Source: Candidatus Thiodictyon syntrophicum | Lineage (GTDB): Bacteria > Pseudomonadota > Gammaproteobacteria > Chromatiales > Chromatiaceae | Assembly (NCBI RefSeq): GCF_002813775.1 | Contig: NZ_CP020370.1 | Span: forward strand, 806,001 to 870,000 | DNA: 64,000 bases | Reading direction: 5' to 3' | Part shown: piece after piece, positions 1 through 64,000 of the stretch | How the letters are laid out: every line of letters starts with the position of its first letter | How positions within the stretch are numbered: position 1 is the stretch's first letter | Notes under the pieces: generated by a model | Seen by the model: the letters and a program-made list of their open reading frames with translations, nothing else | Told to the model about the DNA's origin: nothing | The model's database searches: none | Program-made: the position numbers and the translations under genes

Positions 1-290
1 TGCGCCTGAGCCCTGAGCAGGTCACCCAGGTGCGGGCGATCCTCGCCGAGCGTCTGACCAACCCGGCCCTGGCCCGCACCGAGTTGCAGGGGCGCATCGC
101 GGCCGTCCTGACCCCGGAGCAACAGCAACGATTCGCGGCCATGGAGTCGCGCGGTGACCACCGGGGCAAGCGGGGCGATGGTCCGCCCACGGGCGACCCC
201 GCCGACGGACCGCAAGACGGCCGCCGTGACGGCCCGGGTGACGGCCCCGCGGATGGGCCGGAGTATGACAACGGGCGGGACGGCCGCTAG
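1..290 (+). CDS. Spy/CpxP-like (LTXXQ) protein, C-terminal end, partial
   Basis: The open frame enters from the left edge (codons from position 3) and stops at 288-290. The visible start, RLSPEQVTQVRAILAERL, followed by a second LTPEQQQRF, matches the paired LTxxQ motifs of Spy/CpxP-type periplasmic proteins. These are known as helical chaperones or metal and envelope-stress responders. The last 40 or so residues are a Gly/Asp/Pro tail with DGP-type repeats, which is not typical of Spy and is probably disordered. The signal peptide and N-terminus lie outside the window, so the assignment rests on the motif pair only. Confidence 0.55.
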   Translation, partial: RLSPEQVTQVRAILAERLTNPALARTELQGRIAAVLTPEQQQRFAAMESRGDHRGKRGDGPPTGDPADGPQDGRRDGPGDGPADGPEYDNGRDGR

Positions 291-553
291 CCGCGGTTAA
301 CGCACACCCTCGCGGGGTCGCGGCGAGGCTTCTACCGTCCTGATCGCAATACCGACCGCCGGTCCGCGCCGCGACTCGTCGCGGCCGGGGGGCCGCTCCT
401 ACCCTGGGAACGGCCTCCGGCCGTCTCACGCTCGGCGCCGGCAATCATGATCGGGGCCCGTTTCACGGTATGCTTTGGCCTTTGATATCGAGTGGGCCGA
501 GACCCAGGTCCCTGGCCCAGTCCCTGCGAATCACACCAGCGCCGGAGAATCCC

Positions 554-1654
554 ATGCGTCCACCGCTCGCCGTCCTGCTGTTTGCCCTGCTGCCCCTCGC
601 CTCGCTCCCCGTCGCCGCGGATGAGCAGTTGATCCCGGGTGCCCTCGAGGTCGTGGCGGAGTTGCCGATCAATCCCGGCAATCTGGCGGTGACCGCCAAG
701 GGGCGGGTCTTCGCCACGGTGCACCAGTTCCGTCGGGGGCCGGCGCAGCTCATCGAGGTGACCGGGCCCAAGAGCTACCGGCCCTGGCCGGACCTTGCCT
801 GGAACGGCGCCTTCGGCTCGGGGCCGGACGTGCTCAACAGCGTGCTCGGCATTCACATCGACGGCCAGGACCGGCTGTGGGTGCTCGACAACGGACTGGG
901 GGAGCCGCCCCAGACGCCGAAGCTCCTGGCCTTCTCGCTCGCCGACGGCAAGCCGGTCCTGCGCTATGACTTCCCGCCGCAGACCGGGCCCCTGGGGAGC
1001 TTTCTCAACGATCTGGCGGTGGACGCCGCGCGCGGCTTCGTCTATATCGCCGATCCCGGCGGCAGCCATGAGCCGGCCTTGGTGGTCGTGGACCTGAAGG
1101 GCCGCACCTCGCGACGCTTCAGCGCCTCCCCGGCCCTGCAAGCGGAGGATCGGGACCTGGTGGTCGAGGGCCGGGTCATAGGCCCCAAGGGCGAGGACGG
1201 CAAGGTCAAGCCCGCGCGCATCGCGGTGAACCCCATCACCCTGTCCGCGGACGGTGAGACCCTCTATTTCGGCGCCATGAACGGTGAGACCTGGTACCGG
1301 GTCCCGGCGCGCCTGCTGCGCGAGGGGGCGGACGACGCCGCCATCGCCGCGACCATCACCAAGGCCGGGCCCAAGCCGGTCTCCGACGGGGCCGCCACCG
1401 ATGCGGCGGGCAATCACTATTTCACCGATCTCGCCCACAACGCCGTTGCCGTCCTGCACCCGGACGGAAAGCTGGAGACCCTGGTCGAGGACGACCGACT
1501 CCTGTGGCCGGACTCCTTGAGCTTCGGGGAGCCCGGGTGGCTCTACATCGCCGTCAATCAACTCCACCGCGCCCCGGCCCTGAACGGCGGGGTCGACGGG
1601 GGGCTGCTCCCGTACCGCATCATGCGCGTCTACACCCCCGCCGATCCCGATTGA
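554..1654 (+). CDS. Secreted major royal jelly protein / dopachrome-tautomerase-related beta-propeller protein
   Basis: 366 residues from ATG 554. That start gives a clean signal peptide (MRPPLAVLLFALLPLA followed by a VAADEQ cleavage region), whereas an in-frame start further upstream would not. The body has the strand-rich, repeated layout of the MRJP/yellow family: LAVTAKGRVFATVH near the N-terminus, LGIHIDGQDRLWVLDNG, NDLAVDAARGFVYIAD, ATDAAGNHYFTDL and a final W-PDSLSF blade. Family members are six-bladed propellers, and bacterial ones have mostly unknown substrates. It stands alone between the Spy-like gene and rnpB. Export to the periplasm is a firm inference; the function is not. Confidence 0.75.
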   Translation: MRPPLAVLLFALLPLASLPVAADEQLIPGALEVVAELPINPGNLAVTAKGRVFATVHQFRRGPAQLIEVTGPKSYRPWPDLAWNGAFGSGPDVLNSVLGIHIDGQDRLWVLDNGLGEPPQTPKLLAFSLADGKPVLRYDFPPQTGPLGSFLNDLAVDAARGFVYIADPGGSHEPALVVVDLKGRTSRRFSASPALQAEDRDLVVEGRVIGPKGEDGKVKPARIAVNPITLSADGETLYFGAMNGETWYRVPARLLREGADDAAIAATITKAGPKPVSDGAATDAAGNHYFTDLAHNAVAVLHPDGKLETLVEDDRLLWPDSLSFGEPGWLYIAVNQLHRAPALNGGVDGGLLPYRIMRVYTPADPD

Positions 1655-1817
1655 GTCAGTGCCCAGGCGGGCTGGGCCTGACCGTGAAGGCCTCGCATCG
1701 CGGCTGAAGCCGCTCCCACCGGGGGGGTTCATCGTCCGGGGCGGCTGGTCGTGCCGCCGCAGCCGTCAGCCGATCCTGCGCCCGCGGGCGCAACCCCGGA
1801 ATCGGTTAGAATGCGTC

Positions 1818-2201
1818 CGGGGAGTCGGCCGGACAGTCGCTCTTCCCGCTCGCGGGGAGGGAGGAAAGTCCGGGCTCCAGAGGGCAGGGTGCCAGGTAAC
1901 GCCTGGGGGGCGCGAGCCCACGGAAAGTGCCACAGAAAATATACCGCCAGTCTTTGTCCGGTTACGGCCGGAACAGGAAAGGTAAGGGTGAAATGGTGCG
2001 GTAAGAGCGCACCGCGCCGGTGGCAACATCGGCGGCAGGGTAAACCCCACCCGGAGCAAGACCAAATAGGGGGGCGGGCAGTCCTTGACTGCCGTGCGCG
2101 GCCCGCGCGTGCCCCCGGGTAGGTCGCTCGAGGCGCATGGCGACATGCGTCCCAGATGAATGACTGTCCGCGACAGAACCCGGCTTACAGGCCGACTCCC
2201 C
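1818..2201 (+). ncRNA. rnpB: RNase P RNA (class A)
   Basis: The catalytic RNA of RNase P, which matures tRNA 5' ends. The 5' part reads GGACAGTCGC, then a hairpin, then GAGGAAAGTCCGGGCTCC, the universally conserved P2/P3/P4 entry. Later come ACAGAAAATATACCGCC, GGTAAGGGTGAAA, GGTAAACCCC and, near the end, AGATGAATGACTGTCC and ACAGAACCCGGCTTA, which pairs back to the 5' end. The terminal stem pairs GGGGAGTCGGCC with GGCCGACTCCCC. Placement just upstream of mraZ is common in gammaproteobacteria. The ends are set from the closing P1 stem, so they are accurate to a few bases. Confidence 0.95.
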
Positions 2202-2300
2202 ACCCACTCCCATCCCCTCGCGCCGGCGCGATTCTTGCGTTCGGCGCACCCGCCGCGCACCCTTATCCCAGGTTTCACCCGAATACCTGAGTCTATCCTA

Positions 2301-2327
2301 TTGATCGATAAAGTTTTTACCTATAAT
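2301..2327 (+). promoter_or_regulatory. Candidate sigma-70 promoter for the dcw operon
   Basis: A perfect TATAAT lies at 2322-2327 with TTGATC at 2301-2306. The 15-bp spacer is short, so the real -35 may be read slightly differently. The segment is AT-rich in an otherwise GC-rich gap and sits about 155 bp upstream of mraZ, before the MraZ-type repeats. No transcript data; assigned by motif only. Confidence 0.5.
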
Positions 2328-2430
2328 CCTAGGATAATTCTCTGGTTCCCCTTTAAGTCGCTGAGCGTCAAGAAAAATCCCGCTAAAGGGTGCTTGACGA
2401 TGGCGGATAGCCTGACTAATATGAACATGG

Positions 2431-2470
2431 AGTGGGGAAAAGTGGAAAAAAATGGCAAAATGGGGTGCCA
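2431..2470 (+). promoter_or_regulatory. MraZ operator (direct TGG repeats at 10-bp spacing)
   Basis: Three units with TGG at 2433, 2443 and 2453, each followed by an A-rich spacer, then a fourth TGGGG at 2461. MraZ is known to bind a short row of TGGGN repeats spaced 10 bp apart (one helical turn) upstream of its own gene and to autoregulate the dcw operon. The array ends about 12 bp before the mraZ start codon, the position expected for an autorepressor site. Confidence 0.75.
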
Positions 2471-2481
2471 CGGGGGGATAA

Positions 2482-2937
2482 GTGTTTCGTGGGTCCGCGT
2501 ACCTGAATCTGGATGCCAAGGGGCGTTTCGCGATCCCGACCAAGCAGCGCGAGCGTCTGTTGGCCGTGGGCGACACCAACCTGATCCTGACGGTGGATCG
2601 GGCGCGCTGCCTGCTGCTGTTTCCGGTCCAGACCTGGGAACTGATCGAGCGCGACCTCGCCGCCCTCCCCGCCTTTGACGACGCCGCCCGTTCGGTCCAG
2701 CGCCTCTACCTGGGCAACGCGGAAGAGCTGGAGATGGACGCCCAGGGGCGCGTCCTGCTGCCCCAGCATCTGCGCGAGTTCGCCTTTTTGGATAAGCGGA
2801 TCGTCCTGGTCGGACAGGGCGCCAAGTTCGAGATTTGGGACGAGCAGCGCTGGAAGGACAAGACCCTGGCAGACCTGGAAGACCATAACATCGGTCAGTT
2901 GGCCATGTCGTCCTCACTCGGCAATTTGAAGTTCTGA
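2482..2937 (+). CDS. mraZ: Transcriptional regulator MraZ
   Basis: 151 residues, usual length, from a GTG start ([18 protein letters not shown]) preceded by the Shine-Dalgarno-like CGGGGGGA at 2471-2478. It contains the two SpoVT/AbrB-like half domains, [13 protein letters not shown] in the first and [16 protein letters not shown] in the second, which form the DNA-binding ring. Known role: AbrB-like autoregulator at the head of the dcw operon. It is followed after 7 bp by rsmH. The operator repeats just upstream agree with autoregulation. Confidence 0.97.
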
Positions 2938-2944
2938 GCGCACC

Positions 2945-3877
2945 GTGAGTGTCGCTCCCCATCGGTCAGTCCTACTGGAGGAAAGTGTGCAGGCGCTGGC
3001 GGTCAACCCCAATGGGATCTATGTGGACGGCACCTTCGGCCGGGGCGGCCATGCGCGCGCCATCCTGGCGCGCCTGGGGTCCGCCGGCCGCCTGATCGCC
3101 ATCGACCGGGACCCGGACGCCGTCGCCGCCGCCCGCGCCCTGGCGGCGCTCGACCCGCGCCTCACCGTCGTGGCGTCGCCGTTCGGCGCCCTGAGCGCGG
3201 CCCTGCGCGACGCCGGGGTCAGCGGCCGGGTGCAGGGCATCCTGCTCGACCTGGGGGTCTCCTCGCCGCAACTCGATACCCCGGGGCGCGGCTTCAGCTT
3301 CATGGCCGATGGGCCGCTCGACATGCGCATGGACCCGGGCACCGGCGAGTCCGCGGCTGCCTGGCTGGCGCGCGCCGACGCGCAGGCCATTGCGGCCGTG
3401 CTCTACGAATTCGGGGAAGAGCGGTTCGGCGGGCGCATTGCCCGTGCCGTCGTGGCGGCACGCGCCGACTCGCCCCTGCGGACCACCCGCGCGCTGGCGG
3501 ACCTGGTGGCGCGGGTGGTGCCCACCCGCGAGCTGGGCAAACACCCGGCCACCCGCACCTTCCAGGCCCTGCGCATCCAGGTCAACGACGAGTTGGGTGA
3601 GCTCAGGCGCGCGCTGGCCGCGGTGTGCGACCTGCTCGACGGCGCCGGGCGCCTGGTGGTGATCAGCTTCCACTCGCTGGAGGACCGCATCGTCAAGCGC
3701 TTTATGCGCGACGAGGCGCATGGCCCCCGGTTCCCTAAAGGGCTGCCGGTGACCGCGGCGCAGTCGTGTGGACGGCTGCGGCTGGTGGGCAAGCCGCGGC
3801 AGGCGGGGGCGGCGGAGGTGGCGGCCAACCCGCGCTCGCGCAGCGCCGTCCTGCGGGTGGCGGAGCGCCTGCCATGA
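2945..3877 (+). CDS. rsmH: 16S rRNA (cytosine(1402)-N(4))-methyltransferase
   Basis: 310 residues from GTG 2945. It methylates N4 of C1402 in the ribosomal decoding centre with S-adenosylmethionine. Diagnostic stretches are [13 protein letters not shown], the SAM loop [46 protein letters not shown], and the C-terminal [15 protein letters not shown]. The stop overlaps the ftsL start (ATGA), indicating translational coupling. Confidence 0.97.
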
Positions 3878-4164
3878 ATCGCGGACGGGTCGCGACGGTG
3901 CTGGTGCTGCTGCTGGCGATCACCGCCTCCGGTGTCCTGGTCGTCCACGCCAAGTATCTCACGCGGATGAGTTTCAACCAGTTGCAGGAAATCCGCGGCC
4001 AACGTGACGGACTGGACCTGCAATGGAACCACCTGCGCCTGGAGGAGGCCGCGCTGTCCACCGATGTGCGGGTCGAGCGCAAGGCGCGCGACGAGCTGGG
4101 CATGTATCTCCCCCGTGTCGGTGACGTGATGCTGATCGAAGAGGCTGACCATGAGTTCCCCTAA
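3874..4164 (+). CDS. ftsL: Cell division protein FtsL
   Basis: 96 residues from ATG 3874, which overlaps the rsmH stop; the frame is open upstream but this start gives the expected short bitopic protein. A short cytoplasmic tail (MNRGR) leads into one membrane segment, [19 protein letters not shown], then a periplasmic heptad-rich coiled coil ([22 protein letters not shown]). FtsL joins FtsB and FtsQ in the divisome and helps activate FtsWI. It overlaps ftsI by 14 bp. Sequence is poorly conserved in this family; position and topology carry the call. Confidence 0.92.
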
Positions 4165-5902
4165 ACGTCGGATCAGGCGCGCCGATCCCGTGCGCGCCAC
4201 GCCCAACCCGCGGGTCCGGCGGGCCGTCCTGCTGTGGGGCCTGGCGGCCGCCATGGTGATGGTCGTCTCCGCCGTCTTCTACCGTCAGGTGGTGGAGACC
4301 GAGTTCCTGCGCGGGGAGGGTGAGCGCCGCTACCTGCGCCTGGGCGAGATCGCCGCGCGCCGCGGCATGATCCTGGACCGCAATGGGGAGGCCTTGGCGG
4401 TGAGTACCCCGGTCGAGACCGTCTGGGCCGATCCGCGCAAACTCGTGGCCCGCCCCGAGGTCCTGCCGGAGTTGGCCCGCAGTCTCGGGCTCAAGCCCGC
4501 GGAGCTGCGCGAGCGCGTCCGGGCCAATGCCGAACGGGGCTTCATGTATCTGAAGCGCCGGGTCAGTATCGACGAGGCGGCCGCCGTGCGCGCCCTGATC
4601 GCGGCCCGCGGTCTCGACGCGGTGGACTTCGAGAGTGAGTACCGGCGTTTCTACCCTGGGGTGGAGGTCTTCGGCCATGTCCTGGGCTTCACGGACATCG
4701 AGGACCACGGCCAGGAGGGCATGGAGGCCGCCTATGACAAGCTGCTGCGTGCCGAGCCCGGCCAGCGCCGGGTCCTGCAGGATGGGCGGCGGCGCATCGT
4801 GCAGGAGGTCGAGCAGGTGCGCCCGCCCCGGCCCGGCAAGGACCTGGTGCTGAGCCTGGACCGGCGGCTGCAGTTTCTGGCCTACCGGGAACTCAAGGCC
4901 GCGGTGGCGGAGAACAAGGCAGTGGGCGGTACCGCGGTGGTGGTGGACGTGCGCACCGGCGAGGTGCTCGCCATGGTCAATCAGCCCGGCTACAACCCCA
5001 ACGATCTCAGCGGGCGGGAGGCCGACCGGCGCCGCAATCGCGCCCTCACCGATGTGATGGAGCCCGGCTCCACGGTCAAACCGCTGGTCGTGGCGGCGGT
5101 GCTGGAGCGCGGCCTGGTGACGCCCACGACGCGCATCAACACGGCCGGTCCCCTGCATGTGGGGAGCAATACCGTTCAGGACGTGCACAACTACGGCGGC
5201 CTGGACGTGACCGGCATCATTACCAAGTCCAGCAACGTGGGCGTGGTCAAGCTCGCCCAGATGATGGACTACGCCGGCCTGTGGAAGCAGTACGACGCGC
5301 TCGGCTTCGGGCGCCCGACCGGGGTGGAGTTCCCGGCCGAGTCACGCGGCGTCCTGCGCAATTACACCCACTGGCGGCCCTTTGACCATGCCACCATGGC
5401 CTTCGGCTACAGCTTCTCGGTGACCGCGCTCCAGTTGGCCCAGGCCTACGCGATCGTGGCGGCGGACGGGGTCAAGCGCCCGGTCACCCTGGTCAAGCGC
5501 GACCAGATCCCGGAGGGGACGCGCGTCATGAGTACCAAGACCGCCCGCGCCGTGCGGATGATGATGGAGACCGTGGTCTCCGACAAGGGGACCGCCAAGC
5601 GCGCGTCCATCCCGGGCTATCGGGTCGGGGGCAAGACCGGTACGGCCAAGAAGGCGAGCGGCCGCCACGGCTACGCGGCCGGCCGCTACCAGGCACTCTT
5701 CGCCGGGATGGTGCCGGCCGGCAATCCGCGTCTGGTGATGGTGGTCATGATCGACGAGCCGCGCGGGGGCGCCTACTACGGCGGTGTGGTCGCTGCGCCG
5801 ATCTTCGCGAAGGTCATGGAGGGGGCGCTGCGCCTCTTCAACGTGCCTCCGGATGAGCCGGCGCCGGCCATGTTGCTGGCCGGCGCGCGGGCAGTCCCAT
5901 GA
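4151..5902 (+). CDS. ftsI: Septal peptidoglycan transpeptidase FtsI (PBP3)
   Basis: 583 residues. Near the N-terminus is a single membrane anchor (VLLWGLAAAMVMVVSAVFY), then the PBP dimerisation/pedestal region (RGMILDRNGEALAVSTPVET) and the class B transpeptidase domain. Active-site motifs are all present: STVK (nucleophile Ser and Lys), SSN, and KTGT in GGKTGTAKKASG. It cross-links septal peptidoglycan with FtsW. It overlaps both ftsL and murF. In most relatives murE would follow; here murF follows directly. Confidence 0.97.
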   Translation: MSSPKRRIRRADPVRATPNPRVRRAVLLWGLAAAMVMVVSAVFYRQVVETEFLRGEGERRYLRLGEIAARRGMILDRNGEALAVSTPVETVWADPRKLVARPEVLPELARSLGLKPAELRERVRANAERGFMYLKRRVSIDEAAAVRALIAARGLDAVDFESEYRRFYPGVEVFGHVLGFTDIEDHGQEGMEAAYDKLLRAEPGQRRVLQDGRRRIVQEVEQVRPPRPGKDLVLSLDRRLQFLAYRELKAAVAENKAVGGTAVVVDVRTGEVLAMVNQPGYNPNDLSGREADRRRNRALTDVMEPGSTVKPLVVAAVLERGLVTPTTRINTAGPLHVGSNTVQDVHNYGGLDVTGIITKSSNVGVVKLAQMMDYAGLWKQYDALGFGRPTGVEFPAESRGVLRNYTHWRPFDHATMAFGYSFSVTALQLAQAYAIVAADGVKRPVTLVKRDQIPEGTRVMSTKTARAVRMMMETVVSDKGTAKRASIPGYRVGGKTGTAKKASGRHGYAAGRYQALFAGMVPAGNPRLVMVVMIDEPRGGAYYGGVVAAPIFAKVMEGALRLFNVPPDEPAPAMLLAGARAVP

Positions 5903-7260
5903 TGTGGAGCCTGAGACCGGCCGCCGAGCGCGTCGGGGGGCGCCTCCTGGGCGCGGACCTGCCCTTCAGCGCCGTCGTGACCGACAGCCGCGCGGACTGC
6001 ACCGGGGCGCTCTTCGTGGCCCTGCGCGGTGAGCGCTTCGACGGTCACGACTATGTGGCGGGCGCCCGGGCCAAGGGCGCGGCGGCGGCCCTGGTGGACC
6101 ACGCGCTGCCGCTCGACCTGCCCCAATGGGTGGTCGCGGATACCCGGCTGGCCCTGGGTTCACTGGCCGCGGCCTGGCGCGCGCGCTTCCCGGGCCGGGT
6201 GGCCGCGGTCACCGGCAGCAACGGCAAGACGACGGTCAAGGAACTGCTCGCCGCCATCCTCTCCCAGGTCGGGCCGACCCGCGCCACCCAGGGCAACCTG
6301 AACAACGACATCGGCATGCCCCTGACCCTGCTGCGCGCCCGGGAAGAGGCCTTCCTGGTGCTGGAGATGGGGGCCAACCATCCGGGTGAGATCGCCTACA
6401 TGACGGCCATCGGCCAACCGGAGGTGGCGCTCATCACCAATGCCGGGCGCGCCCACCTGGAGGGCTTCGGCAGCCTTGAGGGGGTGGCCCGCGCCAAGGG
6501 GGAGATCGCCCAAGGGCTGCCGCCCGACGGGGTCTTCGTGGTGCCCGGCGACTCACCCTACACCCCCCTGTGGCAGGGGCTGGCGGCCGGTCGAGCGGTG
6601 CTGACCTTCGCCCTGGATACCCCGGCCGACCTGTGGGCGGCGAGCGGTTCGATTGCGTCGCGCTGGGACGCGGACGGGTTCCGCACCGCCTTCGTGGCGA
6701 ACCGGGGCAGCACCCTGCTCCCGCTGGAATTGCGCCTCGCCGGTGTCCACAACGTGCGCAACGCGCTCGCCGCCGCCGCCGCCGCACTGGCCCTGGGGGT
6801 CGGGGTCGACGCGGTGCGCGCCGGTCTGCTGGCGCTGGCCCCGGTCCCCGGGCGCCTCTGCCCGCGCACCGGCAGCGGGCGGCGGATCATCGACGATACC
6901 TACAACGCCAACCCGGACTCGGTGGCCGCCGCCGTGGCGGTGCTGACCGGCCTGCCCGGGCGCCCCTGGCTGGTCCTGGGCGATCTGGGTGAGTTGGGTC
7001 CGCGCTCCCTGGACCTGCACCGCGAGGCGGGCAGCCAGGCGCGCGCCGCGGGGATTGAACGCCTGTTCTGTGTCGGCACCCGCAGCGCCGCCGCCGCGGA
7101 CGCCTTCGGCCCGGGGGCGCAGCACTTCGCCGATCAGGCCGCACTCATCGCACACCTGCGCGCCGCCATGACGCCGGACACCCTGGTCCTGATCAAGGGG
7201 TCGCGCGCGGCGCGTATGGAATTGGTGTTGAACGCTTTGTGCGGCAATGATAGTGATTAG
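5899..7260 (+). CDS. murF: UDP-N-acetylmuramoyl-tripeptide–D-alanyl-D-alanine ligase
   Basis: 453 residues from ATG 5899, overlapping the ftsI stop by 4 bp. It adds D-Ala-D-Ala to UDP-MurNAc-tripeptide. Evidence: the N-terminal VVTDSRADCTGALFVALRGERFDGHDY, the Mur-ligase ATP loop GSNGKTTVKELL, NLNNDIGMPLTLL and LEMGANHPGEIAYMT, which separate MurF from MurE, and DDTYNANPDS in the C-terminal domain. There is no second Mur ligase between it and ftsI, so this is not a MurE-MurF fusion. Confidence 0.96.
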   Translation: MMWSLRPAAERVGGRLLGADLPFSAVVTDSRADCTGALFVALRGERFDGHDYVAGARAKGAAAALVDHALPLDLPQWVVADTRLALGSLAAAWRARFPGRVAAVTGSNGKTTVKELLAAILSQVGPTRATQGNLNNDIGMPLTLLRAREEAFLVLEMGANHPGEIAYMTAIGQPEVALITNAGRAHLEGFGSLEGVARAKGEIAQGLPPDGVFVVPGDSPYTPLWQGLAAGRAVLTFALDTPADLWAASGSIASRWDADGFRTAFVANRGSTLLPLELRLAGVHNVRNALAAAAAALALGVGVDAVRAGLLALAPVPGRLCPRTGSGRRIIDDTYNANPDSVAAAVAVLTGLPGRPWLVLGDLGELGPRSLDLHREAGSQARAAGIERLFCVGTRSAAAADAFGPGAQHFADQAALIAHLRAAMTPDTLVLIKGSRAARMELVLNALCGNDSD

Positions 7261-7275
7261 GAACAGATCACTAAT

Positions 7276-7446
7276 AAGTTGAACAAGTCCATTAGAGAGT
7301 GTTTTTAGCGTCGTTGTCGTTGTCGTAATCGAGGTTATCGTTGTGCCCCGGATTCTCTCGCACCCCAGGTTGCATCGCTTCTCCGATCACGACAACGACA
7401 ACGACAACGATAACGACCCACTAACCACTAACCACTAACCACTTCC
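7276..7446 (+). repeat. Simple-sequence hairpin element, (GTCGTT)n arms, copy 1
   Basis: The murF–mraY gap (187 bp) holds a left arm of GTCGTT units (from 7308) ending in GTCGTAATCG and a right arm of AACGAC units (7387-7417). They are separated by about 65 bp of non-repeat loop containing GGTTATCGTTG, CCCCGGATTCTCTCGCACCC and GCATCGCTTCTCCGAT. The left flank AAGTTGAACAAGTCCATTAG recurs in similar form at 34372-34397. After the hairpin ACCACTAA is repeated in tandem up to the mraY start. The arms could fold into a long stem in RNA. Confidence 0.85.
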
Positions 7447-7447
7447 T

Positions 7448-8530
7448 ATGCTGCTTCTACTGACCGAATGGCTGGCGCGCTTCGAGGGCGGATTCACCGT
7501 CTTCCGCTACCTTACCCTGCGCGGGATCCTGGGGACCCTGACCGCGCTCGCCATCTCGCTGCTGGTCGGCCGGCCCATGATCCGGCGGCTGCGCGCCTAC
7601 AAGATCGGCCAGACGGTGCGCGACGACGGCCCGCAGAGCCACCTGAAGAAATCCGGCACGCCTACCATGGGCGGGGCCCTGATCCTGGTGGCGGTCGGCA
7701 TCAGTACCCTGCTGTGGGCGGACCTGGACAACCGCTATGTCTGGATCGTGCTGCTGACCACCCTGGCCTTCGGTGCCGTCGGCATGGTCGACGACTACAA
7801 GAAGCTGGTGCTGAAGAACCCGCGCGGCCTGGCCGCCCGCTGGAAGTATCTGTGGCAGACGCTCTTGGGGCTCATGGCCGCGACGCTCCTCTATGTCACC
7901 GCCCAGTCCCCGACCGAGACCGCACTCCTGGTGCCCTATCTTAAGGATGTCTCATTCCAACTCGGTCCCTGGTTCATCCTGTTCACCTATCTCGTCATCG
8001 TGGGCGCCAGCAATGCGGTGAACCTGACAGACGGACTGGACGGGCTCGCCATCATGCCCACGGTCCTGGTGGCCGGGGCCCTGGCCGTTTTCGTCTACGC
8101 CGCCGGCCATGCCGAGATCGCCAACTATCTGCGCATCCCGCACATCAAGGAGGTGGGCGAACTGGTGATCTTCTGCGGCGCCCTGGTCGGGGCTGGGCTC
8201 GGTTTTCTCTGGTTCAACGCCTATCCGGCCCAGGTCTTCATGGGCGATGTCGGCGCCCTGGCCCTGGGCGCCGCCCTGGGCCTGGTGGCGGTGGCCGTGC
8301 GCCAGGAACTGGTGCTCTTCATCATGGGCGGGGTCTTCGTCATGGAGACCATCTCGGTCATGTTGCAGGTCCTGTCCTTCAAGCTCACCGGTAAGCGCAT
8401 CTTCCGCATGGCGCCCCTGCACCATCACTTCGAGCTCAAGGGCTGGCCGGAACCCCGGGTCATCGTCCGCTTCTGGATCGTGACCGTGGTGCTGGTCCTG
8501 ATCGGGCTCGCGAGCCTGAAGATCCGCTGA
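7448..8530 (+). CDS. mraY: Phospho-N-acetylmuramoyl-pentapeptide transferase
   Basis: 360 residues, about ten membrane segments. It moves phospho-MurNAc-pentapeptide onto undecaprenyl phosphate to make lipid I on the cytoplasmic face. Hallmarks are [19 protein letters not shown] with the catalytic Asp pair, [28 protein letters not shown] and the [13 protein letters not shown] histidine motif. The start ATG 7448 follows the hairpin-filled gap; the stop overlaps the murD start by one base (TGATG). Confidence 0.97.
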
Positions 8531-9909
8531 TGACCGGGATCACCGCCAGGTCGGGGAAGCAAACCCAGTGCAAGACCCTGGTGGTCGGCCTGGGCAAGAC
8601 CGGTGTCTCGTGCGCCCGCTACCTGCGCTCGCAGGGCGCCTGGGTGGCCGTGACTGACACCCGCGCCGATCCGCCCGGCCTGGAACAGATCCGTCGGGAA
8701 CTGCCGGAGGTGGCCGTGTTCGTCGGGGGCTTCGACCCCGCGGCCTTCGCCGCCGCGGACCGCTTGGTGGTGAGCCCCGGGGTCCCGGTGGCCACGCCGC
8801 TGATCCAAGCGGCACTGGCTCGTGGTGCCGAGGTGATCGGCGATGTGGAGCTGTTCGCCCGGGCGGCACGCGCCCCGATCTGCGCCATCACCGGCTCCAA
8901 CGGCAAGAGCACCGTCACGACCCTGCTCGGTCTGATGGCGCGCCGCGCCGGGTGCCGGGTCCGTATCGGCGGGAATCTGGGCGAACCGGTGTTGGACCTG
9001 CTCGACGACCAGGCCGACCTCTATGTCCTGGAACTGTCGAGTTTTCAACTGGAGACCACCCCGGGGCTGCGGACCCGGGCGGCGGTGGTGCTCAACATCT
9101 CACCGGATCACCTGGACCGCTACCCGGACCTGGCCGCCTATAGCGCCGCCAAGGCGCGGGTCTACGACCGCGCGCAGGTCGCTGTCATCAACCGGGACGA
9201 TCCGGCGGTGGCGGCGATGGCCCGCGCCCCGCAGCGCGAGCTCGGCTTTACCTTGGGCGTGCCGGACCCGGGCGACTATGGACTGGCAGCGAGCGACGGG
9301 GACCTGTGGCTGTGCCGGGGCGACGAGCGACTGCTGCGGGCGGCAGAGGTCCAGATCCCCGGCCGGCACAACCTGGCCAACGCCCTGGCCGCCCTGGCCC
9401 TGGCGCAGGCCTGTGGTCTGGCGCTCGACCCCTGCCGGGAGGCCCTGCGGACCTTTCCCGGGCTGGACCACCGCAGCCAGTTGGTGCTCGAGCACGTCGG
9501 GGTGCGCTGGTATGACGACTCCAAGGGCACCAACCCGGGGGCCACGGTCGCCGCCTTGGACGGCCTGGTGTCGGCGGGGTCGGACGGCCGGGTGGTGCTG
9601 ATCGCCGGCGGCGACGCCAAGGGCGCGGATTTCGCCCCCCTGGGCCCGGCAGTGGCCCGCGCGGCCCGCGCCGTGGTTCTGATCGGGCGGGATGCCCCCG
9701 CAATCGAGCGGGTGCTGCGTGCCCTGGTCCCCCCGGTCCCCCTGATTCCGGCCGCTGATATGGACGAGGCGGTGCGCCGGGCCGCTGTCGCGGCCCGCCC
9801 CGGGGACGCGGTACTGCTCTCCCCGGCCTGCGCCAGTTTTGACATGTTCGACAACTACGAGCACCGCGGCCGGGTCTTTGCCGATGCGGTGCGGAGGTTG
9901 GTGGCATGA
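8530..9909 (+). CDS. murD: UDP-N-acetylmuramoylalanine–D-glutamate ligase
   Basis: 459 residues. It adds D-Glu to UDP-MurNAc-Ala. Seen: the N-terminal Rossmann stretch TLVVGLGKTGVSCARYL, VVSPGVP, the ATP loop GSNGKSTVTTLLGLM, LSSFQLETTPGLRT, NISPDHLDRY, GRHNLANALAALALA, DDSKGTNPGATVAAL and SPACASFDMFDNYEHRG near the end. It overlaps mraY by one base and ftsW by four. Confidence 0.97.
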   Translation: MTGITARSGKQTQCKTLVVGLGKTGVSCARYLRSQGAWVAVTDTRADPPGLEQIRRELPEVAVFVGGFDPAAFAAADRLVVSPGVPVATPLIQAALARGAEVIGDVELFARAARAPICAITGSNGKSTVTTLLGLMARRAGCRVRIGGNLGEPVLDLLDDQADLYVLELSSFQLETTPGLRTRAAVVLNISPDHLDRYPDLAAYSAAKARVYDRAQVAVINRDDPAVAAMARAPQRELGFTLGVPDPGDYGLAASDGDLWLCRGDERLLRAAEVQIPGRHNLANALAALALAQACGLALDPCREALRTFPGLDHRSQLVLEHVGVRWYDDSKGTNPGATVAALDGLVSAGSDGRVVLIAGGDAKGADFAPLGPAVARAARAVVLIGRDAPAIERVLRALVPPVPLIPAADMDEAVRRAAVAARPGDAVLLSPACASFDMFDNYEHRGRVFADAVRRLVA

Positions 9910-11117
9910 GCGCGGTGGCACCCCAGGCACGCCGTTCGAGTGTCGCGAGCCGGCGCCGCCGCAGCGAGCGACCGGCGGCCTTCGACCTCCCGCTCCTGAT
10001 GGCGGCCCTGGGGCTCTTGTCATTCGGGTTCGTGATGGTCGCCTCCGCCTCCATGACGATCGGCGACACCTGCTGCAAGGACCCCTTCTTCTTCGTCACG
10101 CGCCATACGCTCGCGATGGGTCTGGCCCTGGGCGCCGGTCTGCTGACCTTTACGGTTCCGGTCAGTTGGTGGGAACGCATGGGCGCCTGGTTCTTCCTGG
10201 GCACGGCGGGGATGCTGATCCTGGTGCTGATTCCGGGGATCGGTCACAACGTCAATGGGGCGACGCGCTGGATCCCCTTGGGGCCGCTCAATCTGCAGCC
10301 CTCGGAGTTCATGAAGCTGTTCGCAGTGATCTATATCGCGGGCTACCTGGTACGCCACGCTGATGATGTGGCCAACAAGCTCTCGGGCTTCATCCGGCCG
10401 ATGATCCTGATCGGACTGGCCGCCGCCCTGATCCTCAAACAACCGGACTTCGGTACCACCACCGTGATGCTGGCGACCGTGATGGGGCTCTTGTTCCTGG
10501 GGGGTGTGAGCGTCATGCCCTTCGCGGTCCTGTTCGGCACCGTGCTGGTCGGACTCACCTTCCTGGTCATGACCTCGGAATACCGCATGCGCCGCATCCT
10601 GTCCTTCCTCAACCCCTTCGAGGACCCCTTCAACTCCGGTTACCAGTTGAGCCAGGCCCTGATCGGCTTCGGACGGGGCGAGTGGCTGGGGGTCGGGCTC
10701 GGCAACGGCATCCAGAAGCAGTATTTCCTCCCCGAGGCCCACACGGACTTCATCGCCACGGTGATCGCCGAGGAACTGGGCCTGGTGGGGATGCTGGCGA
10801 TCATCGCCACCTTCGCCTTCATCGCCTGGCGCGCCTTCAGTATCGGTGCGCGCGCCCAGGCGGCCGGGAACCGCTTCGCCGCCTATACCGCCCAGGGGAT
10901 CGGTCTGTGGCTCGGCCTCCAGGCCTTCGTCAACATCGGGGTCAATTCGGGGATGCTGCCCACCAAGGGGCTGACGCTGCCCTTCCTGAGCTACGGCAGC
11001 AACAGTCTGATCGTGGTCTGTATGGCGATCGCCATCCTGCTGCGCATCGATGCCACCATTCGCCAGGACGAGGCGGAGTCCAGAAATCCCCGGGGGCTGC
11101 CATGGCTGCGTGCATAG
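9906..11117 (+). CDS. ftsW: Septal peptidoglycan glycosyltransferase FtsW
   Basis: 403 residues, SEDS family, about ten membrane segments, polymerising lipid II at the septum with FtsI. Signature regions are ASMTIGD near the first segment, NGATRWIPLGPLNLQPSEFMKLF, KQPDFGTTTVM, GYQLSQALIGFGRGEWLGVGLG, LPEAHTDFIATVIAEELGLVG and GLTLPFLSYGSNSL. ATG 9906 overlaps the murD stop; the end overlaps murG by 16 bp. Confidence 0.97.
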   Translation: MSAVAPQARRSSVASRRRRSERPAAFDLPLLMAALGLLSFGFVMVASASMTIGDTCCKDPFFFVTRHTLAMGLALGAGLLTFTVPVSWWERMGAWFFLGTAGMLILVLIPGIGHNVNGATRWIPLGPLNLQPSEFMKLFAVIYIAGYLVRHADDVANKLSGFIRPMILIGLAAALILKQPDFGTTTVMLATVMGLLFLGGVSVMPFAVLFGTVLVGLTFLVMTSEYRMRRILSFLNPFEDPFNSGYQLSQALIGFGRGEWLGVGLGNGIQKQYFLPEAHTDFIATVIAEELGLVGMLAIIATFAFIAWRAFSIGARAQAAGNRFAAYTAQGIGLWLGLQAFVNIGVNSGMLPTKGLTLPFLSYGSNSLIVVCMAIAILLRIDATIRQDEAESRNPRGLPWLRA

Positions 11118-12196
11118 GCGTCATGGCCGGCGGTACCGGCGGTCATGTCTTCCCCGCGCTGGCGGTGGCGCAGGCCCTGCGCGAGCGGGGTGCGCAGGTC
11201 TTCTGGATCGGCACGCACCGGGGGCTGGAGTCACGCCTGGTTCCCGAGCACGGGTTCGAGTTGGAGTGGGTGCGGATCGAGGGGCTGCGCGGCAAGGGGA
11301 TCACCGCGGTCCTGGCCGGACCGGTGCGTCTGCTGCGCGCCCTGTGGCAGGCGCGTGCGATCCTGCGCCGCCGCCGCCCCGCGGTGGTCCTGGGGATGGG
11401 CGGGTTCGTCTCCGGCCCCGGCGCACTGGCGGCTCGAGCCTTGGGGATGCCGCTCGTGATCCACGAGCAGAACTCGGTCCCGGGACTGACCAACCAATGG
11501 CTCGCACGCATCGCCAGTCGGGTCTTCGAGGCCTTTCCCGGCAGCTTTCCCACAGCGCGGCACGCGGTGGCGACCGGCAACCCGGTGCGTAGCGACATTA
11601 CACAACTGCCGCCGCCCGCGGAGCGCTTCGCCGGCCGCACCGGGCGGGCGCGGCTGTTGGTGCTCGGCGGTTCCCTGGGCGCCAAGGCGCTCAACGAGAC
11701 CCTGCCCCTGGCACTGGCCCGACTGCCCGAACCGTTGCGCCCGCAGGTCCGTCACCAGGCCGGTGAGCAGACCCTGGAACTGGCGCGGGCCGCCTATGCG
11801 CAGGCCGGAGTCCCGGCCGAGGTCAGCGCCTTCATCAAGGACATGGCGCAGGCCTATGCCTGGGCCGACCTGGTAGTGTGCCGGGCCGGTGCATTGACGG
11901 TCTCCGAACTGGCCGCGGCGGGTCTGGGCGCCATCCTGGTCCCCTATCCCCACGCGGTGGATGACCACCAGCGCGGCAACGCCCGTTTCCTGGCAGACCA
12001 CGGCGCGGCGCACCTGATCATCCAACGCGACCTGACCGCGCCCCTCCTGGCCGACCTGCTCGCCGCCCTGCTCGCCGACCGCGGACGGCTGCTGACCATG
12101 GCCCAGGCGGCCCGCGCCCGCGCCAATCCGGATGCGGTCACGCGCATTGCAGACGCCTGCCTGGAACTGGCAACGGGGGGAAAGGATGAGGGATGA
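11102..12196 (+). CDS. murG: UDP-GlcNAc–undecaprenyl-pyrophosphoryl-MurNAc-pentapeptide GlcNAc transferase
   Basis: 364 residues from ATG 11102. The frame is open for another 420 bp upstream, but that part lies within ftsW; MAACIGVMAGGTGGHVFPAL is the correct N-terminal GGTGGH motif. MurG adds GlcNAc to lipid I to make lipid II, membrane-associated on the cytoplasmic side. Also seen: GMGGFVSGPGALAA, IHEQNSVPGLTNQWLA, TGNPVRSDI, LLVLGGSLGAKALNE, CRAGALTVSELAAAGLGAI and PYPHAVDDHQRGNARFL. It ends in an unusual run of GGATGA-type repeats. Confidence 0.97.
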   Translation: MAACIGVMAGGTGGHVFPALAVAQALRERGAQVFWIGTHRGLESRLVPEHGFELEWVRIEGLRGKGITAVLAGPVRLLRALWQARAILRRRRPAVVLGMGGFVSGPGALAARALGMPLVIHEQNSVPGLTNQWLARIASRVFEAFPGSFPTARHAVATGNPVRSDITQLPPPAERFAGRTGRARLLVLGGSLGAKALNETLPLALARLPEPLRPQVRHQAGEQTLELARAAYAQAGVPAEVSAFIKDMAQAYAWADLVVCRAGALTVSELAAAGLGAILVPYPHAVDDHQRGNARFLADHGAAHLIIQRDLTAPLLADLLAALLADRGRLLTMAQAARARANPDAVTRIADACLELATGGKDEG

Positions 12197-12318
12197 AGGA
12201 TGAAGGATGAGGGATGAAGGAAGGGATTAGGGATTTGAGCATCTTAATACTACACGCCGAGGCTTCGCACTGAGACCAATTTCAACCTGTAACCTTCAAC
12301 CTTCATCCTTCATCCTTT
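12180..12318 (+). repeat. GGATGAA heptamer inverted repeat between murG and murC
   Basis: Tandem units of GGATGAA/GGATGAG at about 12184-12222 start at the end of murG. They are answered by CCTTCAACCTTCATCC and TTCATCCTT units at about 12294-12318. The loop is about 70 bp and AT-richer than the surroundings. The arms are mutually reverse-complementary, so a stem of around 25 bp is possible in the murG–murC spacer. The unit differs from the GTCGTT hairpins elsewhere in the cluster. Confidence 0.75.
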
Positions 12319-12323
12319 AGAAA

Positions 12324-13754
12324 ATGAATCCACATCTGAGCCACAGCGCCGCCAACATGGGCCGGGTCCGGCGCCTGCACTTTATCGGTGTGGGCGGGGC
12401 CGGGATGAGTGGGATCGCCGAGCTGATGGCCAACCTTGGCTACGAGGTCGCGGGGTCTGACCAGCGCGAGAGTACGACCACCCGGCGCCTGCGCGGCCTG
12501 GGGGTGCAGGTCTACATCGGGCACCGCGCCGGTCAGGTAACCGACGCGGATGCGGTCGTGGTATCCACCGCCATCGACGAGGCAAACCCCGAGATCCAAG
12601 AGGCCCGGGCGCGGCGAATTCCCGTCGTGCGCCGCGCCGAGATGCTCGCTGAACTGATGCGTTTCTATTATGGGGTCGCGGTCGCCGGGACCCATGGCAA
12701 GACCACCACCACCAGCCTGGTGGCGAGTGTGCTCGCGGAGGGCGGGCTCGATCCGACCTTCGTCATCGGCGGCCTGCTCAACAGCGCCGGGGCCAATGCC
12801 AAGCTCGGCACGACCAAGTACCTGGTGGCAGAGGCCGACGAGAGCGACGCCTCCTTCCTGTATCTCCAGCCCATGGTATCGATCGTCACCAACATCGACG
12901 CCGACCACATGCAGACCTACGGCAACGACTTCCAGCGCCTGCGCAACACCTTCATGGAGTTCATCCACCACCTGCCCTTCTATGGCCTGGCGGTACTGTG
13001 TATCGACGACCCGGAGGTGCGCGCCCTGGAGCCGCAGGTGCCGCGACCGGTGCGTACCTACGGCACCCGCCCGGAGGCGGACGTGCGCGCCGTGGACATC
13101 CGTCAGGACGGCCTGCGCATGTACTTCGAGGTCCACAGCCGCGAATTGAGTGCGCCCTTGCCCATCGAGCTCAACCTGCCCGGCCGCCACAACGTCCTCA
13201 ACGCCTTGGCCGCCATTGCGGTAGCCCTGGAGCTTGGGGTGGACGAGGAGGCGATCCGCCGTGCCCTGGCCGGCTTCCAGGGGGTGGGGCGGCGCTTCGT
13301 GGTCACACCGGTGCAGGATCAGACCGGCCGTCGGCTGACCCTGGTGGACGACTATGGTCACCACCCCCGGGAACTGGCCGCCACCCTGGAGGCGGCGCGC
13401 GGCGGCTGGCCCGGCCGGCGACTGGTGCTGGTCTTTCAGCCCCATCGTTTTACCCGTACCCAGGAGCAGTTCGAGGACTTCGTCCAGGTGCTCTCCACCG
13501 TCGACCTGCTGGTGCTCTGCGACGTCTATCCGGCCGGGGAGGCGCCGATCGCCGGTGCCGATGGGCGCTCGCTGAGCCGCGCGATCCGCGCCCGGGGCCT
13601 CCTGGACCCGGTGTTCGCCCAGGAGATCAATGAGATACCGGGGCTGCTCGGCAACCTCCTCCAGGATGGGGACCTGGTGCTCCTGTCCGGCGCGGGGGAC
13701 ATCGGCGCCCTGGCGGCGCGCCTGCCGGGGCTGCTCACGGGGGAAAAGACGTGA
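12324..13754 (+). CDS. murC: UDP-N-acetylmuramate–L-alanine ligase
   Basis: 476 residues from ATG 12324. It adds L-Ala to UDP-MurNAc, the first amino-acid step of the peptide stem. Seen: [17 protein letters not shown], the GSDQRES nucleotide region, the ATP loop [71 protein letters not shown] and FQPHRFTRT. The C-terminal end keeps [12 protein letters not shown]. It is separated from murB by 159 bp. Confidence 0.97.
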
Positions 13755-13913
13755 CGACGCCGCTTCTCGTAGTCCCCTTGATCCGGCGGCTGTCGATGGG
13801 CTGCGGTGAGCCGCTGCAGGGGTTCCCGCGGCGAGCGGCGGCGTCGGCACGCCCCGCGGGGCCGACGCCGGCGCCCGTGCGCCACGGCCTGCCCCAGCCG
13901 CGGGCCTGCCGCC

Positions 13914-14792
13914 ATGGGTGAACTGCGCGGGGAGTTGCGCACGGATGAGCCCCTGGCCCGCCATACCAGTTGGCGGGTCGGGGGCCCGGCGCGGCGGCTC
14001 TATCGACCGGCGGACGCGCACGACCTGGCGGAGTTTCTGCGTCGGCTTGACCCGGGCGAGCCGCTGCTCTGGCTCGGGCTCGGCAGCAACCTGCTGGTCC
14101 CGGATGCGGGTTTTCCCGGCACCGTGATCCTGACCCATGGGTGCCTGACGGGCCTGGAGCGCCGCGGGTCCGCGGGTGTTTACGCTCAGGCCGGCGCCAC
14201 CTGCGCCCGGGTGGCCCGCTTTGCCGCCCGCCATGACCTGGTCGGCGTTGAATTCCTGGCGGGTATCCCCGGTACCATGGGCGGGGCCTTGACGATGAAC
14301 GCCGGGGCCTGGGGCGGGGAGACCTGGACCCACGTCGGCCGGGTGCGCACCATCGATCGGACCGGCCTGGTGCGCGAGCGCACGCCGGCCGACTTCGACA
14401 TCGGCTACCGGGATGTGCGCGGCACCCCGGGCGAATGGTTTCTCGACGTGGAGCTTGAACTGCAACCGGGGGATGGGGCGGCCGCCATGACGCGGATGCG
14501 CGCCCTCCTGGACCAACGTGCCCGCACCCAGCCCACGGGGCTGCCGAGTTGCGGGTCGGTGTTCCGCAACCCGCCGGGGGACTACGCGGCCCGGCTGATC
14601 GAGTCGGTCGGACTCAAGGGCTACCGGATCGGCGGGGCTCAGGTCTCGGAAAAGCACGCGAATTTCATTATCAACACGGGCCCGGCCACGGCCCGGGACA
14701 TCGCCGGGTTGGTGGATCATGTGCGGTGCGAAGTCGAGCGCCACACCGGGGTGCGGCTGAAACCCGAGTACGTCAGTGTCGAAGTACGTTAG
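13914..14792 (+). CDS. murB: UDP-N-acetylenolpyruvoylglucosamine reductase
   Basis: 292 residues from ATG 13914 (MGELRGELRTDEPLARHTSW). The frame extends to 13806, but that extra stretch is Arg/Pro-rich and unlike the family. MurB reduces UDP-GlcNAc-enolpyruvate to UDP-MurNAc with NADPH and FAD. Seen: ARHTSWRVGGPARRL, GLGSNLLVPD, GIPGTMGGALTMNAGAWGGE, PSCGSVFRNPPGDYAARLIE and a C-terminal KHANFIINTGPATA. This is the short type I form. murB within dcw is normal outside the enterics. Confidence 0.95.
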   Translation: MGELRGELRTDEPLARHTSWRVGGPARRLYRPADAHDLAEFLRRLDPGEPLLWLGLGSNLLVPDAGFPGTVILTHGCLTGLERRGSAGVYAQAGATCARVARFAARHDLVGVEFLAGIPGTMGGALTMNAGAWGGETWTHVGRVRTIDRTGLVRERTPADFDIGYRDVRGTPGEWFLDVELELQPGDGAAAMTRMRALLDQRARTQPTGLPSCGSVFRNPPGDYAARLIESVGLKGYRIGGAQVSEKHANFIINTGPATARDIAGLVDHVRCEVERHTGVRLKPEYVSVEVR

Positions 14793-14864
14793 TACGGGAG
14801 TACGGACGGAGCGACGAGGCCCGTGAGCTACCTCTTAGTAACGAGTCAAGAACAAGTTAAGCGC

Positions 14865-14990
14865 TATCGTTGTCGTTGTCGTAATCGTAATCGGAGAAGC
14901 GATGCACTTCAGGGTGCGAGAGAATCCGGGGCGCTACGATAACCTCGATTACGACAACGACAACGATAACGATAACGACAACGACAACGA
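14865..14990 (+). repeat. Simple-sequence hairpin element, (GTCGTT)n arms, copy 2, loop inverted
   Basis: The 280-bp murB–ddl gap holds a left arm of TCGTTG units (14867-14885) and a right arm of ACGACAACGATA units (14951-14990). The loop between them (AGAAGCGATGCA, GGGTGCGAGAGAATCC, ACGATAACCTCGATTACG) is the reverse complement of the loop of the element at 7308-7417. The two copies are thus the same element in opposite orientations, or the loop has flipped between the arms. The rest of the gap shows no gene. Confidence 0.85.
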
Positions 14991-15018
14991 AAATGGCGCG
15001 ATAGGCAGTCCCTAGTGA

Positions 15019-17035
<2,017 letters not shown>

Positions 17036-17078
17036 GCGAAACGGCAAGAGCGAACAGGCAAACGGGGGGAGAAACGGA

Positions 17079-18314
17079 ATGGCACGACGCAACGACAAAA
17101 ATCTATTGGTGGGGCTGGACATCGGCACCTCGAAGATCGCCTGTCTGGTGGGCGAACTGAAAGACGATGACCAGATCGAGATCATCGGCATCGGCACCAG
17201 CCCCTCGCGCGGCCTGAAGAAGGGCGTGGTGGTGGACATCGAGTCCACGGTCACCTCCATCCAGCGGGCGGTCGAGGCGGCGGAAGCGATGGCCGGGTGC
17301 GACATCCACTCGGTTCACGCGGGGATCGCCGGCAACCATATCAGCAGCCGTCCTTCCAACGGCAGTACCCCCATCAAGGAGCGCGAGGTCAATCAGGCCG
17401 ACGTGGACCGGGTACTCGACAACGCCCGGGCGGTTGCGATCCCGGCGGACCAGCAAATGCTCCACCTGGTCCCCCAGGAATTCATCATCGACGGCCAGGA
17501 GGGTATCCGCCAGCCGATCGGGATGTGCGGGGTACGGCTGGAGGCGCGGGTGCTCATCGTCACGGGCGCGGTGAGCGCGGCCCAGAACATCCGCAAGTGC
17601 ATCGGCCGCTGTGGGCTGGAGGTGGACTACCTGATGCCCGCGCCGCTGAGCGCCTCTTATTCGGTCTTGGGCGAGGACGAGCAGGAGCTGGGCGTCTGCC
17701 TGGTCGACATCGGCGGCGGTACCACCGATATCGCGGTCTTCGCCGACGGGGCCATCCGCCACACGGCGGTGATCCCGATCGCCGGCGATCAGGTCACCAA
17801 CGACATCGCCTTGGCCCTGCGCACCCCTACTCAGCACGCCGAACAGATCAAGATTCAGCACGCCTGCGCCCTGACGCAGCTCGCCGGCGGCGCCGACAAC
17901 ATCGAGGTCCCCAGCATCGGGGATCGCCCGCTGCGCCGACTGTCGCGCCAGACGCTGGCCGAGGTGGTGGGGCCGCGCTATGAGGAACTGCTCGATCTGG
18001 TGCGTAAGGACCTGGATCGCAGCGGATTCAAAGAGCTGGTGGCCGGGGGCGTCGTGCTCACCGGCGGTAGCGCGAAGATGCAGGGCTTGATCGAACTGGC
18101 GGAGGAGGTGTTCCACATGCCGGTGCGCCTGGGCGTTCCCCGGTATGTCATCGGCATGGACGAGGTCATGCGCGATCCGGTCTACGCCACCGGCGTCGGG
18201 CTCTTGATCTACGCCGGTCAGAACCGTTTTGCCAAGCGTCCTGAACTCACTGCCGGGCGGGGACTCAAGGGCCTCGTGTCACGGACGCGCAGTTGGTTCC
18301 AGGGCAACTTCTAG
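17079..18314 (+). CDS. ftsA: Cell division protein FtsA
   Basis: 411 residues, actin-like ATPase that tethers FtsZ to the membrane. Seen: LLVGLDIGTSKIACLVGEL at the N-terminus, the 1C subdomain start AEAMAGCDIHSVHAGIAGNHI, DIGGGTTDIAVF in the nucleotide site, VVLTGGSAKMQGL, and the C-terminal amphipathic membrane-targeting stretch LVSRTRSWFQGNF. It starts 43 bp after ftsQ and is followed by a 162-bp gap before ftsZ. Confidence 0.97.
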   Translation: MARRNDKNLLVGLDIGTSKIACLVGELKDDDQIEIIGIGTSPSRGLKKGVVVDIESTVTSIQRAVEAAEAMAGCDIHSVHAGIAGNHISSRPSNGSTPIKEREVNQADVDRVLDNARAVAIPADQQMLHLVPQEFIIDGQEGIRQPIGMCGVRLEARVLIVTGAVSAAQNIRKCIGRCGLEVDYLMPAPLSASYSVLGEDEQELGVCLVDIGGGTTDIAVFADGAIRHTAVIPIAGDQVTNDIALALRTPTQHAEQIKIQHACALTQLAGGADNIEVPSIGDRPLRRLSRQTLAEVVGPRYEELLDLVRKDLDRSGFKELVAGGVVLTGGSAKMQGLIELAEEVFHMPVRLGVPRYVIGMDEVMRDPVYATGVGLLIYAGQNRFAKRPELTAGRGLKGLVSRTRSWFQGNF

Positions 18315-18329
18315 CGAGGCAGAATTCGC

Positions 18330-18369
18330 GATCCCCTCGGGGATCGATGGGGCCGCAGCCTGCGGCCCC
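18330..18369 (+). repeat. Two adjacent palindromes in the ftsA–ftsZ gap
   Basis: GATCCCC-TC-GGGGATC at 18330-18345 is followed by a 21-bp near-perfect palindrome, 10-bp arms of GGGGCCGCAG and its complement around one base, at 18349-18369. No U-run follows, so neither looks like a classical terminator. They could act as an attenuator, RNA-stability element or processing site upstream of ftsZ. Confidence 0.6.
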
Positions 18370-18476
18370 GCGGCATGGGATCGCAGGGTCCGTGCCGTGT
18401 CGGGGGGCGGTCCCACCATGGGGCCGTGCGGGGTTTCAGGTTTTCAATCCATAAACAGGTCGGGGGAGAGAGTGCA

Positions 18477-19646
18477 ATGTTTGAAATGATGGATACCCAT
18501 AGCCAGTCCGCCGTCATCAAGGTGATCGGGGTCGGCGGCGGCGGCGGCAACGCGGTCAATCACATGGTCGACTCCACCATTGAGGGGGTGGACTTCATCT
18601 GCGCCAACACCGATGCCCAGGCGCTCAAAGGGTCGCGGGTCAAGACCATCCTGCAACTGGGCTCCGGGATTACCAAGGGCCTGGGTGCGGGTGCCAACCC
18701 GGAGGTGGGCAAGCAGGCGGCGCTGGAGGATCGCGAGCGCATCGCCGAGGCCTTGGCCGGGGCGGACATGGTGTTCATCACCGCCGGGATGGGCGGCGGT
18801 ACCGGCACCGGTGCCGCCCCGGTGGTCGCGGAGGTGGCCAAGGAGTTGGGAATCCTCACGGTCGCGGTGGTGACCAAGCCCTTCCCGTTCGAGGGCAGCA
18901 AGCGGCGACGCATCGCCGATGACGGCATTGCCGAGTTGGCCAAGCATGTGGACTCGTTGATCACGATCCCGAACGAGAAGCTGCTGGCGGTGCTCGGCAA
19001 GGACATGACCCTGCTCGGGGCCTTCAAGTCGGCGAACGATATTTTGTTGAATGCCACCCGCGGCATCGCCGAGCTGATTACCCGTCCGGGTCTGATCAAC
19101 GTCGACTTCGCCGACGTGAAGACCGTGATGTCGGAGATGGGGGTCGCCATGATGGGTACCGGGGCCGCCGTCGGCCTCGACCGGGCGCGGGAAGCGGCGG
19201 AGGCCGCCATTCGCTGCCCCCTGTTGGAGGATATCGATCTCGCCGGGGCCAAGGGTATCCTGGTCAACATCACCGCGGGCAGCAGCCTGACCATGGGCGA
19301 GTTCGACGAGGTCGGCAACACGGTCCGGGATTTCGCCGACGATGACGCCACCGTGGTGCTGGGGACCGTCATCGACCCGGACTTGGAGGATGAACTGCGG
19401 GTCACGGTCGTGGCTACCGGCCTGGGGGCGCGCCGAATCTCCCTGACGATGCGTCCGAACCCGGAGGAGCCGCTGATGCGACTGGTCCCGGCGGACGGCG
19501 AGTCCGGCCCCGACTATGGGGAGATCGGGCGTCGCCCCGCCATCTACCGCAAGGCGGCAACCGCCGGCGGGAACACCGCCGAGGCGGTGGACAACGATCT
19601 CGACTATCTGGACATCCCCGCCTTCCTGCGCCGTCAGGCCGATTGA
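18477..19646 (+). CDS. ftsZ: Cell division GTPase FtsZ
   Basis: 389 residues from ATG 18477, preceded by GGGGGAGAG at 18461-18469; the frame is open to 18375 but without ribosome-binding support. Tubulin-like GTPase that forms the Z ring. Seen: GVGGGGGNAVNHM, the tubulin signature GGGTGTGAAPVVA, the T7 loop NVDFADVKTVM, and a C-terminal conserved peptide LDYLDIPAFLRRQAD that binds FtsA and ZipA. A 328-bp gap separates it from lpxC. Confidence 0.98.
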   Translation: MFEMMDTHSQSAVIKVIGVGGGGGNAVNHMVDSTIEGVDFICANTDAQALKGSRVKTILQLGSGITKGLGAGANPEVGKQAALEDRERIAEALAGADMVFITAGMGGGTGTGAAPVVAEVAKELGILTVAVVTKPFPFEGSKRRRIADDGIAELAKHVDSLITIPNEKLLAVLGKDMTLLGAFKSANDILLNATRGIAELITRPGLINVDFADVKTVMSEMGVAMMGTGAAVGLDRAREAAEAAIRCPLLEDIDLAGAKGILVNITAGSSLTMGEFDEVGNTVRDFADDDATVVLGTVIDPDLEDELRVTVVATGLGARRISLTMRPNPEEPLMRLVPADGESGPDYGEIGRRPAIYRKAATAGGNTAEAVDNDLDYLDIPAFLRRQAD

Positions 19647-19843
19647 TCGCGGGCGCCATCCGCGGGACCAGGGAGGGTCCCGGCGCCGGACGCGGTGGTT
19701 GGCCGCCAGGGGACGGCGCGGCGTGATTCCTAAATAGAGATTATTGGTCCGCAAGGACGCGACCAACAGCGCGGCGCTAGGGAAATCCCTTTAGATATAT
19801 ACTAAGTAAAAACAATACGATATAGATTTCTTGCGCATAGGAC

Positions 19844-19872
19844 TTGATAAAGTTTCGGGAAAACCCTAAGCT
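19844..19872 (+). promoter_or_regulatory. Candidate promoter for lpxC in the ftsZ–lpxC gap
   Basis: The gap 19647-19974 contains an AT-rich block (about 19780-19880) in a GC-rich genome. TTGATA at 19844-19849 is followed 17 bp later by TAAGCT, a weak -10. It lies about 105 bp before lpxC. No gene is seen in the gap. Confidence 0.35.
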
Positions 19873-19974
19873 TCTACCAAAGCCCGGAATCGTTCGGGCG
19901 TCACGCGGCTTTTGCCTTGGTGTCGATGGTCGGCGCCGCGGCTGACCGCTGCGGTCTGGGACTAGGGAGCCCGA

Positions 19975-20889
19975 ATGATGGTCAAGCAACGTACACTAAA
20001 GAACGTGATCCGCGCCACCGGCGTCGGCCTTCATACCGGCGACAAGGTGTACCTCACGCTGCGCCCGGCGGCCCCCGACACCGGCATCATCTTCCGGCGG
20101 GTGGACCTGGAGCAACCGGTCGAGATTCGCGCCTGCCCGCACAACGTGGGCGATACGCGGCTCTCCACCACCCTGGTCAACGGCGAGGTGCGGGTGTCCA
20201 CGGTGGAACACCTGCTGTCGGCCTTCGCCGGTCTTGGGATCGACAACGCCTATGTGGACGTGAGCGCCCCGGAGGTGCCGATCATGGACGGCAGCGCCGG
20301 ACCCTTCGTCTTCCTGATCCAGTCCGCCGGGGTCGAAGAGCAGAACCGCCCCAAACGCTTCATCCGTATCAAGCGCCCGGTCGAGGTGCGCGACGGCGAC
20401 AAGTACGCCCGGTTCGAGCCCTACGACGGTTTCAGCGTGGAGTTCTCCATCGATTTCGACCACCCGGCCTTTCACGACCGGGCCAAGCGGGCCAGCATGG
20501 ACTTCTCCACCTCCTCCTTCGTTAAAGAGGTCAGTCGCGCCCGCACCTTCGGCTTCCTGCGCGAGATCGAAGCCCTGCGGCAACAGGGCTTGGCCTTGGG
20601 CGGCAGCCTTGACAACGCCGTGGTGGTGGACGAATTCCGGGTGCTGAACGAGGAAGGCCTGCGCTATGAGGACGAGTTCGTCAAGCACAAGATCCTGGAT
20701 GCGATCGGCGACCTCTACCTCCTGGGCCATACCCTGATCGGTGCCTTCAAGGGCCACAAGTCGGGGCATTCGCTCAACAACCAGCTGTTACGCGCCCTGG
20801 TCGCAGACCAGACGGCCTGGGAGGAGGCGGTGTTCGAGGACGCCACGCACGCGCCGATCAGTTACGCCCAGCCGCTCGCGCTTGCCTGA
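19975..20889 (+). CDS. lpxC: UDP-3-O-acyl-N-acetylglucosamine deacetylase
   Basis: 304 residues; tandem ATGs at 19975 and 19978, with AGGGAG upstream. This zinc amidase is the committed step of lipid A synthesis. Seen: [41 protein letters not shown] (zinc His), [51 protein letters not shown] (zinc His/Asp) and [12 protein letters not shown]. It closes the dcw cluster, as in other gammaproteobacteria, and shows the organism makes lipopolysaccharide. Confidence 0.98.
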
Positions 20890-20902
20890 TCGCACGCAGC
20901 GC

Positions 20903-21379
20903 CTAGTCGAGTGGCGCGCCGGGGCGCGCCCCCTGGTGTCGGGCCGCCAGGCGTCGGAAGACGTCGGCAAGCCCGGCATCGGCCATGTGCGCGGCCGCTG
21001 CCATCAGATGCTCGACCACGGCGGGGGTCAGTCTGGTCAGGTGTTGCGCCGTCTGACGCCGCGCGACGCGCTCGCGCGGGCGGGCCCGCACCTTGACCGC
21101 GGTAATCCCGGCTCCCGGGAGCCCCCGGGCCAGTTCCGGGGCCTGATAGCGCAGCCGCGTCGCCCAAGCCGCCGCGTCGACCGTCAACGTCAGAGTTCCG
21201 TCGGCGACACTGACCTGGATACAATGCGGCCGGGCGGCGGGGGCGAGCAGATCGCGAACCTGGGCAAGCAAATGATCCTCGCGGCGCTGCAGCGCCAGAC
21301 ACCGGGCCACCGCGGGACTGGCTGTCAGAAGATCCCGCACATGGGCGGCGCTGGTACGACCGGGCCTTTTTTTTGCCAT
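20903..21379 (-). CDS. DciA-like DUF721 protein
   Basis: 158 residues, convergent with lpxC. The fold-defining stretch is in the middle: HCIQVSVADGTLTLTVDAAAWATRLRYQAPEL, matching the DUF721/DciA core (a KH-like domain), with a basic stretch before it and a polar C-terminus. DciA proteins are known as helicase loaders in bacteria lacking DnaC, although gammaproteobacterial members beside lpxC are less studied. The neighbourhood lpxC–DUF721–M23 peptidase is the standard one in pseudomonads and relatives; secA, usually next, is absent here. Confidence 0.8.
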   Translation of the reverse strand: MAKKRPGRTSAAHVRDLLTASPAVARCLALQRREDHLLAQVRDLLAPAARPHCIQVSVADGTLTLTVDAAAWATRLRYQAPELARGLPGAGITAVKVRARPRERVARRQTAQHLTRLTPAVVEHLMAAAAHMADAGLADVFRRLAARHQGARPGAPLD

Positions 21380-21521
21380 GACTTGAGAGGTACCACTTTT
21401 GCCTGATTCACAAAAACTTGATCCAGATCAATTGCCGGACGCTCATGAGCGCTCGCCTCGACCAGGCGGCTGTAGTATAAACAACGCTCTTCTTCGTCCT
21501 ATCCACCTACAGGGGTCAGCA

Positions 21522-22442
21522 ATGTACCACCTCGACCGTAGAAAGACCGTTCTTGGACAAACCGCCGTCGCACTGTCGGCGGTCATGTTGTGTGCCGCCG
21601 CGGGCGGCGGGGCCGGATTCTGGCTGGGGCAGCAGACCAATGCAGCCCAGAGCGACGCCCCCCCCGCCAACCACCCCAGAACCGCGGGCCTCGCGCCCGC
21701 CACCGCCCAGCCGCCGGCGCCCCAGATCGATGCCATGGCGTCCAGCCTCGGCGAGATGCAGGCGGAACTCATGCGGCTCAATGCCCTGGGTGAGCGACTG
21801 GTGGATATGGGGGGACTCGACCGCCAGGAGTTCGATTTCCGCAACCCACCGCCGCAGGGTGGGCCCGAGGAGGCGGCGGCACGGGATTATACGATCAAGG
21901 AGATCGCGAGCGAGCTAGGAAGCGTGGTCAGCCTGCTCAAGGATCGCAAGCGTAAGCTGGAGATCCTCGAAGAGGCGATCAGCGGGAAGGACCTCACCGC
22001 CAAGTCCGTGCCCTCGGGCTGGCCGATCCGCACGGGATACATCACCTCCAACTATGGGATGCGCATCCATCCGATCCGCCACCGGGCCATGTTCCATCAG
22101 GGCGTCGACTTCGCCGCACCCCAGGGCAGCCCGGTGGTCGCGGTGGCCGACGGCGTCGTGACCTTCAGCGGACGGCGCAGCGGCTACGGCAACCTGATCG
22201 AAATCAGTCATGCCAACGGCTACGCCACCCGCTACGGACACAACTCCGTCAACGGGGTGTCAGAGGGGCAGCCGATCCGCAAGGGTCAGGTGATCGGGGC
22301 CGTCGGGGCGACGGGGACTGCCACCGGACCTCATGTGCACTTCGAGGTCCGACGCAACGGCGAGGCGCTCAATCCGATGCCGTTTGCCGGCGAGCAGGGC
22401 GGCAGCACACTGATGGCGGCCAATTTCGCCAATCTGCGCTGA
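21522..22442 (+). CDS. M23-family LytM/NlpD-like murein endopeptidase
   Basis: 306 residues from ATG 21522 (MYHLDRRKTVLGQTAVAL), the start giving an N-terminal membrane anchor (AVALSAVMLCAAAGGGAGFWLG). A short coiled-coil region (SLGEMQAELMRLNALGERL and SVVSLLKDRKRKLEILEEAI) is followed by the peptidase domain with zinc ligands in HQGVDFAAP and GPHVHFEVRRNG, plus GYGNLIEISHANGYATRYGH. M23 enzymes cleave peptidoglycan cross-links; members at this locus face the periplasm. It is divergent from DUF721 with a 142-bp shared promoter region and ends in a strong terminator. Confidence 0.92.
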   Translation: MYHLDRRKTVLGQTAVALSAVMLCAAAGGGAGFWLGQQTNAAQSDAPPANHPRTAGLAPATAQPPAPQIDAMASSLGEMQAELMRLNALGERLVDMGGLDRQEFDFRNPPPQGGPEEAAARDYTIKEIASELGSVVSLLKDRKRKLEILEEAISGKDLTAKSVPSGWPIRTGYITSNYGMRIHPIRHRAMFHQGVDFAAPQGSPVVAVADGVVTFSGRRSGYGNLIEISHANGYATRYGHNSVNGVSEGQPIRKGQVIGAVGATGTATGPHVHFEVRRNGEALNPMPFAGEQGGSTLMAANFANLR

Positions 22443-22465
22443 TCCCTGGTCGTAACCACCAACCG

Positions 22466-22504
22466 AAGGGGCCGGTCTTCCGTGGCGCAGACCGGCCCCT
22501 TTGT
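22466..22504 (+). terminator. Rho-independent terminator after the M23 peptidase
   Basis: Perfect 11-bp stem AGGGGCCGGTC / GACCGGCCCCT around a 12-base loop, followed by TTTGTC. It lies 25 bp after the stop and marks the end of the conserved dcw block. Confidence 0.85.
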
Positions 22505-22512
22505 CATTGGCC

Positions 22513-22690
22513 TCAGGGTTTTAAACCGCGAGCCGCGAGTTGCGCCCGCAGTTGCGCTAGTTCTCGTTCGGCCTCCTGGAGCGTTTGCGTCTGCGCCTCG
22601 GCCCGCAACTCCGCCTCCCGCCATTCGGGGAGCACGAAGTCGGGCTTGCGGATCACGGTCCCGGTCGGCAGGTTGAAGCCTAGCAGAGGG
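22513..22690 (-). pseudogene. C-terminal remnant of a Uma2-family nuclease
   Basis: Reading leftward, the frame gives GFNLPTGTVIRKPDFVLPEW and a coiled EAELRAEAQ / LQEAERELAQL tail, ending at a stop at 22513-22515. Uma2 (DUF820) proteins end with just such an Ala/Glu/Arg coiled tail. No start codon or catalytic region remains upstream, so this is a 5'-truncated fragment. Confidence 0.6.
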
Positions 22691-22794
22691 CAGCCTTGGT
22701 GGTCCGGTCATCGACCGTGGATTGTCGAAATTGACTTCGCTCTGGTGCGGGTATATAAACCAAGAAACGGCTTAGATGTCCCGGTCGGGGGGTG

Positions 22795-23220
22795 ATGGTG
22801 CAAGACCGTTGGCTTTCGCTCGACATCTTCGCGCTCCGTGACTCGGTGGTCGATGAGTACAAGCGCTTCGCGACCTCCTTCACCACCATCCAGGCACCGG
22901 ACATCAAGTCCCAGGTCGAGGGCATCTACGCCAACGCGCGGTATTGGCCAGAGCCGCTCATCCAGATCAACCCCATCATCTCCGACGCCGGCCACGCGTA
23001 CGCCACGCTGGCGCCCGCGGGGCAACGCACCATCACTGAGGACGGGCAGCAGTTCCTGCCGGGGCACCCCGACAAGCGCCTGTACCCAGTTCGCTTCTGT
23101 CGTGACTGCGGGCACGAGTACCACCCGGTCCGGCTCGCCGACGACGGCGCAGGCCAGGTTCTGCTGGCCCGCAGCATTGATGACGCCCCGCCCGCGGCGG
23201 ATGAGGAGTTGCATTCGTTA
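22795..23220 (+). pseudogene. Internally deleted remnant of a DUF1998-type DEAD/DEAH helicase
   Basis: The start (FALRDSVVDEYKRFATSF, then YWPEPLIQINP) looks like the N-terminus of large DUF1998-type helicases found near defence loci. After about 60 codons it jumps to RLYPVRFCRDCGHEYHPV, the Cys-containing region found much later in such proteins. The entire helicase core is missing and the frame then runs into unrelated sequence. Seen as a decayed defence gene; family naming is from memory of the motif, not a search. Confidence 0.5.
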
Positions 23221-23309
23221 CCGCGCCCGCGAGCCGGTAGGCTCGGCCCATGGGATCGCCGAGTTGCACTCGGCGCCGCGATCTCGAGCCTCGTGCCGAC
23301 CCGCAAGAC

Positions 23310-23606
23310 TTGCGCGCGAGCCACATCAAGCCCTGGGCAGACTGCGACACTGATGCCGAACGGCTGGACGTTTTCAACGGCCTGCTGCTTGCTCCGCAGC
23401 TCGACGCGGCCTTCGACCGCGGCTTCGTGACCATCGACGACGCCGGCCGGGTCATCGTCTCGGGCTTGCTCGATCCCGCCTCGCGGCAGGTGCTGGGGCT
23501 CGACCGGCCCCTGTGGGTCCAGCGGCTCGTCGATCCGCATCGCGCGTTTCTGGCGTGGCACCGCGAACGCGTCTTTCGCGGTAGGACAACGGTGAGTGGC
23601 GAGTAG
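23310..23606 (+). pseudogene. C-terminal remnant of an HNH endonuclease
   Basis: The frame carries LRASHIKPWADCD, ERLDVFNGLLLAPQLDAAFD and WVQRLVDPHRAFLAWHRERV, the standard C-terminal half of HNH nucleases that recognise modified or foreign DNA. No N-terminal specificity domain precedes it; the sequence joins directly to the helicase remnant out of frame. Downstream is a short low-complexity run of GAGTAGC units. Confidence 0.6.
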
Positions 23607-23761
23607 CGAGTAGCGAGTGGCACCTGGCGAGCAGCCACGCCCGACACACCGGCGCGGTGCTTCATGTCGGCGCTGCTGCGCCGGGTCGTTCCGACCCCGG
23701 CTATGCTCTTGGAGGGCCTTCGCACCCTACCGCGGCTGGATGCAGGACCCTCCGCAGGCCC

Positions 23762-23843
23762 GGGACAGACCAGGGTTTCCTGATTTCGTACCGATCAATC
23801 GGCGTTTTTCGCCGGTTGCCGGAAGGAACCCTTGGTCTGTCCC
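23762..23843 (+). repeat. Inverted repeat, GGGACAGACC type
   Basis: GGGACAGACCAGGGTTTCC at 23762 pairs with GGAACCCTTGGTCTGTCCC at 23825-23843 with one or two mismatches and a loop of about 44 bp containing a smaller stem. It sits in a 328-bp gap (23607-23934) without a gene. Looks like a REP-type intergenic element. Confidence 0.6.
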
Positions 23844-23934
23844 AGGTTTCATGCACGGGCGCGGGAGCAGGCCAACCGCGGGGCGGAGGGCCCTGGCGCG
23901 CGAGTCGCCGGCCGGCCCACCCCGCGGAACCGGA

Positions 23935-24189
23935 TCAGGACCGCCGGATCAAAGCGAGCACGAACAGGAGCACGGTGGCACCGATGAGGGCGGCGCCCAG
24001 TGTTCCGTGCCAACCAGGGTACTGAGTGGCGAGGTTGAACTGGGCGAAAACCATGCCGCCGTAATAGGCGCCCAGGGCGCCGGTGGCGAGGTTGACGAGT
24101 TGGCCGAACGCACGGCGCCCCGTCAGGAGGGCGGCAAGCCATCCGAGCGCGGCGCCGGCCGCGAGATAGCTCAGGCTGATGAAATCCAT
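23935..24189 (-). CDS. GlsB/YeaQ/YmgE-like small membrane protein
   Basis: 84 residues from ATG at 24189, with GGAGACT just upstream as ribosome-binding site. Three hydrophobic segments (SYLAAGAALGWLAALLTG, NLATGALGAYYGGMVFAQF, LGAALIGATVLLFVLALI) with the Gly-rich pattern of the transglycosylase-associated family. The family is widespread and stress-associated with no firm biochemical role. It stands alone between gene remnants, apparently intact. Confidence 0.65.
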   Translation of the reverse strand: MDFISLSYLAAGAALGWLAALLTGRRAFGQLVNLATGALGAYYGGMVFAQFNLATQYPGWHGTLGAALIGATVLLFVLALIRRS

Positions 24190-24419
24190 GGGAGTCTCCG
24201 TTTGGTTTAGGGTGGATATCGAGCAAACCTCTGGGGGACGCACGGGCGGGTGTCCCAGGGGCTGCCACGGGTGCGCCAAGCTTAAGCACTGGCGCGTCGG
24301 CATTTTACCCCCAATGAGCGCTGTTTAAGAAACGCCGTGATGCCCCGGTGCGCAGCCGCGAGGGAGATCGGCCGTGCAATGGGTGGGTCAGGGCCTGTTC
24401 CGCAGGGCGCGATCGACGC

Positions 24420-24699
24420 GATCTCGACCTCTGACCCGGAGTCCGGGCTTTCCTGCCTGAACCGCAACCCCAGCACCCTGTCTGGAATCACTCGGGGCGA
24501 CCAACGACTCTCAGGGGGTGAAGAATGCCTGACGCTCGGGCTCCCGGTGCAGGATGTAGTACTCGGGCACCCCCCCGGCGGCATACTCGGCCTTCTTGGT
24601 GACCGTGTCGCGCTCGCTGCCGCGGCGTTCCAGGCTATCACTGTCGGCACTGAAGGCCCACGCCGGGGAACCGCTCAAGGTTATCGGGCTGGAGGGCAA
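24420..24699 (-). pseudogene. Frameshifted remnant of a Uma2-family nuclease
   Basis: One frame reads GSERDTVTKKAEYAAGGVPEYYILHREPERQAFF, typical of Uma2 (KAEYA..GVPEYYI), then stops. Homology seems to resume in another frame as RVLGLRFRQE, resembling the usual SRVLPGLRFR. No intact N-terminus. A second Uma2 relic lies 1.8 kb to the left. Confidence 0.6.
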
Positions 24700-25060
24700 A
24701 GCCTCTGGAGGGGCGCAACGGGGACCTGGGTGCGGCGCTTCCAGTCGCGGTTGCGGCTTGACATCCCGGCAGTGACGCGGGAGCGTGGGAACGAGGGGCT
24801 GGCCGCCGGCTGAAGCCTCGACCTCCCGTCGGGGGCGGCGTGGCGGGTCAGGGCGGCGGGGTCAGACCAGGGGGCGGGTCGGCGTCGGGGAGGCGGTAGA
24901 GGGCGAGGCGGCCCATGGTCAGGGGGACGGAGGTGACCTGATCTCCACCAACACTCTAGACTGGGCCCCATCGGCTCAAGCGCACAGTCGAGGCTTGCGA
25001 TGCTGAAGACGATCGAGGTAGAAAGCGACGATTGGAGAAGGGGGCAATCGACAGCAGGTC
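24691..25060 (+). repeat. Scrambled partial copy of the WD40/vapB/subtilase locus (direct repeat A)
   Basis: 24691-24932 matches 28145-28362 (3' end of a WD40 gene, minus strand). 24933-25026 matches 28711-28805 (promoter and first eight codons of the vapB-like gene). 25031-25060 matches 29838-29867 inside the subtilase gene. Thus the order WD40 end, vapB start, subtilase piece is kept while everything between is deleted. A further 33-bp match (TCTCCACCAACACTTTAGAC type) occurs at 27966-27998. Confidence 0.75.
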
Positions 25061-25263
25061 ACTGGCGTTGTACCAGGCGTCCGGATGCGATGGTCGAGGT
25101 TGAATATCAGCTCCACCTCGAGCCGAACGGCGAGGTGCCATCGTGGCTGGCGAACTCGGTGGTCGTGGATGCTCCTTACCAGACCCTGCTGCGGCTTAGA
25201 GCCGAGATCATGAAGCCCGAAAATGCACCTGCCACCTATCAGTGGCTGAGGGAGAAACCGTGA
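25061..25263 (+). pseudogene. C-terminal fragment of a START-like lipid-binding protein
   Basis: The only coherent homology is VEVEYQLHLEPNGEVPSWLA followed by NSVVVDAPYQTLLRLRAEI, the end of a START/polyketide-cyclase-like domain. It is fused in frame to the first codons of the vapB-like gene (MLKTIEVE) by the rearrangement, so the resulting 87-residue frame is a chimera rather than a designed protein. Its stop overlaps the GTG start of the next gene, suggesting it was once the first gene of this small operon. Confidence 0.5.
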
Positions 25264-26342
25264 TATTCACATCAGAACCGGACGCTATCGTCAATAACCA
25301 TGACCTTCAGAAAAAGGAACTGGCCGACAGCATCGGCAGAAATATCGTGCCGTTTTATGAACACTGGCTGGCGCGCTCACGGTTGCCGCCATTGGTGTTC
25401 AGTGTTTTGTTGGGGTTGATATTCCTGCTGATCCATTCTTTTCTGGCTTTCCAATATCAAATCAATATTTTCCGGGACTTCAGCTATCTGCTCGCCATCA
25501 TGATGATGCTGTGCATGTTCCTTATTTTCCGGGCCACCGATAAATTAAAAGAGTTTGTCGTCGATCTTATCGATTTATCCGGACTCGGCGAGCGGGAGTA
25601 TGCCGATATATTTGTGCTCAAATTGAGTGAGATCGCTGGATACAAGTTGCTTTTTTTCGGTGTCTGCGTCGGCTTGCTCAATGTTCTGATGGGCATTGCA
25701 TTCGGCATCTGGTATCGCCACCCGGTGATGATAATTTCGCTGTGCCTGCAGTTTTTCATGATTGGATTGCTGTGCGGAATGGCCTTGCGCGGACTGCTGG
25801 TGGTGATCAAGCTGGTGTGGTCCCTGCAACATGACCGGCGCATCGATATAAATTACATGCATCCCGATGACTGCGGTGGTACGCTGATCGTCGGGAAGGT
25901 GTTGTTTGTTTTTTCCATGCACACCTTGATAATGGGTTTATTTATTGCGTTCTATATTTATGTCACACCTTGGGAATACCGCGCCACCAGCAGGATCGCC
26001 GCATGGTTCATGAATATATGGATGTTGACTCCTTTTGTCGCTTCGTTGATGGTGTTTGTGCTTCCCGTGCTGCGGTTGCATCAGTTGCTTGATCATTACA
26101 AACGTCGTGAACACCGCATCATCCGACTCAAGATGGAGGACATCTCTCGTCAGATCGCCCAAATCGATCCGGCGGCAAGTCAACGGATTTCTTTCCTGAA
26201 TGCCATTCTTGAGCATCTGAAATTTCAGGATGACTATATCGCCCGCATGAATGCCTGGCCGTACAATTCAAGGTATAGCGTGTCCTATCTTATCGCATTC
26301 GCTTCGCCGTTGTTGGTAGCCATTATATCCAAGCATGTCTAG
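25260..26342 (+). CDS. Polytopic membrane protein of unknown function
   Basis: 360 residues from GTG 25260, which overlaps the previous stop. About seven hydrophobic segments are visible, including VFSVLLGLIFLLIHSFLAF, LLAIMMMLCMFLIF, LFFGVCVGLLNVLMGIAFG, CLQFFMIGLLCGMALRGLLV, FSMHTLIMGLFIAFYIYV and a final YLIAFASPLLVAII. A charged cytoplasmic stretch (YKRREHRIIRLKMEDISRQI) precedes the last segment. I do not recognise the family. Base composition is clearly lower in GC than the flanks, suggesting transfer. It is coupled to the FAD oxidoreductase downstream. Confidence 0.75.
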   Translation: MIFTSEPDAIVNNHDLQKKELADSIGRNIVPFYEHWLARSRLPPLVFSVLLGLIFLLIHSFLAFQYQINIFRDFSYLLAIMMMLCMFLIFRATDKLKEFVVDLIDLSGLGEREYADIFVLKLSEIAGYKLLFFGVCVGLLNVLMGIAFGIWYRHPVMIISLCLQFFMIGLLCGMALRGLLVVIKLVWSLQHDRRIDINYMHPDDCGGTLIVGKVLFVFSMHTLIMGLFIAFYIYVTPWEYRATSRIAAWFMNIWMLTPFVASLMVFVLPVLRLHQLLDHYKRREHRIIRLKMEDISRQIAQIDPAASQRISFLNAILEHLKFQDDYIARMNAWPYNSRYSVSYLIAFASPLLVAIISKHV

Positions 26343-26375
26343 GTGCAACGGGTCCGGCAAGGTGACTGGCAGCTG

Positions 26376-27950
26376 ATGAACATCTTTCGACCCCATTGCG
26401 CCGCGCGCGGCTTCCTGAAGGATAAGCCGGGGGCGCGTGTCGTGATTATCGGTTCGGGTATCAATGGCTTATGCCTTGGTGGGTTGCTGAGTCAAGCCGG
26501 TTACCGCGTTGATATTCTCGAAGCCAGCCCCACTGCCATCGGCGGCCATGCGCGCATCATCCAATCAGGTGGGTTGCGGTTCTCCGCCGGGCCTCAGTAC
26601 CTGTGGTCCTTCGGCCCGCAGGATCATCCGTACCAGGTTCTTCGTCATCTTCTCCGCGGGTCGCCGGTTACCTTCAGGAAAATGGCCGCGGATGGCTTTG
26701 AAGAGATCATGATAGGCGGCGCGCCCGCCGTGTCCATCCCGATGGGATTCGAGCGCTTTCAATCACAGATGATCCGGCTTTTTCCGAATGAGGAGAAAGG
26801 GATAAGAACGCTTTTCAGATACCTGTATCATTTATTCGAGTCGGGCAAGGTCATCGATCGGCAAGGCGCTTACGGTGCCGGCATGTTCGCTATGAAGATG
26901 GCGGTCTTGCAGTCATCTTTGCCCCTCGCGACCAAGTACTATACCTATCGCTTCGCCGGCTGGTCGTTGGGGAGGATGTTGGATTACTGCCGACTGGGCG
27001 AACCGGCCAGGCGGCTCTTGTATGGCCATGCCGGTATCTTTTGTGAAGATGAACAGGATGTCTCCGTCGTGCTGTATGCTGTTGCCACCGGTTATTATCA
27101 TTCCGGGGCCTATGTTCCGGAGCAGGGTTTCCATGCCTTGATGGCGGCGCTGATAAATGTAATCCAAGCCAATGGCGGCAGGATTCACACGGGTGCCCGT
27201 GCAACAAGGATTGCGGTAACTGACCAGCAGGTGCGGCAGGTGATCTGTCGGGACGGCAGGGAGTTTGCCGGTGCTTTGTTCATCAGCACCCTGTCGCCGC
27301 GCCTCACCGCACGCCTGACCGATGGGATGCAGGAGGTGGAATTTTCATATCAGCCGTCGAACTCGTTGCATTCGGCATTTGTCGTCGTCAGAGATATGCC
27401 TGAGATCCGGGAGAAGCTCTATGACCGCAATATCTGGTGGCAGGCCGGCGACGGGAAAATCAACTTTGCGCCGGACAGGCGCGGCGATGCGATCAAGTTC
27501 ATGTATGTCGGCTCGAACATCCATGAGCTGACCTCGGCGCAGCAGGCACAGGGGTTAAGCGGCCTGATCCTCTTCAGTCCGGCGACTTTCAGTGAGGCGC
27601 AACAGGAGGCGGCGAAGGGCCCCACAAGTTACGATGCCTATAAATCGTCAGTAAAAAACCAGATGCTCGACGTATTGGAACATCATATCTTTCCCGGCAT
27701 CAGCCGGAAGATAGAGGATTTCAATCTGTTGACCCCTTATGATCTTGCGGTTGACATTCACGCGGAAGCGGGCAGCGTCTATGGCCGTCGGTTGACCTAT
27801 CAGAACCTGAAGCAGCCCTTTCCCCAGTTCGATCACATCACGAATCTCGCCGTGCTCTGCGCCACCACCACCCTGCCGGGCATTGCCGTCGGATTCAATA
27901 ATGCGGCATTATTGTTTCGGAAGCTGACAGGTAAGGCGGTGATTGCCTGA
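26376..27950 (+). CDS. FAD-dependent oxidoreductase of the phytoene desaturase/carotenoid isomerase type
   Basis: 524 residues from ATG 26376 (preceded by AAGGTGA); a GTG at 26343 directly after the upstream stop is the alternative. The dinucleotide fold VVIIGSGINGLCLGGLLSQ with following DILEASPTAIGGHA is the FAD-binding motif of the CrtI/CrtISO superfamily. FHALMAALINVIQANGGRIH and the C-terminal GIAVGFNNAALLFRKLTG complete the pattern. The substrate cannot be read; carotenoids and retinoid-like lipids are typical. It forms a two-gene, lower-GC unit with the membrane protein, bracketed by partial direct repeats. Confidence 0.8.
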   Translation: MNIFRPHCAARGFLKDKPGARVVIIGSGINGLCLGGLLSQAGYRVDILEASPTAIGGHARIIQSGGLRFSAGPQYLWSFGPQDHPYQVLRHLLRGSPVTFRKMAADGFEEIMIGGAPAVSIPMGFERFQSQMIRLFPNEEKGIRTLFRYLYHLFESGKVIDRQGAYGAGMFAMKMAVLQSSLPLATKYYTYRFAGWSLGRMLDYCRLGEPARRLLYGHAGIFCEDEQDVSVVLYAVATGYYHSGAYVPEQGFHALMAALINVIQANGGRIHTGARATRIAVTDQQVRQVICRDGREFAGALFISTLSPRLTARLTDGMQEVEFSYQPSNSLHSAFVVVRDMPEIREKLYDRNIWWQAGDGKINFAPDRRGDAIKFMYVGSNIHELTSAQQAQGLSGLILFSPATFSEAQQEAAKGPTSYDAYKSSVKNQMLDVLEHHIFPGISRKIEDFNLLTPYDLAVDIHAEAGSVYGRRLTYQNLKQPFPQFDHITNLAVLCATTTLPGIAVGFNNAALLFRKLTGKAVIA

Positions 27951-28032
27951 CAGGGCGCCGACAGGGGAGGTGATCGTGATCTCCACCAACACTTTAGACT
28001 GGTACGGCATGATGGAAGTGCCGGACCATTGG

Positions 28033-28125
28033 CGTAGGGTGCGCCGTGCGCACCTTGAGAGGCTGCGGTTGATCGCCGCGGCCAGGCTTTCGGTTGGCGC
28101 CATGGTGCGCACGGCGCACCCTACG
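28033..28125 (+). repeat. Long perfect inverted repeat (21-bp arms)
   Basis: CGTAGGGTGCGCCGTGCGCA at 28033 (arm 21 bp, to 28053) is matched exactly by its reverse complement at 28105-28125, with a 51-bp loop. It lies just after the FAD oxidoreductase and the third partial copy of the vapB promoter. Could be a bidirectional terminator-like hairpin or a REP-type element. Confidence 0.75.
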
Positions 28126-28280
28126 GTCGCGGGGTCGGGGAGCGGGAGGGCAAAGCCTCTGGAGCGGCGATCCCGGTCGCCGTTGCGGCTTGACAGCATG
28201 GCAGTGACGTGGGAGCGCGGGAACGAGGGGCCAGGCCGCCGGCTGAAGCCTCGACCTCCGGTTGGGGGCGGCGCGGCGGG

Positions 28281-28735
28281 TCAGGGCGGCGGGGTCAGGC
28301 CGGGGGGCGGGTCGGCGTAGGGGAGGCGGTAGAGGGCGAGGCGGCCCATGGTCAGGGGACGGCGATCCAGCAGGCGGATTGGTCGGTGGTGCAGGTCAGG
28401 TCGAAGTCCCAGAGGGGACTGGCGTCGCGGTTTGCGGTCGGCAGTTGCAGCCGGAAGAGTGACTGGCCGGTGGTCAGGTCCCAGAGGCGCAGGGTCGTGT
28501 CGCCGCTCACGGTCGCGAGTGCCTGGCCGTTCGGGGTGTAGATGGCGCGGTAGACAGTGCTCTCATGGCCGGCCAGGGGCCTGGGTCCGGTCGGCCCGGC
28601 GCCGTCGGCGGGTGGGTCGAGGGGGTGGCGGGTGACGACCAACTGGCGTCCGACTGCGGCGGCCTCGCTGTCGTCCGGGCTCAGGGCGGCCCACAGCGGC
28701 CGGTCCGGGAGAGGTGACGTGATTTCCACCAACAC
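28281..28735 (-). pseudogene. 3' remnant of a WD40-repeat protein, frameshifted
   Basis: The minus strand encodes one complete WD40 blade, GHESTVYRAIYTPNGQALAT then TLRLWDLTTGQSLFRLQL, and the start of a last blade ending in CWIAVP. A one-base shift at about 28353 leads to a stop, while LTMGRLALYRLPYADPPPGL continues in the next frame to a stop at 28281-28283. The N-terminal part (effector/NTPase) is missing. WD40 tails usually end STAND-type proteins, so this could be the relic of another STAND gene. Confidence 0.7.
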
Positions 28736-28780
28736 GTTAGACTAGGCCCCATTGGCTCAAGCGCACAGTCGAGGCTTGCG

Positions 28781-29032
28781 ATGCTGAAGACGATCGAGGT
28801 AGAAATTGACGATAGCGGGCGCGTTCATCCGGTTGAGCCGCTTGCATTCATCCTGCGCGGGCGCGCCTATCTGACCATGCTGCCCGACACGGACGCCAGA
28901 CCCACTGCCACCACCGCCGCGCGGGCACTGGAACTACTCGCCTCACCGCGCTTCGCACAGCGCCCGTCGGCGCTGCCTGACGAAATACAGGGACGTATCG
29001 ATACGCTGCGATGCGACTGGGATGACCGCTGA
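28781..29032 (+). CDS. VapB-like antitoxin
   Basis: 83 residues, starting MLKTIEVEIDDSGRVHPVEP, the pattern of short antitoxins with an N-terminal AbrB-like strand pair. Ala/Arg-rich helical middle, acidic C-terminus (LRCDWDDR). It overlaps the PIN gene by one base (TGATG). The promoter region (TTTCCACCAACACGTTAGAC, about 28720-28740) is repeated at 24950 and 27975. Confidence 0.75.
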   Translation: MLKTIEVEIDDSGRVHPVEPLAFILRGRAYLTMLPDTDARPTATTAARALELLASPRFAQRPSALPDEIQGRIDTLRCDWDDR

Positions 29033-29430
29033 TGAGGTTGGCTTACCTTGATTCCTGCATCGTCATTTATCTGATCGAAAAGGTCGATCCTTTCAGCGAG
29101 CAAACTCGGCGGTTCCTGGCGCGCAACGGCGATGCAGTGCTGTTCGTGTCGCCCCTAGTTCGCCTGGAAGTCATCGTCAAACCGCTACGTGATTCTGCCG
29201 CACAACTCGTTGCCGATTATGAGGACTTTCTGGCCGCGCAGAACTGGCTCGGGATTGACGACAGCATCTTCGACCGCGCCTGCCAACTGCGCGCCCGTCA
29301 CGGCCTGAAAACCCCGGACGCCTTGCACCTGGCAACAGCGCTACATCACGGCTGCACCGAATTCTGGACCAACGACGATCGACTGAGGGTGGCTGCGGGC
29401 GGTATGTCAGTCGATGTGCTTTCCGGTTGA
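29032..29430 (+). CDS. PIN-domain toxin, VapC-like
   Basis: 132 residues. PIN-domain ribonuclease with the acidic residues expected for metal binding: LAYLDSCIVIYLIE (first Asp), VSPLVRLEVIVKPL (Glu), TPDALHLATALHHG (Asp) and FWTNDDRL (Asp). VapC toxins cleave tRNA or rRNA and are held inactive by the partner antitoxin. Translationally coupled to the gene before it. Intact length, so probably functional. Confidence 0.88.
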   Translation: MRLAYLDSCIVIYLIEKVDPFSEQTRRFLARNGDAVLFVSPLVRLEVIVKPLRDSAAQLVADYEDFLAAQNWLGIDDSIFDRACQLRARHGLKTPDALHLATALHHGCTEFWTNDDRLRVAAGGMSVDVLSG

Positions 29431-29567
29431 ACTGGGCGGCACCGATGACTTCCCGTAGCCCGGATGAAGCCTAGCGGAATCCGGGTGCCGCCTCGCAGAT
29501 ACACGAGGTTTCAGCGGACGGCGAGCGGAAACGCAGGATTGCGCTTCGTTTCAGCCAAGCTACGACC

Positions 29568-32267
29568 TCAATCCTGCGGCGCGCAGACCAGTCCGGCCCC
29601 GACATCCGCGACATCGGTTCCGGGCTCCAGCCGCTCCCGCGCGGCCCGCCCCCGAAGCAGCGCCCCGATTGTCGCGATCCGAACCGCACCGGAGTGCCCC
29701 AGTTCCCGTTCGGCCCAGAGTGCCGCCAAGCCCGCAACATGGCTGCTCGCCATACTGGTGCCGCTCAGGCGCACAAGTCCGCCGCCCGCCCGGGCCGAGA
29801 GCACGCAGACCCCGGGGGCGCAAACCTGCGGGTGACAGTTGGAGAAGGGGGCAATCGACAGCCGGTCATGGGGCGGGCCAGCGGTGTCCAGTGCGCCTAC
29901 GGAAACGAATCCATCTGCGGACGCCGGGGGCGAGACGGCAACGCGGTACTCCGGTCGCAGATCGCGCCGGCTCTCGTCACCGGCGGCGGTAATCAGCAGT
30001 GCGCATGGCCCCCGGCCGGTGCGGGACTGGGCCTGGACCTGGGCCGCGATGAGCGTGGCCAGCGCATCGAAGAGTTGCAGGGTATCGCGATAGTCCTTCA
30101 GTGCACGGGAGATCGCAAGTTCCACTGGCATGCCATCGTCGGTACCGCGTCGGACCAGTGCCGGGAAATCGAATCCGAGTGCGAGGCTAATGATGTGGGC
30201 GCCGGCGTCCGTCGCCCATTGGATGGCCCGCAGCAGGGTCCCGGTGTCGGCGGATGCGCTCTGGCCGATGACCTTGCCGATCAGCGCCAGGGAGACCCCG
30301 GGTGCCACGCCGATCCGCCGGCCGTCAACCGGGCGGCCCAAGATCGTGCCAGCCACATAGGTACCGTGGCCGTTGCGGTCGCCGTTCCCCTCGCCGGTAA
30401 AGTCCTGCTGGACCAGTTTCAGGCCCGGGTCTTGAAACGCCTCATGGCCGGAATCGATGCCCGTGTCGAGTACCGCGACGCGGATACCGCGTCCGGTATA
30501 AGGGCTCGACAGGGCGCCGATCGCGGCCAAGCCCCAGGTAGAACCCTCGGGGTCCTGCGGACCCGGACCGTCGCACGCCTGAACGACCGCCCGGATGAGC
30601 CGGATGGGAATGGGCGGGGCCATGGCCCGCACCTCCGGGTCCCGACTCAGGTCGCGGTAGTCCCGGCCGTTGAGCGTCTCGTGCTCAATGCGGTAGACGG
30701 AGGACGCGGGCGGATCGGCCCCGGGCCTCGCGGTTGACGCAGAGGCGTTGCCACTCCGGGTCGTCGAATAACTGGTCACGCCGGGCGGGGCGAAGCCCGC
30801 CATCAGACGGCGGAATTCGTCCTGGTCGTGAGCTTTGCGCCCATCCTCGAGAAAGCTCATGGCAAGATCGAAGTCGCCACCGTATCGGGCGGCCCAAAGG
30901 GCGGTGGGATGCGCTTGGTCGACCCAATCGAGCGCGATCCCCAAATCCGGCTCGATCCAGAGCGCCCCCTTTCCCTCTTTCCAGCGGCGAGCGGCGGACT
31001 CCAGGCGCCGGTACATCTCGGCTTTTTCAGCCTCGTCGATAATCCATGCCTGGAGCTTACGCCATTGGCGGATCAGTGCCTCGTGGGTGATGTCGAGCGG
31101 GTCGTCCGGACCCAGGTCCTGCTCCGGCGGCGGCATGAGGAGGCTGCGATCCGCGCGGCGGAAGGGGGCGGCGCAGGCGATCACCTGCTCCGGGGTGCTG
31201 CCGGTGAGGTCGGCGACCTCGCGGACCGGCACCGGGCGGCGGGTGTCGCGCTCGCCCTCGGTGCGCTCGGTCAGCGCACGGAACATCGCCTCGGCGATGG
31301 CCTGCTGACCGGGTTGCGTGAGTTCCGCCAGGGCCTCCTCGGCGTGGTCGTTCAGGGCGCGTTGCAGGCCGCCCAGGGCCTCGTACCCGGCCTCGTCCAG
31401 GAGTCGGGTGCCGTCCGGTGCCGGGGCCGTGCCGTCCCAGAGGCGCATCAGCAGGTGCTGCACCAGGGGTAACTGGTCCTGCTCGCCGCTCGCCTCGGCC
31501 AAGAGCCGGTGGACCAGGCCGGGGCTGAGGTCGCCGCCGAACTCGGGCAGCCGGGCGGGGAGCTGGACGGCGTCGGCGAGCTGCTCCGGGGTCAGGCGCG
31601 GGGTGAGGAAGAGCCCGGCGTTGATCGCCTCGGGCAGCCCCGGGAAGCGGGCGCAGTCGCCCAGGTACTCCGGGCGCAGGGTGATGACGATGAAGCAGTC
31701 CGGGTGGGCGGTGGCGCCCAGCAGCAGCGCGACGAAGGCGGCGGCGTCGGCGGGGTCGGCGCGGCGGTAGCGGAACAGCTCCTCGAACTGGTCGACCAGG
31801 ATCAGCAGGCGTTCGCCGGGGGGCAGGGGGTGCAGGCCGAGCAGCCAGGGGAGGGCGCGGGGGCCGCGGCGCAGGGCTTGTTCCAGGGGCGCGATGGGGT
31901 CGGCGGCGGCGGGGGGCATCGCGGGCTGGAAGCCCGCGCTCCTTTGCAGGGCGGCGGCGAGGCGGCGGAAGGGGTGCTCGCCGGGGCGCAGTTCGGCGAT
32001 GGACCAGCGGGTGCCGGGGGCGGGGCCTGCGGCGATCGACCGGGTGAGGACGCCGCTGTCGAGCGCCGGCAGGAGCCCGGCGCGGACCAGGGACGACTTG
32101 CCGGAGCCCGAGGTCCCGATCACGGCCAGGAAGCGGGTCTCGGCGAGCTTGTCCAGGAGCTGGTCGACCTGGTCGTCGCGGCCGAAGAACAGGTCCGACT
32201 CGTCGCGGCGGAAGGGGCGCAGGCCGGGGTAGGGGCGGCGCGGGGTGCGGTTCGCGGGGGCGCTCAT
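29568..32267 (-). CDS. nSTAND NTPase fused to a C-terminal subtilisin (S8) protease domain
   Basis: 899 residues from ATG at 32267. The N-terminus PYPGLRPFRRDESDLFFGRD followed by Walker A GTSGSGKSSLVRAG (51-59) and Walker B LLILVDQFEELF is the nSTAND signalling NTPase. LTPEQLADAVQLPAR and a winged-helix-like ITHEALIRQWRKLQAWI follow. From about residue 593 comes a subtilase domain: RVAVLDTGIDSG (Asp 601), NGHGTYVAGT (His 634) and SGTSMASSHVAGLAALW (Ser 838). The triad is complete, but the oxyanion position usually AAGN reads AAGD. nSTAND-effector fusions act as phage-sensing defence proteins. The effector is C-terminal here, the reverse of the common order. A TIR gene precedes it on the same strand. 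Confidence 0.88.
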   Translation of the reverse strand: MSAPANRTPRRPYPGLRPFRRDESDLFFGRDDQVDQLLDKLAETRFLAVIGTSGSGKSSLVRAGLLPALDSGVLTRSIAAGPAPGTRWSIAELRPGEHPFRRLAAALQRSAGFQPAMPPAAADPIAPLEQALRRGPRALPWLLGLHPLPPGERLLILVDQFEELFRYRRADPADAAAFVALLLGATAHPDCFIVITLRPEYLGDCARFPGLPEAINAGLFLTPRLTPEQLADAVQLPARLPEFGGDLSPGLVHRLLAEASGEQDQLPLVQHLLMRLWDGTAPAPDGTRLLDEAGYEALGGLQRALNDHAEEALAELTQPGQQAIAEAMFRALTERTEGERDTRRPVPVREVADLTGSTPEQVIACAAPFRRADRSLLMPPPEQDLGPDDPLDITHEALIRQWRKLQAWIIDEAEKAEMYRRLESAARRWKEGKGALWIEPDLGIALDWVDQAHPTALWAARYGGDFDLAMSFLEDGRKAHDQDEFRRLMAGFAPPGVTSYSTTRSGNASASTARPGADPPASSVYRIEHETLNGRDYRDLSRDPEVRAMAPPIPIRLIRAVVQACDGPGPQDPEGSTWGLAAIGALSSPYTGRGIRVAVLDTGIDSGHEAFQDPGLKLVQQDFTGEGNGDRNGHGTYVAGTILGRPVDGRRIGVAPGVSLALIGKVIGQSASADTGTLLRAIQWATDAGAHIISLALGFDFPALVRRGTDDGMPVELAISRALKDYRDTLQLFDALATLIAAQVQAQSRTGRGPCALLITAAGDESRRDLRPEYRVAVSPPASADGFVSVGALDTAGPPHDRLSIAPFSNCHPQVCAPGVCVLSARAGGGLVRLSGTSMASSHVAGLAALWAERELGHSGAVRIATIGALLRGRAARERLEPGTDVADVGAGLVCAPQD

Positions 32268-32412
32268 GCTGGTGCACCCGCGTTGCGGTGCGCAGTGGCG
32301 GTTGGCCGTCCGGCCTTGAGTGTCGCAGCGGCGATCCCGCGATCGGCGCGGTCTTTGGTCCGCTGCGCGGACCGAGCGCCGCGGGGACACTGCGGCGCGG
32401 TGCTATCCCCGC

Positions 32413-33131
32413 TCATGACTCACCCCCGGTCAGGCGCGGAACGAAGGCCCGAACACAGGCATCGGTGCAGGCGCCGACGCCCGGGACCGGATGGACCCGC
32501 ATCCCCGGGGGGCGGAAGCTGATCGGCTGGGGGCCGGCGTGACACAGGTCGAGGCTTAGGGCCGGGCTGCCCTTGGGCCGGCGGGCGCCGCACTGGAGAT
32601 ACTCGCGCAACTGCTCGTGGACCTGCTCCACCGGGCCGTCGCGAAACAGCATCAGCACGGCGGTACACAGGCGCAGGTTGTCGCGCAGGTCGCGGCGCAG
32701 CGCGGACGGCTTGAGCCCGGGGTCGCGGTCGGCCTGGGCCATGAGGGGGATCACGTAACCCAGGCCGTGGCGTTCGCTCAGGCAGGCGGCCAGGTCGCGC
32801 ACCAGGTCCGCATCGGCACTGCCGCCGTTGACCAGGACCAGTAGGAGGCGAACCAGCCCGGCGAGAGGATCGGCAGCAGCAGGCGGGCGCCGGCGAGTTG
32901 GGCGCGGATGGTGGCGGCCAGGGGTTCACCGGCGCGCATCCGCTCATAGTCGATCCAATAGCGCTCGCCCTCGGCGGTGCGGTCCAGGGCGCGCCCCAGG
33001 TGTTTGGCCAGGCGGTCGAGGAAGGTGCTCACCCACCCGGCACGGTGCCCGGCCCCCGGCGACGGGTCGGCGAACGGCTGGTCGTCGACCCAGGCGTAGC
33101 TGACGAAGAAGTGGTGGCGGGGTTCGTCCAT
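32413..33131 (-). pseudogene. TIR-domain protein, frameshifted
   Basis: From ATG at 33131: HHFFVSYAWVDDQPFAD, GWVSTFLDRLAKHLGRAL, WIDYERMRAGEPLAATI and LLLPILSPGWFAS, a typical bacterial TIR domain (known NADases in defence). At about 32840-32855 the frame is lost. Homology-like sequence continues in the next frame as LLLVLVNGGSADADLVRDLA, then LMAQADRDPGLKPSALRRDL, to a stop at 32413. A single-base indel would restore one protein of about 239 residues. The stop lies 145 bp before the nSTAND-subtilase start. Could be a real disruption, a recoding site or a sequencing error. Confidence 0.7.
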
Positions 33132-33178
33132 CGTGGGTGCCGGTCGTGGTGAGGGGGGTGATGATACCCCAGGCGTCG

Positions 33179-33391
<213 letters not shown>

Positions 33392-33689
33392 CCTCGCCTG
33401 GGGGGAACCGTCCGCGCGGCGGACGCGACGCGTCGCCCGGGGGCGCCTGCAACAGTCGGCGTCGTTTTCCACACAAAAAGGTTCCCCCGCCCCAAGGCTG
33501 CGGAGACTAAGATCGCACGGGCTCGGCGCTTGCGCGGTGGACTTCGGCACCAGCGACGGTGCCGCGCGGCGGACCGACACCGGGGAACTCACCGCTTGGG
33601 ATCTGAGGCTCGACGGCACCGGCAATGCCCGGGTCCGCAGCGGTGAGCGACCCTATTTTCCTGCAACACATGATTGAGAAGACAAGCTC

Positions 33690-34357
33690 ATGCACAGTGC
33701 ACCAGTTATGCGGCTCATCGCGTTGACCGCTTTCGGTATGGCTTCGGCGGCGCAGGCCAACCTGATGATCGATGTCTACGAGTATGGCACCCTGGGTCAA
33801 AGTCGCTGGGTCTTCAGCGGTTCGGCTCAGTATTCCGAAAACGTCGTGGGCGGGAAGTTTGCCGGCGGCGATGTGTCGTTAATCGAGGAATGGAAAGGCG
33901 CCGGGGCTGGTTCGGACTACGTCAAGACCGGCGCGTACAACAACTACACACCCTCGCTGATCAGCGGTTCAGTGACTCTCAGCGTCACCCCGTCCGGTGG
34001 CAATATCATCCAGGGTTTGATCGACGGCCTGCATATCGACCACGATACGACGACCCCTACCTCAGGGGATGACTTTGGGGTAAGCTTGGCGGCCGTCGAC
34101 ATTGCCTTGTCGGCTGACGCCCTCGTAAGTTGGTCAGGCGAAGCAATCTTCAACGTCGACATCAATAAACTCAACCGCGGTACCTTTTCGTTCCTGAACT
34201 ATGGGGAGGACCCCAATGTTCCCGGCCGGATCTATGGATCGCTGCCGCTCACCCTTGAGGTCCCTGAACCGGGCACCGCGGTGCTCCTGATGCTCGGCGT
34301 GACTGGCTTGGTCCGTTTCGCCGTTCGCCGCGGGACCAATCCGAAATCGCTATTAGG

Positions 34358-34370
<13 letters not shown>
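33690..34370 (+). CDS. PEP-CTERM sorting-domain protein
   Basis: 226 residues. An N-terminal signal peptide (MRLIALTAFGMASAAQA) leads to a beta-rich secreted body. The C-terminus is VPEPGTAVLLMLGVTGLVRF followed by AVRR: the PEP motif, a membrane segment and a basic cluster recognised by exosortase. The body has no known enzyme motif. PEP-CTERM proteins are exported and anchored or released in exopolysaccharide-producing Gram-negatives. The start could be 33690 or the later ATG 33708. It is flanked on both sides by hairpin elements. Confidence 0.88.
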
Positions 34371-34572
<202 letters not shown>

Positions 34573-34577
34573 GCAAT

Positions 34578-35327
34578 TCAGTGCCCCGTCCGCCGCTGCC
34601 GCACGGCCTCGAAGAGACAGACCCCCGCCGCCACCGAGACGTTGAGGCTCTCCACGGTCCCGGCCATCGGCAGCCGCACCAGCAGGTCGCAGCGCTCGCG
34701 CGTCAGGCGCCGCAGGCCGGTGCCCTCGCTGCCCATCACGAGCCCGATCGGACCCTTGAGATCCGTGCCGTAGAGGTCGCCCGCGGCCTCCCCGGCGGTC
34801 CCGATCAGCCAGATGCCGCGTTCTTTGATCTGGTCCATGGTGCGGGCCAGGTTGGTCACCTGGAGATAGGGCACCGTCTGCGCCGCCCCGCTCGCTACCT
34901 TGCACACCACCGGGGTCAGACCGACCGCGTTGTCCTTGGGGGCGATCACGGCATGGACCCCGGCGGCGTCCGCGGTGCGCAGACAGGCCCCCAGGTTGTG
35001 CGGGTCCTGGACCTCATCCAGGAGCAGCAACAGGGGCGGTCCCGCGATCTGATCCAGGATTCCGTCCAGGTCCCCCGCCAGCCGGGGGGCGGCACTGCGC
35101 ACCCAGGCGAGCGCGCCCTGGTGGTTGGTGCCCTGGGCCCCCTGATCCAGTGCCGCCCGGTCGGTCTGTTTGACCGGGATGCCGGCCGCGCGGGCGAGGT
35201 CGGCCAGCTCCGCCAGCCGCCGGTCGCGTCGGCCGCGCTCCAGCCACAGCTCGCCGACCCCCTCGGCGCCGAATTTGAGCGCGCTACGCACGCTGTGGAT
35301 GCCGGCGACGGGTGCCAGGTCGTTCAC
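34578..35327 (-). CDS. rlmB: 23S rRNA (guanosine(2251)-2'-O)-methyltransferase
   Basis: 249 residues, SpoU/TrmH (SPOUT) family. N-terminal substrate-binding part GIHSVRSALKFGAEGVGELW; catalytic motifs LLLLDEVQDPHNLGACLRTA (motif 1), GLVMGSEGTGLRRLTRERCD (motif 2) and VRLPMAGTVESLNVSVAAG (motif 3). It methylates G2251 in the peptidyl-transferase loop. Its usual operon partner rnr lies 14 kb away on the same strand, so the operon appears split. Confidence 0.95.
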   Translation of the reverse strand: MNDLAPVAGIHSVRSALKFGAEGVGELWLERGRRDRRLAELADLARAAGIPVKQTDRAALDQGAQGTNHQGALAWVRSAAPRLAGDLDGILDQIAGPPLLLLLDEVQDPHNLGACLRTADAAGVHAVIAPKDNAVGLTPVVCKVASGAAQTVPYLQVTNLARTMDQIKERGIWLIGTAGEAAGDLYGTDLKGPIGLVMGSEGTGLRRLTRERCDLLVRLPMAGTVESLNVSVAAGVCLFEAVRQRRTGH

Positions 35328-35482
35328 GGTGAATGCTCCGGTAGGAGAAAAGCCTGATCATGGCCTAATCTTAGCCCTGTCGGCCCCCGACGGGTTGGCC
35401 GCGGGCTCAGATGGGGTGTTGCCGCCTTGCCCGGACACCCTTTTAGAGGTATCGGCAAGCGCAAGGGCAGGCAGGAGTCAGC

Positions 35483-36505
35483 ATGTTCGGCATTCGCTTC
35501 ATCAAGGTCGCACCGACCGATTTCGTCATCCAGTTCAGGCGCGGTGAGCGCGTCCGTGAGGGGGCGGGGCTCGCCTTCCTGTATTTTGCGCCGACGACCT
35601 CGCTGGTCCTGATCCCGATCGGCAGTATCGAGGTGCCCTTCATCTTCGAGGAGGTGACCGCGGATTTTCAGCAGGTCACGGTCCAGGGGCAGATCACCTA
35701 CCGGGTGGCGGACCCGCAGCGGCTCGCGCAGTCGATGAACTTCGCCCTGACGCCGAACGGTCGGGACTACGCATCCGAGGACGCAAGGAAGCTGCCCCAG
35801 CGGCTGGTCAATCAGGTGCAGGTCCTGACGCGCGTCGCGCTGCAGGCCCTGCCGCTGCGCCAGGCGCTCGGCCGCTCGGACGCCCTGGTCGCGGCCCTGC
35901 ATCAGGGGTTGCAGGGGGCGGAGGTCGTTGCCGCCCTGGGCGTCGAGGTGCTCGGACTCTCGATCCTGGCGATCCGACCCACGCCGGAGACGGCGCGCGC
36001 GCTCGAGGCGGAGGCGCGCGAGCAGGTCCTGCGCCAGGCCGACGAGGCGATCTACGCCCGGCGCAACGCGGCCGTGGAGCAGGAGCGCTCGATCAAGGAA
36101 AACGAGCTGAACACCGAGATCGCGGTCGAGAACAAGAAGCGCCAGATCAAGGAGGCGCAGATGGAGGCGGAGAAGTCCGTGGCGCAGAAACGCCGCGAGC
36201 TGCGCGAGGCGGAGATGGCGACCCAGATCGCCCTGGAGGAGCAAAAGAAAGACCTGATCGCCCTGTCCACGGTCAACGCCCGCCAGGAGGCGGAGACCCG
36301 CGCCTATGGGGTCGCGACCGTCATGCAGGCCCTGTCCCAGACCGATCCGCGCATCCTGGAGGTGCTGACCCAGGCCCGCATGGAGCCGAACCAACTGGTC
36401 GCACTGGCCTTCAAGGAGTTGGCGGAGGGGGCGCAGCGGATCGGTCAGCTCAACATCACCCCGGACCTGCTGCGCGAGCTGATGGCGGGCAATCCGGCTG
36501 ACTGA
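35483..36505 (+). CDS. SPFH/band-7 domain protein
   Basis: 340 residues, divergent from rlmB across 155 bp. The SPFH domain occupies about residues 10-185 (VQGQITYRVADPQRLAQSMN, LRQALGRSDALVAALHQG, LGVEVLGLSILAIRPTPETA). It is followed by a long Glu/Lys/Arg coiled coil (VENKKRQIKEAQMEAEKSV) and a short helical C-terminus. There is no membrane segment or signal peptide. SPFH proteins build rings or scaffolds, usually at membranes. It is 10 bp upstream of the NAD-kinase-like gene. Confidence 0.85.
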   Translation: MFGIRFIKVAPTDFVIQFRRGERVREGAGLAFLYFAPTTSLVLIPIGSIEVPFIFEEVTADFQQVTVQGQITYRVADPQRLAQSMNFALTPNGRDYASEDARKLPQRLVNQVQVLTRVALQALPLRQALGRSDALVAALHQGLQGAEVVAALGVEVLGLSILAIRPTPETARALEAEAREQVLRQADEAIYARRNAAVEQERSIKENELNTEIAVENKKRQIKEAQMEAEKSVAQKRRELREAEMATQIALEEQKKDLIALSTVNARQEAETRAYGVATVMQALSQTDPRILEVLTQARMEPNQLVALAFKELAEGAQRIGQLNITPDLLRELMAGNPAD

Positions 36506-36515
36506 TGCGGCGCTC

Positions 36516-37457
36516 ATGATCGACCGGCTGACCGAAAACAAGATCGTCCTGATCACGCGGCGCACGCGGCTCGCGGAGCTGATCGTGCGCTTCAATACGC
36601 TCGACCAGGCGCGTTTCTATGTGGAGCACCTGGGCGCGGACTTCGCCGAATACCAGGCGGAGGACCAGTGCTATCAGGCGGCGGTGCAGGATACGCAGCA
36701 CCGTCTGGAGCGGCTCGGGCGGGTGCAGGCACTGGAGCGCGCCTATGTCCCGAACTTCCTGTTCGGCGCCCGGGATACGGTCGTGGTGCTGGGGCAGGAC
36801 GGGCTGGTGGCGAACGTACTCAAATATCTCGACGGACAGGTGCTGATCGGGGTCAATCCGGACCCGGCCAGGATCGAGGGGGTCCTGGTGCCCTTCCGAC
36901 CCGCGGACCTGGACGCCGTGGTGCCCGCGGTGTTCGCCGACCGGCGCCCGATCCGCCGCGTCACGATGGCCGAGGCCAGACTGAACACCGGCGAGACCCT
37001 GTACGGTGTCAACGACCTCTTCATCGGTCCGCGCAGCCATACCTCGGCGCGCTATCGGCTCGGCATCGGCGACCGCGCGGAGGACCAGTCGTCGAGCGGC
37101 ATCATCGTCTCCACCGGCCTGGGCGCCACGGGTTGGCTGCGTAGTATCATCTGCGGGGCGGGGGGCATCGCGGGTGCCCTGTCCGGGCACCCGCTCAAGC
37201 TCGCGTCACCCCGCTCATTCCAGTGGGACGCGGACTATCTGTATTTCTCGGTCCGGGAGCCCTGGCCGAGCCGGACCTCGGCGGCCGAGATCGCCTTCGG
37301 CAAGATCACGGCCGCCACCCCGCTGATCCTCGAGTCCCGGATGCCGGAGGGCGGGGTCATCTTCAGCGACGGGATCGAGTCCGACTTCGTGCGCTTCAAC
37401 GCGGGTGCCTGTGCGACCATTAGGGTCGCCGCCAGGCAGGGGCGGCTGGTGACGTGA
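36516..37457 (+). CDS. NAD-kinase-like protein paired with the SPFH gene
   Basis: 313 residues. The N-terminal third is novel (IVLITRRTRLAELIVRFNTL). The middle resembles the ATP-NAD kinase fold: VVVLGQDGLVANVLKYLDGQ (counterpart of GGDGT), VLIGVNPDPARIEGVL and GIIVSTGLGATGWLRSI (counterpart of the STPTGSTAY loop). The canonical GGDGT is altered to GQDGL, so true NAD phosphorylation is uncertain; a lipid or sugar kinase role is possible. Close coupling to the SPFH gene suggests a joint function. Confidence 0.65.
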   Translation: MIDRLTENKIVLITRRTRLAELIVRFNTLDQARFYVEHLGADFAEYQAEDQCYQAAVQDTQHRLERLGRVQALERAYVPNFLFGARDTVVVLGQDGLVANVLKYLDGQVLIGVNPDPARIEGVLVPFRPADLDAVVPAVFADRRPIRRVTMAEARLNTGETLYGVNDLFIGPRSHTSARYRLGIGDRAEDQSSSGIIVSTGLGATGWLRSIICGAGGIAGALSGHPLKLASPRSFQWDADYLYFSVREPWPSRTSAAEIAFGKITAATPLILESRMPEGGVIFSDGIESDFVRFNAGACATIRVAARQGRLVT

Positions 37458-37601
37458 AGCCGGAACAGGCCCTTCGCACGCCAGAGCATTAAGCGCAAGA
37501 ACCTTTTTCAGGGCGGCAGGCGTGTCCGGCGAGTCGCCGGGCGGCACGACATCCCTATCGCTTTGGCGCCCCGCCCAACACCCAACACCGGAGGACCCGC
37601 G

Positions 37602-39587
37602 GTGCCGAAAAAACCGTCCAAGACCACCCAGGCCAGGGGCCAGCAGCCCGAACCGGCACAACTCAAGGGCGTGGAGCGCCTGATCAAGGCCCGCGATTTC
37701 GCCTCGGCCAGCGCCCGGGCGCGCGCCCTGGTGCAGCGCTTCCCCGATCACTGCGGCGCCAACCGAATGCTGGTGGATGCCCTGTATCAGGCCGGCGGCC
37801 GGGGCGCGGCCACCCTGGCCGCCCACCAGTGGGCGCAGCGCCGGCCCAACAGCCGGGAGGCCCAGGAGGTGCTCTTCCAGCTCGCCATGGAGCGCGACTA
37901 TGCCCTGCTGGCATCCCGCGCCCTTGAACGCTTGACTGACCTGGGCGCCGCGACGGAACGCTTCCATGCCGAGCCTGCGGCCTTGGCCGAAGTGCTGCAA
38001 CAGCCCGACGGCTCCCAGGCGACCCTGGCGGACATGGAGCGTTTCGAGATCGGCAAGCTGCACCTGGAGGCCCAGGACTACGCCGGCGCCGCGCGTGAAT
38101 TGGCCGGCGTCGCCGTGACCCCCGCACGCAACAACCGGGTGCTCGCACTCTTCCATCTGGGGCGCAGCGCGGAGGCGCTGAGCGCCGCGCTCGACGCCTG
38201 GCAACTGGACCCGGGCAACCTCTTCGCCCTGGGTTGGGCCCTGCAACTGCGCCTGTATCGGGGCGATGAGGGCGGCGCCCGGGGGCTCGCCGTCCCCCTG
38301 GCCCAGGCGTCGGCACGGCGCATCGAGGATGCCCAGGCCCAACTCGGCGCCCTGCTCCTGATCTGGGAGGACCAGGCCGCCTGGGATGCCTTCGAGCGCA
38401 CCAACCAGGCCACTTGGATCGGTGAGGCGACGGGCACCCCGGAGGCCATGCGCCTCCTGTTCGGCGGAGGCGCCGCCAGCCGCCTTGGTCGCGGCGACCA
38501 GGCCCGGACCCTGTGGAAGCGCGCCCTGGACCGGCACCCGGGGCTCGCCTGCGCCGAGGAGAACCTTGCCGCCCTGAAACGCGATGGCGTGCCGCCCGCC
38601 TACCCGGCCCTGTTCGACCTGGGCCAGGTGATCCCCATCGGCGTGTTGGACAGGTTGCGCCAGGGCGGCGCCACGGGCCTCGACGCCCGGATCGACCAGT
38701 GGGGCATCAACGACGCCTATCTGGAGGCCATCTATCTGACCGGCGACGCGACCGTGCGCACCACCGTGACCTATCTGCTGCAACGCCGACTCGATCACGC
38801 GGCCCCGGCCGCCGCGGGGCCGAGCACCCGGCGGGCGGCGACCATCCTGCGCGACCTGGCCCGGCTGCCCATCGGCACCAGTCAGGAGCGTCTTGGCTTC
38901 CTCGACGCCCTGCGGAAACGCAAGTTGATCGCCGCGGGCGAGGCCGTCAAGTTCTGGGACGGTACGGCATTGCAGGAGGCCCAGTTGATCTCGACCGAGA
39001 TTACCCGGGAGCCCGTGCCGAGTGACCTTACCCCGGACCTCATGAGGCTGCATGGTGAGGCAGTGAACCATCTGCGGGCCGGTCGGCTCGAGGCGGCCGA
39101 GACCGCCATCAACACCATCCTGGCGCGCGCCCCGGACCAGCAGAGCGTCCTTGGCAACCTGGCGGCGCTGCGTGCCCGTCAGGGCCGGGGTGACGAGTGC
39201 CGGGACATCCTGCGCCGCGTGGTCGAGATCCACCCGGACTATCTGTTTGCCCGCTGCAACCTGGCCGGTCTGCTGATCGAAGAGGGCGACCTGGACGCGG
39301 CCAAGGCGCTGCTGGAGGGCCTCGCCGAACGGCCGCGGATGCACATCCAGGAGGCGTTTGCACTCTATGGCGTCATGGCCATGTTGAGCCGTGCCCAAGG
39401 TAATGATGCGGCCGCCGCCGGCCTCATCGCCAGCCTGGAGCAGATGGTGGAAGACGAGGACGACGAACAACTGCTGGCCATGGCCAAGGAGCGCGTGGCG
39501 CGGGCGACCAAGGGCGGGCGGCTCAAGGCGGCCCTCGGGTCCTTGGTCAGGGGTGCGGTGGGGGCGGGGCGGCCGAAGGGGGGGTAG
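37602..39587 (+). CDS. TPR-repeat protein, tandem copy 1
   Basis: 661 residues from GTG 37602, with GGAGGA 7 bp upstream. A basic N-terminus (MPKKPSKTTQARGQ) is followed by helical tetratricopeptide units throughout, e.g. AQLKGVERLIKARDFASASA, NNRVLALFHLGRSAEALSAA and VLGNLAALRARQGRGDECRD. No enzymatic domain, signal peptide or membrane segment is seen. It is followed 59 bp later by a close paralogue of identical length. Function unknown; TPR proteins usually scaffold partners. Confidence 0.75.
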   Translation: MPKKPSKTTQARGQQPEPAQLKGVERLIKARDFASASARARALVQRFPDHCGANRMLVDALYQAGGRGAATLAAHQWAQRRPNSREAQEVLFQLAMERDYALLASRALERLTDLGAATERFHAEPAALAEVLQQPDGSQATLADMERFEIGKLHLEAQDYAGAARELAGVAVTPARNNRVLALFHLGRSAEALSAALDAWQLDPGNLFALGWALQLRLYRGDEGGARGLAVPLAQASARRIEDAQAQLGALLLIWEDQAAWDAFERTNQATWIGEATGTPEAMRLLFGGGAASRLGRGDQARTLWKRALDRHPGLACAEENLAALKRDGVPPAYPALFDLGQVIPIGVLDRLRQGGATGLDARIDQWGINDAYLEAIYLTGDATVRTTVTYLLQRRLDHAAPAAAGPSTRRAATILRDLARLPIGTSQERLGFLDALRKRKLIAAGEAVKFWDGTALQEAQLISTEITREPVPSDLTPDLMRLHGEAVNHLRAGRLEAAETAINTILARAPDQQSVLGNLAALRARQGRGDECRDILRRVVEIHPDYLFARCNLAGLLIEEGDLDAAKALLEGLAERPRMHIQEAFALYGVMAMLSRAQGNDAAAAGLIASLEQMVEDEDDEQLLAMAKERVARATKGGRLKAALGSLVRGAVGAGRPKGG

Positions 39588-39646
39588 CCTGATTGAAAAT
39601 GTCGATGCAGCTTGCCCCCGCTCACTGTTAACCCGGAGGACCCGCG

Positions 39647-41632
39647 GTGCCGAAGAAACCGTCCAAGACCGACCAGGCCAAGGGCCGGCAGCCCGAGTCG
39701 GCCCAGCTCAAGGCCGTCGAGCGCCTGCTCGAGGCCAGGGATTTCACGCGGGCCGTTATGCGGGCGCGCGCCCTGGTGCAGCGCTTCCCCGATCACGGCG
39801 CCGCCAACCGGATGCTGGTGGAGGCCCTCGATCAGGCCGGGAGCGCGGGGGCGGCGACCCTGGCGGCCTACCAGTGGGCGCACCGTCGGCCCAACAGCCA
39901 GGCGGCCCAGGAGGCACTGGTCCAATTCGCCGGCGAGGGCGGATATCCCCTACTGGTAGTCCGGGCCGCCGACCGCTTGGCCGACCTGGGCGCCATCGCA
40001 GAACCTATCCCTGCCGACCCCGCAGTCTTGGACGGGCTGATGCAACAACCCGACGGCTCGCACGCGACCCGCGAGGATTTGGAGCGTGTTGAAATCGGGC
40101 AGATCTACATGGCTGTCGACGACTTCGCCGCGGCCGTGCGTGAACTGGACGGCGTCGCCACCACCCCCGCCCGTAACAACCGGGCGCTCGCCCTCTTCCA
40201 TTCGGGGCGCAGCGAAGAGGCACTCGCCGCCACCCTCGACGCCTGGCAACAGGACCCGGGCAACCTCTGCGCCCTCGGTTTGGCCCTGCAACTGCGGTTC
40301 TATCGCGGTGATGAGACCGGCGCCCGGGCACTCGCGGTCCCCTTGGCCCAGGCCCAGGCCCGGCGCGCCGAGGATGCCCAGGCCCAGCTCGGCGCCCTGC
40401 TCCTGATCCGGGAGGATCAGGCCGCCTGGGACGCCTTCGAGCGCAGCAACCAGGCCGACTGGAGCGATGCGGCGACCGGCGTCCCGGAGGCCATGCGGCT
40501 CCTGTTCGGCGCCGGCGCCGCCAGCCGGTTGGGGCGCGGCGACCAGGCCCGGGACCTGTGGCAGCGCGCCCTGGCCCAGCACCCGGGGCTCGCGTCCGCC
40601 CGTGAGAACCTTGCCATCCTAGAGCGCGATGGCGTACCGCCGCTCTTCCCGGCCTTGTTCGCGCTGGGCCGGGCCTTCCCCATGGGCGTTATGGGCCGGA
40701 TTCACGAGACCGGTGCCGCGGCCCTCGAGTCCCGAATCAACCGGCTGGGCATGAGCGATCACTATCTGGAGGCGCTCTACCTGACCGGCGACCTGACGGT
40801 AAGGGGACTCGCCGCATATCTTCTGCAACGGCGGCTGGGTCACGCGGTCCGGGCCCCGGCGGGACCGACCACTAGGCCAGCGGCCACCATCCTGCGCGAC
40901 CTGGCGCGGCTGCCCATCGGCACCATCCAGGAACGCCTCGGGTTCATCAACGCCCTGCGGCAACGCAAGCTGCTCGCAGCCAACGAGGCCGTCGAATGCT
41001 GGGACGGCACCGGGCTGCAGGAGGTCACGGTGTTCTCGACCGCGATCCATCGGGAGACGGTGTCGACCGGCCTTCCGACCAAGCTCCAGACCCGGCTCGA
41101 GGAATCCATGCTCCAGATGCGGGCGCACCTGTTCGAGGCGGCCGAGGCCAACCTCAACGCCATCCTGGCGCGCGTCCCTGACCACCCGACCGCCTTAGGC
41201 AACCTCGCGGCGCTGCGCGGCCAGCAGGGCCGGACCCGGGAGTGCCGTGACCTGCTGCGGCGGGTCATCGCCGCCCACCCGGACTATCTGTTCGCCCGCT
41301 GCAACCTGGCCAGTATCCTGATCCCAGCCGGCGAACTGGATGAGGCCCAGGGTTTGCTGGACGGGCTGGCCCAACGGCCGCGGCTGCACCTCCAGGAGGT
41401 CTTCGAACTCTATGGTGTCCTGGCGATGCTCAGCCGCGCCCGGGGGGATGAGCGGGCCGCCGCCACCCTCATCGCCAGCCTGGAGCAGTTGGCGGAGCAA
41501 CCGGGCGACGAGCGGTGGCTGGCCTTGGCCAAGGTCCGTGTGGAGCGGGCTTTACCGCAAGGGCGTATCAACTCAACCGTGAGTGCCTCGACCAAGGGTT
41601 CAGCGGGGGCGGGTCGGCCGAAGCGGCGGTAG
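39647..41632 (+). CDS. TPR-repeat protein, tandem copy 2
   Basis: 661 residues from GTG 39647, again preceded by GGAGGACCCGCG, the same leader as copy 1. It is colinear with copy 1 from MPKKPSKT to the C-terminal GAGRPK, with high identity in blocks such as ARALVQRFPDH, TPARNNR, RDLARLPIGT and HPDYLFARCNLA and more change elsewhere. A gene duplication including the ribosome-binding site is the simplest reading. The central PDHPTALGNLAALRGQQGRT is a clear TPR. Confidence 0.75.
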   Translation: MPKKPSKTDQAKGRQPESAQLKAVERLLEARDFTRAVMRARALVQRFPDHGAANRMLVEALDQAGSAGAATLAAYQWAHRRPNSQAAQEALVQFAGEGGYPLLVVRAADRLADLGAIAEPIPADPAVLDGLMQQPDGSHATREDLERVEIGQIYMAVDDFAAAVRELDGVATTPARNNRALALFHSGRSEEALAATLDAWQQDPGNLCALGLALQLRFYRGDETGARALAVPLAQAQARRAEDAQAQLGALLLIREDQAAWDAFERSNQADWSDAATGVPEAMRLLFGAGAASRLGRGDQARDLWQRALAQHPGLASARENLAILERDGVPPLFPALFALGRAFPMGVMGRIHETGAAALESRINRLGMSDHYLEALYLTGDLTVRGLAAYLLQRRLGHAVRAPAGPTTRPAATILRDLARLPIGTIQERLGFINALRQRKLLAANEAVECWDGTGLQEVTVFSTAIHRETVSTGLPTKLQTRLEESMLQMRAHLFEAAEANLNAILARVPDHPTALGNLAALRGQQGRTRECRDLLRRVIAAHPDYLFARCNLASILIPAGELDEAQGLLDGLAQRPRLHLQEVFELYGVLAMLSRARGDERAAATLIASLEQLAEQPGDERWLALAKVRVERALPQGRINSTVSASTKGSAGAGRPKRR

Positions 41633-41929
41633 CCAGTCACCGGGCGGCGGCTTGAGCCGAGGATGGAGGAACCCTGGCGTCGCCGCCGTTCGCCGCTTTC
41701 GGCGCGACACTTGATCTTGTTAGCGGAATGTGCGAATTTTCGAGTGACGGTGAAGGAATCCAGCGAGAACGGGATTGGGATGGTAAGCTGTTACCAACCC
41801 GATCCAGGCATCTCAGCGGGTCATAAAGTGACGTTGAGTTTGATCTGTATCTCGCCCGTTGTTGTCACGGTTAGGTGCTTCGGCGCTCCGGGCATCTTGG
41901 ATTTTTACTTTGAATGATTGGGAGCGTTC
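41633..41929. other. Gap between the TPR pair and the restriction-modification module
   Basis: 297 bp with a marked drop in GC after about 41700, matching the restriction genes that follow. An 84-codon frame at 41663-41917 has no recognisable protein features. Likely the left boundary of the inserted restriction-modification module plus its promoter. Confidence 0.4.
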
Positions 41930-42766
41930 GTGTCGATCGGAGAGGGGCGTTTACTTCAGTCGCACGGGCTCACTAGCCAAGTCTATGTACCGATCCTGAG
42001 AGCAATCTTCCAGGAGAAATACAGTGAAGGCTGCATTGCGATCGACTTCAGTCTCGACGATGTGCGAAGGGCCGCAGAGAAACTTGGGATCACTGCGCGA
42101 AACCCAGCCGATGTCGTCTACAGGATGCGCTCACGGACGGTCCTCCCAGCAGAGATCATTGCGTTGGGTTTCTACATCCTTCGTCAGGTTGGGCGTGGAA
42201 AATATCGTCTTGAGAAAGCAGTGAGCACGGTCATCGATCTTCCTGACACCAAACCGATTGAGGCGCTTGATCTCACGCCGATACCAGTCCGTCGACTGTT
42301 GCCCGAAGACTTGGCGGATGTCGATGAACAGGCACTCCTCACTGTCGCAAGCTATTGCAAGCTCTTCGATCACTTCACGGGACTGCGTATATACAGGCTG
42401 CGTTCGCACGTCCGAAAGAGTGTCGTCGGCATAGGCCAGGCAGAACTGGATGAGTTGGACGTGGGCGTGGCGTTTCGCGATGACGAAATACCCGTGGTCG
42501 TACCCATTGAGGCGAAGGCCGTGGCGGATCCCGTGAACCGCGTGCAAATATCAGCAATGGTCGCCTTTAGTGGGGATTACTTCCCGGATCACGAAGTCAG
42601 ACCACTTGCTCTCAAAGTCGATGAACGTGGTCTCATGCATATACTCGAGTTCAATGCTACGACTGAACCGAGCGACCTGATAGTGGTCCGATCAGCCTGC
42701 TATCGCTTGGTACTGTCTGAGAAGCAAAGAGAATTCATTCGTCACACACGTCCGGTGGTTCTTTGA
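41930..42766 (+). CDS. Putative type II restriction endonuclease
   Basis: 278 residues from GTG 41930, with GGGAG at 41920-41924; TTG 41918 is the alternative. A PD-(D/E)xK-like core is visible at LDVGVAFRDDEIPVVVPIEA followed by K (acidic residue, then E-x-K), with VQISAMVAFSGDYFPDHEV after it. Nothing else is recognisable, which is normal for restriction enzymes. The call depends mainly on the one-base overlap with a cytosine methyltransferase. GC content is lower than the flanks. Confidence 0.7.
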   Translation: MSIGEGRLLQSHGLTSQVYVPILRAIFQEKYSEGCIAIDFSLDDVRRAAEKLGITARNPADVVYRMRSRTVLPAEIIALGFYILRQVGRGKYRLEKAVSTVIDLPDTKPIEALDLTPIPVRRLLPEDLADVDEQALLTVASYCKLFDHFTGLRIYRLRSHVRKSVVGIGQAELDELDVGVAFRDDEIPVVVPIEAKAVADPVNRVQISAMVAFSGDYFPDHEVRPLALKVDERGLMHILEFNATTEPSDLIVVRSACYRLVLSEKQREFIRHTRPVVL

Positions 42767-43908
42767 TGGGTCGCCCCACTGCTATCGAGCTTTTCAGTGG
42801 CTGCGGAGGCATGAGCGCCGGGCTTCTCGACGCTGGTTATGACGTTCGTCTCGGCGTCGACCATGACCGGCCTAGTGTTGATGTATTCGAGTATAATCAT
42901 GCTTATCGCGGCAGTCACTCATTACTCGCTGACGTGGCCGCACTCAGCGGTCATGACTTGCTTTCAAGCGCCGGCATTGCATCCGTGGATCTTCTTGTCG
43001 GCGGCCCCCCATGCCAGCCATTTAGTATTGTCGGAAAGCGGCTTGGTCTCGCCGATCCGCGAGCACAGCTCATACAGGAGTATCTTCGCCTGATTTGCCA
43101 GACCAACCCGCGGGCCGTGATTTTTGAGAACGTGCCTTCATTAATCAGCGCTCATGATGGTGCGGTTATCGACGACATCGAAGCTCAACTCACCAGCATG
43201 GGTTACCGAGTTAAGTACGGAATTCTCAACGCAGCCGATTACGGAGTGCCGCAGAACCGGAAAAGACTGATCCTGGTCGCTATCAAGGGACGCTCGCGGT
43301 TCCCGTTCCCACCCGGTCCCACGCACGCAGCTATTCCTGATTTATTTCATGTTCCCTACGTTACATGCCGCGACGCCCTAAGCGATCTGCCCGATGTCGA
43401 GGAGCCAGCGGCAGCAGCCATTCCTAATCACGTTCGCACGGAGCACACGCCACGGATGACCGAAGCCTTCGCGCGCCTTGCGCCAGGAAAAAGGGATCCC
43501 GGTTCCTATCATGACAGACTACATCCTGACAGACCGGGGTACACGCTTCGCGCGGGAAGTGGTAACTTCTCGCCGCTTCGACCGGTCCACTATCTCTACA
43601 ACCGTGTTATATCGGTGCGGGAGAGTGCTCGCTTACAGGGCTTCTCTGATTCGTTTATTTGGCCCGATTCAATATCCCGCTTGCAGCAATACCGCCAGGT
43701 GGGAAATGCGGTGCCGCCACCGCTGGCTCGCGTTGTAGGTGCATTTATCGCTTACTTGCAGGGTTGGGCGTTGGATCCCGACGCGTCCCTTGGCAACCCC
43801 AATGACCGGCCGAACGGGCTGCTTCTCACTCCCGAAGAATTACGGGATCGCCGTATGCGGTACCATCGCGGAGGCGCAAGCTTTGGGAAACGCAAGGCCG
43901 AGGTATGA
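42766..43908 (+). CDS. DNA (cytosine-5-)-methyltransferase
   Basis: 380 residues from ATG 42766 (TTG 42763 possible). All main C5-methylase motifs are in order: I IELFSGCGGMSAGLLDAGYD, IV GGPPCQPFSIVGKRLGLADP with the catalytic Cys, VI FENVPSLISA, VIII YGVPQNRKRLILVAIKG, a target-recognition stretch (about 190-280), IX SARLQGFSDSFIW and X QVGNAVPPPLARVVGAFI. It protects host DNA from the paired endonuclease. Its 3' end overlaps the truncated ATPase gene on the other strand. Confidence 0.95.
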   Translation: MGRPTAIELFSGCGGMSAGLLDAGYDVRLGVDHDRPSVDVFEYNHAYRGSHSLLADVAALSGHDLLSSAGIASVDLLVGGPPCQPFSIVGKRLGLADPRAQLIQEYLRLICQTNPRAVIFENVPSLISAHDGAVIDDIEAQLTSMGYRVKYGILNAADYGVPQNRKRLILVAIKGRSRFPFPPGPTHAAIPDLFHVPYVTCRDALSDLPDVEEPAAAAIPNHVRTEHTPRMTEAFARLAPGKRDPGSYHDRLHPDRPGYTLRAGSGNFSPLRPVHYLYNRVISVRESARLQGFSDSFIWPDSISRLQQYRQVGNAVPPPLARVVGAFIAYLQGWALDPDASLGNPNDRPNGLLLTPEELRDRRMRYHRGGASFGKRKAEV

Positions 43909-44754
43909 ACGAGAACTCTTTGCGAGAAGGATGATCGTCGGAAGCCGCGGCTGGAGCAGCAAGGTGGTCATACAGATGAAACGCAGGGTGCCGTCGGAGA
44001 AGTCGCCGGCATCGAAGGTGTCGTCGCAGTCGCGGTGCCGCCAGCGCAACCGGATCTGCCGGGGGTTGTGCGGCTCTGGTTCGAGAACGAAGTCGAGAAA
44101 GAACGGCGCCACCCGTTGAATGGTTCTGACAATCAAGGCGTAGGCCGGGGTGTCGCGCAGGGCGCGCAGAAAGGCAGCTAAGTTGTCCGCCTGGGGAAGG
44201 AGGGCCGCTGTCTCGTCGATGCGGCCGGGCTGCTTGACTCTTGCGGATTCGCTCGTGTCATGGAAGTGGTAGACCTTCCAATCCCGCAGGTAGCCGACGA
44301 CATGGCCGCTCGCATCTTTGCTGTGCGGCTGGTCGGGTAGTGCCGATTCTCTGGCGCCGGGAGTTCCCAAGTGATAATTCTTGGTGCCTCCCGAATAGCC
44401 GATGGAGTAGCCGAAGAATTTGCATACTTCCTCTTTGAATAGCAGCCCTCCGGCCGCGTCCGGAGCCAATGTGACACTGTAGGCGTTCGGCGTAAAGTGC
44501 AGGTCGATCGTCAGTGCACTGGTTCGCTTGCGTCCAAGAAAGAGCAGCTTGTCCGCACCAAGCTGCTGGGCGACATGAAATTGCAGATTCTTGTTCAGTA
44601 GTTGGTTGACGAACCTGAACAGCCCGATGAAGTTCGACTTACCGGCGCCGTTGGCGCCGAGGAGGATGTTCAAGGGCTTCAGGCGCAAGTCGAGTCGCTC
44701 GATCGACTTGTAGCCTTCGACCTTTATTCGGTCCAGCTTTCCGAGATCGCCCAT
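43840..44754 (-). pseudogene. AAA ATPase of the RecF/SMC-like type, C-terminus lost
   Basis: From ATG at 44754: MGDLGKLDRIKVEGYKSIER, Walker A LLGANGAGKSNFIGLF, then YLRDWKVYHFHDTS and FDAGDFSDGTLRFICMTTLL, the ABC-type signature. Right after LPTIIL, where DEPELGLHP (Walker B) should come, the sequence becomes unrelated (LAKSSRSYLGLAFPK) and ends in the methylase 3' region. The break is at about 43927-43932. It is the last gene of the minus-strand ATPase operon and lost its Walker B when the restriction-modification DNA arrived. Confidence 0.8.
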
Positions 44755-44814
44755 GGTCAATTCTTCATCTTGGCTATGGCCGCAGTTGCGCGCCGGGGCC
44801 GCCGCTTGGCTACC

Positions 44815-46278
44815 CTACACCGGCGCAATGCCCCCCCTCCTTAACAGCTTCGCCGCGACCCGGAAGAGATCAGGCATGTCGAGACGACCGTCCTTACGTC
44901 GGAACATGACACCGATGCGTTCGAGGGCGACGAATAATTCATGCTCGCCCTGTCGCTCGGGGTCGGGGAATGGCGGCAGGTAGTTGTTTTCGGCATCGGC
45001 AATGAGCCGCTGCACGGTCAGCGCATTGCTCCAGACGTGATACACATCCTCCTCCACCCGCGGTAACAGCAGACCGGCAAGCGGGGCCAGCACCCCCTTG
45101 ATCCAGGGAAACTCCTGGTGCAACTGATCCACCCGGGTCTTGGATGCGGCACGCAGCCCGTGACGGATGCCCTCGGGGGTGATGACCCGGTCAACCGGCG
45201 GGGTGAGGTGACGGGCGGCAGCGATCATCATGCCGAGAAAACTGCGGGGCGTGACCTCTGCCCTAGCATCGCCCAGGTGCGTCATTGGCCAGTCGTAGGT
45301 ATTGCCTTTCTTATAGGCATAGGCACCCTGCCCCATGTAGGGTCCAGCGAGTGCCGTCATGAGCGTCTTCTGATCCGTGGGTATGTATGCCAAAGGCCAA
45401 CGGTGGGTAAGGATAGAATCCCGATTCCCCTGCGGGAGGTTATTCAACTGGAGCAGCGCCGCGAATGCAGTCCTAGCATCGTCGTCCGGGGCCAGCGCCA
45501 ACCGGGCGAAGAGCAGACCGTAGAGATCCCACGCGGTCCAATCGAGCCGAATGGCGCCGGTGCGCAGCTTCGGCAACTCCACGAAGCGCAGTGCATCGTC
45601 GTCGAGTTGATCCGGCCGCAGGAAGAGCTTGAGGCGGATCGCACGGTACGCGCGCATGGCCCACACCACCTCCAGCAGGGTCTCGGTCAGCAGGCGCCTC
45701 CTGGGCCAGGTCCGCGCCACGGTATCCAGGGCGTCGTAGACCACCAGCAGGCTCTTACCCGCGGCCCGCAGCCGGTTTTCATGGGCAAGGAGCTGATCTT
45801 CGCGGGCCTCGTAATCACGCGCCAGGTCCAAGAAGACGCTCGGTCGCGCGGTCTCATTGCCGGCAGAGCGATCCGCTGCACTCAGGATGGTGGCCCACCA
45901 AAACGCCTTTGCGTCGTCGTGGCTACCGTTCGGTGCAACGGCTTTGTCGATGGCATCCACCGACACGCCGTCGGGGCCGCCGATGCCCGTATAGCCAAAA
46001 CGGACCTCAATCCGGTCCAGCCCGAGCCTGGGATAGGCACGCGCTGCCGCCTCGCGGGTGTCTGACTGGAAGAGCACGCTGGCCCAGAAGCTCTTGCCGC
46101 TCCCGCGCGAGCCCAGAACGATGGGTGTCGCCGGGTCCAGGGCCGCGGCGTGGGTCTCCGGGGCATAGATCTCATCGAGTCTTGCCGCATTCGCGCCAAC
46201 CGCGTCGGCGGAGGCGTCCGGCGGGATCGCGGCGATGGCACTGCGGATGGCCTGGAAGGCGTCGGCGGGGAGGCTCAT
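44815..46278 (-). CDS. P-loop NTPase of the KGGVGR operon
   Basis: 487 residues. Walker A is at residues 56-63 (LGSRGSGKSFWAS) and a Walker B-like LLVVYDALDTVAR near residue 180. A possible sensor region (AIRLKLFLRPDQLDDDALRF) and a winged-helix-like end (ERIGVMFRRKDGRLDMPDLF) follow. It resembles orphan STAND/AAA-type ATPases of defence islands rather than any housekeeping enzyme. Its ATG overlaps the stop of the ParA-like gene (ATGA), so the two are co-translated. No effector domain is visible. Confidence 0.8.
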   Translation of the reverse strand: MSLPADAFQAIRSAIAAIPPDASADAVGANAARLDEIYAPETHAAALDPATPIVLGSRGSGKSFWASVLFQSDTREAAARAYPRLGLDRIEVRFGYTGIGGPDGVSVDAIDKAVAPNGSHDDAKAFWWATILSAADRSAGNETARPSVFLDLARDYEAREDQLLAHENRLRAAGKSLLVVYDALDTVARTWPRRRLLTETLLEVVWAMRAYRAIRLKLFLRPDQLDDDALRFVELPKLRTGAIRLDWTAWDLYGLLFARLALAPDDDARTAFAALLQLNNLPQGNRDSILTHRWPLAYIPTDQKTLMTALAGPYMGQGAYAYKKGNTYDWPMTHLGDARAEVTPRSFLGMMIAAARHLTPPVDRVITPEGIRHGLRAASKTRVDQLHQEFPWIKGVLAPLAGLLLPRVEEDVYHVWSNALTVQRLIADAENNYLPPFPDPERQGEHELFVALERIGVMFRRKDGRLDMPDLFRVAAKLLRRGGIAPV

Positions 46279-47723
46279 CCCACGTCCTCATTTTCGGGTG
46301 GCTCAGCGTCCGAGCGCCGCAGGGAACCGACTCCGATGCTCGGTGCGCCCGCCAGGACCGAATCCGAATCGACAGGTATCGTAATCGGCAGCGTGTCATG
46401 GATTTGGTCCAGCAACTGGCCGAAGGCCGGCCGATAGACCCGCTCAACCAGCAGATCCTGTCGCGCCTGCGGGTCGAAGCCGCGAAACCGGGGGTCATCG
46501 GCCACGGCCAGCGGTATCCGCGGTTGCCAATCTTCGTCCGGGAGCACGGCCGCATCTGGTGCCGTGTCGTCCCAGGGTATGTCACTGAAGGCGCCCACCA
46601 CTGGTAATTCCGGGTCCACCCGCAGCGGGGCTGGCCCGAGTCCGACGTCAGTAAACAGGGTCCGGCAACGCTCGGCGAATGCCGCAGCATCCAGGGTCTT
46701 CTGCATCTTGCCCTGGACCAGGGTGAGGCGGTCGAGCCATTCAGGCGCGCCCTGCGCCCGATCGACGAATCGCGCCAAATGGGACAACAGCACCTCGAAT
46801 CCCTGATACGTCTGCGGTTCATCGAGACCGAACAAGAACACCTCCGCGCCGAGCCCCAGGAGTGCCGCGGCGGTGGTCTCATGCAGCCCGGCGCGCGCGT
46901 CCACCAGGATCGCGTCGTAGCGGTGCGGATCGGCGAAGGCATCCACCAGTGCGCGGATCTGGTCGAGCAGCGTGGTCACCTGACCTTCAGGCCCGATGTC
47001 TTCTACATAGGCGCGCGCGATCTTGGCGAGCACATCCGCGGGGTGACTCAAGGATCGCCGACCTAGCACTGGAATGACATCGATCCGTCCGCGTCCGCCA
47101 GCCAACCCGGAGGGTCCGACCAGATCGGTCAGAAAGGTCGCGTCAAGTGGCGCAAGCCCGTTTTCCACCAAGGCGTCGAGCACGCCGAATTCAGGCAAGG
47201 TGCCCTCGTCCAAGAGCATCGGCCCCAGACCGGGTGCTTCCAGGTCTAGGTCGATTGTCAGCACGCGCAGGCCGCGAGCGGCCAAATCCGCGGCCGTGAC
47301 CGCAAGCGCCGTGGACCGGCCGACCCCGCCCTTCAGGCTCGCGAAGACGAAGCGCGGTGGCGGCGGCGCGGCCGGAAAGGGCGCGCGCAGCCAATCGGCG
47401 CCGACTAACCGACGATCCAGGAGTCGGACGCGGTAGGCCCCGGCGGTGACGGTCAGAGCGGCGGGGTCCGCCAGGATCGGCGTGACACCGTAGGCGTCAG
47501 CCCCGGCGGCGACCCGATCCGACCGTGCATAGGGCCCGAGGGCCAGGCGAAGCCGGTCCGAAAGGGTCTTGACAGCCGTCTCGTCCAACTCGGAATCGGC
47601 GAAAAAGCAGAGGCGCCCGGTCGTGTCGCGCAGAGCGACTCCCGCGGACAATGTCTCTTCGCCAAGCGCTTCCGCCACGACTCTCGCAAGGGTAGGGAGG
47701 CTATCGTCGAATCGAATCGTCAT
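46275..47723 (-). CDS. ParA/MinD-like ATPase with variant KGGVGR Walker A
   Basis: 482 residues. The N-terminal 120 residues are unassigned (TLARVVAEALGEETLSAGVA). The SIMIBI ATPase part starts at FVFASLKGGVGRSTALAVTA (deviant Walker A KGGVGRST at 131-138, Arg in place of the usual Lys/Thr context), followed by RVLTIDLDLEAPGLGPMLLD. YDAILVDARAGLHETTAAAL is the switch/Walker B region. ParA-like proteins pattern cargo on DNA or membranes; the KGGVGR variant occurs in poorly characterised accessory operons. It lies between the HEPN-like gene (9 bp) and the P-loop NTPase (overlap). Confidence 0.85.
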   Translation of the reverse strand: MTIRFDDSLPTLARVVAEALGEETLSAGVALRDTTGRLCFFADSELDETAVKTLSDRLRLALGPYARSDRVAAGADAYGVTPILADPAALTVTAGAYRVRLLDRRLVGADWLRAPFPAAPPPPRFVFASLKGGVGRSTALAVTAADLAARGLRVLTIDLDLEAPGLGPMLLDEGTLPEFGVLDALVENGLAPLDATFLTDLVGPSGLAGGRGRIDVIPVLGRRSLSHPADVLAKIARAYVEDIGPEGQVTTLLDQIRALVDAFADPHRYDAILVDARAGLHETTAAALLGLGAEVFLFGLDEPQTYQGFEVLLSHLARFVDRAQGAPEWLDRLTLVQGKMQKTLDAAAFAERCRTLFTDVGLGPAPLRVDPELPVVGAFSDIPWDDTAPDAAVLPDEDWQPRIPLAVADDPRFRGFDPQARQDLLVERVYRPAFGQLLDQIHDTLPITIPVDSDSVLAGAPSIGVGSLRRSDAEPPENEDVG

Positions 47724-47732
47724 GATCGGTCC

Positions 47733-48102
47733 TCAGGTGCCGATTGCGGCGACGGCATTACGTGCCTGTGTCTGCCAGGCGCTGATCCAGGAATCGTCGA
47801 TCTCGTTACCTTTGCAATAGCACATATCGGTATGCCAGTGCTCCATAAACGCCTGGTCCTCTATGAATCTCAAGAGTGGGCCGCCGCGGCGCCCCTGCAA
47901 ACGGTCGCGAACCATGGTGCGTAACCGCGGGAAGTGTTTGTAATATGCGTCGTCTGAGCGCTGTGCTTCAGGAAGCGCTCGCAGTCCCGCCTCGTCCATC
48001 ATCGCCTTGATGGCACACTCGGCCGCTATTCCGTAGAGGTAACCGGCTACACGCCGACAGGGCTCAGTGAAAAGCGCGTCGGCCGCAGCAAGGTGACGGT
48101 AG
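47733..48102 (-). pseudogene. HEPN-like small protein, first gene of the ATPase operon, interrupted by IS1-like element
   Basis: The body reads RHLAAADALFTEPCRRVAGY then LYGIAAECAIKAMM and ISAWQTQARNAVAAI, an all-helical pattern like HEPN or substrate-binding helical domains. The native start lies beyond the insertion: ATG at 49305 giving MTYTADYRSSAYRHLAAADA once one copy of the 8-bp duplication is removed. The rejoined gene would encode about 133 residues. The present frame can only start on a GTG contributed by the insertion-element end (48107). Confidence 0.75.
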
Positions 48103-49265
48103 GGCACTGGTTCAGTTTAATTCCTGTTTACAAGACATTGAAATATATGTAATATATCTAGTTCGGCGCGGGTTTCCGTCACTTTTTGAATAAGTGAGAA
48201 CTTCTTGAACGGACAATGGACATGCCCTCATTGCAATTCACAGAATTGTCGGCATCACAAGACGTATCAAACCGGTCATAACGGTACGCGTTTGCTGTGG
48301 CGATGTCAAAGTTGCAATAGGCTCTTTTCCGAGACCAAAGCCACCCTTATCGAGGGGCTCAGGAAACCGACCAGCTTCATCATTCAAGTGCTCAAAACGC
48401 GCACTGAGGGGATCGGCTTGAACGCCGCCTGCCGGGCCTTCGCGATTGCGAAGAATACGTTGCTCCTATGGGAGCGTCGCCTGGCCGATTGCAAGGATGT
48501 GCTGGTCATATATGCCCTGACGCACACCTTTATTGAGCAACTGATCGAAGGTGATGAGCTTTATACGAAAGTGAATAGGAATGTCCCCCCGGAGGATTGT
48601 GAAGGCTGGACGATCGTACTGATGGAAAGGGCAAGTCGATTTATCTGGGCGCTTCAGTGCGGGAAAAAGGATCGCAGCCTATTTTCATATGCCATACAAA
48701 TACTTAGAGATGTCATCCTGCGTACTGGCGATGTCACTCTAGTCACCGACGGGGAACGTCGGTATGGCAATCTCCTGTTTGAAATTTGCCACGAAGTATT
48801 GCGAACCGGAAAACGCGGCCGCCCACCGAAAGTGCTTCGTCGCGGTGTGAAGGTGCGCCTTAAGAATAAAGGGAAAGGAACTGATAGAACGGGGCACTCG
48901 CGTCCCAAATACGAAACCCCTCATCCGGAGCATCCAGAAACCGATCAAGATGTGACGCCAGCCGATATTCATGCTAATCATTTGGAAGCATCGAACGCTT
49001 CATTTCGGCGAAAGAATTCTGCTTATCGCCGCCGAACGAATACGTACGCGAAGAGCATTTCTGGTTTGCAAAGAACATTGGATATGTTGTGGATTGTCCA
49101 TAACTTTATTCGCAGCCACTTCACGACAAAACAGGTTCCTGCGGTGGCTCTGGGGATTCTCCAGCAGGGACTCTCGTGGGATGAGGTCCTTAGAGTTCGA
49201 CAGCCCAGGTTATAAAAATACTACAAAAACATAAGGATAAGGAAGAACCAAACTGAACCAGTGCC
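48103..49265 (+). mobile_element. IS1-like insertion sequence, complete
   Basis: 1163 bp. Perfect 16-bp terminal inverted repeats GGCACTGGTTCAGTTT at 48103-48118 and its complement at 49250-49265. An exact 8-bp target duplication GACGGTAG flanks it at 48095-48102 and 49266-49273. It carries one transposase gene and is AT-richer than the host. The clean ends and exact duplication argue for a fairly recent insertion. Confidence 0.95.
48205..49215 (+). CDS. IS1-family-like transposase
   Basis: 336 residues from a TTG start (a stop lies just upstream in frame). An N-terminal zinc-finger CPHCNSQNCRHHKTYQTGHN then WRCQSCNRLFSETK is followed by a helix-turn-helix (AFAIAKNTLLLWERRL). The DDE domain follows: EGDELYTKVNR, LVTDGERRYGNL and NHLEASNASFRRKNSAYRRR. 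This matches the long single-frame IS1 subgroup, in which no programmed frameshift is needed. It looks intact. Confidence 0.9.
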   Translation: MNGQWTCPHCNSQNCRHHKTYQTGHNGTRLLWRCQSCNRLFSETKATLIEGLRKPTSFIIQVLKTRTEGIGLNAACRAFAIAKNTLLLWERRLADCKDVLVIYALTHTFIEQLIEGDELYTKVNRNVPPEDCEGWTIVLMERASRFIWALQCGKKDRSLFSYAIQILRDVILRTGDVTLVTDGERRYGNLLFEICHEVLRTGKRGRPPKVLRRGVKVRLKNKGKGTDRTGHSRPKYETPHPEHPETDQDVTPADIHANHLEASNASFRRKNSAYRRRTNTYAKSISGLQRTLDMLWIVHNFIRSHFTTKQVPAVALGILQQGLSWDEVLRVRQPRL

Positions 49266-49305
49266 GACGGTAGGCTGAGCTTCGATAATCTGCGGTGTAC
49301 GTCAT
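49266..49305 (-). pseudogene. Severed 5' end of the HEPN-like gene
   Basis: Read leftward from ATG at 49305 this encodes MTYTADYRSSAYR and runs straight into the IS right end. The frame continues exactly in the 47733-48102 piece when one target-duplication copy is removed. Confidence 0.75.
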
Positions 49306-49666
49306 GCGAGAGTGCCAGTAAAGACCGATGTTGTCACCTGGAGGCCGGCGGTTGTTGGAAGGTCAGGGGTATAGCTCATCTGCCAGCGACCAGCTACGAG
49401 TCAATCCAGGCCGGACGGGGCATTCGCCCCGTCCGAAACGCTTTCTCCGGACCCGCAGACTTGCGGCAGGGTTCAGCGCCGGAATAAACCCTCGGGACGG
49501 GGCGGATGCCCCGTCCCGCCCGCAAGAACTGCGACGCCGCGTTTTCCGCCCGGCTCGTCGCGGCTGAAGCCGCTCCCACAGCGTCGCTGCGCGACTCTTG
49601 CGATGAGGCCTCGGCCCGCGGTGCGGGATTGTCCCGCGCCGCTGGGAATTGCAGGTCGTCTGCGCG
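49306..49666. repeat. rnr downstream gap with two palindromes
   Basis: The gap holds CGGACGGGG-CATTCG-CCCCGTCCG at 49412-49435 and CGGGACGGGG-CGGATG-CCCCGTCCCG at 49493-49518, related stems of 9-10 bp, and no gene. They lie 3' of rnr and could end its transcript, although no U-run is seen. Similar short GC-rich palindromes recur in the window's gaps. Confidence 0.55.
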
Positions 49667-52138
49667 TCAGGCCTTGCGCCGCCGCCGCTTCGCGTCCGGC
49701 TTGCCGCCCTCGGCCGGTGCCTCGCCCGGCGCCAGCACGAAGTCGATCTTGCGATCGTCCAGATTGACCGCGGCCACCTGGATGCGCAGCCGGTCGCCCA
49801 GGCGGTAGACATTGCCGCTGCGCTCGCCCTGGAGGCGGTGGCCGATGGGGTCGAAGTGGTAGTAGTCGTTGTCGAGCGCGGTGATGTGGACCAGGCCGTC
49901 GATGTGGATGGCGTCGAGCTGCACGAAGATGCCGAAGGAGGTGACGCTGGTGATGGTGCCGTCGAATTGCTCGCCGAGCTTGTCCTGCATGAACTCGCAT
50001 TTGAGCCAGTCGTTGGCGTCGCGGGTCGCCTCGTCGGCGCGCCGCTCGGTGCCGGAGCAGTGCTCGCCGATCTGCTGCAGGTCGGACTTGGAATAGTCGA
50101 GATCCGCCGCGGTGCCGTCCGCCAGCAGGTGCTTGATGATGCGATGGACGATCAGATCCGGGTAGCGGCGGATGGGGGAGGTGAAGTGGGTGTAGGCGGG
50201 GAAGGCGAGGCCGAAGTGACCCACGTTCTCGGCGCTGTACATGGCCTGCTGCATGGAGCGCAGGAGCACCGTCTGGATCAGGGCGCGGTCGGGCCTGTCT
50301 TTGACCTCGCGCAGCAATTGGGCATAGTCGGCCGCGACCGGCTTGTCCCCGCCCGGGAGCTTGAGCGCGAGTTGGCCCAGGAATTCGCGCAGGTCGCTCA
50401 ACTTCTCCTGGCTCGGCAGGTCGTGGATGCGATAGATGGCCGGGATCTTCTTGCGCTCGAAGTGCCGTGCCGCCGCCACGTTGGCGGCCAACATGCACTC
50501 CTCGATCAGGCGGTGGGCGTCGTTGCGTACCACCGGGACCACGGCGCTGATGCGGCCCTGCTCGTTGAACTCGAACTTGGTTTCGGTGCTGTCGAAGTCG
50601 ATGGCCCCGCGCTCCACCCGGGCGGCGTGCAGCACCAGATAGAGTGCGTGCAGGTCCTGGAGGTGGGGCAGCACCGCTTTATGCTGCTCGCACAGGGCCG
50701 GGTCCCGGTCCACGATCATAGCCGCCACCTGGTCATAGGTCAGGCGCGCCTTGGAGCGCATCACCGCCTGGAAGAAGCGGGTGCGGGTGACTTTGCCCTC
50801 GGCGTCGATATAGAGTTCCGCGGTCATGCAGAGCCGGTCCACGTCCGGGTTCAGTGAGCACAGTCCGTTGGACAGGACCTCCGGCAGCATGGGGATGACC
50901 CGGTCCGGGAAATAGACCGAGTTACCGCGCTCCAGGGCCTCGGTGTCGAGCGCGGTGCCGGGGACCACATAGGAGGAGACATCGGCGATGGAGACCAGGA
51001 GCTTCCAGCCCTTGGGCTTGCGCTCGCAATAGACGGCGTCGTCGAAGTCGCGGGCGTCGGCCCCGTCGATGGTGACGAGCGCGAGCTTGCGCAGGTCCGT
51101 GCGGCCCGCCTTGGCGGACTCGGGTACCTCCGGGGTGAGCCCGGCGACCTCGGCTGCGACTTCCGGGGGCCACGCGACCGGCAGGTCGTGGGCGCGGATG
51201 GCGATGTCGGTCTCCATCCCCGGGGCCATGTGGTCGCCCAGGACCTCGCGGACCCGGCCGATGGGCTGGGTGCGGCCGGTCGGCTGGTCGGTGATCTCGG
51301 CCACCACGATCTGGCCGTGGGTGGCGCCGCCCAGGCGGTCACTGGGGATGATGACGTCGTGGGAGAGGCGCTTGTTGTCCGGCGCCACGAAGCCGACGCC
51401 GCTCTCCTGATAGAGGCGGCCCACCACGGTGCGGGTGTTGCGCTCCAGCGTCTCCACCAGCGACCCCTCCAGGCGCCCGCGGCGGTCGCGCCCGCTGACC
51501 CGTACCACCACACGGTCCCCATGGAACAGCGTCTTCATGTCCTTGGGGTAGAGATAGAGGTCGTCGCCGCCGTCGTCCGGCCGCACGAAGCCGAAGCCGT
51601 CGGGGTGACCGATCACCCGCCCGGCGATCAGGTCCTTGTGGTTGACGATGCAGAAGGCGTCCTTGCGGTTGCGCAGGAGTTGCCCGTCCCGAACCATGGC
51701 GCCCAAGCGTCGCTCCAGGGCGGTGAGGTCGGGCTCGGTGGTCAGTTCCAGGGTCGCCGCGATCTCGGCGAAGGCGAGCGGGGCGCCGTGGGCGGTCAGG
51801 GTGTCGAGGATGAACTCCCGGCTCGGGATGGGGTTCTCGTATTTCTTCGCCTCGCGCTGGCGGTTGGGGTCCTTGTCCCGGGCGCCGGTCTCCCGCGTGC
51901 CCTTGGCGGCGGGCTTGGGGGTGGACCTGGGGGCGCGCTTTGGCGCAGTTGCGGCGACGCCGGGCGCCTCAATGGGCAGGGTATCCGCCCGGGGGGCCTC
52001 TTGGGTCGCCTTGGCTGCGGGCTTGCGGCGGGGCTTCTTAGGCGGCGACGGGGCGGTCGGCGCGGAATCTGGGGGGACGGCCTGCGGATCCGCGGCCTGG
52101 CCTTCGGTCTGGTTGTCGGTAGTTTTGCGTCTGGTCAC
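49667..52138 (-). CDS. rnr: Ribonuclease R
   Basis: 823 residues, 3'-5' exoribonuclease that degrades structured RNA. A Lys/Pro/Ala-rich N-terminal extension (about 95 residues) is followed by a helix-turn-helix (SREFILDTLTAHGAPLAFAE) and cold-shock domains (GFGFVRPDDGGDDLYLYPKD). The RNB catalytic domain has the Asp cluster in VTIDGADARDFDDAVYCERK and HFTSPIRRYPDLIVHRII. The S1 domain is FDGTITSVTSFGIFVQLDAI, and a basic tail DAKRRRRKA closes the protein. It is divergent from tRNA-Leu. rlmB would normally follow directly. Confidence 0.97.
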   Translation of the reverse strand: MTRRKTTDNQTEGQAADPQAVPPDSAPTAPSPPKKPRRKPAAKATQEAPRADTLPIEAPGVAATAPKRAPRSTPKPAAKGTRETGARDKDPNRQREAKKYENPIPSREFILDTLTAHGAPLAFAEIAATLELTTEPDLTALERRLGAMVRDGQLLRNRKDAFCIVNHKDLIAGRVIGHPDGFGFVRPDDGGDDLYLYPKDMKTLFHGDRVVVRVSGRDRRGRLEGSLVETLERNTRTVVGRLYQESGVGFVAPDNKRLSHDVIIPSDRLGGATHGQIVVAEITDQPTGRTQPIGRVREVLGDHMAPGMETDIAIRAHDLPVAWPPEVAAEVAGLTPEVPESAKAGRTDLRKLALVTIDGADARDFDDAVYCERKPKGWKLLVSIADVSSYVVPGTALDTEALERGNSVYFPDRVIPMLPEVLSNGLCSLNPDVDRLCMTAELYIDAEGKVTRTRFFQAVMRSKARLTYDQVAAMIVDRDPALCEQHKAVLPHLQDLHALYLVLHAARVERGAIDFDSTETKFEFNEQGRISAVVPVVRNDAHRLIEECMLAANVAAARHFERKKIPAIYRIHDLPSQEKLSDLREFLGQLALKLPGGDKPVAADYAQLLREVKDRPDRALIQTVLLRSMQQAMYSAENVGHFGLAFPAYTHFTSPIRRYPDLIVHRIIKHLLADGTAADLDYSKSDLQQIGEHCSGTERRADEATRDANDWLKCEFMQDKLGEQFDGTITSVTSFGIFVQLDAIHIDGLVHITALDNDYYHFDPIGHRLQGERSGNVYRLGDRLRIQVAAVNLDDRKIDFVLAPGEAPAEGGKPDAKRRRRKA

Positions 52139-52270
52139 GTGGTGTTACTGAGTATGTCTTTGGTCTGCGGCTAAGACCGTGTAGTGTATCGTTGACAAGC
52201 CCGCCCTGTCTCACTAACATGCCCGCTCCCGTCAGGCCGTCTCCCCCGTGAGTCGCCCCGATCCGGAAAA

Positions 52271-52355
52271 GCCGAGATGGCGGAATTGGTAGACGCGCTA
52301 GTTTCAGGTATTAGTGGGGCAACCCGTGGAGGTTCGAGTCCTCTTCTCGGCACCA
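52271..52355 (+). tRNA. tRNA-Leu (CAG)
   Basis: 85 bases including encoded CCA. The acceptor stem GCCGAGA pairs with TCTCGGC. The anticodon stem CTAGT/ATTAG encloses TTCAGGT, giving anticodon CAG. A long variable arm (TGGGGCAACCCGTG region) marks a class II tRNA. T-arm GGTTCGAGTCC. It lies between rnr and a strong terminator. Confidence 0.95.
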
Positions 52356-52392
52356 ACTCCTGATCAGCCGACATGCTGATCAAAAGACAAAT

Positions 52393-52422
52393 AAAGCACT
52401 GTGAAAACAGTGCTTTTTTTTT
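52393..52422 (+). terminator. Rho-independent terminator after tRNA-Leu
   Basis: AAAGCACTGT-GAAA-ACAGTGCTTT stem followed by a run of nine T. It lies 38 bp after the tRNA end. Confidence 0.9.
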
Positions 52423-52468
52423 GGGCTTGCTCCTGGGGCCGGGCGGCGGCGCTTGGTCCGCACAGCGG

Positions 52469-52622
52469 ACCCTACAGTTACAGCTACCGGACGTTCTCTC
52501 GGACCGGGCGGCGTTGTCGTTGTCGTTGTCGTAATCGTGGTCGGATTATTCGATTACGACAACGACAACGACAACGTACCCGGGATCTCGGTCACCACAT
52601 CAGTTCTGATCGCACCCCGTGC
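52469..52622 (-). mobile_element. Hairpin element, inverted copy ending inside siaD
   Basis: Read on the minus strand, it has the right end GGTGCGATCAGAACTGATGT, GTACCCGGG, arms (GTTGTC)n around TCGAATAATCCGACCACG, then GTCCGAGAGAACGTCCGGTA and a TGTAGGG half. It is the same module order as in 33179-33391 and 34358-34572 but in opposite orientation. The last 23 bp (52600-52622) are read as the final codons and stop of siaD. Confidence 0.75.
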
Positions 52623-53778
52623 CCATCACCCGGTTGCGCCCCCCATGCTTGGCCGCGTACATCGCCTGATCGGCACGGCGCAGCAGGTCGTCCACGGTGT
52701 CGTCCGGGGTGAAGCCGGCCACGCCGATGCTGACCGTGACTGAAATCGCCCGCTCGCCGACGATGACCCACTGTTCGGCGATGCTCGCGCGCAGCTTCTC
52801 GGCGATCGGCAGCGCGCCCTCATAGGGGCAGTCGGGCAGCAATACCACGAACTCCTCGCCGCCCCAGCGTCCGGCCCCATCGCCGCGGCGCCGGTCGCGT
52901 TGGATCGCGGCGGCGACCGTCGCCAACACCGCATCACCGGTTTCGTGGCCGTAGGTGTCGTTGACGTGCTTGAAGTGGTCGACGTCCAGGGACAGTAAGG
53001 CGAGCGGGCGGTGTTCGATCCGGGCCCGCCGGACCTCCACCTCCAGCCAGGTCTTCATGGCCTGCCGGCTGGTGAGACCAGTCAATACATCGGTGCTCGC
53101 CAGATGCTCCAGGCGCAGGTTGCTGTCCTGGAGTTGCTCCTGAAAGCGGTCGCTGATGAGGACCAACTTGTTCAGCCGGCGCAGGAGCTTCTCATAGCGC
53201 TCCGCCAGGTCCGCCAGCGGCGCGGCCAGCGGCGAGCCCGCGTGCGCCGGGTCGGACAGGGTCGCGTGCACCCGGTTGAGCGCGCTGTCGGATACCGGCG
53301 CGCCGACCGGGCGCGGCCCGGCGGGCGTCGGCAGCGGCGCCCGGACCCGTCCGCCGTAACGCTCCTCGAGACAGCCCGCGCAGACCCCGCGGGCGAGCCC
53401 CAGGTCAGCATGGTGCTTCAGGAACTCCCCGACCCGGGACTGGTAGTGGTCGTCCAGGTGAATCCGGCCGCAATAGCGGCACACCGGCAGCCCCAACTCG
53501 CGCAACTGGCGAAACTGCCCATTGACCGCCTCCAGGCGTTCGATCAGGTCGCGGCTTGACGCCTGATAGCGGTCCGCAATCGCCAGCACCTTGTCCAGAC
53601 GCGCGGCGAGCCGCCCATGGCGCTCCAGCAACAGGCGATATTCGGCCGGCCAGTCGACCGGCATCCCGGCCGCCAGGGCGGCCCGCAGGGCCTGGGCGCG
53701 GGTGGCGATCGCCGCCTCGGCGGGGCCCACACCGTCGTCGAGCCCGCGGCCGTCATCAAGGTCGACCGCGTCATCCAC
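52600..53778 (-). CDS. siaD: SiaD-like diguanylate cyclase with CxxC...CxxC region
   Basis: 392 residues from GTG at 53778, which overlaps the siaC stop by 8 bp. N-terminal helical part, then Cys pairs at residues 100/103 and 133/136 (VCRYCGRIHLDD and VCAGC), a likely zinc site, then a coiled coil. The GGDEF domain (STDVLTGLTSRQAMKTWLEV, LSLDVDHFKHVNDTYGH) has an intact GGEEF at 306-310 and an RxxD inhibitory site (RRGD) five residues before it. It makes c-di-GMP. Stand-alone SiaD proteins known from pseudomonads are shorter. Its last residues (GTGCDQN) are encoded by a repeat-element end. Confidence 0.88.
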   Translation of the reverse strand: MDDAVDLDDGRGLDDGVGPAEAAIATRAQALRAALAAGMPVDWPAEYRLLLERHGRLAARLDKVLAIADRYQASSRDLIERLEAVNGQFRQLRELGLPVCRYCGRIHLDDHYQSRVGEFLKHHADLGLARGVCAGCLEERYGGRVRAPLPTPAGPRPVGAPVSDSALNRVHATLSDPAHAGSPLAAPLADLAERYEKLLRRLNKLVLISDRFQEQLQDSNLRLEHLASTDVLTGLTSRQAMKTWLEVEVRRARIEHRPLALLSLDVDHFKHVNDTYGHETGDAVLATVAAAIQRDRRRGDGAGRWGGEEFVVLLPDCPYEGALPIAEKLRASIAEQWVIVGERAISVTVSIGVAGFTPDDTVDDLLRRADQAMYAAKHGGRNRVMGTGCDQN

Positions 53779-54151
53779 GGGCAGGGACCGTCTCGAACGG
53801 GAAGCTGACCTCCTCCCTGAATTCCTCCGCGAGTTCCAGTGCCCGGCCATTGTCCGGGTCGTAATACCAGTGCATCAGGACCGGCTGGCCGTGGCGCCAG
53901 GCGTCCTCGAAGCGGTCGAGCAGGTCGAGCATGCACTTGGTGCTGCTGCTGTTCATATAGGGCATATTCACCGCGATGGTGATGGCCTCCCGGCGCTCGC
54001 CGAGATAGCCGTCCACCCAGGCCAGAATCGGCTCGAAAAACTGGAATGAGTTTTCCGGATAGGATTCGCCCTGCAGGGTCAGGGTACGGGTCTGCAGGGC
54101 AAAAGACACGCGCGGGGTCGTGCGGGTCTGCGGCAGGTCGAGTGATTCCAT
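53771..54151 (-). CDS. siaC: SiaC-like phospho-switch protein (DUF1987)
   Basis: 126 residues from ATG at 54151. The DUF1987 core is GESYPENSFQFFEPILAWVD, then ITIAVNMPYMNSSSTKCMLD with the Ser/Thr cluster that SiaB phosphorylates and SiaA dephosphorylates in pseudomonads, then VLMHWYYDPDNGRALEL. In the known system unphosphorylated SiaC activates SiaD. Twelve bp after siaB and overlapping siaD. Confidence 0.9.
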   Translation of the reverse strand: MESLDLPQTRTTPRVSFALQTRTLTLQGESYPENSFQFFEPILAWVDGYLGERREAITIAVNMPYMNSSSTKCMLDLLDRFEDAWRHGQPVLMHWYYDPDNGRALELAEEFREEVSFPFETVPARG

Positions 54152-54162
54152 GATCGGTCTTC

Positions 54163-54711
54163 TCAGATACGCACGAGGAGGCTGACGAATTCCCACTCAT
54201 CGGTGAGCGGGGTGCGTGCCAGCAGTATCGGCATTGCGGCCCGGCGGGCGATGTCCAGCAGGCCGAGGCCGGCGCCGCGGCTGCCCGGTTGGTGCGGCGC
54301 ACGCAGTTGCTCCTTGAAGCGGCGGCGCAGGGTCTCCTTATCCAGCCCATTCAATTCAGCGATGCGCCCGGCGAGCCCGGCCGCATCCGCGCGTGCGACC
54401 ACATTGCCGGCCCCCACGGCGAAGCGCTCGCCGTCCCACAGGATGGCGATGATGGCGCAGTCCGGGTTATGCGGCTGACCCGGGGTGAAGCCCTTGGCGG
54501 CGATATAGTTGCGGACGTTCTGGGCCAACTCCACATAGACCGCGAAGACATCGAGCAGGGCCGAATGCTCCGCCGCCCGCTGCGCCAGGTGTTGGCGCAC
54601 GGCCACGCCGAATTCCTCGATCAGGCCATGCGAGAAGGGCCCATTGAAGCAGATGAGCACGTCGTGCAGCGCGAAGTTGTTGCGCAGTTCAAACAGATCG
54701 ATGGTGGGCAT
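54163..54711 (-). CDS. siaB: SiaB-like protein kinase
   Basis: 182 residues, GHKL-type kinase fold without a histidine phosphotransfer domain. The N box is VYVELAQNVRNYIAAK and the G box PGSRGAGLGLLDIARRA. NFALHDVLICFNGPFSHGLI at the N-terminus is the family start. It phosphorylates SiaC and so turns down c-di-GMP synthesis. Gene order matches siaABCD. Confidence 0.9.
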   Translation of the reverse strand: MPTIDLFELRNNFALHDVLICFNGPFSHGLIEEFGVAVRQHLAQRAAEHSALLDVFAVYVELAQNVRNYIAAKGFTPGQPHNPDCAIIAILWDGERFAVGAGNVVARADAAGLAGRIAELNGLDKETLRRRFKEQLRAPHQPGSRGAGLGLLDIARRAAMPILLARTPLTDEWEFVSLLVRI

Positions 54712-54758
54712 CGGCCACTCCTGGGGCTTGGTATCGAGTCAAGATAGTGAACCGTTCT

Positions 54759-55985
54759 CTAGGGCAAGGGGGCGGGGGCTTGGCCGTGCGCGCCGGCCAC
54801 CTGCCAACCCAGCACGGTCACGTCATCCCGGGGCGCGTGCGCCCCGGCATGGGCCAGCAATTGATTCCGGAGCGCGTCGCGCTGATCGATGCAGGGCGCG
54901 TGCCAATGCCGCTCCAGCACCTGCCTGAGCCCGTCGCGCCCGAAGGGCAAGCCGCGCGGGCCGCCCGGTTGGTCCAGCAGTCCGTCGCTGCACAGGTAAA
55001 ATGATTGGCGTGGTTGCAGCGCCACACTGTGACTGGCAAAGCGCTGGTCCGGCTTGGAGCGCTTATAGCCCAGGCTCGCGCGATCACCGCGCAGCTCCGC
55101 CAGTTGCCCATCGGCAACGATATAGAGCGGCAAATGGGCACCGGCAAAGACCAGCCGCCCCTGGTCCGGCTGAATCAGACAGATGGCCGCGTCCAGTCCG
55201 TCGTCCGAGGGGGCGGCGGCGGTATCCTGACGCAGCGTGGTGCGGATCGACTCATTGAGCCGCTGCAATAAGAGCGCGGGTGCATAGCAGTGTTCATCCC
55301 GGATGAGCCGCCGCAGCGCGGTGACCGCCAGCATCGACATCAGGGCGCCCGGCACCCCATGCCCGGTGCAGTCCAGGAGTGCGACCAGGCCGCCCTCGGG
55401 ACAGGTCTCCAGACAATAGATGTCACCGCCCACGATATCGCGCGGCAACCACAGACTGAAGGAATCGGCCAGATAGTCATTCAGGGCCCCGGGCGGGGGT
55501 AACAGGGCGGCCTGGATGCGTTGGGCATAGGCGATGCTGTCGGTCAGGTCGCGCAGCAGTTGCTCGGAGCGCTCCTTTTCCTGCCGCAGGTCCGCGAACG
55601 CCTGCTGCAACTGGCGCGTCATCTCATTGAAGGCGGTCGAAAAATCACCCATGAAATCGACCCGTTGGGAAAGGTCCCCGGCGGCGATCTGCTGCGTCTT
55701 CCAGGTCAGATGGCGCAGGTTGGCCTGGAGGCTCTTGAAGGATTGCAGCACCCGCATCTTACCCGCCGGGGGCGCGCGGTCCAACTCGCCGCGGGCCATC
55801 GAATACATGAAGTCGGCAAAGTCGTCATACTCGATGACGAGGCGGTTGAAATAGCCCACAAACTGATTGAACTCGTCCTGCGGATAATCTGCGGGCAAGA
55901 CCATGGGCGGCGGCTTTTCACCGCGCAGGATCCGCGACAGCGTTGCGGTCAACTGATCCAGGTGATGTTCGGCAACGGTGACCAT
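54759..55985 (-). CDS. siaA: SiaA-like PP2C/SpoIIE phosphatase, cytosolic form
   Basis: 408 residues. The N-terminal part contains HAMP-like and coiled segments (LQANLRHLTWKTQQIAAGDL, FNEMTRQLQQAFADLRQEKE), then the SpoIIE-type phosphatase: PRDIVGGDIYCLE, VALLDCTGHGVPGALMSMLA, DGLDAAICLI and DDVTVLGW. It should dephosphorylate SiaC. Pseudomonas SiaA has transmembrane helices and a periplasmic sensor; none is seen here, so input probably comes from a cytosolic partner such as the V4R protein upstream. Confidence 0.88.
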   Translation of the reverse strand: MVTVAEHHLDQLTATLSRILRGEKPPPMVLPADYPQDEFNQFVGYFNRLVIEYDDFADFMYSMARGELDRAPPAGKMRVLQSFKSLQANLRHLTWKTQQIAAGDLSQRVDFMGDFSTAFNEMTRQLQQAFADLRQEKERSEQLLRDLTDSIAYAQRIQAALLPPPGALNDYLADSFSLWLPRDIVGGDIYCLETCPEGGLVALLDCTGHGVPGALMSMLAVTALRRLIRDEHCYAPALLLQRLNESIRTTLRQDTAAAPSDDGLDAAICLIQPDQGRLVFAGAHLPLYIVADGQLAELRGDRASLGYKRSKPDQRFASHSVALQPRQSFYLCSDGLLDQPGGPRGLPFGRDGLRQVLERHWHAPCIDQRDALRNQLLAHAGAHAPRDDVTVLGWQVAGAHGQAPAPLP

Positions 55986-56011
55986 GCGTCAGCGGCGGCG
56001 GTGCGGGCGCG

Positions 56012-56536
56012 TCAGAGCGCGTGCGCCTCGAAGCGGCATACGCGGTCCCCCGAGGCCCAGCAATCGACCTCGCGCACCTGAAATTCCCGCCCGGTGTGGG
56101 AACTCAGCAGGCCATGGATGAACCCCTCGTCATAGGTACAGACCTGCTCGCCGCAGACCGGCAGCCCGGAGCAATCCAGGTCCTCGGCCACCGTGAGGGT
56201 GAATCTGAGCCGTTCCAGGTCCGCCTGCTCGACGCGCAGGATGCCGATATTCAATTTCCGCAGTGCGTCCTGGAGATCGCCGACGAAGTCCGGGAAGCTA
56301 CCCTTCTTCGTCAGCACATGGGCATAAAACTGCACCCCGGCCTCGCGGCCGGCGTCATAGAAGACGCGGTCGGCATCCGCGACCCCCATCCGTTGGATGA
56401 GGACGTCGCGCAGCGTAAATTGCATCAGGCGATAGACCGCGACATTCATCGAGTCGCCCAGGTTGGGCCGACCCTCCGCGAGGTTGCCCAACATGGACCA
56501 GTCGAAGTGCGATTCGGTACGCTCTTCTTTGAACAT
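56012..56536 (-). CDS. V4R-domain sensor protein heading the sia operon
   Basis: 174 residues. The C-terminal V4R (4-vinyl reductase) domain shows LRFTLTVAEDLDCSGLPVCG, VCTYDEGFIHGLLSSHTGRE and VREVDCWASGDRVCRFEA, the last with the Cys pattern common in this family. N-terminal helical part LMQFTLRDVLIQRMGVADAD. V4R domains bind small hydrophobic molecules or metal cofactors and often serve as sensors. 26 bp upstream of siaA on the same strand, so a plausible input module. Confidence 0.8.
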   Translation of the reverse strand: MFKEERTESHFDWSMLGNLAEGRPNLGDSMNVAVYRLMQFTLRDVLIQRMGVADADRVFYDAGREAGVQFYAHVLTKKGSFPDFVGDLQDALRKLNIGILRVEQADLERLRFTLTVAEDLDCSGLPVCGEQVCTYDEGFIHGLLSSHTGREFQVREVDCWASGDRVCRFEAHAL

Positions 56537-57164
56537 CGAGTCATCTCCCCGAGGTTGAATAAAGTGGGGCCGTAAGGGCTTGGGCCCTGTGGGTAAGTAC
56601 CCGGGAGCGGCGTGCCGGCGCTAAGAGTGCCGGGCTCCCATGCTACGCCCCGCCCCCGGATATCTTCAAGGCGCCGACCGTCTTTTGGTCCCGCCAAGCG
56701 GTGGGAGCGGCGTCCCGCCGCGATCGGGCTGGACGGGAAGCCCGGGTGGCGCACCTTGCGCGGGGCGGGTGCCCCCGCCTGCGGGAGGTGAGGGGCGGGC
56801 GTGGGCCCCCGTCTCTGTCGGAGCAGCGTCTCCCGGCGAAGGAGTGCGCAGCCAGCCGGGTGTGCCGGAGTTACGCCCTCCGGGCGCCCCGTGCACGCCC
56901 CGCGACATCGTGGCTGAGGGCCTTCCGATGGGCGATTCTCCACGCGTTCGGATTGACCTGAACAAATGCGTCCGTGCACTATTCGCCTACTGGGGCCTTA
57001 GGACCCGAGGCGCCGTTCTCGCGGCGCGATGGGCCGCGTTCCACGGCAGGATCGTCGGGTGTCGCGGAGCCAGGGCTCCGTCGAGTTCACCCGTAGCCCC
57101 TTGAGCTTGTGACCGATGTTCGCAGAACTGGATTTTCGGCCCGAAATGTCTTACAACAGTCGGC
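56537..57164. other. Gap without a recognisable gene
   Basis: 628 bp. Contains the sia operon promoter side and GC-rich stretches with short inverted repeats (e.g. GGGCGGGTGCCCCCGCC near 56763). Frames here have no protein-like composition. The right part may belong to the left end of the ISAs1-like element; no inverted repeat could be fixed. Confidence 0.4.
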
Positions 57165-58926
57165 ATGGCCGAAATTCCTTGCCAGTCCTGCCGCCCCGCG
57201 TCGGAGTTACTCCGGCGTCTGGAGGTCCGCCTGATCCTGCCCGGGGAGCGGGACGCGTGGGATGCGCTGGTCGAGGCGCATCATTACCTGGGCCTACGCT
57301 CGTTATTCGGCAAGACCTTACGCTACGTTGCCACGCTTGATGGGTGCTGGCTGGCGCTGCTCGGCTGGCAGGCGGCGGCGCTCAAGTGCGCGGCCCGCGA
57401 TGCCTGGATCGGTTGGCCGCGGGTGCTGCACTATCAACGCCTGCATCTGCTGGCCAACAACGCCCGGTTCTTGATCCTCCCCGCCACCGGGCGCGTCCCT
57501 AATCTGGCCTCGCGCATCCTGGCGCTGAACCTGCGGCGCCTGTCCGACGATTGGCTGCGCGTCCATGGTCACCGCCTGTTGCTGGCCGAGACCTTCGTCG
57601 ATCCAACGCGTTTTACCGGTGCCTGTTACCGCGCCGCCAACTGGCAGGTGGTCGGCACCACGCGCGGCTTTGCGCGCTGCAACGGCCGCTATACCCCCCA
57701 TGGCGAACCCAAGCAGGCACTCGTCTATCCGTTGCACCCACGCGCCCGGGCGCTGTTGTGCGCCCCCGTGCTACCCGCCCCTTGGAGCACGCCAATGCAA
57801 TCCGTCACCCTGACCACGGCCCAGATGCAGGACCTGCAGCAGCGTCTGCGCGCGCTGCCCGATCGGCGCCGTCCGCGCGGTAAACGCCATCCCCAGGCCA
57901 CGGTGTTGAGCATCGGCCTCGCCGCCGTACTCGCCGGCAACCGCGGCTATACCGCGCTCGCCGAGTGGGCAGCGCGCCTGACCCAGGCCCAACTCAAGCG
58001 TCTACACGCCCGCTACAATCCCCGCACCGAGCGCTTCGAGCCACCCTCCGAGCCGACCTTGCGCCGCGTCCTGCAAGCCAGCGACGTTGCCGCCATTGAT
58101 GCCACCTTGAGTGACTGGCTGCTCGGCCTCGTCGCTGCCGACGATGCCGTGGCCGTCGATGGTAAGGCCCTGCGCGGGGCGGTGCGCCCCGACGGCACCC
58201 AGGTGCATCTGCTCAGCGCGTTCCTCCAAGATCAGGGCGTGACCGTGGCGCAGCGCGAGATCCCGGCCAAGACCAACGAGATCCCGGAGCTCAAACCGCT
58301 GCTCGCACCCTTGGACCTCACGGGACGGGTGGTCACCGCCGATGCGCTGCATACCCAACGCGAGACCGCGCGCTTCCTGGTCGAGGAGAAACAGGCCCAC
58401 TATTTTTTCACGGTCAAAGAAAATCAGCCCACCCTCTATGCCGACCTCAGCGCCCTGACCGAGGCGCATTTCCCCCCTCTGCACCACGACCCTCGATAAG
58501 GGCCATGGGCGCCTGGAGCAGCGCCGCTTGATGGCCTCCACGGCCCTCAACGACTACGTCAACTTCCCCCACGTCGCCCAGGTCTGTCGCATCGAACGCG
58601 CCGTCACCGAACTCACGTCGGGCAAGCAACGCGACGAGACGGTGTTCGCCGTGACCAGCCTGCCACCGCAGTTGGCCGACCCGCCGCGACTCCTGCAACT
58701 CAACCGCGGCCACTGGGGCATCGAGAACCGCTCCCATTATGTCCGCGACGTCACCTTCGACGAGGATCGCTCGCGCGTGCGCGTCGGCCACGGACCGGCC
58801 ATCATGGCCAGCCTGCGCAACTTCGCCATCGCCTTGGCTCGTCTGCACGGCTTTACCAATATCGCCAGCGCCCTGCGCGCCTTCGCTCACCAACCGCGCC
58901 GGGCCCTGGCCGCCATCGGCGTCTGA
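57165..58926 (+). pseudogene. DruA-like (DUF4338) / ISAs1 transposase fusion, frameshifted
   Basis: Residues 1-205 match the DUF4338/DruA pattern: ALVEAHHYLGLRSLFGKTLR, AALKCAARDAWIGWP, RFLILPATGRVPNLASRIL and ETFVDPTRFTGACYRAANW. After a short linker the ISAs1 (H-repeat) transposase begins: LQQRLRALPDRRRPRGKRHP, VAVDGKALRGAVRPDG (first Asp) and VVTADALHTQRETARFL (second Asp). The frame ends at 58499. The remaining domain (DKGHGRLEQRRLMA, NRGHWGIENRSHYVRDVTFD with the catalytic Glu) follows in the next frame to 58926. The shift maps to a C6 run at 58471-58476; removing one C restores the gene. Confidence 0.85.
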
Positions 58927-59197
58927 CACCCGACGCCGCTGACGCTGACGCACGGCCGCTCCGGCGGAGGCTGGCGCTCGCCTGCGCCCGCGCACTTCCC
59001 CTTCGCGCGCCTCGCCCAACCCCGCGATCGTCTTCGCCAGATCTACCGCCCGACCGTCACCCGCGCGCTTCGCATCGCCCGAGGCCCCCGCCGCTACGTC
59101 AAGCCCCCGGACTTTGACGGGACCCTGGTCGCGGAGCCGCCTGAGTTGAAACCAACATTCTTGCCTCCATGCCATTCCTAGAGAGCGGGACCGCAAT
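58927..59197. other. Gap between the ISAs1-like gene and the DUF262 cassette
   Basis: 271 bp, GC- and C-rich, no gene. Probably the right flank of the insertion element and the promoter of the next operon; GAGAGCGGG precedes ATG 59198. Confidence 0.35.
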
Positions 59198-60376
59198 ATG
59201 ACCATTGACAGCGACTTGGCCGGATCCCCCCCGACCGAAATGGAGGACGAGGACACCGGTTCCGGGGGCGCGGCGGTCAAACCATGGGACCCGAAGAAGA
59301 TCCGGATTTCAACCAAGAACTTCACGCTCCGTGAAGTGGTGGATCAGATCAACGAGGGTGATATCGATCTTACGCCCGATTTTCAACGTGATTATGTCTG
59401 GAAGCAGCGCCAGCGGACTCGGCTCGTCGAGTCGATACTTCTGGGTATTCCGCTGCCCGCGTTCTATTTTAACCAAGACATCAACGGAACCTACCAGGTT
59501 GTCGATGGAGTTCAGCGTCTCTCGACGGTTCGGCTTTTCGTGTCCGATGGGCACACGCTTCGGGAGGATGACCTCGAGTATTTGCGGGATTTGAAGGATC
59601 ACACCTATTCCTCCATGGACCCCGCGATGGTCCGCCGGTTTCGCGCGACGCAAATCGTGGTCCACGTTATCGAGCCCCAGACCCCGGACGAGGTAAAATA
59701 TGACATTTTCAGTAGGGTCAATACCCTCGGCAGTCCGCTCTCCGCGCAAGAGATTCGGCATGCGATGAGCAAGTCGCGCTCTCGCGATCTACTCAAGCGA
59801 CTCGTGGAGTTGCCTGCATTTGACGAGGCGACGGGCAGGCACTTCTGGAAGGTGTCGCCCGACGAGCCGAATGAACTGGTGCGCGACAGCAAGCGGATGG
59901 CGGACCGGGAGTTGGCACTGCGATTCTGCGCGTTCAGTTCGTTTTCCGAAGAGGAATACCGGCAGCACGAGAGTCTGGACGCTTTTTTGCTCCATTTCAC
60001 GCGAAGAATCGACGGCGGTTCGGATGGGAGTGCTGCCATCAACGATGCAAGACTCGCCAAGCTGGAAGAGAGCTTCAATCGGGCTATGACAAATGCCATC
60101 GAGGTGTTGGGAGACGCGGCATTTCGGCGTTGGCCCCGACGCGCAAAGCGTCGTGGGCCAATCAATCGTGCCGTGTTTGAGGCTCAGGCAATCGCGTTGG
60201 CTGAGTACCCCCTGGCACGGTTGGCGCCGAAGGCAAAGCGTATTGTGACCGCGTTCCGCGCGGCCTTCGACGACGAGGATTATACGCGTGCAGTTGCCGT
60301 TGGAACGGGCGATCCGATCAAGATCAGTTTTCGCCTGAACCGGACCCGCGAAATCCTCGCAGAGGCTGTCGGATGA
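59198..60376 (+). CDS. DUF262 (GmrSD N-terminal-like) protein
   Basis: 392 residues. After an acidic linker: NFTLREVVDQINEGDIDLTP, DFQRDYVWKQRQRTRLVESI, LLGIPLPAFYF and the DUF262 signature TYQVVDGVQRLSTVRLF (DGVQR at 103-107 for the usual DGQQR). IFSRVNTLGSPLSAQEIRHA follows. DUF262 is a ParB/Srx-like nucleotide-binding domain found in GmrSD and other anti-phage proteins. The nuclease DUF1524 domain is absent. It overlaps the ATPase gene by 4 bp (ATGA). Confidence 0.85.
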   Translation: MTIDSDLAGSPPTEMEDEDTGSGGAAVKPWDPKKIRISTKNFTLREVVDQINEGDIDLTPDFQRDYVWKQRQRTRLVESILLGIPLPAFYFNQDINGTYQVVDGVQRLSTVRLFVSDGHTLREDDLEYLRDLKDHTYSSMDPAMVRRFRATQIVVHVIEPQTPDEVKYDIFSRVNTLGSPLSAQEIRHAMSKSRSRDLLKRLVELPAFDEATGRHFWKVSPDEPNELVRDSKRMADRELALRFCAFSSFSEEEYRQHESLDAFLLHFTRRIDGGSDGSAAINDARLAKLEESFNRAMTNAIEVLGDAAFRRWPRRAKRRGPINRAVFEAQAIALAEYPLARLAPKAKRIVTAFRAAFDDEDYTRAVAVGTGDPIKISFRLNRTREILAEAVG

Positions 60377-61488
60377 TCGACCAACTACACATCCGTGGTT
60401 TCAAGCGATTTGCCGATCAGGCGCTCGATCTGGCGCCCTTGGTCGTGCTCGCCGGTCTCAACGGTACGGGTAAGACCTCGGTAATCCATGCGCTCGTCCT
60501 GGCCCGCGAGGCCTCGATTGAAGATTCGGCAGAATCGATTCGGCTCAATGGGCCAGTCGGGTTGGAACTCGGTACGGCAGAGGACGTACATAACTGGGGA
60601 GCGGAAGGTGATATTGACTTCGACATGCGGCATGATCGCGATGAGACTACTGCGTCTTGGCGGTTCGGCGTTCCGGCGAATGCCCCAGAGGCGCTCTATC
60701 TGGAGGTGGCGGCGCGTCCCGATAATCCTCCGTTTGCCTTCACGCGGGCGTCGCGGGCCTTCACCTACCTCTGCGCCGAGCGCTTAGGGCCACGCAGCGT
60801 GTTGGGCGCGTCCGCGCTGCCTGCCGATGCCCTGGAGGTGGGCGTACGCGGCGAGTATTGCGCCCAGGTCCTGGCCGCTCTGGGCGACCGGCCGCTCAAT
60901 GACACCCAGCGTCTCCATCCAGAGCGGGAACCGGGCACTGCGCCGTTGTTAAAGTACGAGTTGGAGCGATGGCTCGGCGAGATCGTTAAGGCGGTCGAGA
61001 TTGATACGGAGTCTTTCCCCGGCACTTTGGTAACGGCACTGCGCTTTCGCGCGCCGGGTGGGGATTGGGTGCGGGCGCCGAACATGGGTTTTGGCGTGTC
61101 ATATGCTTTGCCGATTGTGCTTGCAGGCCTTGTCGCGTCGCCGGGCGGCCTCCTTGTGGTCGAGAATCCGGAGGCACATCTACATCCTGCGGGGCAATCG
61201 CGTATAGGGGTGTATCTCGCGTGGCTTGCTGGTTGCGGTATTCAGGTAATCGTTGAAACCCACTCCGACCATGTTCTGAATGGTGTCCGCCGGGCGATCG
61301 GCGAGCATCGCTATCTGCCCTGCGAACACGCGACGGTTCATTTTTTCGACTCGGACGAGAGCGATACGGCTCGGGTGACCCCACTGCTCTTCACGGCGAT
61401 GGGTGGGGTCTCCGACTGGCCCCGTGGTTTCTTTGACCAATATCAGATCGACGTTTCGGCGCTCGGCCGTATACGTCGACAGAGGTGA
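60373..61488 (+). CDS. AAA ATPase with OLD/DUF3696-like C-terminus
   Basis: 371 residues. IRGFKRFADQALDLAPLVVL then Walker A GLNGTGKTSVIHAL (28-36), RAPNMGFGVSYALPIVLAGL as ABC-type signature, Walker B LLVVENPEAHLHPAGQSRIG and VIVETHSDHVLNGVRRAIGE as switch. The C-terminal part resembles DUF3696-type ATPases found in defence operons. Co-translated with the DUF262 gene and 3 bp before the unknown gene. Confidence 0.88.
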   Translation: MIDQLHIRGFKRFADQALDLAPLVVLAGLNGTGKTSVIHALVLAREASIEDSAESIRLNGPVGLELGTAEDVHNWGAEGDIDFDMRHDRDETTASWRFGVPANAPEALYLEVAARPDNPPFAFTRASRAFTYLCAERLGPRSVLGASALPADALEVGVRGEYCAQVLAALGDRPLNDTQRLHPEREPGTAPLLKYELERWLGEIVKAVEIDTESFPGTLVTALRFRAPGGDWVRAPNMGFGVSYALPIVLAGLVASPGGLLVVENPEAHLHPAGQSRIGVYLAWLAGCGIQVIVETHSDHVLNGVRRAIGEHRYLPCEHATVHFFDSDESDTARVTPLLFTAMGGVSDWPRGFFDQYQIDVSALGRIRRQR

Positions 61489-61491
61489 TGC

Positions 61492-62490
61492 GTGGCCTTC
61501 GTCGTCGATGGCTCTGAGTGGTGCTTTGATGGATGGTCGGAAGCCGAAATCGATTCGGCGTTGGGGGCGTTTCTTGAGCGTGTAACAACTGCACAGTCGT
61601 GGGGCGAGCGGGTATGGATCGGCGATGACATCTACACGCGTCCGGTGCTCGGCGGGTTGAGCGTCTGGGAACTCTTGTCGCCGGGTGCCGCGGTGAAGCT
61701 CGACAATGAGATTCTGGAAAAGCTAGCCGCAGCGTTGGGCAGAGCTACGCGCTACCTGGACGAGGAAAGCTGGCCGGTGGGAATGGAGTATCCCGAAATC
61801 GTGGTGGGCGAAGGTCCCGCATCCGAGAACGCCGACGTTTACTGGGCTCACCATAGGGTGCGTGCTGGTCGGGCTGTCGCCTGTCTCGCCCTACGACGCT
61901 CTGGTGTTTATCTCACCGGCTCAGCGGCGGGTGCGGTCAAACTTCACTGGGTCATCGACGAGCGAGGCCATCGTGCATTTTTTCGTTCCGCCATCGACGT
62001 TGAGCGCGACACGGCGGCGACGCTCGAACGGCTTGCTCCGCACGCCTATCCGGATACTTTCTTCCTGCCGGGGGTATGGCGGGGGCTCTCCGACTTTGAG
62101 GGTGGCTACACGCGGGTTCGCGAAGAGTTGCGTCGATACCTCGACGGCTTTGACGATCATGGTTGGTGGGTGTTCATGGCTCCGCCCCCATTGGAAACCG
62201 AACTCGACCGCCGGCCGCCGATGGAGGGGCGTCCAGACCAGCGCCTGATCGAGCGGCGGTTCACCTTATGTGGCCTTGAAATGGCGCCCGAGAATGCAAA
62301 CGTCGCTCAGCATAAGACCTGTCGGCAGGCACGGGAACGGACGCTGAAGGGGAGAACCCTTTACTGTCAATGGCACGGCAAGATCGAACCACATATCAAC
62401 CGCATCCATATTCATCCACCGATTCCCGAATCGGGTAACAGAATTGTCGTTGCGATCTTCCATGCGCATCTACCGCTCCCGGGCGACTGA
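61492..62490 (+). CDS. Unknown third protein of the DUF262–ATPase cassette
   Basis: 332 residues from GTG 61492. Two parts. The N-terminal 230 residues have no recognised domain (FVVDGSEWCFDGWSEAEIDS, YLDEESWPVGMEYPEIVVGE). The C-terminal part ends RTLYCQWHGKIEPHINRIHI then RIVVAIFHAHLPLPGD, a compact basic/His pattern seen in several small proteins near defence genes. Whether it is an effector or a regulator cannot be read. Co-transcription with the ATPase is near certain from spacing. Confidence 0.75.
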   Translation: MAFVVDGSEWCFDGWSEAEIDSALGAFLERVTTAQSWGERVWIGDDIYTRPVLGGLSVWELLSPGAAVKLDNEILEKLAAALGRATRYLDEESWPVGMEYPEIVVGEGPASENADVYWAHHRVRAGRAVACLALRRSGVYLTGSAAGAVKLHWVIDERGHRAFFRSAIDVERDTAATLERLAPHAYPDTFFLPGVWRGLSDFEGGYTRVREELRRYLDGFDDHGWWVFMAPPPLETELDRRPPMEGRPDQRLIERRFTLCGLEMAPENANVAQHKTCRQARERTLKGRTLYCQWHGKIEPHINRIHIHPPIPESGNRIVVAIFHAHLPLPGD

Positions 62491-62596
62491 ATCGCGTACA
62501 CGAAAATGATGCGGTACATACGCGATTCGCGGCCGTCACTCATCGACAATCCGTTGCCAATTCCCCTGGTCCCGCGCCTGGCAGGAGCGCGGCGGC

Positions 62597-64000
62597 TCAG
62601 AAGAGGAAATACCGCTGCGCAAACGGCAGCACCGCCGCCGGCTCACAGGTGAGCAACTGCCCGTCGGCGCGGACCTCATAGGTCTGGGCGTCGACCTCGA
62701 TCAGCGGCTGCCAGTCGTTGTGGATCATGTCCGACTTGCGCAGCGCCCGGGTGTTGCGCACCGTGCCGCACAGGCGCTTGAGGCCCAGTTGCCGGGGGAT
62801 CCCTGCGTCCATGGCCCATTGGGACAGGAAGGTCATGCAGGTCGCCGGCAGGGCCCCGCCGACGGCGGCGAACATGTGTCGGTAGTGGACCGGCTGCGGT
62901 GTGGGGATGGAGGCATTGGGGTCGCCCATGGGGGCGGCGGCGATCAGCCCGCCCTTGATGATGAGGCTCGGTTTGGTCGCGAAGAAGGCGGGCCGCCAGA
63001 GCACCAGATCGGCGAGCTTGCCGACGGCCACCGACCCGACCTCATGCGCAATGCCGTGGGCGATGGCCGGGTTGATGGTGTATTTGGCCACATAGCGCTT
63101 GGCGCGGAAGTTGTCGTGGGCGGCCGGGTCCTGGCTCAGGGCGCCGCGCTGCACCTTCATCTTGTGGGCGGTCTGCCAGGTGCGGGTGATGACCTCGCCG
63201 ACCCGGCCCATCGCCTGGGAGTCCGATGAGATCATGCTGAAGGCGCCCAGGTCGTGGAGGATGTCCTCCGCGGCGATGGTCTCGCGGCGGATGCGCGACT
63301 CGGCAAAGGCGACGTCCTCCGGGATCGAGGGCGACAGGTGATGGCAGACCATCAGCATGTCCAGGTGCTCGTCGACCGTATTGACCGTATAGGGTCGGGT
63401 CGGATTGGTGGAGGAGGGCAGTACATTGGGAAGCCCCGCCGCCTTGATGATGTCCGGGGCATGGCCGCCGCCCGCGCCCTCGGTGTGGTAGGTATGGATG
63501 GTGCGGTCCTTGAAGGCGGCGATAGTGTCCTCGACAAAGCCGCTCTCATTTAAGGTATCGGTATGGATCGCGACCTGCACATCGGCAAGCTCCGCCACGC
63601 CCAGGCAGCAATCGATGGCGGCCGGGGTGGTGCCCCAGTCCTCGTGGAGCTTGAGCCCCATGGCCCCGGCGCGGACCTGCTCCTCTAGGGGGAGCGGCAG
63701 GCTGGCGTTGCCCTTGCCCAGAAAGCCCAGGTTGACCGGCAGTCCCTCGGCCGCCTGGAGCATCCGGTGGAGGTTCCAGGGCCCCGGGGTGCAGGTGGTG
63801 GCGTTGGTGCCGGTGGCCGGACCCGTGCCGCCGCCGATCATGGTGGTGATCCCCGACATCAGTGCGTCCTCCACCTGCTGGGGGCAGATGAAGTGGATGT
63901 GGGCGTCGATGCCCCCAGCGGTGAGGATCTGGCCCTCGCCGGCGATGATCTCAGTGCCGGGGCCGATGAGAACATCGACCCCCGCCTGGGTATCCGGGTT
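62597..64000 (-). CDS. ureC: Urease subunit alpha, C-terminal part (partial)
   Basis: The frame runs in from the right edge and stops at 62597. Seen: [20 protein letters not shown] (nickel His pair), [20 protein letters not shown] with the carbamylated Lys, [40 protein letters not shown] with further nickel His residues, [20 protein letters not shown] with the flap His, and the C-terminal PFAQRYFLF. It hydrolyses urea in a nickel enzyme with UreA and UreB, which should lie beyond the window. Confidence 0.97.

Follow-up and report, generated by a model that had tools for sequence, protein, structure and literature searches.

Several described systems come close to the locus studied here. AbiV is regarded as a general inhibitor of translation (accessible part of PMC3231927), and both AbiV and members of PF05168 can be without the RX4-6H motif and carry an alternative conserved histidine (accessible part of PMC3710099). 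The same excerpt postulates pairs of a HEPN protein of the MAE_18760 family and a ParA/Soj protein as toxin-antitoxin systems, and MinD/ParA-like domains predicted to be inactive occur in the VMAP and AP-ATPase conflict systems, according to the available portion of PMC7159879. Excerpts of three further papers report that antiviral activity was shown for part of the embedded HEC candidates, including HEC-06 (PMC12988326), that the PADLOC candidates PDC-M63AB and PDC-S04 gave no defence on testing (PMC12409345), and that a BREX survey of 2026 proposes backup effectors, HEPN included, in BREX loci (PMC12839542).

Here, we analysed a 64,000-nucleotide stretch of the Candidatus Thiodictyon syntrophicum genome (the window). 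Three of its minus-strand genes, A, B and C, match the PADLOC models PDC-M28A, PDC-M28B and PDC-M28C (E values of 2.2e-23, 3.8e-93 and 2.6e-114, respectively) and lie adjacent, on one strand and in the order A-B-C that is found in relatives, so that their identity as a PDC-M28 copy is near certain. PDC-M28 is a candidate in PADLOC-DB v2 and reportedly one of those that Payne et al. 2024 assembled through 'guilt-by-embedding'. A literature search (supplements not covered) found neither a publication naming PDC-M28, a database name being all that came up for it, nor a published experiment on the trio, and it found nothing on Sll1717; the accessible parts of PMC12137116, PMC13092281 and PMC10853773 do not mention the trio.

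Results

Layout and damage of the locus

The initial annotation described four minus-strand genes with 9-bp, overlapping and 60-bp junctions, and the coordinates bear this out: A and B are separated by 9 bp, B and C overlap by the 4 bp ATGA, and 60 bp lie between the stop of C and the ATG of the fourth gene, D. B (46275..47723) and C (44815..46278) are open frames. As annotated, the first gene is split by an IS1-like element. This 1163-bp insertion sequence (48103..49265, plus strand, transposase at 48205-49215) ends in imperfect inverted repeats, each about 23 bp long, and the 8-bp target duplication GACGGTAG stands on either side of it (48095-48102 and 49266-49273). Its transposase scored 44.7 bits against NF033558 (IS1), under the cut-off of 100, and the host genome holds at least 34 full-length copies, 28 of which share the top identical score (40 of the 50 candidates scored).

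Translation past the insertion sequence placed the severed 5' end of A (13 codons plus one base, ATG at 49305) at 49266..49305 on the minus strand, while the remainder, the HEPN-like PDC-M28A match, occupies 47733..48107. Since the end of the insertion sequence provides an in-frame GTG at 48107, gene A loses only about 11 residues. A second lesion is found in the same gene: a TGC codon at 47820..47822 (minus strand) encodes cysteine where 64 of 64 relatives have arginine (R106 of locus L012).

At the other end of the stretch, D (43840..44760, minus strand) is an AAA_21 ATPase whose best-scoring model is HEC-01A (PADLOC, 1.4e-88), an Hma-embedded candidate. D shares model positions 4-274 of 363 and reads to '...LPTIILL', where homology ends near 43923; seven relatives have their Walker B there ('ILLDEPELGLHP' in L100). 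D is therefore incomplete, without Walker B and everything downstream. Both ends of the gene stretch are thus damaged, as the initial annotation had stated. It had also correctly placed the break against a restriction-modification module: homology is lost about 15 bp from the stop, at 43908, of the abutting C5-cytosine DNA methyltransferase (42763..43908, plus strand, PF00145 7.5e-63), which is accompanied by a putative type II restriction enzyme (41918..42766, plus strand, PADLOC REase_II 1.9e-36). No 3' remnant of D was found beyond the module in the 36-44 kb part of the window. Relatives of D have neighbouring ORFs.

Recurrence of the trio

Trio loci were located through C, with the longest ORFs as gene calls, and all counts of loci on genome contigs refer to the best 80 of 202 (L108 is apparently the same contig as L031, and L113 and L114 look alike). 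B lies beside C in 76 of the 77 loci with room for it, and A is present in 65 of 68. ParA proteins match in 368 of 369 genomes of the class and in all 14 controls, which makes B useless as a marker at E 0.001; places of B were therefore counted only above 150 bits. In these 369 genomes B adjoins 10 of 10 strong C places, at one of them (G330) as a remnant only. Distance matrices for 65 trios correlated with r of 0.95 (B-C), 0.87 (A-B) and 0.86 (A-C), values reached by 0 of 999 permutations, and the C tree carries the trio in ten phyla. PDC-M28 is a widespread bacterial module that the database lists as a candidate for defence against viruses. The Candidatus Thiodictyon syntrophicum genome carries a second, unbroken copy, flanked by BREX genes on a 417-kb contig (L003, 8300-11569). 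Another unbroken trio is that of Allochromatium palmeri (L012, about 8199-11467).

D is not part of this pattern. A search of the 80 trio loci, 62 of which have at least 1.2 kb past C, did not find D at any of them, and although it occurs in 7 of 273 other genomes of the class, only one of these (G089) also has C, on a different contig. We saw no link between HEC-01A and the trio. D and the restriction-modification module are separate neighbours, outside the conserved trio. The shared strand and the 60-bp gap between C and D would fit a single undescribed four-gene defence operon, the proposal of the initial annotation, but the absence of D from the 80 other loci searched and its HEC-01A score make this reading highly improbable. 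The annotation had itself named two outcomes that would speak against it, a quartet that does not co-occur elsewhere and a match to a named system, and both were what we found; as a listed PADLOC candidate, the trio is not an undescribed system either.

The trio also travels on other replicons. C was detected on 18 of 72,556 plasmid records in PLSDB; four were inspected, all four contained the trio, and an integrase lay nearby in three. Used as queries in an insensitive search for recombinases, three plasmid integrases matched at one of the 80 loci. A, B and C occurred together in 8 of 9 loci on viral contigs; no match was found among 50,697 phage records, and none in E. coli by blastn with Enterobacter trio DNA, a query that divergent copies would escape.

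The three proteins

Gene A encodes a product of about 134 aa. From 72 relatives, 9 incomplete proteins were left out, and 60 of the remaining 63 were used to build profile A6. PF05168 matched 19 and HEPN_AbiV 16 of the 60 members (limit E 10; best E 1.3e-4 and 2.7e-5, respectively), the third-ranking family only 2; the first member scored 19.6 bits against a HEPN profile with a cut-off of 22. The earlier HEPN-like call agrees with the relatives' matches, weak as these are. In the host genome HEPN_AbiV matched nothing, but it missed the controls too, and this negative therefore carries no information. A search of PDB sequences returned no relatives of A at E up to 10. Invariant residues are H68, W101, R106 and Y107. 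The motif check that the initial annotation had suggested turned out negative: a histidine follows the invariant arginine at x4-6 in just 2 of the 63 proteins, and we rejected A as an RX4-6H RNase. Since 61 of 63 are without this arrangement, RNase activity is doubtful. An arginine stands x4-6 ahead of the invariant histidine in 18 of 63, and some R-x4-6-H occurs in 52 of 63 at no conserved position. Judged from these profiles, A appears to be a weak relative of HEPN proteins that is without RX4-6H. Apparent A-domain fusions in two long ORFs (L042, L046) were dismissed, their starts looking over-extended by eye.

ParA/MinD ATPases are characterized by the deviant Walker A motif KGGxGK[ST]. This motif is absent in B, where the Walker lysine is replaced by arginine: KGGVGRST is present, B scores 170.8 bits against NF047398 ('KGGVGR-motif variant AAA ATPase', cut-off 90), and KGGVGR[ST] occurs in 76 of 79 B proteins, the remaining three showing no motif. 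The initial annotation had called B correctly as a KGGVGR ParA-like ATPase, and in PHROGs B matched a ParA family alone, with weak matches for A and D.

C, a STAND-like P-loop NTPase, was likewise recognized as a P-loop ATPase, in agreement with its PDC-M28C match and with its relatives. Profile A7 comprises 59 of the 80 C proteins and the window C; at a limit of E 10, its 60 members matched AAA_16 (34, best E 2.2e-7), NACHT (19, best E 1.1e-4), AAA_33 (13) and AAA_22 (12), with none of these four for the window C itself. Against PDB, C gave three weak matches; the best was to a ribosome recycling factor and did not lie in the NTPase part.

Which gene breaks

A locus entered the break count if 2.2 kb or more (for A) or 1.6 kb or more (for B) precede C. 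Breaks affect A at 8 of 67 loci and B at 3 of 76: A only at five loci, both genes at three and B alone at none. The window copy, with its insertion sequence and its R106 to cysteine exchange, is a sixth A-only case. If breaks fall by length, P is 7e-4 for the five loci, all of them in MAGs, where sequence error is possible, and 1.7e-4 with the window. Breakage of C is not comparable because loci were located through C. As the gene most often broken, A looks like the toxic part of the trio.

These counts bear on another explanation, in which the work is done by B and C, a ParA-like plus STAND machine for plasmid or element maintenance or an addiction module, while A is their regulator or resembles an antitoxin and any phage defence is incidental. 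The kinship of B to ParA, the plasmid records with their integrases and the viral contigs would suit it. Loss that hits A rather than B, the arginine in place of the Walker lysine and the repeated placement inside BREX loci argue against it, and we consider it unlikely.

Defence neighbourhoods

BREX genes adjoin the trio at 6 of the 80 loci and at the organism's own second copy. With PglZ over the cut-off in 19 of 369 genomes of the class as baseline, the BREX-trio association has a rough P of 9e-15. In five loci (L003, L053, L061, L062 and L086) the trio reads in the same direction as the pglX and brxC/pglZ genes that enclose it, mostly in tight packing. Together with the backup effectors proposed by the 2026 survey, this placement would be expected if the trio were a BREX accessory that senses BREX failure and works solely as a BREX backup. 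But eight BREX query proteins from two loci found no match at 74 of the 80 loci, many of whose flanks are short, and other copies adjoin DpdE or DpdF (L022, L031, L057), a type III methyltransferase (L050), DrmD and AbiU (L012) or housekeeping families (Pfam tally of the upstream set). On the C tree the BREX label needs five changes, gains or losses, so the association does not appear to be ancestral. We regard a purely BREX-bound role as improbable; with BREX genes at 6 of 80 loci, the trio is not a core BREX component.

The Dpd, methyltransferase, DrmD and AbiU assignments come from ten neighbours chosen for size. PADLOC scans of 104 of the 156 called downstream genes and 112 of the 173 called upstream genes showed no listed family in more than two genes of either set. 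Some neighbourhoods are nevertheless defence loci, with BREX, Dpd or DrmD/AbiU as neighbours, as the initial annotation had supposed.

Discussion

We read A-B-C in the window as a decayed chromosomal copy of PDC-M28, and PDC-M28 as a mobile, self-contained abortive-infection (toxin-like) module, with a probability of about 0.55. A function of the trio in defence is likely. For its mechanism we infer an effector role for A and the roles of gate and sensor for B and C. The STAND-like C and the ParA/MinD-like B, with arginine for the Walker lysine, would restrain the small HEPN protein A; B and C would sense infection, and activated A would then act, with RNA or translation as its probable target, as has been proposed for AbiV, so that phage growth might be halted at the expense of the host cell.

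More tentatively, PDC-M28 could be a three-part immune switch of new design, a possibility we rate below the module reading itself. Here, C as a STAND-like sensor would join with B, a nucleotide-locked pseudo-ParA (KGGVGR), in holding the HEPN effector A, which might block translation through a non-standard active site (H68, W101, R106, Y107); the trio would serve as a recurrent suicide backup in BREX and other defence loci, and natural inactivation would for that reason hit the effector first. The anatomy gathered here makes a trio known from a database only into a testable model of effector, switch and sensor, and a single genome offers a decaying copy together with an unbroken one embedded in BREX.

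Among known systems, AbiV and PF05168 are close to A, whose relatives match both profiles weakly; AbiV, however, is a single protein of 201 aa (accessible part of PMC3231927), whereas A has about two thirds of that length and is accompanied by two NTPases. The MAE_18760 pairs likewise have a HEPN gene adjoining a ParA-like ATPase gene, but their HEPN proteins retain RX4-6H, and the available excerpt of PMC3710099 mentions no third, STAND-like gene, in both of which PDC-M28 differs. With the VMAP and AP-ATPase systems the trio shares a ParA-like domain that is predicted to be inactive and linked with STAND-type ATPases; there, as far as the available portion of the source describes it, the ParA-like part is a domain of larger proteins, whereas in PDC-M28 it is a separate gene beside the HEPN gene. 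PDC-M28 itself is the closest match: the window copy agrees with it in models, order and adjacency, and differs by an interrupted A without the invariant arginine.

A recurrent three-gene module and an unrelated neighbour

The initial annotation had read four minus-strand genes of the window, A (HEPN-like), B (KGGVGR ParA-like ATPase), C (P-loop NTPase) and D (AAA ATPase), as one possibly undescribed unit matching no nameable system. Its gene places and junctions (9 bp, a 4-bp overlap and 60 bp) and the KGGVGRST loop of B were confirmed, while neither the unit nor its novelty held. A, B and C match the PADLOC models PDC-M28A, PDC-M28B and PDC-M28C, whereas the best PADLOC match of D is HEC-01A, a different candidate. 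B falls within the NCBIfam KGGVGR-motif family (score above cut-off), and C matches the NCBIfam Sll1717 ATPase family weakly (46 bits, cut-off 75). Passages of a 2026 study (PMC12988326) describe PDCs as 'guilt-by-embedding' candidates, most of which await validation, and some HECs as active. A literature search, with supplements outside its scope, returned no paper naming PDC-M28, and its sole match for KGGVGR was a mushroom-lectin review.

Scanning genome contigs with a C profile gave 202 confirmed loci, the best 80 of which were used. D was found at none of these 80, 62 of which extend 1.2 kb or more past C, nor at trio loci on plasmids, in genomes of the same class or on viral contigs. Among the trio loci searched, D thus adjoins a trio in the window only, and we rejected a four-gene operon A-B-C-D. 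Of 273 other class genomes, 7 carry D relatives with a Walker B motif. At loci of D-type ATPases (L101-L106), the ATPase gene is often followed immediately by a further ORF of ~140-300 aa, a possible partner gene.

The trio is a real, widespread and co-inherited candidate for defence that is already in PADLOC, and the window holds a decaying copy. New here are the anatomy of the trio, with D taken out of it, its repeated placement in BREX loci, including an unbroken copy in the same genome, and a breakage bias pointing to A as putative effector.

Damage at the window locus

Damage at both ends, as described previously, was corroborated. The IS1-like element inside A (48103-49265) carries inverted repeats and is flanked by an 8-bp duplication, and the initial 13 codons of A sit on its far side. 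Since the end of the element supplies an in-frame GTG, A loses only ~11 residues; judged by eye, no well-placed ribosome site lies upstream of this GTG. Independently of the insertion, A carries Cys at a position that is Arg in 64 of 64 relatives. D ends at its Walker B, ~15 bp from the methyltransferase stop of a type II restriction-modification module. The transposase is a single ORF of 336 aa. At least 34 full-length copies of the element exist genome-wide, 28 with the identical top score (40 of 50 candidates scored), marking a recent burst.

Ahead of the restriction-modification module, a 661-aa protein is encoded at 39647-41632. By eye, an off-frame ORF at 39391-40092 resembles an ORF inside this gene (41340-41582), a hint of a tandem paralogue upstream.

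Recurrence and co-inheritance

Among the best 80 of 202 loci, B precedes C in 76 of 77 with room and A is present in 65 of 68. Two loci first scored without A (L056, L058) hold broken remnants of it; at L052 neither A nor B was seen. PDC-M28C matched in 11 of 369 same-class genomes, three of them weakly. The ten strong places lie in 8 genomes, two in the source genome itself, and B adjoins C at all ten, in one genome (G330) as a remnant only. On viral contigs, A, B and C occur together at 8 of 9 loci, the ninth being a fragment, and C was found on 18 of 72,556 plasmid records, with the trio in all four that were opened. Across 65 trios, the pairwise distance matrices for the three proteins were tightly correlated (r 0.86-0.95), in a test that leaves shared descent in. 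The C tree intermixes labels of ten phyla.

The closest kin of the trio among the best 80 loci (64-69% identity) include purple sulfur bacteria. A-B-C is unbroken in Thiohalocapsa (L008), Thiocystis (L009), Allochromatium (L012) and Thiosymbion (L013), and in Lamprocystis (L014) A and B are broken. No D was found near the trio in any of these kin.

BREX and defence context

The second trio of the source genome (L003, 417-kb contig C2) has a two-part pglX on one side and brxC/pglY-pglZ on the other. This pglX consists of two frames (L003 13880-16357 and 12201-13376) ~500 bp apart; the split may be natural, because L062 has a similar one. PglZ was matched at four places in the source genome, three on contig C1 and one on C2, so several BREX or PglZ loci may be present in it.

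BREX genes flank the trio in 6 of the best 80 loci. Those of L062, L064 and L086 are similar to those of L003, L062 and L064 being typed by this similarity only; among L053, L061 and L085, the first two have brxL. The trio is oriented opposite to the BREX genes in L064, L085 has BREX pieces upstream only, and in L053 the trio slightly overlaps the preceding pglX and the following longest pglZ frame. Of 369 class genomes, 19 have a PglZ match above its cut-off and 57 have one at E 0.001. From the 19/369 rate, 10 kb and an assumed 2.9-Mb genome, the chance of six such loci among 80 is roughly 1e-14, a figure limited in that the 80 loci reach beyond this class and lack independence. On the C tree, the BREX label requires five changes, either gains or losses; as few arose in 7 of 500 shuffles, so the label shows some clustering.

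Some of the neighbourhoods are defence loci. Typed one by one against PADLOC models, 6 of ten large neighbours matched at 1e-15 (DrmD, AbiU, DpdF twice, DpdE and a type III methyltransferase), and the other four gave no such match. However, although 104 downstream and 112 upstream neighbours matched 137 and 90 PADLOC families, respectively, no family occurred in more than two genes (tallies without random-gene comparison), and housekeeping families beside the trio count against a defence context.

Breakage concentrates on A

Among those of the best 80 loci with room, breaks affect A in 8 of 67 and B in 3 of 76, the frames showing stops, shifts or deletions. Damage is confined to A at five loci (L043, L045, L058, L059, L075) and hits both genes at three (L014, L016, L056; the first two are near-copies); B-only breakage was not seen among loci with room. 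B is ~3 times as long as A, and breakage proportional to length gives P = 7e-4 for the five A-only loci; adding the window, whose own break was the reason for counting, lowers this to 1.7e-4. Besides the window, the A-only loci are all in MAGs, in which sequence errors may occur; errors at random should nevertheless hit the longer B more often. Judged from sequence, this concentration fits A as a costly effector of the trio.

Single ORFs in L056 (9423-9974) and L090 (1817-2479) each match both A and B. They are apparent deletions fusing the A start to the B end, with the W..RY motif of A and the P-loop of B gone.

Protein features and comparison with known families

In B, Arg replaces Lys at the Walker position, and ParA-type matches surround the P-loop. 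Across the best 80 of 202 loci, Walker A is present in every C protein, 73 contain KxFxRP and 61 read DALD at Walker B. C relatives match AAA_16 and NACHT, and likewise AAA_33 and AAA_22; NACHT proteins are typically marked by a small residue following the Walker B Asp.

The RX4-6H motif sought in A is not conserved (2 of 63). Residues invariant in 63 of 63 members include R13, G36, E40, K44, H68, W101, R106 and Y107. The family matches PF05168 in 19 of 60 members and HEPN_AbiV in 16 of 60, both weakly, the next family reaching 2. In the passages concerned, Anantharaman et al. (PMC3710099) describe some PF05168 proteins and AbiV as being without RX4-6H and keeping another His; the invariant H68 of A could correspond to this alternative His.
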